Source: Planctomycetota bacterium (GTDB lineage: Bacteria; Planctomycetota; UBA1135; GCA-002748355). From it: a DNA stretch of 36,066 bases. Shown piece by piece: positions 1 through 36,066 of this stretch. How positions within the stretch are numbered: the stretch's first letter is position 1; each line of letters starts with the position of its first letter. The notes under the pieces are model-generated. The model ran no database searches. It was not told the DNA's origin and worked only from the letters and a program-made list of their open reading frames with translations. The position numbers and the translations under genes are program-made. The stretch spans positions 1 to 36,066 of the forward strand of contig NYZE01000089.1 of NCBI GenBank assembly GCA_002685965.1, written 5' to 3'.

Positions 1-1100
1 CGTTCGTCGCCGCGCGGACGGTAGACGGCGTCGAGTCCGAAGACCTCGTCCAGGGTGATGCCATCGGGCCCGACGAACCGCGTGGTGTACAGGGCATCGC
101 GGTCTTGCGTGATGGCCAGACATATCCCCTCGGGGCCGTGCTCCAGCTCCGCGAGCGTCACGCCGGTCGAGGCGTAGAAGTCGCCGCGGGTCACCGCTTC
201 GGTGATCGCTGCGGCGGACAGTTCCGTTGCTTGCACCATGATCCAACCGCGCCCCGGTGTAGAGGTGAGGTTCTTGCCGTGGTAGTGGTGGCTGTCGTCG
301 GTCGCAATGCCGAACAAGGGAGGCGCATTCAGCACGCTGAGGCGCAGCGTGTTGGCGATGTCCCACATCCGTTCGACACTGGCGTGCAGCTTGTCGCCGA
401 GGTGTCGGGTGCCGCGGTGGCCGTTGAACACCTCGAAGAACTGCTCCTCGACGACGTGCGCGAGGTCCTCTGCGGTGACTCCCCAGCCATAGTTGGGGTG
501 GTTGAGGTGTGCGACGATCGTGCGCTGCAGTCGTTCCGCTTGCGCAGCGACAGCGCGCAGATTGCGACGCATGACATCTTGGACCCCCTTGCCGTGCTGT
601 GGCTTGATTCGCTCGCCGACATTGGTGGCGTTTATGTGCACCGGCAAGCGGCCGTGGGCGCTGTCCGTGATCTCCTCGGCCTGGATCATCAGAAACTCGC
701 CGGGCGTCTCGACCAGTGAGCGGAACTCATCCAGGCGTTTGAGGCGGACCTCGGTGCGCTTGACCTGCTTCTTCTCCTTGTTGACGGCCTCACGTTCACG
801 CGTCTCGACCCAGTCAGTGCCAAAGCGCGCCCGGTAGCGTTCGAGTGCTTGCGCGCCGCCACGCCTCTTCGGTAGTTCGACGTCGATCCACCGCACGGTG
901 TTGCTGAGCACGTTGTGGTCGCTCAGAGCGAGGAAGTTGTATCCGTGCCGGGCGTACCAATCGGCGATCATCTCCGGGAAGTCGTTCCCGTCACTCCACA
1001 AGGAGTGGGTGTGCAGATTGCCTTTGAACCATCGTGGTGCGCCCTGCTGAGCGGAGAGAGTTGGGGCCAGGCACAAGGCCACGCCAAGGGCTACGCGCAT
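1..1100 (-). CDS. Secreted PHP-domain metal-dependent phosphoesterase-like protein (3' end outside window)
   Basis: Reading the complement from the ATG at 1100 gives a short signal peptide (MRVALGVALCLAPTLSAQQG) and then a PHP fold start, WFKGNLHTHSLWSDGND, with metal-ligand-type His30 and His32. Further PHP hallmarks follow: an ALSDHN segment near residue 60, an AEEIT Glu, HLNHPNYGW and a late ATDDSHHYHG His/Asp cluster. These are typical of the CEHA/PHP hydrolase superfamily (DNA polymerase PHP-like, histidinol-phosphatase-like). It is probably exported and binds two or three divalent metals; the substrate cannot be read from sequence. The frame is open to the left edge, so the C-terminus is missing. 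An ATG at 1108 is out of frame and soon stopped, so 1100 is the start. Family: confident. Specific function: unknown. Confidence 0.8.
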   Translation of the reverse strand, partial: MRVALGVALCLAPTLSAQQGAPRWFKGNLHTHSLWSDGNDFPEMIADWYARHGYNFLALSDHNVLSNTVRWIDVELPKRRGGAQALERYRARFGTDWVETREREAVNKEKKQVKRTEVRLKRLDEFRSLVETPGEFLMIQAEEITDSAHGRLPVHINATNVGERIKPQHGKGVQDVMRRNLRAVAAQAERLQRTIVAHLNHPNYGWGVTAEDLAHVVEEQFFEVFNGHRGTRHLGDKLHASVERMWDIANTLRLSVLNAPPLFGIATDDSHHYHGKNLTSTPGRGWIMVQATELSAAAITEAVTRGDFYASTGVTLAELEHGPEGICLAITQDRDALYTTRFVGPDGITLDEVFGLDAVYRPRGDE

Positions 1101-1167
1101 CCGCGCATGCTAGGTCGCACACGGACAGCGCGCTACGGGTGCCATGTGGCCCGTGACTGGACCGACC

Positions 1168-1314
1168 ATGGAACACACATGGACACTTGGCCCGATCGTG
1201 GTCGGCACAATCTGTGGCCTGGCCGCGGCGCGACAGGAGCAGGGTGAGGTTTCGATTCTGGGCACGTCCTGCGGCCTCGACATGGCCACGCCACATTGGG
1301 TCCCAGCGGTCTGA
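1168..1314 (+). pseudogene. Possible 48-aa secreted-protein fragment
   Basis: From ATG 1168 to TGA 1312-1314 the frame encodes a hydrophobic N-terminus (LGPIVVGTICGLAAARQEQ), then GEVSILGTSCGLDMAT. The ILGTSCG stretch recalls the start of the Cys-containing repeat domain at the ends of many planctomycete secreted proteins. Third codon positions are mostly G or C, as in the neighbouring genes. No continuation is seen after the stop, so it would be either a very small secreted peptide or the 5' remnant of a lost gene. No good ribosome-binding site is visible. The resemblance is by eye only. Confidence 0.25.
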
Positions 1315-1571
1315 CTTGACGTGAGTGGTCAGGTCGAGGACGCGTTGTCCACCGTCAGGAGACCATCGAGACGCCCTCCCTGCGTATCGTGTAGTCGTTC
1401 GTTGCTGTTTGCGTTACGCACGGTACGAGGGGGCCTTGCGGTCCTTCACGGCTTGTCCTAAACGGATTCGGACCCCCGGGTTGGAGGCTGTGGGGAGGGT
1501 GCCCTTGCCCTATCGGCTCAAGTAGTCGATCATGTCTGACCTGGCCGCCTGTTCTGCGGCCCGTGATCGCC

Positions 1572-1600
1572 TTTCCTCGGGAGGGCTCTCCCGAAGGAAG
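1572..1600 (+). promoter_or_regulatory. Hairpin sequestering the infA Shine-Dalgarno sequence
   Basis: TCGGGAG (1577-1583) pairs perfectly with CTCCCGA (1588-1594) across a GGCT tetraloop. With one bulged A the stem extends: TTCC (1573-1576) pairs with GGAA (1596-1599). The 3' arm therefore covers the infA ribosome-binding site AAGGAAG (1594-1600), five bases before ATG 1606. Seen directly in the sequence; a role in controlling translation is inference. Confidence 0.55.
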
Positions 1601-1605
1601 TTTGC

Positions 1606-1821
1606 ATGGCTAAAGAAGAACCGATCGAAGTGGAAGCCTTGGTCAAGGAAGCGTTGCCGAACGCGCGCTTTCGCGTAGAGCTCGACAGCGGGCACAAGAT
1701 CCTCGCCTACGTCGCCGGCAAGTTGCGCAAGCACTGGATTCGGGTCCTGCCGGGAGACCGCGTGACCGTTCAGATGTCGCCGTACGACCTCACCAAGGGG
1801 CGCATCGTCTACCGCGGCTGA
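1606..1821 (+). CDS. infA: Translation initiation factor IF-1
   Basis: The 71-aa product is a full-length IF-1 (usual length about 72), a single S1-type OB fold that binds the 30S A site during initiation. The hallmark stretches are all present: [45 protein letters not shown] and [13 protein letters not shown]. The start is fixed by the family's conserved MAKE N-terminus and by AAGGAAG five bases upstream. That site lies inside a strong hairpin, so initiation may depend on unfolding. The gene stands alone, without the ribosomal-protein neighbours it has in many bacteria, and is convergent with the M1 peptidase at 1905. Confidence 0.97.
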
Positions 1822-1872
1822 CGCACGTTCTTGATGCCCGATGCGCGGGAATGGAACGAGTCACGCAGCTTG

Positions 1873-1901
1873 GAGGCGCTGGCGCGATGAGTGCCAGCCT
1901 C
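1873..1901. terminator. Hairpin between convergent infA and M1 peptidase genes
   Basis: GAGG (1873-1876) and CTGGC (1879-1883) pair with GCCAG (1893-1897) and CCTC (1898-1901), leaving a CG bulge and a nine-base loop. It lies between the infA stop (1821) and the opposing stop (1905). No U-tract follows on either strand, so it is only a possible bidirectional terminator. Confidence 0.3.
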
Positions 1902-1904
1902 GGC

Positions 1905-3587
1905 CTAGTCGGCTGCGACGGTCATGTAGAAGTTCCGGTCGAGCTTGAGGTTCGTTAGCTTGGCGCCGAGGTTGATCGTGGTGGGTTTGTCGCTGACCGT
2001 GACCCGCATCTGCCGGCCGTTGATCTTCAACACCACGGGCACCCGGAAGCCGGGCACGACCTTGTCCCAGCGGAGGGACACCGAGTCACCACTCGCCGCG
2101 TAGCGCAATATCGGGATGTCGGTGGTTCGCAGATACTGATCGAAGACCAGGCTGAAGTCGAAGCCAGCTTTCTCGCTGATGAACGCTTCGACTTGTTCCG
2201 TCGTCACGGTCCGGTGCCAGAACTCGGCGTTGATGCCGCGCAACACCTCGCGCCACTTCGTGTCGTCGTCGAGGATGTGCCGCATGGTGTGCAGCATGTT
2301 GCCGCCCTTGTAATACATGTCGCCGGAACCCTCGTGGTTGAGGTTGTAGGTTCCTATGACCGGGCGCCGGTTGCGGATCAACTTGCGGCAGCCGATGACA
2401 TAGCGTGCCGCCTCTACCTTCGTGAAGTGGTAGTTGACGAAGAGGTTCTCCGCGTAGTTCGCGAAGCTCTCGTGGATCCACATATCGGCGGCGTCCCTCA
2501 TCGAGACGTTGTTGCCGAACCACTCGTGCGTGGACTCGTGGATGATGATGAAGTCGAACTTGAGGCCGACACCCGTGAGGCTCAGGTCGCGGCCGCGATA
2601 TCCATTCTTGAACCCGTTGCCGTAGGTGACCGAGCTCTGGTGCTCCATGCCCAGGTAGGGGACGACGACGAGTTTGTAGCTATCTTCGTAGAATGGGTAT
2701 GGCCCGAACCAGTGCTCGAAGGCGGCGAGCGTGCGCGGGACTTCGGTGAACTGCCTCGTCGCCGCTTCGACCTGGTGTTCGAGGACCCAGTACTCAAGAT
2801 CAAGCGTGCCGCGCTCACCCTGGTACGTTCCCGGTAGGCGGACGTAGTTGCCGATGTTGACGTTCACGCCATAGTTGTTGATCGGGTTGGTGACGCGCCA
2901 GTGAAAGGTCTTCGTTTTGGCCGCGGCATCGTGCTTCGTATCGCGGAGCCGACCGTTCGACACCGCGGTCAGCGCCTCTGGCACGGTAACGCGGATGTCC
3001 ATGCCGGTGTCGGGCTCGTCGGCGCCGTGGTCCTTGTTCGGCCACCAGATACTCGCGCCGATGCCTTGGCACGTGGTGGCGATGAAGGGATTGCCCTTTG
3101 CGTCGGTCTTCCACGAGAAGCCGCCGCTCCACGGCGGCCTGACGCTCTCGGTCGGCTTGCCCTCATAGAAGACCTGGATGCTGTCTTCGACCGAGGCCGC
3201 AAGCGGCGTCGGCAGCTCAATCCAGTAGCACTTGCCCTCGCGTTCGAAGGTCAACTCGTCTGTGCCGTGGGTCACGCGCGTGATCTCGAGCGGCGGCTGC
3301 AGGTCGATCTGCATCCGGTCGCCGCCTGTCACGGTCTTGAACGAGATGATGTTCGAGCCCTTGATGCTCTTCGTCTCGAGGAAGACCTGCACCCGCAAGT
3401 CGTAGTGCTGCAGGTCCCACCAGGCGCGCTCCGGGGTGATGGACCCACGCAGGTGATCCTGCCGTGTGAAGCCCCTCGGGAGAGGGACGGGAGCCTCGGG
3501 GATCGTGCGTTGTCCGGTCGACGCGACGCAAGTGGCGAGGGTGCAGGCCAACGGGAGGATGAGGAATGGCCGGTGAGTCGAGGGCAT
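1905..3587 (-). CDS. Secreted M1-family zinc metallopeptidase (aminopeptidase type)
   Basis: A 560-aa gluzincin with the zinc motif HESTHEWFGNN (His350, Glu351, His354) and the third ligand Glu373 in WIHESFANYAE, giving the exact HExxHx18E spacing. A GMEHQSS segment about 30 residues earlier matches the M1 GxMEN-type substrate motif. An N-terminal beta-saddle domain precedes the catalytic domain. The frame runs open to 3839, but the best start is ATG 3587 (MPSTHRPFLILPLACTLATC), which begins a signal peptide; the ATLATC region may be an imperfect lipobox. A longer start would overlap the divergent SDR gene. Expected role: aminopeptidase in the periplasm or at the cell surface. It lacks the long C-terminal helical domain of large PepN-type enzymes. 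No clear Shine-Dalgarno is visible. Confidence 0.9.
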   Translation of the reverse strand: MPSTHRPFLILPLACTLATCVASTGQRTIPEAPVPLPRGFTRQDHLRGSITPERAWWDLQHYDLRVQVFLETKSIKGSNIISFKTVTGGDRMQIDLQPPLEITRVTHGTDELTFEREGKCYWIELPTPLAASVEDSIQVFYEGKPTESVRPPWSGGFSWKTDAKGNPFIATTCQGIGASIWWPNKDHGADEPDTGMDIRVTVPEALTAVSNGRLRDTKHDAAAKTKTFHWRVTNPINNYGVNVNIGNYVRLPGTYQGERGTLDLEYWVLEHQVEAATRQFTEVPRTLAAFEHWFGPYPFYEDSYKLVVVPYLGMEHQSSVTYGNGFKNGYRGRDLSLTGVGLKFDFIIIHESTHEWFGNNVSMRDAADMWIHESFANYAENLFVNYHFTKVEAARYVIGCRKLIRNRRPVIGTYNLNHEGSGDMYYKGGNMLHTMRHILDDDTKWREVLRGINAEFWHRTVTTEQVEAFISEKAGFDFSLVFDQYLRTTDIPILRYAASGDSVSLRWDKVVPGFRVPVVLKINGRQMRVTVSDKPTTINLGAKLTNLKLDRNFYMTVAAD

Positions 3588-3738
3588 GCGCGCTGGGTTC
3601 GAGTGCGAGAATTGTGCGGCCCCACATCCTAGTGCTGCGGCCATCTCACTGGAGGCCCGGCCGGAGAGAACTGAGCAAGGCTGCTGATGGGCAGTGGTCA
3701 CCCGCGTTAGACTGCGGCGCCTCGATTGAGATACGACC

Positions 3739-5316
3739 TTGAGTTTTGATCCGACCGAACCAAACGCCGCCGACGCTGCACCGAGTGCGGAGGAGACGAT
3801 CGTCGGCATCGAAGCGCTCCTCGCCGACCGCCGCCGCATGCTCGAGTTGTCGACCGAGATGCGCGAGCGCTTGCTGACGGCCTGCGGGCGCTTGGCCCGG
3901 CCCGACTACAAAGAGAAGTCGGCCTACAACAAGGCGCGGCGTCGCAAGCGGACAGCCGAGCGCAAACAAGCTGACGAGGCCGTGCTTGAGCGGACACGGA
4001 TCCGTTCGCAGCGGATCGCGCTCGTCTACCCGACGCCCCTGCCCGACGGTTCCGGCGATGTCGATGCGGGTGGAGTCCCCGCTACCCCGCCATCGCCGGG
4101 AAGCGTGCGCTTGGCGCGCAACTGCTACATCTGCAAGGCGGATTACCACGAAGTGCATGGCTTCTACGATGCCATGTGTGGCAAGTGCGCCGACCTCAAC
4201 TGGGAGAAGCGGAACCAGACCGCGGACCTCGGCGGGCGCGTCGCGCTATTGACCGGCGGCCGCGTCAAGATCGGTTACCAGGCGGGGGTCAAGCTGCTGC
4301 GCGCTGGTGCTCACTTGATCGTCACGACGCGCTTTCCCCGCGATGCAGCCGTGCGCTACGCCGGCGAGCCGGACTTCGAGGAATGGTGCGACCGCCTGGC
4401 GATCTACGGACTAGACCTACGCCACACGCCGAGCGTCGAAGCGCTCTGTAGTCATTTGCACAAGAAGTACCAGCGGCTCGACTTCCTTGTCAACAACGCG
4501 TGCCAGACCGTGCGCCGCCCGCCGGGGTTCTATGCGCACTTGATGGAAGCCGAGGCTCACCTGCTCGCGACACTGCCGAACACGGCGCGCGGGGTCGTTG
4601 CCGACTACGAGGCGCTGCGCCAGCGCGGTGAACTGCTCGACGCGGCCGCGCACGGCCCAAGCACCAGCCAACCGAGCCTCGCAGGCGCTTCGGGTTCCGA
4701 CCGTGTCGGCATCGATCGGGCAGCGGCGTTGTCACAGCTCGCGCTGGTCGACGGCGACGCTGACATGAGCGAAGTGCTGTTCCCGACCGGAAGGCTCGAT
4801 GCCGACCTTCAGCAGGTGGACCTGCGCGACCGCAACAGCTGGCGCCTGGCTCTGGCGGAAGTGCCAACCGTGGAGTTGCTCGAGGTGCACCTTGTCAACG
4901 CCGTCGCTCCCTTCGTGTTCAACGCTCGCTTGAAGCCGTTGATGCTGCGCGCCAATGACCGCGACAAGCACGTCGTCAATGTCTCGGCGATGGAGGGTCA
5001 GTTCTACCGAGCGTTCAAGACGGATAAGCATCCGCACACGAACATGGCCAAGGCGTCACTCAACATGATGACACGGACGTCGGCGGCGGATTACCTGAAC
5101 GACGGGATCCACATGAACAGCGTCGACACCGGTTGGATCACCGACGAAGATCCAGCTCACTTGACCGAACTCAAGCGCCAGGAGCACGGCTTCCACACGC
5201 CGCTCGACCACGTCGACGCTGCGGCCCGCATCCTCGATCCGATCTTCCACGGCATCAACACCGGCGATCACGCCTGGGGTCAGTTCTTCAAGGACTACAA
5301 GCCGACGCGTTGGTAG
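3739..5316 (+). CDS. Zinc-ribbon-fused SDR-like NAD(P)-binding protein lacking the catalytic Tyr
   Basis: 525 aa, twice the usual SDR length. Residues 1-125 are charged and basic with likely helices (RRRMLELSTEMRERL, then KARRRKRTAERKQ). A CxxC pair at Cys129/Cys132 and another at Cys147/Cys150 form a probable zinc ribbon. The Rossmann part starts at Thr172 (TGGRVKIG), followed by LVNNA (Asn252, Asn253) and the SDR serine region NVSAMEG (Ser416). Where the family has YxxxK, the sequence reads THPHTNMAK-like: Lys438 is kept, but the Tyr position is Thr434. A dehydrogenase function is therefore uncertain; a binding or altered-chemistry role is possible. The start is TTG 3739, since an in-frame stop lies just upstream and the first Met is about 35 codons in. 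No clear ribosome site. Cytoplasmic, single gene, convergent with the sulfatase. Confidence 0.8.
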   Translation: MSFDPTEPNAADAAPSAEETIVGIEALLADRRRMLELSTEMRERLLTACGRLARPDYKEKSAYNKARRRKRTAERKQADEAVLERTRIRSQRIALVYPTPLPDGSGDVDAGGVPATPPSPGSVRLARNCYICKADYHEVHGFYDAMCGKCADLNWEKRNQTADLGGRVALLTGGRVKIGYQAGVKLLRAGAHLIVTTRFPRDAAVRYAGEPDFEEWCDRLAIYGLDLRHTPSVEALCSHLHKKYQRLDFLVNNACQTVRRPPGFYAHLMEAEAHLLATLPNTARGVVADYEALRQRGELLDAAAHGPSTSQPSLAGASGSDRVGIDRAAALSQLALVDGDADMSEVLFPTGRLDADLQQVDLRDRNSWRLALAEVPTVELLEVHLVNAVAPFVFNARLKPLMLRANDRDKHVVNVSAMEGQFYRAFKTDKHPHTNMAKASLNMMTRTSAADYLNDGIHMNSVDTGWITDEDPAHLTELKRQEHGFHTPLDHVDAAARILDPIFHGINTGDHAWGQFFKDYKPTRW

Positions 5317-5375
5317 GGGTTGGCGGTCACTGCCGCACCTGACGCTGCTCGGGCGTTGAGCGATTCCGATTGCCG

Positions 5376-6830
5376 TCAGGGCTTGCGTGCCCGTGCGAGT
5401 CGGCCCGGCTCTCGTGCTCCGTTGCCGCGTCGCTTGCCGTCGCCGAGATCGGCACGCATCGCCTCCGCGAGGTGCTGCATGCGCGCGACGACTTTCGGGT
5501 GCCGGTCCTTGACGTCGGTGGACTCGCTCACGTCGTTGTCGAGGTCGAACAGCGATAGCCCGATACGCTTCGTTTCGAAGCGGACCGGCGTGCCGCCGTT
5601 CCCGCCTTCACGCCCCGACAACGTTCGGTAACCGTGCGGGAAGTGCAGTTTCCAACGGCCCATACGCATGGCCTGTAGCTGGCGACCGTAGTAGAAGAAG
5701 TAGGCTTCCTGCGGGCTCTTGGCGCCGGGCTCGCCGGCCATCAGAGGCCAGATGTTCTTGCCGTCTATCGTGTGTTGCGGGAGCTTCGCGTCGATCAGGT
5801 ATGCGAGGGTAGGCAGGATGTCGATGGTCATGGTCGGCGTCTTGCAGGTACTTCTTGCCTTGATCTTTCCTGGCCACCACATGATCGTCGGTTCGCGGCA
5901 GCCACCGTCGAACATAGTGCCTTTGCCCTCGCGCAGCGGGCCAGCGCTACCGGCATGATCGCCGTAGCTGAGCCATGGCCCGTTGTCGGACGTGAAGATG
6001 ACGAGCGTGTTCTCGTCGAGTTCGTGCTCGCGAATCGCGCCAACGATCTGCCCGACGGACCAGTCGATCTCCATCATCACGTCTCCAAACAGGCCGGCAC
6101 CGCTCTTGCCGCGGAACTTGTCGGACACGAACAGCGGCACGTGCACCATGCTGTGCGGCACGTAGAGGAAGAACGGTCGGTCCTTGTTCTTGGTGATGAA
6201 CGCGACGGCGCGTTCGGTGTAGCGCGTCGTCAGTGTCTCTTGCACCTTCGCCGTCACCTTCGCATCGATGATGTGGTTGCCGTCGATCAGGGGCAGGTGT
6301 GGCCAGCGCTTCAAGCGCTTCTCCATGGGCAGGTGCAGCACGCCCGGATGAAACGGCCACATGTCATTCGAGTAGGGGAGCCCGAAGTAGTCATCGAAGC
6401 CATGTTGCTTGGGCAGGAAGTCCCGGTGATGCCCGAGATGCCACTTGCCATAGCAAGCGGTCGCGTATCCCTTCTGTTTACAGATCTCGGCAATCGTGAC
6501 CTCGTCCCTGTGCAAGCCGTGCCGGGCCTTGGGCCCGAGCGCACCGAGGATGCCGATGCGCGTGTTGTAGCAACCCGTCAGCAGGCCGGCGCGCGAAGCG
6601 GAGCACACTGCCTGCGTGACGTAGAAGTCGGTGAAGATCATTCCCTCCCGCGCGAGCCGGTCGAGGTGCGGCGTCTCGTAGGCCTCGGCCCCGAACGCGC
6701 CGATGTCGGCATAGCCCATGTCGTCCATGAAGATGACGACGACATTCGGTGGCCGTGCCGGTGCCTCCTGTGCGGCGACGGCACTTGTCACGCCAAGAAA
6801 TGCGGCGAGGAGCACCGGATAGGATCGCAT
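5376..6830 (-). CDS. Secreted type I sulfatase (arylsulfatase family)
   Basis: A 484-aa sulfatase. The signal peptide MRSYPVLLAAFLGVTSAVAA is followed by the metal-binding start VVIFMDDMGYADIG (Asp36, Asp37), then the formylglycine signature CSASRAGLLTG (Cys76, Arg80), GKWHLG, the second metal site FTSDNGPW and the usual MTIDILPTLAYL downstream. It hydrolyses sulfate esters, probably on polysaccharides, in the periplasm or outside. The signature has Ala instead of Pro at the third position, a variant accepted by bacterial FGly-generating systems. ATG 6830 is chosen because GGAGA (6836-6840) lies five bases upstream and it starts the signal peptide; Mets at 6848 and 6896 are less likely. No maturase gene lies in this window. 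Substrate unknown. Confidence 0.93.
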   Translation of the reverse strand: MRSYPVLLAAFLGVTSAVAAQEAPARPPNVVVIFMDDMGYADIGAFGAEAYETPHLDRLAREGMIFTDFYVTQAVCSASRAGLLTGCYNTRIGILGALGPKARHGLHRDEVTIAEICKQKGYATACYGKWHLGHHRDFLPKQHGFDDYFGLPYSNDMWPFHPGVLHLPMEKRLKRWPHLPLIDGNHIIDAKVTAKVQETLTTRYTERAVAFITKNKDRPFFLYVPHSMVHVPLFVSDKFRGKSGAGLFGDVMMEIDWSVGQIVGAIREHELDENTLVIFTSDNGPWLSYGDHAGSAGPLREGKGTMFDGGCREPTIMWWPGKIKARSTCKTPTMTIDILPTLAYLIDAKLPQHTIDGKNIWPLMAGEPGAKSPQEAYFFYYGRQLQAMRMGRWKLHFPHGYRTLSGREGGNGGTPVRFETKRIGLSLFDLDNDVSESTDVKDRHPKVVARMQHLAEAMRADLGDGKRRGNGAREPGRLARARKP

Positions 6831-6974
6831 CGAAATCTCCGTTCGCATGGTCTGGCGGGGGCTCAGTGTAACGCCACGGTGCGCCAGGACGCTCACTCGC
6901 GCTTTGGCCGTCGAGATCTCGTTGCCGGGCGGCTAGCCTTCGCGTGTCTCTCGGGAACGAACGGTAGAAAACTC

Positions 6975-7613
6975 ATGATGAAGCGCAGCTGGGTTTGGAT
7001 CGCGAGTGTCGCGGGCATCACGGTGCTCGTCGCCTGTAAAGGAACCGGCGCCAGGGACGGGACGGCCCCCGAACCCGCGCCAAGACCGGCGGCACTGATT
7101 CACGACGCAGCCAGGGGCAAGCCGGTGACCCTTCTCGGTCCACCTTCCTCGCAATACTCGGCCGAAGGCGCCAAGTCGCTCGTCGACGGGAAGATGGGCT
7201 CCTGGGACTACCTAGACATGCAGTGGATGGGTTGGTGGTACGAAGAGAAGGCGTTCGTGGCGACCATCGACCTCGGCCAGTCGGTCGCGATCCAGGAGCT
7301 GAGCGTGCACGCGCTGACCACGTCGGAGGCTTGGATCTTCTATCCGCGCAAGGTCGACTTCGCGGTGTCGAGCGATGGCAGGACCTACACCAAGGTCGCC
7401 ACCGTCAAGACGTCGAAGGCTGATCTCGAGACCGAAGACCCTGAGGACAGGTTCCTCAAGGCAACGGGGCTCACGGCGACTGGCAGGTACGTGCGCGTGA
7501 GTGCCGAGCGATACGGCGAGCTACCGGATTGGCACCAGGGTCACGGCGGTGCCGACGGCTACGAGGGCCAAGCCTGGTTGTTCATCGATGAGGTCCTCGT
7601 CAATCCGAAGTGA
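6975..7613 (+). CDS. Lipoprotein with F5/8 type C (discoidin-like) domain
   Basis: 212 aa. The N-terminus (MMKRSWVWIASVAG, then ITVLVACKG) is a lipoprotein signal with lipobox LVAC and Cys21. After a Pro/Ala-rich linker comes one beta-sandwich module resembling the F5/8C domain attached to beta-hexosaminidases and fucosidases: PPSSQYSAEGAKSLVDG, then GSWDYLDMQWMGWW, FVATIDLGQSVAIQELSVH, FYPRKVDFAVSSDGRTY and ATGRYVRVSAERYG. Expected role: binding carbohydrate or another surface ligand; no catalytic domain is present. The frame is open far upstream but that part is antisense to the sulfatase; ATG 6975 (or 6978) begins the signal peptide. It is divergent from the sulfatase with about 145 bases between. 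Confidence 0.85.
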   Translation: MMKRSWVWIASVAGITVLVACKGTGARDGTAPEPAPRPAALIHDAARGKPVTLLGPPSSQYSAEGAKSLVDGKMGSWDYLDMQWMGWWYEEKAFVATIDLGQSVAIQELSVHALTTSEAWIFYPRKVDFAVSSDGRTYTKVATVKTSKADLETEDPEDRFLKATGLTATGRYVRVSAERYGELPDWHQGHGGADGYEGQAWLFIDEVLVNPK

Positions 7614-7678
7614 CGGCGATGGCTACAGCGTCCCGCCGCGCGATTGGCGACCGGACACCGTGGAGCGTGAGGAGTTGC

Positions 7679-7707
7679 TGGTCAGAGGTGCCAGACGCCG
7701 CTGACCA
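7679..7707. terminator. Hairpin between convergent discoidin and SASA genes
   Basis: TGGTCAG (7679-7685) is exactly complementary to CTGACCA (7701-7707), with a 15-base loop. It lies between two convergent genes. There is no T-run, so factor-independent termination is uncertain. Confidence 0.3.
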
Positions 7708-7819
7708 ACGAGTTGTCCGCCCCTTGGGCCTCTCATCTCGTGCGCTGGTGTGTGGCGCACGAGACACTCCCTCTCGCTAGCCATTGCTCTTCTCCTTGCA
7801 GGAGCGTTTGGCGCAGCTG

Positions 7820-9055
7820 TTATCTTTGCATCGCCAGCATCGCTTTTGCGAACGCCTCGCCGATCCTGGCCATGGTCTTGGCGCAACCGAGGTAGTGGTA
7901 TCCGGCGTTTGACGCGCCGCGCTCGAACAAGGCCGCGTCCTGGGCGCCGACGACCTCGGCGCGGTACCTGTCGACGTAGGCGCGCTGTTCCTTGGGGCTC
8001 ATGGTGCCGTCCTTGTTCGCATGCTTCTTGTGCTTGTTCCTGAGCATGCGCGTCATGTTGCGGACCTTGTCCATCTTGGCCGCGATTGCCGCTAGCCTCG
8101 TATCCCAGTAAGGCGCCGTCTGAACGGCGGTCACGTTGCCTTTGAACTCAGCCATGGCTGCGGGCTCGGCCATGGCGGCACGGAAGTGGGTGTGCGTTGC
8201 GCGGTTGCGCTTCTCGAGTCCCTCGTCGATCGGACCACCAACGCCCATCACGCCGATGACGAACGGCATGGCGGGTGCGTTGAGGTCCTTGCGCACATCG
8301 CGAATGAAATGGGCCATGCACGAGGTGTAGCTGTCGTAGCCGCCAGGCTTGTCGCGCTTGGGGTAGGTGCCGCGGTCGACCATGTCGTTCCATCCCTGAA
8401 ACCACGCGAAGCCTGCGATCTCGTAGCCCTTCTTCTCGTTGTAGGCCGGGCAAACGCGCTTGATGTCACCGAGCACCTTTCGGACGTGCTCGAGCATCAA
8501 CCTGTAGTAGTGGCCGGTGGCCGCGAGCTTGTCGGCTTTGAGCTTGTCGATGTCTTTACCCCGGTCGACGAGGCGCTGGAGCTGTTTGGTATCGAAGACG
8601 TAGGGGCCCGCGGATGGCGAACGAAAATCCGTGTGCAACGACTTGCCACCCCAGGCGGTCTTGATGATCAGGACCGGTGCCTTGCTGGCCTTGCCGACCT
8701 GAATGCCAAAGGTGAACTCCGGGCCGATCTTGCCGCCGTCCTTGGCGGGATTCCTGCGCGAACCGTAGCCAGCCGTGAGCTTGCCGAAGCCCTCACCGTT
8801 GCGCCGCCCAGAACCAGTCAGGTAGGAGATCCAGACGTCATCACAGACCCGCGGCTTGCCGGTTGCGTCGCACATCTCCCGCAGCAGTGGTGCGGTGACT
8901 GGGTCCTCACCGATGTAGCCGAAGGTCGTCACCTTGGCGTGGCCTTCCATGTTCGATTGGCCAGCCAGGATGTAGACCTTCAGCTTCTGTGCGTGCAGGT
9001 CGGAGAAAGAGAGTGCAAGGGCGCTGATGCAGAGCGCGAGGGTCAGGTTCTTCAT
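7820..9055 (-). CDS. Secreted SASA/GDSL-type carbohydrate acetylesterase
   Basis: 411 aa with signal peptide MKNLTLALCISALALSFSDL, cleaved near HAQ. The block I motif AGQSNMEGHA places the nucleophile at Ser34. Downstream are VLIIKTAWGGKSL and FAWFQGWNDM, both characteristic of the sialate O-acetylesterase-related SASA family (DUF303), and a late GYHYLGCAKTMA segment that probably holds the catalytic His. Expected reaction: removal of O-acetyl groups from a glycan in the periplasm. Length fits planctomycete members. ATG 9055 begins the signal peptide directly, so the start is clear. It follows the second M1 peptidase on the same strand by about 120 bases. With the nearby sulfatase it suggests trimming of decorated polysaccharides. 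Exact substrate unknown. Confidence 0.88.
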   Translation of the reverse strand: MKNLTLALCISALALSFSDLHAQKLKVYILAGQSNMEGHAKVTTFGYIGEDPVTAPLLREMCDATGKPRVCDDVWISYLTGSGRRNGEGFGKLTAGYGSRRNPAKDGGKIGPEFTFGIQVGKASKAPVLIIKTAWGGKSLHTDFRSPSAGPYVFDTKQLQRLVDRGKDIDKLKADKLAATGHYYRLMLEHVRKVLGDIKRVCPAYNEKKGYEIAGFAWFQGWNDMVDRGTYPKRDKPGGYDSYTSCMAHFIRDVRKDLNAPAMPFVIGVMGVGGPIDEGLEKRNRATHTHFRAAMAEPAAMAEFKGNVTAVQTAPYWDTRLAAIAAKMDKVRNMTRMLRNKHKKHANKDGTMSPKEQRAYVDRYRAEVVGAQDAALFERGASNAGYHYLGCAKTMARIGEAFAKAMLAMQR

Positions 9056-9174
9056 GTACGACGAGCGACCGTACGCGACGGCTGCTGGTGGTCAACCGCT
9101 ACGACACCATGAGACGGTGTCATTTGCCCGTGCGCCGACCGGGCCTGCCCGTCTTGTCGCTGCCGGTGGACGGG

Positions 9175-11178
9175 TCAGTCGCTCTTCGTCCAGTAGTTGT
9201 CGCCAGGCTTGCGATCGGGAAAGCGGCGTCGGGGATCCAGGGTGATCTTCTTGATGGCGCGACCGCCGAAGTCGAGTCTCGCATCGAAGGTGCGGCTGCC
9301 GCCGAACCAGACGTCGACGGGCCAGGTCACGATCGCCGTGTGGTCGTTCACCATCTTCGCGTTCTTCATGGGGACGAGCGCCGGACCATCGCCGGCGAAC
9401 TCGATCTTGAGGACGATGGGCGAGGGCATCTGGCCGTCTTGCCGCACCGTGACGACGGTTTTTGTGCCGGATGTTGTCACCTTGGCGATGGATCCGTCCA
9501 CCGATTCGGTGGTCCATAGCCAGTAGTACCAGAACCAACCGAGGTCCCGCTCGAGCGCGTTGCTGAGGAAGAAGGCGAAGTCCCAAGGCGAGGGGTGTTT
9601 GAAGATCCATGCCTTGGTGTAGTCGCTGATAGCCTCCCGCACTGCTTCATCGCCGACGATGCCGCCGAGCATCGACAACATCAGGGTCGCCTTACGGTAG
9701 GTCTGAAAACTGTATTGACCGCCGCCGTAGTTGGAGCACCACATCATCGTCGGCTCACTCTCGTCGCCAGCGGTGCGCCCGTAACTCTGGCCGTGTCCGT
9801 CCAAGTTGGGCTCGACGCCTCGCTTGTGCGCACGCGACAGGATGTTCATGTAGCTGTTGAGCCCCTCGTCCATCCAGCCGTACCAGGTTTCGTTCGTGCC
9901 GACCATCATCGGCCACCACTGATGTGCCACTTCGTGGTCCGCCGCACCCTGGTTCGAGTTGATGACCATCGGGTACTCCATGCCGGAACTCGGGCCGTCC
10001 TGCAACGTGAGCTGCGGGAAGGCATACGGCGCCCACAGTCCGGAATAGAACTCGAGGGCGTGGCGTGTGATGGCGCCGGCGCGGTTGAACCACCTGGCAC
10101 GCTCAGGCAAGTGCACCATGTGGATCGGTATCGGACCCTTGCCGGGGATGCTCGCTCGCGTCGCCTTCCAGACGTAGTTCTCCGCCGTGGCCCAGGCGAA
10201 GTCGTTGACCAGGTCGGCAACGAAGTGCCACTCGAGGCGTTTGCCGACGGCCGTTGCCTTGCCGGGGCCGACTTCTCCGGGTCCGACGATGGTGATCTCG
10301 TCGTCGCTCTGCAGGACGCGCGCGAGTCGGTCACGCGCCTTCTTGGTGAGCACGTCTTTTGGGTTCTGCAACACTCCGGTGGCTGTCACGATCCAACCTG
10401 CTGGCACATCGATCTTCACGTCGAAGCGTCCGAAGTTGTTGAAGAACTCTGCCGGGCCGAGGTAGACGTTGGTGTCCCAGCCGCGCAGGTCGTCGTACTT
10501 GGCCAGACGCGGAAACCACTGGGTCGGTTGGAACAGCGTGTCGCCCCAGCGTTGCGTCATGCGGTGACCGCGTCCTCTGTTGCCGCCAGGCAGCTTGGTG
10601 TGCCAGTCGATCGCGACTGTGGCCTTCGTGCCAGGTTCGATCGGCTGGGTGAGCGAGATATGCGCGACGGTTTGATCCAGTCCGCGGACGCTGAGCCGCG
10701 CACCGCGATTCCGCCGGCCGCCACGGCGACCACGCCTCGGCCGCGGTGTCAGGTCGACCTTGTCCCCGTTGACGGCCAGCTTGGTCACGACCATGCCGTC
10801 GGTGGTTTCAGCCGGTACCGAGGAACCGCGCGGAACACGGGCGCGGAAGATGTTGTGATCTAGCCGCAGCACGATCTGGCGCAGCTTCCTCGTGCTGTTG
10901 TTGTGTACGACGATCGTCTGTTTGCCGAAGATGGACTGCGTCGCTCGATCGAGTCGCGCCTTGATCGTGAAGTCGGTCTGCAGTTGCCAGTACTTCGGTC
11001 CTGGCCGACCCGTCGTGTCACGCGTCCCCGCCTCGAAGGCGCGGCGGATCACCTTCGTCATCGGGATGTCCCGGCGAATGGCTCGCGTGTCCGACTCCTG
11101 AGCGGACTGTGCCGCTACCGCGGCCGGCACGAATGCGAGGGCAACGAGGACGCTCGACGGGATTTTGATGGGAGGCAA
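9175..11178 (-). CDS. Secreted M1-family metallopeptidase, second type
   Basis: 667 aa. Signal peptide MPPIKIPSSVLVALAFVPAA, cleaved around VAAQ. Zinc site HEVAHQWWP (His415, Glu416, His419) and third ligand Glu438 in GWMDEGLN, exact HExxHx18E spacing. GPSSGMEYPM just before is the GxMEN-type motif. The N-terminal beta domain carries an Arg/Gly-rich insert near residues 150-160 (PRPRRGRRGGRRNRGAR). It is only distantly related to the M1 protein at 1905-3587: active-site and flanking motifs differ, so this is not a recent duplication. It resembles M1 proteins with a membrane-associated or secreted aminopeptidase role. ATG 11178 leads straight into the signal peptide. Transcribed towards the esterase gene, possibly with it. 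Confidence 0.92.
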   Translation of the reverse strand: MPPIKIPSSVLVALAFVPAAVAAQSAQESDTRAIRRDIPMTKVIRRAFEAGTRDTTGRPGPKYWQLQTDFTIKARLDRATQSIFGKQTIVVHNNSTRKLRQIVLRLDHNIFRARVPRGSSVPAETTDGMVVTKLAVNGDKVDLTPRPRRGRRGGRRNRGARLSVRGLDQTVAHISLTQPIEPGTKATVAIDWHTKLPGGNRGRGHRMTQRWGDTLFQPTQWFPRLAKYDDLRGWDTNVYLGPAEFFNNFGRFDVKIDVPAGWIVTATGVLQNPKDVLTKKARDRLARVLQSDDEITIVGPGEVGPGKATAVGKRLEWHFVADLVNDFAWATAENYVWKATRASIPGKGPIPIHMVHLPERARWFNRAGAITRHALEFYSGLWAPYAFPQLTLQDGPSSGMEYPMVINSNQGAADHEVAHQWWPMMVGTNETWYGWMDEGLNSYMNILSRAHKRGVEPNLDGHGQSYGRTAGDESEPTMMWCSNYGGGQYSFQTYRKATLMLSMLGGIVGDEAVREAISDYTKAWIFKHPSPWDFAFFLSNALERDLGWFWYYWLWTTESVDGSIAKVTTSGTKTVVTVRQDGQMPSPIVLKIEFAGDGPALVPMKNAKMVNDHTAIVTWPVDVWFGGSRTFDARLDFGGRAIKKITLDPRRRFPDRKPGDNYWTKSD

Positions 11179-11503
11179 TGTCAGTCGCTCCGGCGGGAAG
11201 GGAAAGCGAGGTGATCGTATCGGTCCGGGCCCACCAGCCCAGGAGATTGGGCCTTGGCTTGCTTCCCGGCACCGCTCGCTCGAACCGGTCCTCGGCGCGT
11301 CCGGCAGGAAGGCAGCACCGTGAGCTCTCGAGTCCCTCCTGTGCTCGAGTTGTTTGCCCCCTCCCTCGACACCTCGACAGCGTGGGCTCGGTGCGGTGGA
11401 TGGGCGACTGGGCCGCGATCACGACGGCCGTGCGCTGATTCGTCTGCGTTACTTTGAGTTCACATGCACCGACCGTGGACGCGCGAGTGGTAGGCTCGTA
11501 ACG
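11179..11503. other. Intergenic region between divergent M1 and MBL genes
   Basis: 325 bases holding the promoters of two divergent genes. I see no coding stretch with convincing protein character and no RNA gene. The only clear structure is the 25-base palindrome over the start codon of the right-hand gene (listed separately). Confidence 0.5.
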
Positions 11504-11521
11504 ATGCGACGCATCGTTACG
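11497..11521. promoter_or_regulatory. Perfect 12-bp inverted repeat over a start codon
   Basis: CGTAACGATGCG (11497-11508) and its exact reverse complement (11510-11521) flank a single central A. The ATG of the MBL-fold gene (11504-11506) lies in the left arm. As DNA it could be an operator for a dimeric repressor; as RNA it would fold into a 9-10 bp stem hiding the start codon. The symmetry is seen directly; the function is inference. Confidence 0.45.
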
Positions 11522-12448
11522 GGTCTGCTGCTCCTGGTCGTGGCAGTCGGTTGCCATGCGCCGGATGCGCCGCCCACGGGCGCGGGCCGCTTCGATGTCT
11601 TTGTGCTTGGCATCGCCCAAGACGGCGGCCTGCCGCACGTCGGGTGCAGCAAGGGCTGCTGTCGCTCCGCTCGCAAGGCGGGCCGGCGGCTCTACCCGGC
11701 GTGCCTCGGGATTCACGACACCGAGACCGGCAAGCTGGTGTTGGTCGAAGCGACGCCGCGCATCGAACCACAGCTGTCACGACTGCACGAGCTATCCGGC
11801 AGGGCGCGCAGCCGCCAACCGGTCGACGCAGTGCTGCTGACGCACGCGCACATCGGGCACTACCTGGGCCTGGCGCAGTTCGGCCGCGAAGTGGCTGGTA
11901 CCAAGGGGCTCCCCGTCCATGTCACGCCGCGCTTCGCCGGGTTTCTTAGGACGCACGGTCCGTGGAAGCAGCTCGTAGCTCTCGACCAGATCCGGCCGAC
12001 GACGTTTGCGCTGCGCGAAGTGTTTTCGCCGATCCCGGGCTTGTTCGTGACCGCGATTCCCGTTCCCCATCGCGACGAGTTCTCGGACACGGTCGCGTTC
12101 AAGATCCGCGGCCCGCAGGGCACGGTAGTCTTCGTTCCCGACATCGACGCTTGGGATCGAGCGCCGGGCCTGCTTGAGGAGCTGATCGACGGCGTCGACG
12201 TCGCGTGGCTGGATGCAACGTTCTATGACGGTAGCGAGCTCCCCGGCCGTGATCTGTCGGAGATCCCGCACCCGCCGATGGTCATGACGATGGAAAGGCT
12301 CGCGGAGTCTGCCCGCAAGCGACCGGGTCGGTTCCGCTTCATTCACCTCAACCACACGAACCCGGTGCTCCACGATGCCGCGCTGCGCAAAGCGCTCGAG
12401 CGGCGTGGCTTCCGCGTAGCGCAGCCCGGCGAGCGGGTGAGGATCTGA
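11504..12448 (+). CDS. PqqB-like MBL-fold metallo-hydrolase lipoprotein
   Basis: 314 aa. MRRIVTGLLLLVVAVGC is a short lipoprotein signal (lipobox near VAVGC). The mature part opens FVLGIAQDGGLPHVGC, then a Cys cluster (KGCCRSA) as in PqqB-related proteins. The MBL motif is LTHAHIGHYLGL: His114, His116 and His119 kept, but the usual Asp of HxHxDH is Gly118. Later histidines (PVPHRDEF, HPPMVMTMERL, FIHLNHTNPVL) complete a likely metal site. Probable hydrolase in the periplasm or anchored to a membrane; substrate unknown. No pqq biosynthesis gene is near, so PQQ synthesis is unlikely. The start is ATG 11504, inside a palindrome. The metallophosphatase follows after 13 bases, so the two form a probable operon. 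Confidence 0.82.
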   Translation: MRRIVTGLLLLVVAVGCHAPDAPPTGAGRFDVFVLGIAQDGGLPHVGCSKGCCRSARKAGRRLYPACLGIHDTETGKLVLVEATPRIEPQLSRLHELSGRARSRQPVDAVLLTHAHIGHYLGLAQFGREVAGTKGLPVHVTPRFAGFLRTHGPWKQLVALDQIRPTTFALREVFSPIPGLFVTAIPVPHRDEFSDTVAFKIRGPQGTVVFVPDIDAWDRAPGLLEELIDGVDVAWLDATFYDGSELPGRDLSEIPHPPMVMTMERLAESARKRPGRFRFIHLNHTNPVLHDAALRKALERRGFRVAQPGERVRI

Positions 12449-12461
12449 CCGAGCGTCTACC

Positions 12462-13622
12462 ATGTTGGCAATGATCAATGATCGTACATGTGCCCAGCCT
12501 GTAATGGGTTGGCGGCTGACGCTCGCCGCCATCGCGACCGCCTGCCTTGCAATGTCGCCGGTGGCCGCAGCGCAGAGTGGGGCGCTTCCCTCGGATGGTC
12601 CCTACCTCTTTCACCAGGAGGACGGCTCGGTGATTGCCAAGTGGGTGAGCGAAGGCAAGCTGGAAGAGAAGCGCTTTGCCGCAGGTGCCGCGATCGAGTT
12701 GCCGCAGTTCGCGGATCTGATCGGCAAGCACCTCCAACTCCGCAAGCACGAGCCCGAGCCAGCCGTGTGGCAGATGCCGAGCCGTCTGCTGGCGATCAGC
12801 GATGTCGAGGGAAGGTACGACAATATGCGTCGGTTTCTCACCGCCAATGACGTCGTCGACGCGGCCGGTTGCTGGACCTTCGGCAAGGGGCACCTCGTCT
12901 GTGTCGGCGACTTTGTCGATCGCGGCAACAAGGTCACCGAAACGCTGTGGATGCTCCACCGGCTGGCCAGGGAAGCGAAGGCGGTCGGCGGGCGTGTACA
13001 TTTCGTGCTCGGCAATCACGAAGTCATGATGATGGGCGGTGACGTGCGCTATACGGCGCCGAAGTACAAGATCGTCGCCGGCATGCTCGGCGTGCCGGTA
13101 CCAGGGCTCCTCGGGTTGGACACCGAACTCGGCCGTTGGCTGCGGTCCCGCAACACGTTGGTGCGCATTGGCGACATGCTCTTCGTTCACGCGGGTGTAT
13201 CGCCGTCCCTGTCGAAGACCAAGATCGACCTCGAGGCCGTCAACGCTGACATCCGTCGCGTGGTGGGTAAGCGCCCGGACACGATCAAGGATAAGCGGCT
13301 CTTAGGTCTCGCGTGGCACCCGCACGGTCCGCTCTGGTACCGCGGCTATTTCCAGAAGTACACCGACCTCTCGTCGGCCTACTTCGGCCCGCGGCCGACG
13401 ACTGAGCAGATCGATCAGATCCTCGAGCGCCTCGGTGCCGCAACGATCGTCGTCGGCCACACGAAGGTGGAACGGGTCACCTCTGTGTTCGGTGGCCGTC
13501 GCGTTCTCGCCATCGACATCCCTTGGACCGACCTGGACAAGGTGCGCGGCATCCTCGTAGAGGGGGAGCGCATGCACGTCGTCGACGCGCGCGGCAAGCG
13601 CGCACCACTAGTCGTCAAGTAG
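12462..13622 (+). CDS. Secreted metallophosphoesterase (PPP-like phosphatase fold)
   Basis: 386 aa. A hydrophobic N-terminus (MGWRLTLAAIATACLAMSPV, ending VAAAQ) indicates export; the true start may be ATG 12504 rather than 12462. The calcineurin-like motifs are in order: SDVEGRYDN (Asp114), GDFVDRGNK (Gly149-Gly155), GNHEVM (Gly184-Glu187), FVHAG (His243) and VGHTKV (His333). The first motif, normally GDxHG, has Glu116 in place of His, a variation seen in some phosphoesterases but affecting a metal ligand. Overall it resembles Shewanella-like/PPP bacterial phosphatases. Expected reaction: hydrolysis of phosphomonoesters in the periplasm; substrate unknown. It lies 13 bases after the MBL gene and is probably co-transcribed. 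Confidence 0.88.
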   Translation: MLAMINDRTCAQPVMGWRLTLAAIATACLAMSPVAAAQSGALPSDGPYLFHQEDGSVIAKWVSEGKLEEKRFAAGAAIELPQFADLIGKHLQLRKHEPEPAVWQMPSRLLAISDVEGRYDNMRRFLTANDVVDAAGCWTFGKGHLVCVGDFVDRGNKVTETLWMLHRLAREAKAVGGRVHFVLGNHEVMMMGGDVRYTAPKYKIVAGMLGVPVPGLLGLDTELGRWLRSRNTLVRIGDMLFVHAGVSPSLSKTKIDLEAVNADIRRVVGKRPDTIKDKRLLGLAWHPHGPLWYRGYFQKYTDLSSAYFGPRPTTEQIDQILERLGAATIVVGHTKVERVTSVFGGRRVLAIDIPWTDLDKVRGILVEGERMHVVDARGKRAPLVVK

Positions 13623-13765
13623 CCAGGCGTGCCACCGGTGCGCGCCCAGTTCACCCGCCGCTGCTTGTCGATCAGGATGATCGGGTGCGGCTTGATCTCG
13701 TCGAAGCCGTCGTAGACTGGCAACTCTCCGCGTTGACGAAGTCGGAGAAAAGAGGTCGGCTCCAG
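13613..13765 (-). pseudogene. Possible redoxin/thioredoxin-like gene remnant
   Basis: On the minus strand, downstream of the alpha/beta hydrolase, one frame reads GELPVYDGFDEIKPHPIIL and continues with IDKQRRVNWARTGGTPGYL. ILIDKQxRVxWARTG is like the strand after the active site of TlpA/AhpC-type redoxins (LIDxxGxxxW). Nearly every third codon position is G or C over about 30 codons, though the antisense frame shares that bias. There is no start codon or CxxC in this piece and the frame runs on into the 3' end of the phosphatase gene, so it is not an intact gene. Assignment by eye only. Confidence 0.28.
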
Positions 13766-13805
13766 TTGTTCAGGCGCTTCCGCCTGGGGCTGTATGGCAG
13801 CTGCG

Positions 13806-15020
13806 CTAGTGCTGCTTTCGGACGCCGCCGTAGCGCTCGACCCGCACACCGTTGGCGTCCTCGGCCTGCGTCGAGAGTGCGCCGCGCTTGCCCTTGAGAT
13901 AGCGATCGAAGAACGCGCGTGTCCAGGACCGGACGAGGCGCATGCGTGGTGGCAGTTGCATCGGCGAGTCGACCGGGGTCTCGAGCCAGGCCAGGAGCAT
14001 CGGCAAGTCCGAGAAGGCAATGTGCTCGTGATCGAGCACCTCGACGTGGCAAACGCTCGTTCCGAGCTTCTCGAGAACTTTGCGCTGTGAGGTGCGGAAG
14101 GCGCTCATGAGGGCGGCGAGCTTGTCGTCAGGTAGGCCGAGGGTCCTGGCGTGCACGACCGACGGAGTGAGCTCTCCCCAGAGGAACAACAGCGGCATCT
14201 TCAGGCCACCGTTGATCACCTCCGCGCAGAGTGGCCATCCGTTCTGGTTGACGCAGGCTTTGACGCGGGCGTCGCGCGATGCAGTCAACATCGCGGCATC
14301 TGCCCCGTAGCAGTGCCCGAGGAGGCCGACGCGCTTCAGGTCGAGCCGTCCCTTCAACAACGGGCTGAGTTTGCCTGCGTGCAGCCGCCCCAGTTGATCG
14401 AGCACGAAGCGTTGATCGGCGGACCACACTTCGAGCCGCGGTGTTGCCTTGCGTCCCGTCTTCGAGAAGGTGACCTTCTCGCTCTCCGCCCCTGCCTCGC
14501 TGCGGCGCTCGACCACACGGCGCTCTGGAAAGACGATGCCGTTCACATCGTACGTGTGGTCGATCGTCACGACTGCGTAGCCGTAGCTCGCGAGTTCGAG
14601 CGCCTGGCTCGTGTAGAACAGGCGCGATTGACCGAGTCCTTGTGAGAGTACGACGACGGGTAGGCGGGGCCCTGCTCTTGGGGGCGCATCGACGTCTGCA
14701 GCGACGCGCACCATGGCGAGCCTCTTGCCGTGCGCGCCGAACGCGGGCGGCAGCGCCTGCTCGAGCAGATCGAAGTCGGGGAGATAGGGCGAGAACGCCG
14801 GCTTCTTGGTCTTCTGTGCCGGATACCAGACCTGCACCATGAGCTCGCGCTTGTCGTCCTTGGTCTCGGTGAAGGTCTCGTTGCGGTCAGCATCGATCCA
14901 ATGGAAGGTCGTCGTGCCGACTGCATGGGGTCCGGTCGGTTGCGGAAAGACCGCGCGTGGCCCGGGTTGCAACGCCAGACACAGAAGGATGGCGGTGGTC
15001 ACTAGCATGTGCGATCGCAC
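13806..15020 (-). CDS. Secreted alpha/beta hydrolase, PAF-acetylhydrolase-like, with Cys nucleophile
   Basis: 404 aa. N-terminus MRSHMLVTTAILLCLALQPG is a signal peptide. The body follows the platelet-activating-factor acetylhydrolase/dienelactone-hydrolase pattern: VQVWYPA, LPVVVLSQGLGQSRL (oxyanion region), GYAVVTIDHTYD and the nucleophile elbow GLLGHCYGADAA. The elbow carries Cys237 where PAF-AH has Ser (GHSFGG). The His is probably His333 in DHEHIAFSDLP, matching the PAF-AH HxxFSD motif. The acid position (DxW in PAF-AH) aligns near NQNGWP, so it may also be altered. Expected: hydrolysis of an ester or thioester outside the cytoplasm; activity less certain than the fold. Start is GTG 15020, favoured because it supplies Arg and His before the hydrophobic core; ATG 15008 is an alternative. 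Confidence 0.82.
   Translation of the reverse strand: MRSHMLVTTAILLCLALQPGPRAVFPQPTGPHAVGTTTFHWIDADRNETFTETKDDKRELMVQVWYPAQKTKKPAFSPYLPDFDLLEQALPPAFGAHGKRLAMVRVAADVDAPPRAGPRLPVVVLSQGLGQSRLFYTSQALELASYGYAVVTIDHTYDVNGIVFPERRVVERRSEAGAESEKVTFSKTGRKATPRLEVWSADQRFVLDQLGRLHAGKLSPLLKGRLDLKRVGLLGHCYGADAAMLTASRDARVKACVNQNGWPLCAEVINGGLKMPLLFLWGELTPSVVHARTLGLPDDKLAALMSAFRTSQRKVLEKLGTSVCHVEVLDHEHIAFSDLPMLLAWLETPVDSPMQLPPRMRLVRSWTRAFFDRYLKGKRGALSTQAEDANGVRVERYGGVRKQH
15009..15020. repeat. Perfect 12-bp palindrome at hydrolase start
   Basis: GTGCGATCGCAC is self-complementary and contains the octamer GCGATCGC. It starts with the GTG start codon of the hydrolase gene and ends just before the alternative ATG at 15008. 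It could be a protein-binding site or chance in GC-rich DNA. Confidence 0.35.
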
Positions 15021-15023
15021 TCG

Positions 15024-15230
15024 CTACCGAGGCAAGAACAAGAACCCGTTGCCCTCGCCGTCATGGTCGACGAGGGGGGGTGCCACCTGGCCCAGGCTCG
15101 TCGCGATCGGACGACCATTCGCTTCGATCTCGATGGGCTCCCCTAGCTGCGGCAGCGGCCGCGACCCCAGGGCGACACTGCGGCCAGCGATGAGGATGAG
15201 GGAAGCTGGTGCGAGAGCGGGTGAGCGCAT
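15024..15230 (-). pseudogene. Truncated FG-GAP/VCBS-type secreted protein remnant
   Basis: From ATG 15230 the frame gives 68 aa: signal-like MRSPALAPASLILIAG, then LGEPIEIEANGRPIATSLGQ and VAPPLVDHDGEGNGF, ending at a stop at 15024. The segment EAxGxPIxxxxGxxAPxxVDxDGxGxxD is how many planctomycete FG-GAP proteins begin, normally followed by LLVGxFxGGxLxxY repeats. Here the text ends in FLFLPR and a stop, and no repeats follow in any frame before the next gene begins four bases later. It therefore looks like a deletion remnant, or a very short secreted peptide in an operon with the hydrolase. Confidence 0.45.
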
Positions 15231-15347
15231 GGCGAGGATGCTACCCGATTGGGAACGTCCGGCCCCGAAGTAGGCTGGATGCGTTGAGCCGCGTCGACCG
15301 TGATCGTCCTCCACACGCCGGCGGTCTGGCACTACCATGTTCGGCTG

Positions 15348-15911
15348 ATGGCAGCTGATACCAAGTGCTACATCACCGCCGATCAACTGCTCGAGGACTC
15401 CTTCCGTCTTGGCACGCAGGTCTTCGATAGCGGCTTCCGACCGAGCTTCATCGTCGGTGTGTGGCGTGGCGGCACGCCGGTCGGCATCGCAGTGCAGGAG
15501 TTGCTCGACTTCTTCGGCGTGGAGACCGACCACATCGCGATCCGCACATCGCTCTACACGGGGATCAACGAGCGCGCCGCGCAGATCAAGGTGCACGGCC
15601 TGCAGTACATGGTCGACACGATCGATCAGAACGACGGTCTGCTCGTCGTCGACGACGTCTTCGACTCGGGCCAAAGCATCGATGCTGTGGTCACGGAGCT
15701 ACGATCTCGGGCCCGGCGCAACACGCCCAAGGACATTCGCATCGCGACGGTCTACTACAAGCCGGACAACAACGAAACCGATCGCGTGCCGGATTACTAC
15801 GTGCACGAGACAGACAAGTGGCTCGTGTTCCCCCACGAACTGACAGGCCTGACGGCGGATGAGATCAGGGAACACAAGCGCGGGTGCGCCGCGTTCCTGG
15901 ACCGTCTCTAG
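15348..15911 (+). CDS. Phosphoribosyltransferase (hypoxanthine/xanthine type)
   Basis: 187 aa type I PRTase. The PRPP-binding signature LLVVDDVFDSGQSID has its acidic pair at Asp102/Asp103. Upstream is FIVGVWRGGTPVGIAVQELL, the PPi-loop region with RGG, as in the Gpt/HPRT branch. The likely reaction is salvage of a purine base with PRPP in the cytoplasm; the exact base (hypoxanthine, guanine or xanthine) cannot be fixed. ATG 15348 (MAADTKCYITADQLLEDSFR) is preferred to an upstream GTG at 15300 because the domain starts right after it. No strong ribosome site is visible. It ends 7 bases from the convergent kinase-pyrophosphorylase gene. Confidence 0.85.
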   Translation: MAADTKCYITADQLLEDSFRLGTQVFDSGFRPSFIVGVWRGGTPVGIAVQELLDFFGVETDHIAIRTSLYTGINERAAQIKVHGLQYMVDTIDQNDGLLVVDDVFDSGQSIDAVVTELRSRARRNTPKDIRIATVYYKPDNNETDRVPDYYVHETDKWLVFPHELTGLTADEIREHKRGCAAFLDRL

Positions 15912-15918
15912 CGGCGTC

Positions 15919-18900
15919 TCACCATTGGCACAGCGTCTCGACGTGCGCGGCGGAGCCGTCGCGCAGCCAGCCGTCGAGTTGGTGTGGGTCTTTGAGTTGC
16001 TGTCCGCGTGAGCGCGGGACGACGAAGAAACTCGTGTCGATGTCGGCGATGGCCGACATGTCGCCCCACAGCTTCTCGAACTGCGTGACCGGGAAGACAT
16101 CCTCCTGGCCGTGGCCCCAGCGTTTCTTGACGTCCTTCAACGCGATGTAGGTCGGCATTCTCGCCGCGGCCTTGCGCACGGCGTCGTCGACGCTGGCGGT
16201 GTCGCCGAGATCGCCGCGCGTGAGGCCCATGTAGGAGAGGAGCGCGTCGAGGTCGATCCAGGTTGTCAGCGAGTTGTAGTAGGACAGTCCGAACTCATCC
16301 TCTTTGTGCGGCATTGCTAGCCCCTCGATCAAGCGGGGGCGACCGTCGACGCTCGCGAGTCCGCCGCCGCGATCTTCCATGTGGCGCGGCGTCACCTCGA
16401 AGCTCAGACACGATCCACGCTCGATGTGCGTGCCGAGCAGCCCAGGATCGAGGTCTGCGCCGAGTGTGTCGATGTTGTGCAGTAGCAGGTAGCGCAACTG
16501 TGGCCGTTGCTCGAGCATCGCGGTCAGCACGCCGTTGCGCAGCAGGTTCGGGATCTCGAACCAGTGGCCGACCGGATGTATGCACTGCAGCGGCAAGTTG
16601 TCGGTGTAGTCGCTGCCCTCGCCCCCGTCACGCGCCCAGCCGATCAGCGCCGAGCGCAGGCTGTCCTGCACCTTCTGCGCCTGCGTGTCGAGCAGCTGCT
16701 GTGGCGTCTCTTCCCATGCAAAGCGCAGGTCCCGCTCCATCGGCACCAGGCGCAGCCCGACGGCACGGCCTAACGACAGTCGCAGGTGCTCGCGGTAGCC
16801 GTAGTAATCACGGTTCACGAGGTGCTGGGCGATTGGGTCGTGGGTGAAGAGGCTCGTCGTGAACACGTGCAACGGCCTTTGGCCGTGGTCGAGACCGGTG
16901 CGTCGGCTCTTCGCCAGGTGCACCTCGAGAAACGTGCGGTGTGCCCCCGCGAGCCGGCAGAACGGGTTGAGTGCCTTGACGACACCTGCGCCCTGGGTCC
17001 AGCGGCTGCCCGTCCCGGCAGCGAGTGTGACGACCGCGACCTCGCCGGCCGCGAGCGCAGCTTCGCCCACCTTTCGCTCTGCGTCTCGCAGATTGCCGAG
17101 TGCGTCGATCACCTGGCTCGGTTCCGCGTCGCGGATGTCGGTGTGGGCTGGAAGGCGATTTTGTGCGAGACCGATCCGGCCCTCGCGAAGGTCGGCACGG
17201 ATCTCTTCATGGGAGATCCGATCGAAGCCCCCGTCCTCGAGCAGTTGCGACAGCGATGTCGTTCTCTCGGTGCTGCCGGGGCGATCGAGTTCGATGTGCC
17301 GCATGCTGGGAAGCCGCGCGTCGCCGCGCAGCATGGAACATTCGGTACCGCGTTCGTTGATCTCGAAGTCGTAGACGACCGGATCCATCGCGAATGGCAA
17401 GCCGCTTTCCAGGTCGCGCTTGGTCGTGGTCATGATCTCGAGCAGATCCTCCTGCGCAGCTGGTCGGGCGTCCGGTTTGAACAAGAACCCCATGCCGCCT
17501 CCCGTCATGCCGCCGAGCATGCAGAACCCGAGGTAGGCGGCGCCGTGCCGTTCGCGGACGGTGCGGATGACTCTCTCCGTGAACTCGTTGGACGCCCACG
17601 GGATGATCCCCTGGATCGGTCCTTCGAAGTTGTGGCTCGTGGCGGCGCCGATCGCAGCAACGTCGCCGTTCTTCAGCGCGGCGAGGATCGAGGTCAAGAC
17701 GCCGAGGGCTTCCTGCCGACTGTCCCATTCCTGCTGCGAGCGCAGCAGGTACTTCTCGGTCACCATCTCGAGGACCGGGCCAACGTTCTGCGCCATGCCA
17801 CCGTGCACCAGCACTAGGCTGTCCCGAAGCTCGCGCCGGACCTCCGGGTTCGCGTCGTCGTCACCGAGAACGCGGTGACCGGGCAACAGTCTGCCGCGGC
17901 TGATGCCGTATTCGGGGTCGCCGACCTCCGCGCGTTGGCCGGTGATCAGTTTCATCCCGGGCCAGAGACCTCCCGAGTCCTGCCAACCGCCACCGGAACC
18001 GCCGAGCCACTCGCCGAGGATGGCGCGAGCCGCGGCGAGCCGACGTTCGTCTTCCGAGAGGACGCCTTCCATGCTGGTTGTCTGCCCGGTCGCGCGCATG
18101 CACACGGTGATCAAGGAAGCGAGCAGGTTGGTTGACACGGCGAGGCGCGAGCCCTTCGGGATCCCATGCACGTGGCTGACGATCTCCAGACCACGGCCGG
18201 GGCCCGCCATGGTCGCGAGCAGGTCCGCGAGGTCTTCACCTGAGCCCTCGATCCCGGGAGGGACCGTGCCCGACGCGATCACCGCCGCCTTGAGCAGGCC
18301 CAAGTAGTCCTTCGCGTAGTCGAAGACTTCGGCCAGTTCGGTGATATCCGCCGTTGCGCCGAGGTCGACGCTCGTCAATCGAAGCAGCGGCTCGTCGATG
18401 ACCCGTAGGAAGGTCTCGATGGGGGGCTGCGGCTCCCCGTCGCGACCGTGCACTGCCAGGTCGACCGAGACGTTGAGCACCTTCGCGGCCTCGGGGTAGT
18501 CCATGCCGAGGAAGAAGATGTCGCTCCACGCGCTGTGGGTGAGATCCACGCGCACGGGGGTCTGCTCGCGCAGCAGCGGATAGGGCGCGCCGGCCAAGAG
18601 CTCCGGGCGGATGCGCAGAGGCTGGTCCTTGGAGTGATCGATGCTGAACATCCACTGGTTGCCGTGCGAAGACTGAACACTGCGGCGCACCTGGTCGGCC
18701 AGGGTCTGGAAGGCGAGCGCGTGGTAGGCCGCGCTGAGCGCGCTCGAGATCGCGTCGCTGGGTCCGTTCGCTTCTTGGGCAGCGAGGAAGACCAGGATCG
18801 CTTCCTCGAAGCGCCGCGACAGGAGCAGGTCGTAGCCATCGAACGGGATCAGGCCGCGGAGCTCGAGGTCGTCACAGCGCGGCAAGTAGAAGCGGTGGAT

Positions 18901-19086
18901 CGCGGACAGAAAGAACAGCGCGCGGACGCGATGGTAGAGGTTGGTGGTCGCGTGTCGGAAACGGTCGAGGGCAGCGCACTCGTTCAGTAATGCCGACAGT
19001 GTCATGTCCCGGCACGGACGCTCGAGCGGCGTGTTACGGACGTCCGGGTCGTCGGACTCGATGATCGTGATCAGGTGGCTTGTCAT
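15919..19086 (-). CDS. Bifunctional GHMP sugar kinase / UGPase-like sugar-1-phosphate nucleotidyltransferase
   Basis: 1055 aa, two enzymes in one chain. Residues 1-170 are mostly helical and unrecognised. Residues 175-540 match fucokinase-type GHMP kinases: PVRVDLTHSAWSDI (177-190), PKGSRLAVSTN (310-320), the fucokinase hallmark GGGWQD (365-370) followed by GGLWPGMKLI, and the glycine-rich GGMTGGGMGFLF (525-536). The ATP loop is degenerate (usual PxGxGLGSSA). After a linker, residues 685-950 form a nucleotidyltransferase: VTLAAGTGSRW (687-696) with a candidate Lys704, PVGHWFEIPNLL (838-849) and HNIDTLGADLD (870-880), as in UDP-sugar pyrophosphorylases. Expected: sugar + ATP to sugar-1-P, then NDP-sugar, in the cytoplasm. 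FKP/FKGP fusions have the pyrophosphorylase first; here the kinase is first. Start ATG 19086. It is divergent from the Gfo-PfkB-epimerase operon. Confidence 0.85.
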   Translation of the reverse strand: MTSHLITIIESDDPDVRNTPLERPCRDMTLSALLNECAALDRFRHATTNLYHRVRALFFLSAIHRFYLPRCDDLELRGLIPFDGYDLLLSRRFEEAILVFLAAQEANGPSDAISSALSAAYHALAFQTLADQVRRSVQSSHGNQWMFSIDHSKDQPLRIRPELLAGAPYPLLREQTPVRVDLTHSAWSDIFFLGMDYPEAAKVLNVSVDLAVHGRDGEPQPPIETFLRVIDEPLLRLTSVDLGATADITELAEVFDYAKDYLGLLKAAVIASGTVPPGIEGSGEDLADLLATMAGPGRGLEIVSHVHGIPKGSRLAVSTNLLASLITVCMRATGQTTSMEGVLSEDERRLAAARAILGEWLGGSGGGWQDSGGLWPGMKLITGQRAEVGDPEYGISRGRLLPGHRVLGDDDANPEVRRELRDSLVLVHGGMAQNVGPVLEMVTEKYLLRSQQEWDSRQEALGVLTSILAALKNGDVAAIGAATSHNFEGPIQGIIPWASNEFTERVIRTVRERHGAAYLGFCMLGGMTGGGMGFLFKPDARPAAQEDLLEIMTTTKRDLESGLPFAMDPVVYDFEINERGTECSMLRGDARLPSMRHIELDRPGSTERTTSLSQLLEDGGFDRISHEEIRADLREGRIGLAQNRLPAHTDIRDAEPSQVIDALGNLRDAERKVGEAALAAGEVAVVTLAAGTGSRWTQGAGVVKALNPFCRLAGAHRTFLEVHLAKSRRTGLDHGQRPLHVFTTSLFTHDPIAQHLVNRDYYGYREHLRLSLGRAVGLRLVPMERDLRFAWEETPQQLLDTQAQKVQDSLRSALIGWARDGGEGSDYTDNLPLQCIHPVGHWFEIPNLLRNGVLTAMLEQRPQLRYLLLHNIDTLGADLDPGLLGTHIERGSCLSFEVTPRHMEDRGGGLASVDGRPRLIEGLAMPHKEDEFGLSYYNSLTTWIDLDALLSYMGLTRGDLGDTASVDDAVRKAAARMPTYIALKDVKKRWGHGQEDVFPVTQFEKLWGDMSAIADIDTSFFVVPRSRGQQLKDPHQLDGWLRDGSAAHVETLCQW

Positions 19087-19094
19087 CGTGCGCT

Positions 19095-19208
19095 TCAGTC
19101 GACGTTCGTGGTGCTGGCTTGCTTGGCGAGCAGCTCGAAGAGTCGACCGAGGGGTGCGCCGGAGAGGTCCACGAATGCGTTGGGGCAGGCGTTGAGGGCC
19201 GCGGGCAT
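19095..19208 (-). pseudogene. Short ORF or amidohydrolase-like remnant before the kinase gene
   Basis: From ATG 19208 to TGA 19095-19097 the minus strand encodes 37 aa (MPAALNACPNAFVDLSGAPL, then GRLFELLAKQASTTNVD). The CPNAFVDLSG stretch resembles the PNVxVDLSG strand of amidohydrolase-2 family proteins, and the frame is open for 12 more codons upstream (ending GSDLGSTA). It stops 8 bases before the kinase ATG, so it could be a leader peptide translated just ahead of that gene, or a leftover of a deleted upstream gene. No full domain is present. Confidence 0.3.
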
Positions 19209-19430
19209 GGCAGTAGAGCCTAAATCACTGCCGGGTCGAGGTCGTTAGAGCTTCTACGGTTCCTTCGTGGGCCGATCGTTCGCGGCTGCTTGGACTGTCA
19301 CTGTCGAACATGGTCGAACTGCGCTACCCGTCGTCGCTTCGTGTCGTTCGGTGAGACATCAAGAAAGTCGACGGATCCCTGCAAGCGGAGAGAGGCTTCG
19401 CTGCCATCGGATCGGTAGCGTGTGACTGCC

Positions 19431-20801
19431 ATGAAGACGCAACACACGCGACGTGACTTTCTCCACACTTCGGCCGCCGCGGGCCTTGGCCTGGCCACGA
19501 TGGGTTGTGCTGCGGGCACCTGGGGTGGGTCGGGGAAGCTACGCGTGCTGTCGATTGGTGTCATCGGCACGATCGGCGGCACGGACCGTAAGCAGATCCA
19601 CACGCATCCGGACGCCGAGGTGGTTGGGCTGTGTGACGTCGACAGCAACCAGCTGAAGAAGGCAGCCGAGCAGATACCGACCGCGTTTACCTGCCGCGAC
19701 TATCGCGAAGCCTTCGCCTCTCACGCTGACGACTTCGACGCCGTGATCGTGTCGACTCCAGATCACTCGCATGCGCCGATCATGTTGACGGCCTTCCAGC
19801 ACGACAAACACGTGTATGGACAGAAGCCCCTCGTCCATCAGCTCGAAGAACTCGTGATGATGGAGAAGGCGATCGCTACCAAGCCGCACCTCGTTACCCA
19901 GCTCGGCAATCAGCGGATGGTGAAACCCGGTCGACGCGCCGCAGTGGAGATCCTGCGTCAGGGACAGCTCGGCAAGGCGATCGAGGCGCACTGCTGGACG
20001 AGCTCGCCGAACAAGGGACGCTACTTCAACTTCGAACGCCAGCTGCACGAGCCGAGCCAGGCGCCGAAGCATCTCGATTGGAACCTGTGGCTCGGCCCGT
20101 GCGCGGAAGCGCCGTTCCGCAAGGACCTCGCCCCGATCAAGTGGCGCTCGTGGTGGGAATACGGCACAAACGGGCTTGGCGACTGGGGCTGCCATATTCT
20201 GGACGTCGTGCTGTTTGCCTACGACGACCTAGCCTCACCTGTTGCTGTACAGACGCAGTGTGCCGAGTCGGCGGGCGATCACTTTCACGTGCACCCGTGC
20301 CGCTCGAAGATCACCTACGCTGTCGACTCGAACAAGTTCGCCAAGGAGTCGTTCGTGATTCACTACAGCGACAGCAGGCAGCATCCGTCGCGCAGCGTCC
20401 TCGGTTTGCCCGATGACGCCTGGCTCGGCAGCAACAGCACCGTGGTGGTGTGCGAGGGCGGCACACTGGTCCTCGAGGCGAGCGGTCGTCTCGAGATCTG
20501 GCGTGATGGGAAGATGACGCAGGGTTTGAAGATGCCGAACCTCCCGGCGTTCCCGAAGCTCAATCACTGGCATGCCTGGGTCGACAACTGTCTCGGCAAG
20601 AAGACCGAGCTGCGGACGCCGTTCAAGGATGCGGTGCGCATCACCGAGCCTGCCCTGCTCGCCGTCAAGGCGACGCGGTTCCCGGGCGTCGAACTGCACT
20701 GGGACAAGTCCAAGCTCGCGTTCACGAACCACGACGAGGCAACCAAGACGATCGTCAAGCGTGCCTATCGAGGGGGCTTCGCGCCGCCAGCGGTTGCCTG
20801 A
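19431..20801 (+). CDS. Tat-exported Gfo/Idh/MocA family oxidoreductase
   Basis: 456 aa. The N-terminus (MKTQHTRRDFLHTSAAAGLG) carries a twin-arginine signal (RRDFL) and a Cys in ATMGCAAG that could be lipidated. A Rossmann domain begins at LSIGVIGTIGGTDR, then VVGLCDVDSNQL, VSTPDHSHAPIML and VYGQKPL; in the last, the usual EKP is QKP, with the Lys kept. The C-terminal alpha/beta domain has WNLWLGPCAEAPF and GDWGCHILDVVLF, typical of planctomycete members. Expected: NAD(P)-dependent oxidation of a sugar or sugar derivative, folded in the cytoplasm and exported with cofactor. ATG 19431 is preferred to GTG 19422 because it begins the Tat signal. First gene of a probable three-gene operon (11 bases to the PfkB gene). 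Confidence 0.9.
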   Translation: MKTQHTRRDFLHTSAAAGLGLATMGCAAGTWGGSGKLRVLSIGVIGTIGGTDRKQIHTHPDAEVVGLCDVDSNQLKKAAEQIPTAFTCRDYREAFASHADDFDAVIVSTPDHSHAPIMLTAFQHDKHVYGQKPLVHQLEELVMMEKAIATKPHLVTQLGNQRMVKPGRRAAVEILRQGQLGKAIEAHCWTSSPNKGRYFNFERQLHEPSQAPKHLDWNLWLGPCAEAPFRKDLAPIKWRSWWEYGTNGLGDWGCHILDVVLFAYDDLASPVAVQTQCAESAGDHFHVHPCRSKITYAVDSNKFAKESFVIHYSDSRQHPSRSVLGLPDDAWLGSNSTVVVCEGGTLVLEASGRLEIWRDGKMTQGLKMPNLPAFPKLNHWHAWVDNCLGKKTELRTPFKDAVRITEPALLAVKATRFPGVELHWDKSKLAFTNHDEATKTIVKRAYRGGFAPPAVA

Positions 20802-20812
20802 GAACGCACGCG

Positions 20813-21784
20813 ATGGGCTGGCTCGAATCCGCATTCGAACTCGTGGAGCGCGCTCAGGTTGCCGTTTGTGGCGACTTCGCGCTCGACGCCTACTGGGACC
20901 TGGACCAGTCGTGCACGGAGCTTTCGTTCGAGACCGGCAAGGCGGTGCGACGGGTTGTCGCACAGCGTTATGGCCTGGGCGGCGCCGGCAACGTTGCGGC
21001 TAATGCGAGGAGCCTCGGGGCCCGTGGCGTGCGGGCGATCGGGTTGGTGGGCGACGATCCGTTCGGTGCCGAGCTGCGTGCGCAGCTCGAGCGGTTCGGC
21101 GTGGACGTGTCGGGGATGGTCGACGGCGGTGATCTCTGGCAAAGCGTTGTCTACGCCAAGCCGCACGTCAGTAACCGAGAGCAGGAACGACTCGACTTCG
21201 GTGCCGCCAACCGGCTGACGCCGGCGCTGACCGAGGCCCTCGTCGACCAGTTGGACCGAGCGGCGCATGACTGCGATGCCGTGGTCCTCAATCAGCAGAT
21301 CGATGATGGTGTTGCCACCGGCGCGATGATCGAGCGGATCAACGAAGTGATTGCACGGCACCCGGACCGGGTCTTCGTCGTTGATTCTCGTCATCGCGCG
21401 ACGGCGTTCCGCGGTGCGGTTCTGAAGTGCAATGCGCATGAGGCAGCAGCGCTTTGCGGCGCCGCTGGCTCTGACGTCGGGGCGTGCGCACGCAGGTTGC
21501 GCGAATGCACAGGCCAGACAGTGTTCGTGACCTGCGGGCGCGACGGGTTGCTCGTCGCCGACGAGTCGGGCGTGCATGCAGTCGCCGGCGTTGACGTCAG
21601 CGCGCCGGTCGATCCTGTCGGTGCCGGTGATACGGTCGTCGCCGCATTGGCCGGAGTGCTCGGCTGCGGCGGCGATGCGATTACCGCAGCGCGTCTTGCG
21701 AATTTGGCCGCTGCCGTGACCGTGCAGAAACTCGGGACCACCGGGACCGCGACGCCGGGAGAGATCCGCCGGCTGCATTCATGA
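20813..21784 (+). CDS. PfkB-family carbohydrate kinase, heptose-kinase (RfaE1)-like
   Basis: 323 aa ribokinase-fold kinase. The start VAVCGDFALDAYWDLDQ and the glycine-rich GLGGAGNVAANARSLGA resemble the D-beta-D-heptose-7-phosphate kinase (RfaE1/HldE) branch. The family signature DPVGAGDTVVAAL carries the catalytic Asp273 and anion hole GAGD (270-273). VFVTCGRDGLLV precedes it, as usual. Expected: ATP-dependent phosphorylation of a sugar or sugar phosphate in the cytoplasm. It lacks the C-terminal nucleotidyltransferase domain of HldE. It follows the Gfo gene by 11 bases, and its stop overlaps the next start (ATGA at 21781), indicating translational coupling with the epimerase. Substrate uncertain; a heptose or hexose is possible. 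Confidence 0.87.
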   Translation: MGWLESAFELVERAQVAVCGDFALDAYWDLDQSCTELSFETGKAVRRVVAQRYGLGGAGNVAANARSLGARGVRAIGLVGDDPFGAELRAQLERFGVDVSGMVDGGDLWQSVVYAKPHVSNREQERLDFGAANRLTPALTEALVDQLDRAAHDCDAVVLNQQIDDGVATGAMIERINEVIARHPDRVFVVDSRHRATAFRGAVLKCNAHEAAALCGAAGSDVGACARRLRECTGQTVFVTCGRDGLLVADESGVHAVAGVDVSAPVDPVGAGDTVVAALAGVLGCGGDAITAARLANLAAAVTVQKLGTTGTATPGEIRRLHS

Positions 21785-23043
21785 GTGCCCCGAACATCCG
21801 CATCACGCTCGAACGCACTCGCTGCTACCTCACCGAAGTACTGTTGCCGTTCTGGATCGATCGTGCCCCGGATCCAGACTTCGGTGGCTTCCTGACCTAC
21901 TTCGACGGCGCCGGCAGGCCGACCGGGGAAACGGCCAAGACCTTCCTGATGCAGGTGCGCACGCTCTACACGATGGCGAGCGCACACCGCGCCGGGTACG
22001 GCGGCGGGCGCTGCGCCGAACTGGCGCACGAGGCGGCGCGCTTCCTGATCGACCACTACTGGGACGACGAGCACGGTGGCTGGTATTGGAGTGCGGACCG
22101 GCACGGGCGACCGACCTCTACCGGCAAGATCGGCTACGGCCAGTGCTTCGCGATGTATGCCTTCGGTGAGTATCACTTGGCGACCGGCGTCGCAGAGGGT
22201 CGTGATGCGATGGAACGCACGCTGGCGGTGGTCGAGGAGCGCATGGTCGACCGCGAGCGTGGCGGCTACTTCGAGATCATGCAGCGCGACTTTCAGCCCG
22301 AGCGTCCCGGCCGGCACGGCGGCGACCGCAAGAGCTTCGACGTGCACATGCACATGATGGAGGCGCTGACCAAGGTATTCGAGGTCACCGGCGACGCCGC
22401 CCATCGGGCCCGCTTGGTCGAGGTCATCGACCTGATCGTCGCCAAGATGCTCGATCCAACCCACGGCACGGGCATCCAGCAGTTCTCGCTCGACTTCGAG
22501 CCGTTGCCGTCGATCGAGTTCGACGTGCGGTGGGGGCGCGACGCCGATGCCGAGGCAAAGCCGATCGATGTCACGTCGTACGGCCACAACGTCGAGTTCG
22601 CCTGGCTTCTACAAGTGGCGGCCGTCACGCTCGGCATGCCCAGCCAGCGTTACGCCGACGTCTGCACCAAGCTCTACGCGCACTGCCTGCGGTTCGGCAT
22701 CGATGCGGAATACGGCGGCGTCTACATCGAGGGCAAGATCGACGCCGTACCCGCCGATCGTGAAAAGCAGTTCTGGCAGCAGGCCGAGGTGATGGTCGGG
22801 ATGCTTGATGCATGGACCTTGCTCGGCGATCCGAGGTACTTCGACGCCTTCGAGAACGTGCACGCCTTCGTCTTCGACAAGTTTGTCAACCTGCCGGCCG
22901 GTGGCGAATGGCGTGCGCTTGTCGATCGCGAGGGGGCACCGGTGTGGGACTACCTCGGTGATGCCTGGAAGATCAACTACCACACGGTGCGCGCGATGAT
23001 CGAAGTCGTGCGGCGACTCACGGCGCGACTGGAGACGGTGTAG
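21781..23043 (+). CDS. AGE-family sugar 2-epimerase/isomerase (cellobiose/mannose 2-epimerase type)
   Basis: 420 aa, the length of the (alpha/alpha)6-barrel AGE superfamily. The catalytic-His blocks are all present: SFDVHMHMMEAL (His189/His191), SYGHNVEFAWLL (His269), QFWQQAEVMVGM and KINYHTVRAM (His401). This pattern is closer to cellobiose 2-epimerase and mannose isomerase/epimerase than to N-acetylglucosamine 2-epimerase. Expected: interconversion at C2 of a free sugar or the reducing end of a disaccharide, in the cytoplasm; no signal peptide is present. ATG 21781 overlaps the upstream TGA. Together with the PfkB kinase it would provide an epimerised, phosphorylated sugar, perhaps for the kinase-pyrophosphorylase transcribed in the opposite direction. 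Confidence 0.9.
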   Translation: MSAPNIRITLERTRCYLTEVLLPFWIDRAPDPDFGGFLTYFDGAGRPTGETAKTFLMQVRTLYTMASAHRAGYGGGRCAELAHEAARFLIDHYWDDEHGGWYWSADRHGRPTSTGKIGYGQCFAMYAFGEYHLATGVAEGRDAMERTLAVVEERMVDRERGGYFEIMQRDFQPERPGRHGGDRKSFDVHMHMMEALTKVFEVTGDAAHRARLVEVIDLIVAKMLDPTHGTGIQQFSLDFEPLPSIEFDVRWGRDADAEAKPIDVTSYGHNVEFAWLLQVAAVTLGMPSQRYADVCTKLYAHCLRFGIDAEYGGVYIEGKIDAVPADREKQFWQQAEVMVGMLDAWTLLGDPRYFDAFENVHAFVFDKFVNLPAGGEWRALVDREGAPVWDYLGDAWKINYHTVRAMIEVVRRLTARLETV

Positions 23044-23187
23044 GTGATGCGGGCTTGCGTTTCATGACCTACGATGTCTCGCCATGAGCTGGTTTAAGGG
23101 AGGCATCCACGACCTGCGCACCGGTGGAAGCGGCGGCCGCGTCCTCAAGGCCTCCCCGTCTCCATGCCCTGGCCCACGCCCGTTCCC

Positions 23188-26100
23188 ATGCGTTTGACCA
23201 CGCTTTTTCAGGCCGTCTGCCTTGTCGCGACGATCTCCCAATCCACCGCCGCGCAGGCGTTGGAGCGCGAACTCCTGGCGCTCGGTTCTGCAAAGCTTGC
23301 GGCGGCGGCGCGCGCGCAGGGCGATGCCAAGCGCGGTGCGGTGGTCTTCTTTCAGAAGCGACTCAACTGCACGCGGTGTCACGTTCCCGATGCGAAGGTT
23401 CATCGGCTCGGTCCGGATCTCACCGAGCTCGCCAGCGATACGACCGACGTCTACCTGGTCGAGTCGATCCTCACTCCGTCCAGGGTCATCCGCAAGGGCT
23501 TCGAGCACATGGTGCTGGAGACCGAGGAAGGCACGGTCACGGGCATGCTCGCCCGGGAGACCGCAACGGAGCTGGTGATTCTGGACGCGGCGCGTGACTA
23601 CAAGGAGGCTCGCTTCAAGAAGTCGAAGCTCGAAGAGTTCTTTCGCGACAGCGCTTCAAGCATGCCGTCGGGCCTCGTCAACCCGCTGACGAGTCAGCAG
23701 CAGTTCCTCGACCTCGTGCGCTATCTGATCGAGATCCGCGACGGTGGCAAGACCCGCGCCGACGAGTTGGAACCCGATCCATCGCTGTATGCCGAGCGTC
23801 CGTTGCCCGCCTACGAGAACGACATCGACCATGCCGGCATGATCCGAGCTTGGAACGAAGATGCATTCAAGCGGGGCAAGAAGCTCTACGGCCTTTCATG
23901 CAGCAACTGCCACGGCACCAGAGGCGAGCCGGGCTCGCTGCCGACGTCGTTGAAGTTCTGGTCGGGTGAGTTCAAGAACGGCAACGATCCCTATGTCATG
24001 TACCGCACGTTGACGCACGGGTTCGGGATGATGACGGCGCAGACCTGGATGGTCCCGTCGCAGAAGTACGACGTCATCCACTACGTCCGCGAGGCCTTCC
24101 TCAAGCCATACAACCCCGCGCAGGTGTTCGCGGTCAGTGATGGCTACCTCGCGAACCTGCCGAAGGGAAAGTCACGCGGGCCCGCGCCATCCAGGACGTC
24201 GCCGTGGCAACGGATGGACTACGGTCCGAATCAGTGTCTGACGCTCGAGATCGGCGACGACGCGAAGAATTTCGCCTACAAGGGCAACGCCATCCGGCTT
24301 GATGCCGGACCCGGAGGCGTGGCCGAGGGCGGCTACTGGATGGCCTACGACTACGACACGCTTCGTGTGGCGGCAGCGTGGACCGGCAAGGGCTTCGTCG
24401 ACTGGAACTGCATCCACTTCAACGGCAAGCACAACGTGCACCCGCGCCTGGTCGGTGAACTGCGGCTCGCCAACCCGACCGGACCGGGTTGGGGACGTCC
24501 GGCCGACGGCAGCTTCCGCGACACACGGCTCGTTGGCCGCGATGGGCGGTTGTATGGCCCACTGCCACGGAAGTGGGCGCAGTACAAGGGCATGTACTAT
24601 CACGGTCCGGACACTCTGGTCGAGTACACCGTCGGTGCCACGCGCGTGCTTGAGATGCCGGAGGTGCAGATCGTCGAGCCGCAGCCGGTGTTCCGGCGCG
24701 TGTTCAATGCCGGCCCACGCAAGACCGACCTCGTGCTACAGGTTGCACATAGCGATGCCGCTGCCAAGCTGACGGTCAAGGGAGGTGTTGCGGTGTTCGG
24801 GTCCGCGCCGCCGAAGCCGGACGCTCTTCTGGTTGGTGACGCATCCAGGTTGAACGGTGGTACGCGGCTCGACGTCACGAACACGGTGGGTCTCAACGTC
24901 GGCGCCGGGGACTTCACGCTGACGGCGCGCATCAAGACCAGACACGACGGAACGATACTCGCGCAGACAACGTCATCGCTCGTGTGGCCACACGACGGGC
25001 TCACCTGGTTCATCCGCAACGGCAAGCTGACCGTAGACATCGGTTGGGTTGGTGCGTTCTCCGGTAACCGAAGAGTTGCAGACGGCAAGTGGCACGACCT
25101 CGCCTTCTGCTATGCCGCGAAGACGGGTACGATCCGGTTCTACATCGACGGAAAGCCCGAGCAACGCACGGGCAAGCTGCGCCGCAAGGCGCCACTGAAG
25201 AAGCCGATCGTGCGCATCGGTTGCACGGCGGAGAACTTTCCGCGGCGTTCGTTCTTTGATGGCACGATCAAGGAGGTTCGGTTCTTCAACTCAGTGCTCG
25301 GCGATGACGAGATCAAGCACCTCGACGGGCAGCGCCCGGCGGCGCATTGGGAGCTCGGGTCGGTTGTGGCCAGCGGCGTCAGTGACAAGACTGGCAACGG
25401 CCACGCCGCGACCGTTTTTGAAGGCAAGAGAGCGGCAGCGCCGAGTCGGGTCGTCGGGTTCACGGTGGCCGGGTTTGCGGGTGACGTCGCGGGCTTCGAG
25501 TGGCGGGCGGACAAGGGCGACCTGAGGCTGAAGATTCCGGCAGGCGCCGAGCCGCGCGCGTTCACGGTGTGGTTTGCGGCAGTAAAGGAAGAGAAGCTCG
25601 CGGCCACAGTTGCCGATGCCGTCGTCATCGACGATCCCGACCAGGATCTGACGGTCAAGACCAAGGGTGGTTCGGCGCGTTGGCCGCACGTGCTGACGAC
25701 ACGCGCGATGCTCGGCAACAGCGATGAACCGTTCGCGATCGACGTCCTCAAACGACCGACCGACAACCCGTGGTTCTGCCGCATGCGGCTGACGGGATTC
25801 GACTTCACCGGGGACGGCGACTCGCTGATCGCCAGCGCCTGGGACGGGAGCATCTGGAAGGTGTCGGGTCTCGCTGCCCTGGACGGGAAGACGACGAAGC
25901 AGTTCGTCTCGCTCACCTGGCGGCGCATCGCATCTGGTCTGTTCCAGCCGCTCGGTGTCAAGATTGTCAACGGTCGCACCTACGTCACGTGTCGCGATCA
26001 ACTGTGTGTTCTGCACGACCTGAACGGTGATGAGGAGATCGACTGGTTCGAGTGCTTCAACAACGACCACCAGGTCACCGAGCACTTCCATGAGTTCGCG

Positions 26101-27072
26101 ATGGGCCTACAGGCGGACGCTGAAGGAAACTTCTACTACGCCAAGTCCGCGCGACACGCCAAGACGGCGATCGTGCCGCACCACGGCACGCTGCTCCGGA
26201 TCAGCAAGGACGGGCAGCGCACCGACATCATCGCCAACGGATTCCGCGCGGCGAACGGCGTCTGCCTGAACCCGGACGGCACGTTCATCGTCACGGATCA
26301 GGAAGGCCACTGGAACCCGAAGAATCGCATCAACTACGTCAAGCCTGGCGGGTTCTACGGGAACATGTATGGCTACCACGATGTCACCGACGCATCCGAT
26401 AGCGCGATGCAGCAGCCGTTGGTTTGGATCACGAACAGCTTCGATCGTTCGCCTGGCGAGTTGCTCTGGGTCGATAGCCCAAAATGGGGGCCCCTGAACA
26501 AGCGCTTGCTGAACCTCTCGTACGGCTACGGCATGGTCTACATCGTTCCGCACGAGACCGTGAACGGTCAGGAGCAAGGAGGGGTGTGTGCCTTCCCGAT
26601 CGAGCGTTTCCCCACGGGCGTGATGCGCGGGCGCTTTCATCCGCAAGACGGTCAGCTCTACCTGGCCGGCATGTTCGCTTGGTCCGGCAGCCAGACGCAG
26701 CCGGGTGGGCTGTACCGCTTGCGCTACACGGGCAAGCCCGTGCACTTGCCGGTCGAGCTAGGCGCGACGAAGCGTGGCGTTTCGGTCACCTTCAGCGGCA
26801 AGCTCGACCCGAAGTCGGCGACGTCGACGGCGAGCTACAAGGTCAAGGTCTGGGACCTCAAGCGCACCAAGAACTATGGTTCCAAGCACTTCAACGAACG
26901 GACACTCCCCGTTGCCGCGGCACGCATCGATGCAGATGGCCGCACCGTGCACCTCGAAATCCCCAAGGTAGGACCGACCTGGGGAATGGAGATCAAGTAC
27001 GAGGTGCGGTCCGTGGCGGGCAAGTGGATCAAGGGCAAGATCCACAACACGATTTACCACCTGCAGGACTAG
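23188..27072 (+). CDS. Secreted diheme cytochrome c / LamG / beta-propeller protein
   Basis: 1294 aa from ATG 23188 (signal MRLTTLFQAVCLVATISQST, then AAQ; an upstream ATG at 23164 adds eight residues). Two c-type heme sites: CTRCH (codons 23368-23382), embedded in a planctomycete heme domain with the following LGPDLTELA, VESILTPSRVIRKGFE and YLIEIRD pattern, and CSNCH (23899-23913) in a second cytochrome domain with Met ligands likely near FGMMTAQTWMVPSQ. A DUF6797-like beta region follows, then a LamG/concanavalin-like domain (about 24880-25330: GAGDFTLTARIKT, DGKWHDLAFCY, FYIDGKPEQRTG, DGTIKEVRFFN). A six-bladed propeller of the membrane-bound-dehydrogenase type follows (about 25750-26740; FRAANGVCLNPDGTF). 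Probable periplasmic redox enzyme for carbohydrates; substrate unknown. Confidence 0.88.
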   Translation: MRLTTLFQAVCLVATISQSTAAQALERELLALGSAKLAAAARAQGDAKRGAVVFFQKRLNCTRCHVPDAKVHRLGPDLTELASDTTDVYLVESILTPSRVIRKGFEHMVLETEEGTVTGMLARETATELVILDAARDYKEARFKKSKLEEFFRDSASSMPSGLVNPLTSQQQFLDLVRYLIEIRDGGKTRADELEPDPSLYAERPLPAYENDIDHAGMIRAWNEDAFKRGKKLYGLSCSNCHGTRGEPGSLPTSLKFWSGEFKNGNDPYVMYRTLTHGFGMMTAQTWMVPSQKYDVIHYVREAFLKPYNPAQVFAVSDGYLANLPKGKSRGPAPSRTSPWQRMDYGPNQCLTLEIGDDAKNFAYKGNAIRLDAGPGGVAEGGYWMAYDYDTLRVAAAWTGKGFVDWNCIHFNGKHNVHPRLVGELRLANPTGPGWGRPADGSFRDTRLVGRDGRLYGPLPRKWAQYKGMYYHGPDTLVEYTVGATRVLEMPEVQIVEPQPVFRRVFNAGPRKTDLVLQVAHSDAAAKLTVKGGVAVFGSAPPKPDALLVGDASRLNGGTRLDVTNTVGLNVGAGDFTLTARIKTRHDGTILAQTTSSLVWPHDGLTWFIRNGKLTVDIGWVGAFSGNRRVADGKWHDLAFCYAAKTGTIRFYIDGKPEQRTGKLRRKAPLKKPIVRIGCTAENFPRRSFFDGTIKEVRFFNSVLGDDEIKHLDGQRPAAHWELGSVVASGVSDKTGNGHAATVFEGKRAAAPSRVVGFTVAGFAGDVAGFEWRADKGDLRLKIPAGAEPRAFTVWFAAVKEEKLAATVADAVVIDDPDQDLTVKTKGGSARWPHVLTTRAMLGNSDEPFAIDVLKRPTDNPWFCRMRLTGFDFTGDGDSLIASAWDGSIWKVSGLAALDGKTTKQFVSLTWRRIASGLFQPLGVKIVNGRTYVTCRDQLCVLHDLNGDEEIDWFECFNNDHQVTEHFHEFAMGLQADAEGNFYYAKSARHAKTAIVPHHGTLLRISKDGQRTDIIANGFRAANGVCLNPDGTFIVTDQEGHWNPKNRINYVKPGGFYGNMYGYHDVTDASDSAMQQPLVWITNSFDRSPGELLWVDSPKWGPLNKRLLNLSYGYGMVYIVPHETVNGQEQGGVCAFPIERFPTGVMRGRFHPQDGQLYLAGMFAWSGSQTQPGGLYRLRYTGKPVHLPVELGATKRGVSVTFSGKLDPKSATSTASYKVKVWDLKRTKNYGSKHFNERTLPVAAARIDADGRTVHLEIPKVGPTWGMEIKYEVRSVAGKWIKGKIHNTIYHLQD

Positions 27073-27274
27073 CGGTGTGAACCCGGGTGCCAGCATCCCG
27101 CCACCGACTTGCGTGCGCCTTGCTCGTGTCCTTTTGGCGCAGAGTTCCCAAGGTCCTTGGCGTTGGTGGTGAGTGGCCGCGTAGCTAGGACCGCTTCTTG
27201 GTCAGGCGTCATGGAGGATGACATCCGATCGCTTCCTGGCACACTGGGCGCGTCCGAGAGTCATTGGAGGCCCC

Positions 27275-28189
27275 ATGAAGCGTAGAGACTTTCTTGCTTG
27301 CAGCGTTGGCGCAGTTGGTGCCGGGTTGACGTCCACCGTTCGCGCCGCTCCCGCGCCGATGCGGCTGCCCTCGTCGGCGGCGCCGTTCCGCATGAAGTAC
27401 GCGCCGCATTTCGGCATGTTTCGCCATCACGCGAAGGGGGAGATCGACCAGTTGAAGTTCATGTACGACAACGGGTTTCGCGCGATCGAAGACAACTGGA
27501 TGAGCCGCAAACCGGTCGAGTTGCAGACGAGGATCGCCAAGGAAATGGAGCGACTCGGCATGGAGATGGGCGTGTTCGTCGCCCACTTCTCCGGCAAGGT
27601 GACCTTCGCCAAGAAGGACAGGGCCATGGCCGCTTCCTTGGTGGGGGACATGCGCAAGGCTGTCGAGGTCGCCAAGCGAGTCAACGCCAAGTGGTGCACG
27701 GTCGTGCCCGGTGGCTACGACCCGAAGCTCGAATGGGGCTACCAGACCGCGAATGCGATCGACAACCTGCGGCGATGTGCCGAGGTGTGCGAGCCGTCCG
27801 GACTGGTCATGGTGCTCGAGCCGCTCAACCCGTGGACCAATCACCCGGGTCTGTTCCTGAGCAAGATCCCGCACGGCTACGAGATCTGCCGCGGCGTGAA
27901 CTCACCGTCGTGCAAGATCCTCGATGACCTGTATCACCAGCAGATCACCGAGGGGAACCTGATCCCGAACATGAACAAGGCCTGGAGCGAGATCGCTTAC
28001 TTCCAGATCGGTGACAACCCGGGGCGCAAGGAGCCGACCACGGGTGAGATCAACTACAAGAACGTCTTCAAGCACCTACACAAGCGCGGGTTCAAAGGAA
28101 TCCTTGGCATGGAGCACGGCAACTCGCGAAAGGGCAAGGAGGGCGAGCTCGCGGTGATCAAGGCATACCGTGAGGTAGATTCCTTCTGA
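27275..28189 (+). CDS. Tat-exported sugar isomerase/epimerase, hydroxypyruvate isomerase-like TIM barrel
   Basis: 304 aa. The Tat signal MKRRDFLACSVGAVGAGL starts at ATG 27275, with GGAGG (27266-27270) four bases upstream; an open frame from 27218 is therefore not used. The mature part is an AP-endonuclease-2-type TIM barrel. YAPHFGMFRHH opens it, VMVLEPLNPW supplies a metal-binding Glu182, and ILGMEHGNS gives the second catalytic Glu280, as in hydroxypyruvate isomerase (Hyi) and related sugar isomerases. Expected: aldose-ketose isomerisation or C3 epimerisation using a divalent metal, acting outside the cytoplasm. It lies 200 bases after the diheme protein on the same strand. Exact substrate cannot be read. 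Confidence 0.85.
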   Translation: MKRRDFLACSVGAVGAGLTSTVRAAPAPMRLPSSAAPFRMKYAPHFGMFRHHAKGEIDQLKFMYDNGFRAIEDNWMSRKPVELQTRIAKEMERLGMEMGVFVAHFSGKVTFAKKDRAMAASLVGDMRKAVEVAKRVNAKWCTVVPGGYDPKLEWGYQTANAIDNLRRCAEVCEPSGLVMVLEPLNPWTNHPGLFLSKIPHGYEICRGVNSPSCKILDDLYHQQITEGNLIPNMNKAWSEIAYFQIGDNPGRKEPTTGEINYKNVFKHLHKRGFKGILGMEHGNSRKGKEGELAVIKAYREVDSF

Positions 28190-28192
28190 GCC

Positions 28193-28218
28193 GGTCGCCC
28201 TTGGCCTCCTCGGCGACC
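28193..28218. terminator. Hairpin between convergent isomerase and trmL genes
   Basis: GGTCGCC (28193-28199) is exactly complementary to GGCGACC (28212-28218), with a 12-base loop, between the stop codons of two convergent genes. No T-tract on either side. Possible bidirectional terminator. Confidence 0.35.
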
Positions 28219-28230
28219 AGGGCCGCCCCG

Positions 28231-28752
28231 CTAGGTCAGCCCGCCGAACTGGCGGACTGCCTCGTAGACCACCGTGTTGGCGGTGCTCGCCAGGTTGAGG
28301 CTGCGGACCGACTCGATCATCGGTAGGCACAGGTTCCGCTCCGGCTCTTCGCTCAGGATGTCGGCTGGCAGCCCTCTCGTCTCGCTGCCGAAGAGCAGGA
28401 TGTCGCCGCGTGCATAGTCCGCATCCCAATAAGGACGAGCCGTCTTCTTCGTCAGATACCACACCCGGGCATCCGGCAAGCGCTGCTTGACCTCGCTCCA
28501 CGAATCGACTGCTTCCCAGTCGATGTCGTCCCAGTAACCAGTGCCGGCGCGGCGCAGATAACGGTCATCCATCTCGAAGCCCAATGGCCGGATCAGCCAC
28601 AGCTTGGCGCCGACCGCCAGGACGGTGCGGCCGATGTTGCCGGTGTTCTGTGGAATGTCCGGCTCGTGTAGCACGACGTGCAGGAGGGCGTCGCGTCGGT
28701 GGAGGTCGGTCACTTCCGCCAGAGCATGGCCCAAGGCCTTGACCCGCGCCAC
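28231..28752 (-). CDS. trmL: tRNA (cytidine/uridine-2'-O-)-methyltransferase TrmL
   Basis: 173 aa SPOUT methyltransferase, close in length to E. coli TrmL (157). The order [52 protein letters not shown] and [20 protein letters not shown] is diagnostic; the last two form the SAM-binding trefoil knot. It methylates the ribose 2'-OH of the wobble base 34 in leucine tRNAs. The start shown is GTG 28752, giving about 20 extra residues before the conserved LLHVVLHEP; no ATG lies between, so initiation at GTG is likely but unproven. No clear ribosome site. Cytoplasmic, monocistronic. Confidence 0.93.
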
Positions 28753-29110
28753 GATGGGGGAGTGAGCGAGCCCGGCGGCCCGCGCCTAGTGTCCCCGATG
28801 ATCTGGGCGTCGGGGGTCGGCGGTCACGCTCACCGAGTGCACCGTGGCGGGGAGAACGGGCGGGTTTCGTTCTCGGGTTTGGCGTCCGCCGTCGACATCC
28901 TGGGCACGGTCGCAGTCAGGCAGGTCCGCGTTGCTCTCTTCAACGTGCCAGCGCTCCAGGGCCTGCCCGTCGCATGGCAAGCCATCGCTGGCGGCGAGCA
29001 TCCATCGAACTCACAAACGTGACAGTGGTGGCCTCTACTGAAATGCGCGCGCGGTCGGTTACACTCTTGGATGCCGTACATCGGTTTGATTGTGCGTCGT
29101 GGGCTACGAC
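28753..29110. other. Intergenic region between trmL and unknown gene
   Basis: About 360 bases without an intact gene. Most of it is occupied by the plus-strand remnant listed at 28798-29061. A TACACT hexamer near 29060 could be a -10 element for the gene at 29111, but no matching -35 is evident. Confidence 0.5.
28798..29061 (+). pseudogene. Frameshifted remnant of a secreted-protein tail domain
   Basis: The frame from ATG 28798 encodes GRVSFSGLASAVDILGTVAV, then VALFNVPALQGLPVAWQAIA, and stops at 29022. The string xPALxGLxxxxQA is typical of the C-terminal domain of planctomycete extracellular proteins, which usually ends in a SNGL/LTNxxxV strand. Exactly such an ending, ASIELTNVTVVAST, appears in another frame starting near 28990. 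A single indel around 28985-28995 would join the two, so this looks like the 3' end of a decayed gene. No N-terminal part is present. Recognition is by eye and needs a profile search. Confidence 0.38.
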
Positions 29111-29497
29111 ATGACAGAGAGCGAGATGAGGAAGAATGTGGGCTACTTCGAGGGGACCGATCCCCTCCTCTTGACTCGACTCGTAGCGCACGACATCGAC
29201 ACGGTGCCGATCTCGAATGGCCTGGACAACCACGGCAAGGAGGTCCGCTACCTGACGAGGGCGGATGAGATCGAGATCGTGGTCGGCTACCTGCACAAGG
29301 TCGTGCCGCTCGACGAGATGAAGATGACGACCGACGACATGCTGTTCTCGTGCGTCGCGTATCAGATTCCGATCCTGTTGATCCTCCCCGAGGACCTCGA
29401 GGAAAAGGCCAGGGCGGTCCTCGGTGACGTACCGAAGGGTGTCCGGTTCGTGGCACCCGAGGACGCCTTCGACGAGGTCATGAAGATCCTCGGCTGA
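29111..29497 (+). CDS. Conserved-looking protein of unknown function
   Basis: 128 aa from ATG 29111 (MTESEMRKNVGYFEGTDPLL); TTG 29090 or GTG 29099 would add up to seven residues. I do not recognise a family. The protein is acidic and soluble-looking, with an alternating alpha/beta feel: LLTRLVAHDIDTVPISNGL, EIEIVVGYLHKVVPLDEMKM, MLFSCVAYQIPILLILPEDL, then a closing ARAVLGDVPKGVRFV and EDAFDEVMKIL. No signal peptide, membrane segment, Cys cluster or nucleotide loop. A small Rossmann-like binding or adaptor domain is possible, but that is a guess. It ends within a strong inverted repeat (29496-29519). The length and clean codon bias support a real gene. Confidence 0.7.
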   Translation: MTESEMRKNVGYFEGTDPLLLTRLVAHDIDTVPISNGLDNHGKEVRYLTRADEIEIVVGYLHKVVPLDEMKMTTDDMLFSCVAYQIPILLILPEDLEEKARAVLGDVPKGVRFVAPEDAFDEVMKILG

Positions 29498-29519
29498 GCC
29501 GGCGCCCGGCGCCGGGCTC
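29496..29519 (+). terminator. GC-rich inverted repeat at the 3' end of the unknown gene
   Basis: GAGCC plus GGCGCC (29496-29506) is repeated in inverted form as GGCGCC, one extra G, then GGCTC (29508-29519), with a single base at the centre. It begins within the stop codon. A very stable hairpin without a T-tract; termination or mRNA stabilisation is possible. Confidence 0.4.
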
Positions 29520-29585
29520 GTTCCACGGAGGGGGCTCTGCCGGTGGTACCGCTCGCTCTGCTACTCGGCGGAGGTCCGCCCTGAT

Positions 29586-29711
29586 GTGGGGTGGTCGGTG
29601 TCGATCACGATCCTCTCCGTCCTCGTTGCGATCTGGGTCAGGGTCGCGATCTTCGAGAAGCTGCAGGCGACTGGGGTGCGCGGTGAGATAGCCAAGGCTC
29701 CTACGCACTGA
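29586..29711 (+). CDS. Possible 41-aa single-span membrane peptide
   Basis: A frame from GTG 29586 to TGA 29709-29711 encodes a hydrophobic segment (SVSITILSVLVAIWVRVAIF) followed by a polar tail (EKLQATGVRGEIAKAPTH). Third positions are almost all G or C, unlike the other two plus frames, and GGAGG (29570-29574) lies 11 bases upstream. The frame is open further upstream without an ATG. It overlaps the 3' end of the convergent GH3 gene by about 11 bases. Either a genuine small membrane protein or the 3' remnant of a lost gene. Confidence 0.3.
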   Translation: MGWSVSITILSVLVAIWVRVAIFEKLQATGVRGEIAKAPTH

Positions 29712-31182
29712 TTGCGGTCGCGATTGCCTCGAGCTGGCACTGCTGGTAGCCGAACGCGGTCAGCGCGGTGACGGTGTCTGGTACGAAGACCTGATCGGAG
29801 GGATTGCGTAGGTGGACGACGATCAGGCGATCGGCGAGGGTGGAGCACGCGTGATCGAGCACCGCACGCGTTCCTTCGAATCGGTGCGCATCCCAGCTCA
29901 AGAGGATGACCCGTTCGTGAGCGTGAGCTCGGTCGAGTGGGGTCAGGTCGCTCGAGGTGGGATCGAGTTCGATGATCGCCGCAACGTCGAATCCCCGCAC
30001 GGCGAAACACTCGCTCACGTTGTCAGCCCAGTGCCCGGGAGTGGTGTCCTCGACCAGGACGATGTTGTGCGGGCTCTGAGCGAGAAGGCAGACGGCGCCA
30101 TCGACGGGCAGAAGGCCGCGCTGGTCGCCGAACACGCGCACGCTGCGGCGCGCGATCTCGCGGGCCAGGTCGTGATCGGGCTTGGGCAACGCGGCGTTTG
30201 CGGCGTGGGAACGCGCGGCGACAGCGTCGATTCGCGCCACGGCTGCTCTGTGCTCGTCTGGATCGAGTCGACCGTTGTCGAGCGCTCCCTGCAATCCGTG
30301 CGCAGCCGCGATCTGGCGCTCATGCGAGTGGCAGATCGGCAGCACGTCGTGGCCGGCCACAGCCGCCATGACCGCGGCCTCGTCGATGCTCCAGTGCTTC
30401 TCGATCGCTCCCATCTCGAGGTCGTCCGCGATCACGAGTCCCTCGAAGCCGAAGTCGTTGCGCAGGAGTCCGCGCACCACGCGCGGCGACAACGTGGCCG
30501 GCAGGTCCGGGTCGAGGCCGCGGACGATGACGTGCGTCGTCATGACAGCGAGGTCGACTGCGCTACCGAGCAGGTCCTCGAAGATCACCAGGTGCGGGTC
30601 GCGGAACTCCTCCAGCGACAGGTCGAGCACCGGCAGATCGAGGTGCGCATCGATCGAGGCCGCGCCCTTACCGGGGAAGTGCTTGAGACAGCACGCGACG
30701 TTCGATTCGGCGTGCCCCGCGATCAGCGCGCGCGCCAGCGGCACCGCCGCATCGCGGTCGGCGCCGAGCGAGCGGATACCGATGCCGGGGTTTTGCGGGT
30801 TCGTCAGCAGGTCGACGACCGGCGCGAGGTTGAGGTCGAAGCCCATCGCCACCAGTTCCCGCCCCGAGACCTGGCCCTGGCGGTAGGCGAGCGTGACGTC
30901 GCCGCATTCACCGAGCGCCATGTTGCCGGGAAACACGGTCGCTCCTTTGGTGACGCGCACGACGGCGCCGCCCTCCTGATCGATGGCCACGAGCAACGGC
31001 CACTCGACGAGGTCGCGGATCGCAGCGATCAGGTCGCGCGCGTGTTCGGCGTCGTCGATGTTGCGGGTGAACAGGATGACTGAGCGAGCGCCGGTTGCTT
31101 GCAACAGGTCTTGCAACTGTGCGGTCGCGCTCTTGCCATCGAAGCCGAGCATCAGCCGTGCGCCGCCGATTGGATCGGTCAC
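29701..31182 (-). CDS. Glycoside hydrolase family 3, NagZ-like beta-N-acetylhexosaminidase
   Basis: 493 aa. The GH3 barrel reads LLVAIDQEGGAVVRV, FDLNLAPVVDLL, KHFPGKGAASIDAHLDLP and VIADDLEMGAI, with a likely nucleophile Asp253. The NagZ-type Asp-His dyad on the mobile loop is present as Asp178-Ala-His180. The usual KHFPGHG has Lys172 in place of the second His, a change next to the sugar site. About 150 further residues form a second domain. No signal peptide, so probably cytoplasmic; expected to remove beta-linked N-acetylglucosamine from recycled or imported glycans. Start GTG 31182: its GTGA overlaps the TGA of the upstream symporter gene, a sign of translational coupling. An upstream open extension to 31236 lies inside the symporter gene and is rejected. 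Confidence 0.9.
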   Translation of the reverse strand: MTDPIGGARLMLGFDGKSATAQLQDLLQATGARSVILFTRNIDDAEHARDLIAAIRDLVEWPLLVAIDQEGGAVVRVTKGATVFPGNMALGECGDVTLAYRQGQVSGRELVAMGFDLNLAPVVDLLTNPQNPGIGIRSLGADRDAAVPLARALIAGHAESNVACCLKHFPGKGAASIDAHLDLPVLDLSLEEFRDPHLVIFEDLLGSAVDLAVMTTHVIVRGLDPDLPATLSPRVVRGLLRNDFGFEGLVIADDLEMGAIEKHWSIDEAAVMAAVAGHDVLPICHSHERQIAAAHGLQGALDNGRLDPDEHRAAVARIDAVAARSHAANAALPKPDHDLAREIARRSVRVFGDQRGLLPVDGAVCLLAQSPHNIVLVEDTTPGHWADNVSECFAVRGFDVAAIIELDPTSSDLTPLDRAHAHERVILLSWDAHRFEGTRAVLDHACSTLADRLIVVHLRNPSDQVFVPDTVTALTAFGYQQCQLEAIATAISA

Positions 31183-32699
31183 TCTGCCACTTCCTGGGGC
31201 GCGAACATCGCGGCGATTGCGAAGGTGACGAGGCAACCGACCATCGAGTTCCAGACCCAGGAGAAGGGTCGGGCACCGCCGCCGATCTCACCCCAGAACT
31301 CGACGGTCATCAGCAGCGCGATTCCAGCGCCGAGGGCGATGAGGTTGGTACGGTCACGACCGCGCGTCGTCAGAACGCCGACGAGGAAGACCCCGAGCAG
31401 GGGCGGGAAGATCCAGGTGAGCACCTTGAGCCCCAGCATCAGCACGCCGAAGCCCTGCTTTGCCCCGCTCCTGTCCTCGGCACTCCAGACGATGACGGCG
31501 ACCGTGACGAGCACCAGTCCGAACACGACGGCCATCCACCGCGACACGCGCAGGTAGTGGCGTTCATCGCGGCCGGGGTCCACGTAAGGCTCCCAGACAT
31601 TCTTGACTGCGGTCGAGGACAGCGCCGCGATGGCTGAGTCGAGGCTCGACATCGCCGCCGCGAACAGGCCGGCGAAGATCAGTCCCTTGATCCCGGCTGG
31701 TAGTGCGTCGATCACCCAAGCCGGGAAGACATAGTCCTTCGCCTTCGCTTGTGAGATGCCGTAACTGGTCGCGAGTTCGCTGACTCGCTGCGCGACCCCG
31801 TCGGAACCGCCGTAGTGCAGCCACAGGCCGGATCCAACGGTGAGGAAGAGGATGACGACCGGAATCGTCATGAAGGCACTGAGCCACAGGCTCTTCTGCC
31901 CGGCTCGCTCGTCACGACACGTCAGGGCACGTTGGATCATGTCCTGGTCGGTGCCGTGCGTCGCCATGGTCAGGAAGCACGCGCCGACGAGGCCTCCGAT
32001 CAGCGTGTAGGCCTTGGTCGGATCGAGATCGAGGTCGAGCCAGACCAGCTTGTCGGCGGCGTGCAGTTGGTCGATGGACGTGGCGAAACTGGTCTTCGAA
32101 TCCAGGGCGAGGAAGATCACAGCGAGGACGCCGCCGCCGAGCAGGATCACCCCCTGCAGAACGTCGGTCCAGATCACGGACTTGATACCACCGACGATCG
32201 TGTAGATGACGGCGACCGACGTAATCGCGAGGATCACGAGCGGGAAGCTCAGGTTCGGTACGAGCACCACCATCGCGATCGCCGCGCCGTAGAGTCGAAC
32301 ACCGGAGCCGAGTGACCTTCCGACGAAGAACAGCGCAGCCGATGCGTTCTTGGTCCAGACGCCGAAGCGTTGTTCGAGCCAGCCGTAGACGGTGAACACG
32401 CGCGCGCGGTAGTAGGCCGGGATCAGCACCCAGGCGACGAGGAAGCGTGCGATGACCGAGCCGAAGGCGAGCTGCACGTAGCCCCAGGCGCCGAACAGGG
32501 ACTGCGTCGGCGCGCCGAGGAAGGTCAGCGCGCTGGTTTCGGTCGCGAGGATCGACAGGCCAGCGGCCCACCACGGTATCGCGCGCGAGCCGAGGAAGTA
32601 GTCCTCGGTGTTGCGCTGTCCGCGCCCGGCCCAGAGGCCGATGCTGGCGACGATGAGCAGGTAGCCGGCGAGCGCAACGTAGTCGAGCGTCTCGAGCAT
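31179..32699 (-). CDS. Sodium/solute symporter (SSS family)
   Basis: 506 aa, highly hydrophobic throughout, about 13 membrane helices as in SGLT/PutP-type transporters. Family landmarks: LLIVASIGLWAGR near the N-terminus, TEDYFLGSRAIPWWAAG, ATETSALTFLGAP in TM2, GIKSVIWTDVLQGVILLGG in TM5-6 and LFAAAMSSLDSAIAALSS in TM8, the Na+-binding helix. It imports a small solute, most likely a sugar, amino sugar or related acid, with sodium across the inner membrane. Its stop overlaps the GTG of the GH3 gene, so the two act together, pointing to an amino-sugar or muropeptide-like substrate (inference). ATG 32699 begins a short periplasmic N-terminus, usual for the family. Confidence 0.93.
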   Translation of the reverse strand: MLETLDYVALAGYLLIVASIGLWAGRGQRNTEDYFLGSRAIPWWAAGLSILATETSALTFLGAPTQSLFGAWGYVQLAFGSVIARFLVAWVLIPAYYRARVFTVYGWLEQRFGVWTKNASAALFFVGRSLGSGVRLYGAAIAMVVLVPNLSFPLVILAITSVAVIYTIVGGIKSVIWTDVLQGVILLGGGVLAVIFLALDSKTSFATSIDQLHAADKLVWLDLDLDPTKAYTLIGGLVGACFLTMATHGTDQDMIQRALTCRDERAGQKSLWLSAFMTIPVVILFLTVGSGLWLHYGGSDGVAQRVSELATSYGISQAKAKDYVFPAWVIDALPAGIKGLIFAGLFAAAMSSLDSAIAALSSTAVKNVWEPYVDPGRDERHYLRVSRWMAVVFGLVLVTVAVIVWSAEDRSGAKQGFGVLMLGLKVLTWIFPPLLGVFLVGVLTTRGRDRTNLIALGAGIALLMTVEFWGEIGGGARPFSWVWNSMVGCLVTFAIAAMFAPQEVAE

Positions 32700-32869
32700 G
32701 CGAGGCGGGCAGAGTCGGCGGCGGTTGGCGCCGAGTCAAGCTAGTGTCCTGTCCCCGGACTACGTGTGCAGCTTTCGGCGAGCCGGCTGTGCCGGTGGCA
32801 GGGCGCGCCAAGGCGGACAGATTGGGCTTGTGCCCCCTACTTCGGCCGCGCCCCACTAGGATCTCGCCG

Positions 32870-33256
32870 ATGGACTTCATTCATGTCGGCCTCGTCAGTC
32901 AGTCGGAAGAGCATGCCGATCGGTTCTTCGGAGAGCTGCTGGGTCTTCCCAAGACCAAGAAGAGCCAGTTGCCGCGCGCGGTCACCGAGGGCCTGTTCGG
33001 CGTCGACCAGGACTGCGACCTGGTCTATTACGGAGATGCCGGCCTGGTCTTCGAGGTCTTCGTCATGGGATGGAGCGAGCCGTGCGAGCGGCGTGTCAGC
33101 CACACCTGCATCGAGGTTGCCGACCTGGCTGCGCTCCTGGAACGATGCCGCGAGATGGGCTTCGAGGTGCGGGAGGTCGCGAAGGGAGACAAGGTCGTTG
33201 TCTTCATCGCCGACGCCGACGGCAATCTGTTCGAGATGAAGCAACGGGCCGGCTGA
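32870..33256 (+). CDS. VOC/glyoxalase superfamily protein
   Basis: 128 aa from ATG 32870 ([20 protein letters not shown]); an upstream open stretch from 32744 lacks protein character. One full VOC module of two babab halves. The four metal-ligand positions are filled: His5, Glu62 (FEVF), His78 (SHTCIEV) and Glu122 (NLFEMK). This His-Glu-His-Glu set is that of glyoxalase I and methylmalonyl-CoA epimerase-type enzymes, so it should bind a divalent metal. Substrate unknown. AGGA lies upstream of the start at a reasonable distance. It precedes lsrF on the same strand by 70 bases, so co-transcription is possible. Confidence 0.87.
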
Positions 33257-33326
33257 CTCCAGCTCGAGACGTAGATTCGCCTGGTCGCGACTTGCAGGCT
33301 GCGCTGCCGTCCATACTCTCCGAGCC

Positions 33327-34208
33327 ATGGCCGATCTCGACGACGTCAAGCCGAGCAAAGAGTTCTATGCGGATGTCCCGCAAGAGACCGAGGGTTTCTT
33401 CCTCAAGGGCTGCAACAGCCTGGACTGGGGCATGAAGAACCGCCTGGCTCGGATCTTCAACCCCAAGTCGGGTAACACCGTGATGCTGGCCTTTGACCAT
33501 GGCTACTTCATGGGTGCGACGACCGGCCTCGAGCGCATCGACATCACGATCAATCCGCTACTCGAGTACGCGGACACGCTCATGCTGACCCGCGGCATTC
33601 TGCGCAGCCTCATTCCGGCGGGCACGGAGAAGTCGATCGTGCTGCGCGCGTCCGGTGGACCGAGCATCCTCAGTGAGCTGTCCAACGAGGGCATCGCCGT
33701 GGACATCGAGGAGTCGATTCGTCTCAACGTGTGCGCGATGGCTGTGCAGGTCTTCATCGGCGGCGAGTACGAGAAGCAGTCGATCATGAACATGACCAAG
33801 TTGGTCGATCTCGGCAATCGCTACGGCATCCCGACCCTCGCCGTGACCGCCGTCGGCAAGGACATGGTGCGCGATGCGAAGTACTTCCGGCTCGCGACGC
33901 GCATCTGCGCCGAGCTTGGCGCGCACTATCTCAAGACCTACTACGTCGACGAAGGCTTCGAGACCGTGACGTCATCGTGTCCGGTGCCGATCGTGATCGC
34001 CGGCGGCAAGAAGCGACCCGAGCTGGCCGCGTTGAAGATGGCGTCCAACGCGATCCAGCAGGGCGCCAACGGCGTTGACATGGGTCGCAACATCTTTCAG
34101 TCGGACGCGCCAGCGGCAATGCTGCAGGCCGTGCGCGCGGTCGTTCACGACGGCGAGACGCCCGAAGCCGCGTTCGAGATCTACGAGACGCTAAAGAATG
34201 AGGCGTGA
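33327..34208 (+). CDS. lsrF: LsrF-type aldolase/thiolase (3-hydroxy-5-phosphonooxypentane-2,4-dione thiolase)
   Basis: 293 aa, collinear with E. coli LsrF over the whole length. [91 protein letters not shown] and [12 protein letters not shown] all match. The Schiff-base lysine is Lys203 in LKTYYV. In E. coli it transfers an acetyl group from the phosphorylated AI-2 product to CoA; it belongs to the DhnA class I aldolase family. None of the other lsr genes (transporter, lsrK, lsrG, lsrR) lies in this window, so the bacterium may use it on another C5/C6 phosphate. ATG 33327 matches the E. coli N-terminus exactly. Confidence 0.93.
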
Positions 34209-34217
34209 CCAGCACGT

Positions 34218-34251
34218 GGCCCGTCCTGGGACGTGACCGTCCCTATGGGCC
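34218..34251 (+). terminator. Nested hairpin after lsrF
   Basis: GGGACG (34228-34233) pairs with CGTCCC (34238-34243) over a TGAC loop, and GGCCC (34218-34222) pairs with GGGCC (34247-34251) outside it. It sits 10 bases after the lsrF stop. No T-run follows, so it may be a terminator or an mRNA 3'-end structure. Confidence 0.4.
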
Positions 34252-34293
34252 AGAAATAGCTGTACATTCCGACGTTCGACGCAGGGGACTACC

Positions 34294-34500
34294 ATGTGGC
34301 ACTGGATGAAACGAGTTCTCCCTTTGGCCGTTCTGGGTCTGGTCGTCGGGCCACTCATCGGCACTTTTCTCGGGGAGCGCTGGCCGGGTGTCACGGACGG
34401 GTTCGTCGGCTTCCTCTACGGCCTCTACATCGGTCCCCTGGTCGGCGCCTTGATCGGCGTTGTCCTTGCCCTGGCGCAGCGCCCGACTGCCGATCGTTGA
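34294..34500 (+). CDS. Small glycine-rich membrane protein, unknown
   Basis: 68 aa. Two predicted membrane segments: LPLAVLGLVVGPLIGTFLG (about residues 9-27) and FVGFLYGLYIGPLVGALIGV (about 37-56), both with regular glycines as in glycine-zipper helices. The N-terminus MWHWMKRV is basic, so it probably faces the cytoplasm, making a hairpin with both ends inside. I recognise no family. GGGGA lies 7 bases before ATG 34294. It stands alone after lsrF and convergent to the basic protein at 34604. It could be a small inner-membrane stress or structural protein; function unknown. Confidence 0.65.
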   Translation: MWHWMKRVLPLAVLGLVVGPLIGTFLGERWPGVTDGFVGFLYGLYIGPLVGALIGVVLALAQRPTADR

Positions 34501-34603
34501 GCGGGTAAGCACCACGCGCGGCGGTGCGATCCGTTGGTCGCGGAGAAGCCGAAGGCCCGAGCCTGGCAAGCATGCGCGGCACCAACGCTTGTGCCGTGCC
34601 CTG

Positions 34604-35062
34604 CTACTTCTTGTGCGACTTGAAGTCCTTCTTGTGCTTCGCGCTGCCGCCCTTGTTGGCGATGCCACCAGTCGCGCCGCGGAAACGGTCGGTGCTGGCA
34701 TTCGACCGGTTCGAGAAGCCCTGTGCCTTCGAGCGGACCTTCGGGCGCACGGTCTTTCCGCTCTTGTCCTTGCGGTGAAAGCCGCCGCGGTTGTACTTGC
34801 CGCGCGCGATGTCGACGTGATCGAACATCGGTAGCCGCGCGTCGGGGAACTCGCTCTTCATGTGCTCGGAGATCTGTTCGTCGGTCAGACGTTCGCTCTC
34901 GTCACCCTGCTCGTTCTCCTCGAAGACCCGGATCCAGGTTTCGTTGACTCCGACACCGCTCGTCGTACCGACGGGGGCGGACGTCTTCGCCGAGGCGTCG
35001 CTCGTCTTGTCGGCTCGAGCCGCCTTGGCTTTGCTGCCGGAACTCTTCTTCTTCTGCGGCAT
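34604..35062 (-). CDS. Small basic, low-complexity protein, unknown
   Basis: 152 aa. N-terminus MPQKKKSSGSKAKAARADKT and C-terminus KGGSAKHKKDFKSHKK are Lys-rich tails; the N-terminal 40 residues are Ala/Ser/Lys low complexity. Between them lies an ordered region, ETWIRVFEENEQGDESERLT followed by DEQISEHMKSEFP, then MFDHVDIARGKYNRGGFHRK. AGGAG lies just upstream of ATG 35062, giving a confident start. No signal peptide. The charge pattern suggests nucleic-acid or ribosome association, or a histone-like role, but no family is recognised. Confidence 0.7.
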   Translation of the reverse strand: MPQKKKSSGSKAKAARADKTSDASAKTSAPVGTTSGVGVNETWIRVFEENEQGDESERLTDEQISEHMKSEFPDARLPMFDHVDIARGKYNRGGFHRKDKSGKTVRPKVRSKAQGFSNRSNASTDRFRGATGGIANKGGSAKHKKDFKSHKK

Positions 35063-35143
35063 CGGGTCTCCTGTGGCTCTCGATACTAGAGGAGTTCGCC
35101 AGGCGATGCTCGATCGGTGGACAGCAAGTCGAGAACCGACGTG

Positions 35144-36066
35144 CTAGCGACGGCGCGTCAGGTCGCGGCGTGTCCAGAAGCCGTCCTTGTCACGGTCCCA
35201 CGCGGCGAGAGCCGCAGCAATAACCGCTTCCCATTCCTGGGCATCGACCTTGTTGTTGCGGTCAACGTCCAAGCGCAGCCACATGCGCCGCGCCGCGATC
35301 GCCGGCGTCGCTACGCCGCCGAAGGCTGCTCGGGCGGCGGGTTGCCGGCCCGCTTCGTCCTCGACCTCGGTGCGCTCGAGGGTGCCGGAACCGTTGGCGT
35401 CGAGGGCCGCGAAGCTCGTTTGGATCGCAGCGTCGATGTCTTCCTTGGAGAACCTGTCCTGGTCGTCGAGCGGGAGTGTGTCCGTTTGCACGAAGAACCT
35501 GCCGATGGCTGCGCCGCCGGCGTTCGACTGGCTCATCCGCCCAAACCTGGCGAAGCCTGTGTTGCGTCCCTTGACCTTGCCGTCTAGCTGATCACGAACG
35601 TTTTGGACGCGACGAGTGACGAAGTCCCTGGTGGTGGATAGGGCGCGCTCGACCGATCGTGCTGAGCGCGGTTGACGACCCATCATGGCCATGCCCATGC
35701 GCGATGCGGAGCGGCGCCGGGGGGCCTTGGTCACCGCATCGCTGCGCTTCCATTCGTCCGCGACCGCAGTCTTGATGGTCTTGCTGGCCAACTCGATGCT
35801 CGCGAGGAGTGCTTTCGCGGAGCATGGTCCGTCGATGAGTTCGCGGCAGATCTTCTTGTAGCGGTCGAGGACCGCGGGAATCGCGAGCAGTCGGGCTATC
35901 CCTGGAACCGCGGTCGGCTTTGTGATGCTCGAGTCGCCGCGTGCGCCGCCCATCATGCGGAAGCCGCCGAATGACAGGTTCAGGTCCCACGGGATCCAGA
36001 CGACGCGCTTCGTCCGTGCCGGAACCGCCATGTAGAAGTTGTGCGGCAGCATGAACGGGCTGTCGA
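35144..36066 (-). CDS. CotH-like kinase with C-terminal EF-hands (5' end outside window)
   Basis: The frame enters from the right edge (reading DSPFMLPHNFYM) and ends at 35144, so at least 306 residues of the C-terminal part are present. HNFYM, then KRVVWIPWDLNLSFGG, matches the metal/ATP site of CotH spore-coat-type kinases; the second acidic residue of the usual DxDxxFG is Asn here. A basic linker follows, then an EF-hand tail: loops DANGSGTLERTE, DVDRNNKVDAQE and DRDKDGFWTRRD. The second has Asn instead of Gly at loop position 6. Expected: an extracytoplasmic, calcium-binding, atypical protein kinase, a combination common in planctomycetes. Signal peptide and N-lobe are not visible. The AUG-like codon at 36052 is internal. 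Confidence 0.82.
   Translation of the reverse strand, partial: DSPFMLPHNFYMAVPARTKRVVWIPWDLNLSFGGFRMMGGARGDSSITKPTAVPGIARLLAIPAVLDRYKKICRELIDGPCSAKALLASIELASKTIKTAVADEWKRSDAVTKAPRRRSASRMGMAMMGRQPRSARSVERALSTTRDFVTRRVQNVRDQLDGKVKGRNTGFARFGRMSQSNAGGAAIGRFFVQTDTLPLDDQDRFSKEDIDAAIQTSFAALDANGSGTLERTEVEDEAGRQPAARAAFGGVATPAIAARRMWLRLDVDRNNKVDAQEWEAVIAAALAAWDRDKDGFWTRRDLTRRR

Follow-up and report, generated by a model that had tools for sequence, protein, structure and literature searches.

A widespread bacterial SDR-fold family with replaced catalytic serine and tyrosine positions and an attached putative zinc finger

SDR proteins form one of the largest enzyme superfamilies, and the tyrosine of their YxxxK motif is the textbook catalytic residue. 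Some SDR-like proteins lack this tyrosine, among them isoflavone-reductase-like and NmrA-like proteins. In the available text of PMC11614110, a solved tyrosine-less SDR from Burkholderia cenocepacia (BcSDR) is described as carrying LxxxK, binding NADP+, keeping its serine (Ser131), and holding an ordered water in place of the tyrosine. Its authors classed the protein as divergent and, in that text, left its mechanism open (PMC11614110). We note that divergent or atypical SDR is a loose grouping and not a family by descent.

Here we describe a protein encoded in a 36,066-nucleotide stretch of DNA from a Planctomycetota bacterium (contig NYZE01000089.1, hereafter the window), for which a prediction had been made from the sequence alone. 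The start codon of its 525-residue open reading frame is the TTG at position 3739, the sole in-frame ATG, GTG, or TTG before the first conserved residues (first 24 codons read). The only Pfam matches were generic SDR models, PF13561 (adh_short_C2, E 4.8e-14) and PF00106 (adh_short, E 9.7e-14), both above cut-off, and none of the 25 NCBIfam models among the matches listed reached its curated cut-off. An AlphaFold2 model made from a 94-row alignment (mean pLDDT 89.4, pTM 0.88) placed N-terminal helices at residues 17–92, a small strand-strand-helix domain at 121–158, and an SDR fold from about residue 162. This model matched 1,872 solved chains in Foldseek at E 0.001 or better, and in VIA-align the SDR part and tropinone reductase I could be aligned over 237 residues (Z 24.5, rmsd 3.0), with the next rows tied; structural matches to classical SDRs reached Z of about 23–24.5 across about 220–245 residues. 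Pfam, AlphaFold2, and Foldseek agree on a Rossmann alpha/beta fold with a recognizable SDR profile, which places the protein in the SDR superfamily. With classical SDRs (tropinone reductase, FabG-type, and gluconate 5-dehydrogenase; PF00106/PF13561), it has in common the fold, the NNA motif, the helix-4 asparagine, and the YxxxK lysine. Unlike them, the family to which it belongs, here the zinc-finger SDR family, has alanine for serine, threonine for tyrosine, and lysine for the middle glycine of the glycine motif, together with an inserted segment of about 100 residues and an N-terminal putative zinc finger (Table 1).

Table 1. Features of the window protein, with positions in the window and the evidence for each.
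Feature	Position	Strand	Basis or remark
CDS, 525 aa	3739-5316	+	Basic helical N-terminus, putative zinc finger, and an SDR fold that carries an inserted segment
N-terminal helical region, residues 17-92	3787-4014	+	Helices in AlphaFold2 model; basic
Treble-clef-like putative zinc finger, residues 121-158	4099-4212	+	Element order in predicted models; weak fold matches
C129xxC132, putative first metal-ligand pair	4123-4134	+	Invariant in 108/108 rows
C147xxC150, putative second pair	4177-4188	+	Invariant in 108/108 rows; at the start of helix 148-158
Glycine-rich motif TGGRVKIG, residues 172-179	4252-4275	+	Lys177 for middle Gly of TGxxxGxG
TTRF after strand 2, invariant Arg198	4324-4335	+	Alignment; published position rule for NADP-binding SDRs
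NNACQT, NNAG-motif equivalent	4492-4509	+	N253, A254, Q256, T257 invariant in 108/108
Inserted segment between strand 4 and helix 4	4522-4866	+	Variable length; D361, N366, W368 invariant
Asn387, tetrad Asn equivalent	4897-4899	+	Invariant in 108/108; aligns with helix-4 Asn of solved SDRs
NVSAMEG, Ala417 at catalytic Ser position, then invariant Glu419	4978-4998	+	Profile alignment
HPHTNMAK, Thr434 and Lys438 in YxxxK register, invariant His431 and His433	5029-5052	+	108-row alignment
DTGW, PG-motif equivalent after strand 6	5125-5136	+	Alignment of 108 rows
K518-D519-Y520, end of strand 7	5290-5298	+	Only Tyr invariant across rows

The search for the same architecture that had been proposed as a check recovered a whole family with 108 aligned relatives, and the observation describes a widespread bacterial family rather than a single odd protein. 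Relatives in genome contigs were found with six peptide patterns, two of which touch motifs counted here (HGFYDAMC and FKTDKHPH), and the best 80 of the 173 relatives showed 47–66% identity in their best segment. Further members came from genomes of relatives, from four plasmids (Streptomyces, Tsukamurella, and Deinococcus), and from one viral contig (L111); the scan pattern for L111 was [KR]HPHTNM, and the other later rows were scored on the whole protein or by profile. The alignment combines 94 rows with 14 divergent rows. Three rows were dropped from it, L081 for being the window itself and L082 and L083 for being duplicates, and loci L116–L135 and profile matches without a locus, nine regions excepted, lie outside it. 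Two members at 43–46% identity, WP_068741945.1 (Tsukamurella) and WP_239051890.1 (Deinococcus), carry the CxxC pairs and HTNMAK; RefSeq labels both "SDR family NAD(P)-dependent oxidoreductase," which is silent on the finger and on the missing serine and tyrosine. Because genome pipelines call the family an ordinary SDR, reactions predicted from the label are probably wrong.

The central claim of the original prediction, that Thr434 stands in for the YxxxK tyrosine while the lysine is retained, extends to the whole family. Thr434 and Lys438 are each invariant (108/108), as are the four cysteines of the CxxC pairs, which is more conservation than chance would give, and the surrounding motif reads HPHTNMAK in 107 rows and HVHTNMAK in one. 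For comparison, YxxxK was kept in all 18 control SDRs from the window genome and related genomes (22 loci were given, 18 passed the profile cut of E 1e-3, and YxxxK was called by pattern and by judging the stretch by eye). In the profile alignment to solved SDRs, Thr434 falls on the tyrosine, Ala417 on the serine, and Asn387 on the helix-4 asparagine, all three of which are catalytic in the solved proteins. The Asn-Ser-Tyr-Lys tetrad reads Asn-Ala-Thr-Lys in the window protein, with the asparagine kept in every row.

Judged from this alignment, the departure is larger than first noted, in that the catalytic serine position is replaced as well. Where classical SDRs have a serine about 13–14 residues before the tyrosine, Ala417 is found in 107 of the 108 rows, the exception being the divergent member L141 with serine. 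Ala417 and Thr434 lie 17 residues apart in 91 of 94 rows and 16 apart in the other three, compared with 14 between Ser144 and Tyr158 of SmSDR (available text of PMC5797133). Residue 416 is serine in 101 rows and threonine in seven, which puts a hydroxyl one residue before Ala417 in all 108 rows. An off-by-one alignment at Ala417 keeps some small probability, but the model ends the strand at residue 416, where it should end.

Compared with BcSDR, the zinc-finger SDR family shows a similar replacement of the YxxxK tyrosine, conserved among each protein's own relatives, and a similar NADP-type glycine motif (available text of PMC11614110). BcSDR differs in having leucine at the tyrosine position, in keeping Ser131, and in its standard TGxxxGxG, and the available text mentions no zinc finger (PMC11614110). 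By alignment, and as far as that text describes BcSDR, the zinc-finger SDR family departs further, with serine and tyrosine both gone and the finger always attached. The window protein falls within the divergent or atypical SDRs as the term is used in the available text of PMC11614110, with an SDR fold, an NAD(P) site recognized by motif, and an altered YxxxK.

L141 (G241:C199) is the most divergent member. It has NVTSAEG, with the serine at the catalytic position, RVRIG, and DPGW, and still has HPHTNMAK and the four cysteines. This member is a possible intermediate form linking ordinary SDRs with the zinc-finger SDR family.

We considered whether another tyrosine takes over catalysis, the outcome that had been named as counting against the original prediction, with the QFYRAF stretch as an example. 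Tyr423 of that stretch is tyrosine in only 65 of the 108 rows and is therefore rejected as the replacement, and Tyr265 is present in 99 and hence also not invariant. The only invariant tyrosine is Tyr520 (107/107 rows having a residue there), just after the last strand and near the C-terminus. Classical SDR chemistry with a relocated tyrosine, in which Tyr520 of the same or an adjacent subunit gives the phenol, would use this residue, yet it leaves the loss of the serine unexplained, and the equivalent segment is not catalytic in classical SDRs. We regard it as highly improbable.

Conservation in the family is concentrated around the replaced residues. Positions invariant in all 108 rows include C129, C132, C147, C150, G173, R175, G179, R198, F199, N253, A254, Q256, T257, N366, W368, N387, E419, G420, H431, H433, T434, N435, K438, D463, G465, and W466. 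Glu419, His431, His433, Thr434, and Asn435 are new invariant polar residues of the catalytic loop and the helix start. Across residues 411–440, 10 of 30 positions are invariant, whereas the SDR part in its entirety has 47 of 364 (hypergeometric p 0.002, which is optimistic in that the region was picked after the alignment was viewed). The loop is the less certain part of the AlphaFold2 model, with mean pLDDT of 84 for residues 411–420 and 68 for 421–430, and any positions of His431, His433, Glu419, and Tyr520 around the nicotinamide are putative. Serine and tyrosine are lost, yet invariant positions are denser in the catalytic loop than in the core as a whole. A rebuilt active site accounts for this better than decay, although the conservation pattern also fits non-catalytic ligand binding. 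The original prediction had left open a non-classical or a non-enzymatic Rossmann protein; the first description is supported, as essentially every member has lost two of the four tetrad residues, and the second is not favored given the invariant-dense catalytic loop and the retained cofactor residues.

On the cofactor side, the predicted glycine motif TGGRVKIG is present, and its family form is TG[AGS]R-x-KIG, with an SG start in five rows. The middle glycine of the classical TGxxxGxG is replaced in all 108 rows, by lysine in 107 and by arginine in one. Since 2 of the 18 control SDRs with YxxxK are also without this glycine, its loss is not special when taken alone. Retained cofactor-side residues are TGxR-x-KIG, R198, D226, NNA, and K438, and these motifs point to NAD(P)(H) binding by the window protein. 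According to the available text of PMC11614110, NADP-binding SDRs carry a basic residue in two regions, the glycine motif and near the end of strand 2. Arg175 and Arg198 occupy these positions, so the window protein would be expected to prefer NADP(H). The inserted segment lies at about residues 262–376 in the AlphaFold2 model and is roughly 100 residues long.

The N-terminal part of the protein bore out most of what had been predicted for it. The two CxxC pairs before the SDR core are present, and their four invariant cysteines suggest bound zinc. The basic coiled region corresponds to the predicted helices at 17–92; the net charge of residues 37–96 is +10 in the window protein and positive in 92 of 92 relatives having the region. 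This region is not universal and is unaligned in L113, the Deinococcus plasmid member, which retains the finger and the SDR core.

The fold name given to the finger fared less well. A zinc ribbon has two knuckles on beta-hairpins within a three-stranded sheet, and a treble clef has a knuckle, a hairpin, and then a helix bearing the second ligand pair. Predicted alone (47 residues, pLDDT 92.4), the finger runs strand, CxxC, strand, helix, with the second CxxC at the helix start, an order that fits a treble clef and not a zinc ribbon. Its structural matches are weak (best Foldseek E 0.36, best Z 3.1) and include ribosomal proteins, GATA3, a nuclear-receptor finger, RING domains, and 2ds8 (ZBD-XB complex), among them several treble-clef folds. 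Because of this element order and these matches, the finger is probably treble-clef-like, and the name zinc ribbon is probably wrong. Single-member Pfam matches of the finger were weak and spread across numerous zinc families, pointing to no one named family, and its search against PDB sequences gave no match better than E 0.07. Searches of open-licence PMC listed no paper on this zinc finger-SDR fusion, and they brought up no assay.

These N-terminal features bear on the main rival explanation, a serious one, in which the protein binds NADPH without catalysis. Its SDR fold would sense a metabolite or the NADPH/NADP+ ratio, while a partner protein or nucleic acid would be contacted by the finger and the basic helices. 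The loss of two tetrad residues, the basic helical region in 92 of 92 rows, and the weak resemblance of the finger to nucleic-acid-binding fingers (ribosomal proteins, GATA3, nuclear receptor) are all consistent with such a role. However, the unusual richness of the catalytic-side loop in invariant positions argues against it, as does the shorter member L113, where finger and SDR core remain though the basic region is unaligned, and the finger matches reach Z 3.1 at most. Overall, we consider a non-catalytic role unlikely, though deserving of weight.

We propose, with confidence evenly split for and against, that the window protein is an NADP(H)-dependent SDR-fold oxidoreductase with rebuilt, non-classical acid-base chemistry, as the alignment and model suggest. 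NADPH would bind with Lys438 holding the nicotinamide ribose, and the tyrosine's part in proton transfer would fall to one of the new invariant residues, most likely His431 or His433 acting with Thr434 or Glu419. The substrate would be polar, with conserved residues in the inserted segment and in the loop following strand 4 (Q256, T257, R260, N366, and W368) holding it. The putative zinc finger would be structural, or may dock a partner or nucleic acid jointly with the basic helices. An alternative arrangement would have Thr434, Lys438, and a bound water transfer the proton, with the histidines merely shaping the loop. Thr434 is indeed invariant in the tyrosine register, and an ordered water occupies the tyrosine's place in the LxxxK enzyme BcSDR, but BcSDR keeps the serine that is lost in the window protein (Ser131; available text of PMC11614110), and this version offers no reason why His431, His433, and Glu419 never vary; we find it improbable. 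Returning to the rebuilt active site, we suggest, more tentatively and with doubt outweighing belief, that the family is a widespread SDR-fold clade in which a histidine-based relay (His431/His433, Thr434, and Glu419) replaces the serine-tyrosine pair and a treble-clef-like finger is obligatory, and that it represents an undescribed SDR reaction class. A family spread across many phyla with a fixed loss of serine and tyrosine, a kept cofactor site, and a dense set of new invariant polar residues offers a clean natural test of which other residues can carry out this chemistry.

The gene has a patchy distribution. Rows with a phylum in the record title cover 14 nominal phyla, led by Myxococcota (26) and Planctomycetota (21), plus one Deinococcota plasmid row; we note that most rows are metagenome bins, whose titles may mislead on phylum. 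Of 392 genomes from the phylum of the window, 52 had a strong match (E 1e-40 or better). Family-level matches (E < 1e-50) occurred in 16 of 61 genomes including the window's own, which has one copy, and in none of the seven other genomes of the bacterium's own taxonomic family. Two family-level copies (G032:C22 and G032:C205) were seen in one genome of the same order. A fast tree required 23 label changes for 14 phyla, where the least possible is 13, which hints at transfer or loss of the gene and is not proof of either. One contig binned as Klebsiella pneumoniae (L062), whose member groups with uncultured Gammaproteobacteria, is probably a mislabelled metagenome bin.

Searches of phage records gave no match at E 1e-10 and, with the limit relaxed to E 1, just short matches that cover ordinary SDR stretches, and beyond these records the one viral match was the L111 contig. 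PADLOC gave no match that would suggest a defense role. A match to PHROG 3142 was set aside as a phage clue; it is a generic SDR model that also matches in 14 of 14 control genomes.

No neighbor gene was conserved in the loci compared. In 37 of 93 loci, the upstream open reading frame lay on the same strand no more than 150 bp away; the downstream one did so in 32. Among 67 close neighbors scanned (hand-picked from 165 of at least 100 residues, a few slightly more than 150 bp away), any given Pfam family matched two at most, and clustering of all neighbor reading frames gave no obvious shared partner, with some of the larger non-target clusters overlapping the target in other frames. In the window, the gene is flanked by a peptidase-M1-like gene in divergent orientation and a sulfatase in convergent orientation, and these flanking genes give no clue to the substrate.

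Elsewhere in the window, five same-strand reading frames at 19422-28189 (+) encode a Gfo/Idh/MocA oxidoreductase, a PfkB kinase, a GlcNAc 2-epimerase-like protein, a 1302-residue DUF6797/cytochrome c/laminin-G protein, and a xylose-isomerase-like TIM barrel; by these annotations, the set looks like a sugar-catabolism cluster. A 1055-residue reading frame at 15919-19086 (-) has only a weak UDP-glucose pyrophosphorylase-like match, at residues 845–952; Pfam gave nothing at E 1e-5 for its long N-terminal part. Peptidase M1 domains occur in two separate same-strand reading frames within about 9 kb, at 1905-3587 (-) and 9175-11178 (-).

Follow-up and report, generated by a model that had tools for sequence, protein, structure and literature searches.

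A kinase-first fusion of a fucokinase-type GHMP domain and a UDPGP-type pyrophosphorylase in Planctomycetota and other environmental bacteria

A gene in the window (the 36,066-nucleotide stretch of Planctomycetota contig NYZE01000089.1 analysed here) encodes a helical domain, a GHMP kinase of the fucokinase type and a UDPGP-type pyrophosphorylase in one chain, and this reversed fusion of a fucose-kinase-like domain with a UDP-sugar-making one probably converts a free sugar into a precursor for glycan synthesis. The open reading frame begins with ATG, and its domain boundaries (Table 1) were taken from an AlphaFold2 model built with 67 family members as input (mean pLDDT 87.7, pTM 0.89). Foldseek searches with the whole model ranked FKP structures first (the fucokinase part of 9iip, TM 0.85 by target length), followed by UAP and UGPase structures. 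Since the sequence matches agree with AlphaFold and Foldseek, the succession of helical domain, GHMP kinase and pyrophosphorylase is genuine. The kinase-first order of the original prediction is thus borne out by profile matches, by the structural model and by homologues with the same order, and residues 175–540, for which a non-GHMP fold would have undone it, model as an FKP fucokinase fold with the same TM of 0.85. Beyond the motifs in Table 1, the kinase carries GGMTGGGMGFLF at residues 525–536; the phosphate-binding loop, read as PKGSRLAVSTN, spans residues 310–320, and LAAGTGSRW of the pyrophosphorylase occupies residues 688–696.

Table 1. Features of the fusion gene and of the adjacent partner site, in positions of the window
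Feature	Position	Strand	Remarks
Whole gene	15919..19086	-	1055 aa and a stop codon; in sequence, helical domain, GHMP kinase (fucokinase type), pyrophosphorylase (UDPGP type)
N-terminal all-helical domain, residues 1-168	18583..19086	-	Kept across family; without PDB fold match
GHMP kinase, FKP fucokinase type, residues 169-590	17317..18582	-	
PKGSRLAVST phosphate-binding loop, residues 310-319	18130..18159	-	Differs from FKP PKGSGLGTSS; K311-T319 invariant in family
GGGWQD, residues 365-370	17977..17994	-	Q369/D370 = BfFKP sugar-binding and catalytic Q761/D762
Linker, residues 591-611 (about)	17254..17316	-	About 47 residues fewer than most relatives have
UDPGP-family (UGPase/UAP-like) pyrophosphorylase, residues 612-1055	15922..17253	-	
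LAAGTGSRWTQGAGVVK nucleotide-binding loop with K704, residues 688-704	16975..17025	-	
HNIDTLGADLD, UGPase N-x-D motif, residues 870-880	16447..16479	-	
37-codon ORF at usual site of GalU-like partner	19095..19208	-	Tail RLFELLAKQ; candidate remnant, tentative

The fusion belongs to a family that is widespread in environmental bacteria. Scanning GTDB genomes gave 127 confirmed stretches; the best 80 were kept as loci, with best-segment identities of 53–65%. The taxonomic survey of the domain order proposed earlier accordingly returned at least 80 homologues with the same order, fused in every case checked, from seven phyla: Verrucomicrobiota, Planctomycetota, Lentisphaerota, Chloroflexota, Acidobacteriota, Bacteroidota and Sumerlaeota. 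Because full-length homologues with this order occur in contigs of at least 80 species, neither the order nor the motifs reflect chance or an assembly join, and intact homologues from dozens of independent assemblies rule out an artefact of assembly or frame. Within the phylum of the window, 19 of 392 sampled genomes are carriers, with the kinase always in one long frame of at least 889 aa. The fusion was not found in seven other genomes examined from the window's own family; other families of its order carry relatives at up to 72%. This patchy spread, together with a copy on Hymenobacter volaticus plasmid NZ_CP095065.1 (L189:8026-12256), suggests horizontal transfer. The plasmid carries the fusion gene and its usual upstream partner as a two-gene module, around which other sugar genes are absent; its fusion gene is split into two frames (444 + 560 aa), and is therefore either frameshifted or misassembled. 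Of 356 highly conserved columns, the window copy deviates from the family at 13, where its relatives deviate at 0–24; it thus looks functional rather than decaying. Its shortened linker is shared with L084, and the linker of L010 is short too.

The kinase half is homologous to the fucokinase domain of FKP. Residues 175–556 match the FKP model NF009948/PRK13412 in its kinase part only (model positions 613–952 of 974, E = 1.1e-18); the N-terminal GDP-fucose pyrophosphorylase part of the model is unmatched, and the protein scores 66 bits, below the model's cut-off of 721. A phmmer search finds the BfFKP chains 9iip, 5yys and 9iit (best E = 5.8e-9), and in a comparison of family and FKP profiles the kinase region alone aligns (E = 2.4e-24). 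These matches and the Foldseek result uphold the earlier assignment as a fucokinase-type GHMP domain. Membership among HddA-type heptose kinases was considered and rejected: the kinase possesses GW[TS]D (GWSD) and GGWQD motifs in place of the HddA-type GGGTDL, and in a tree of the family with FKP and HddA-like kinases, the family forms a single clade with support 100; its stem is long, and it groups with the FKP kinases, away from HddA. With a support of 58 for the FKPs as one side, the family may be either a sister group of the FKPs as a whole or a branch within them. Structural and mechanistic work on BfFKP assigned active-site roles to R592, W599, D601, E751, Q761 and D762, placement of the metal to S719 and S720, and contact with the C3 hydroxyl of the sugar to T602 (PMC11982464). 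The first six correspond to R179, W187, D189, E359, Q369 and D370 here, none of which varies among the 75 aligned members. The metal-side serines map to S318 and T319, invariant residues that keep the hydroxyls, and the fucose contact T602 is replaced by I190, an invariant isoleucine in the family.

The C-terminal half belongs to a different pyrophosphorylase family from that of FKP. It passes the Pfam UDPGP model PF01704 (residues 845–952, 28.3 bits against a cut-off of 22) and resembles UAP and UGPase structures (TMt ~0.53–0.64, rmsd 5–10 Å, in whole-model alignments), as expected of the UGPase-like domain first proposed. The hallmarks of UDPGP enzymes are conserved throughout: a glycine loop with K704, H841, N871/D873 and a GGG...E921 block. 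No part of the domain aligned to the GDP-fucose pyrophosphorylase half in profile comparison with FKPs. The two fusions are therefore separate, as had been suggested, and the present protein is not an FKP with its halves swapped. The domain shares fold and sequence motifs with the UDPGP family (UGPase and UAP, to which USP is also counted), but differs in being fused to a sugar kinase, in having GHWF for the GHGD motif, and in branching as a clade distinct from the bacterial UDPGP proteins that stand alone. One such standalone protein is encoded elsewhere in the window's genome (L002, G000:C136) and falls outside the fusion clade. UDPGP-type domains are UTP-dependent in characterised families, and by family membership UTP would most likely be the nucleotide here.

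Comparison with known enzymes sets these features in context. Like FKP and FKGP (BfFKP 9IIT, 9IIP; NF009948), the fusion joins a sugar kinase with conserved catalytic residues to a pyrophosphorylase in one chain; unlike them, it reverses the order, has a UDPGP domain and no GDP-fucose pyrophosphorylase/beta-helix domain, and possesses an altered ATP loop, an extra N-terminal helical domain and a GalU-like gene partner. HldE (NCBIfam model NF008454) is a heptose-7-phosphate kinase and heptose-1-phosphate adenylyltransferase, likewise a kinase-first sugar kinase and nucleotidylyltransferase in one chain, so that the kinase-first order in itself has a precedent; its PfkB-type kinase and cytidylyltransferase-type domain are, however, unrelated in fold to the fusion described here. 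Zebrafish DrGKUP also joins a GHMP sugar kinase to a UTP-dependent pyrophosphorylase independently of FKP, but places the pyrophosphorylase, of the bacterial nucleotidyltransferase type, first, and is glucuronate-specific (PMC3938481). All published FKPs are thought to stem from one fusion event, in a 2025 study of FKP evolution that takes in the FUK and GFPP families only and from whose text UDPGP, Planctomycetes and Verrucomicrobia are absent (PMC12732313). No NCBIfam model of its own covers the kinase-first family. A search of non-subscription literature, which cannot prove absence, found no description of the reversed order or of a UDPGP–kinase fusion, and hence no prior characterisation to set against the original prediction. 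The family would represent a second, reversed solution to the problem solved by FKP, built with a different pyrophosphorylase family.

On balance we favour a bifunctional salvage enzyme that takes a free sugar through sugar-1-phosphate to UDP-sugar, a reading we hold somewhat more probable than otherwise. The fucokinase-like domain would phosphorylate the anomeric hydroxyl of the free sugar at the expense of ATP, and the fused domain would join the resulting sugar-1-phosphate to a nucleotide, for which UTP is the likeliest candidate, with UDP-sugar and pyrophosphate as products. An L-fuco/D-arabino/L-galacto configuration is the most probable one for the sugar, which is not necessarily L-fucose; indeed, ‘fucose-like’ extrapolates from FKP, since the sugar contact T602 has changed to I190. 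In most species, a GalU-like protein, its canonical loop lysine usually lost, may serve as a helper subunit and not as a second catalyst. Counted against the salvage enzyme are (i) the lost loop glycines, (ii) the T602 to I190 change, (iii) uninformative neighbours and GH29 distribution, and (iv) the missing partner in the window's genome. A bolder version, to which we give perhaps a minority chance, is an undescribed pathway in which the Arg-for-Gly loop kinase acts on a non-fucose sugar, an unusual UDP-sugar is made, the GalU-like partner is regulatory, and the module has spread horizontally across phyla. The family could reveal a salvaged sugar and a UDP-sugar not yet known, and the enzyme could serve as a one-pot sugar-nucleotide biocatalyst.

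The identity of the sugar also bears on whether the enzyme is simply a differently built functional equivalent of FKP that converts L-fucose (or D-arabinose) to activated fucose. The kinase is nearest to FKP fucokinase by structure, profile and tree, and the counterparts of W599, D601, Q761 and D762 are invariant; nevertheless, we consider this equivalence unlikely. The invariant isoleucine in place of T602 suggests that the sugar may differ from L-fucose, and the UTP dependence of characterised UDPGP-type families contrasts with the use of GDP-fucose as donor by fucosyltransferases (PMC12732313). Nor is there a link to alpha-fucosidase: GH29 enzymes showed no association with the fusion (11 of 24 carriers, 14 of 24 non-carriers), and none was found in the window's genome. 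Finally, the two enzymes coexist in genome G235, where a canonical FKP is found along with the kinase-first one (L168, L115); this suggests that they are not interchangeable and have non-redundant roles. The T602 substitution and this co-occurrence lend support to the earlier idea of a different sugar. The neighbouring genes offered no identification and were set aside as a source of one: across loci, only the GalU-like gene recurs, and GFO/IDH/MocA oxidoreductases do so weakly (6 of 70 neighbours). The window has a divergent cluster (19425–23043) beside the fusion, made up of a GFO/IDH/MocA oxidoreductase, a PfkB kinase and an AGE-type epimerase; the PfkB kinase is closest to the HldE-type heptose kinase, below the cut-off.

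The altered phosphate-binding loop raises the question of whether the GHMP half phosphorylates at all. Both loop glycines are replaced relative to FKP (G715 to R314, G717 to A316), such that GSGLGTSS, retained in the examined FKPs, has become GSRLAVST in 75 of 75 members, as might befit a pseudokinase that senses a sugar or metabolite on behalf of the pyrophosphorylase half. We regard this as improbable: the catalytic base D370, E359, R179 and the metal-side S318/T319 are all invariant, whereas some loss would be expected of a pseudokinase. The loop had initially been called degenerate, a description that does not hold; KGSRLAVST is invariant in 75 of 75 members and the counterparts of S719/S720 are kept, which argues for a rebuilt, selected feature and not decay. 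The family offers a way to probe how much alteration the GHMP glycine loop tolerates.

The sole recurrent neighbour, which did not figure in the original prediction, encodes a nucleotidyltransferase of the GalU-like type (PF00483; YngB is its best match in the PDB, E = 2.8e-35) and lies directly upstream of the fusion, often separated from it by a few bases or overlapping it. Setting aside loci that end at or near the 5′ end of the fusion gene, the partner is present in 75 of 77 loci with room, the exceptions being the window and L058. Genome-wide within the phylum, 17 carriers out of 24 have a partner match (E ≤ 1e-20), against 2 non-carriers out of 24. The segment holding the GalU/RmlA loop lysine is deleted in about 70 of 72 partners (RTLPLQTLVDRDG, e.g. 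L015:8856-9716), and kept in two Sumerlaeota copies (L067 and L072, RQYPASDTVQKAMLPLVDRDG) and in the Hymenobacter plasmid copy. The EKP motif is retained in 72 of 72 sequences and Mg-binding motifs are mostly kept, and we infer a catalytic subunit turned helper. That the enzyme works solely in complex with this protein, the orphan copy of the window being inactive or repurposed, is the least probable reading, in that the strong operon linkage, including the plasmid copy of the pair, is offset by the lack of a partner match in seven of the phylum's 24 carrier genomes (that of the window among them, and some possibly incomplete) and by a window copy whose departures stay within the range of its relatives.

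The N-terminal domain is a further constant of the family, conserved throughout (e.g. QTLADQVRRSVRSVRGNQWMFR in the consensus). Modelled alone, residues 1–168 form a helical unit with pLDDT 89.9, and comparison with PDB folds gave no significant match (best E = 0.84); the earlier remark that about 170 N-terminal residues lack an assignment thus stands, now for a confidently predicted domain. Haemagglutinin matches (E = 0.008 and worse) were taken as noise from helix composition. Equivalence to the helical linker of FKP was rejected, profile comparison with FKPs, linker included, having shown no similarity and PDB folds no match.

Minor observations concern the flanks of the gene. No partner copy was found upstream of the fusion or elsewhere in the window's genome, and a partner hidden in another part of that genome was accordingly rejected. 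The tail of the short reading frame at the usual partner site weakly resembles the partner C-terminus: at the protein level, 1 of 500 shuffles did as well against L059, the nearest relative of the window among those in the trees, with only a few of the ten tails tested standing out, while DNA-level comparison gave no support. With the protein level suggestive and the DNA level unsupportive, we tentatively regard this frame as possibly a partner remnant. On the other side, a convergent phosphoribosyltransferase gene (15300–15911) ends 8 bases from the fusion stop. Beyond the divergent cluster, positions 23194–27069 encode a protein of 1292 aa that combines cytochrome c, DUF6797 and LamG domains.
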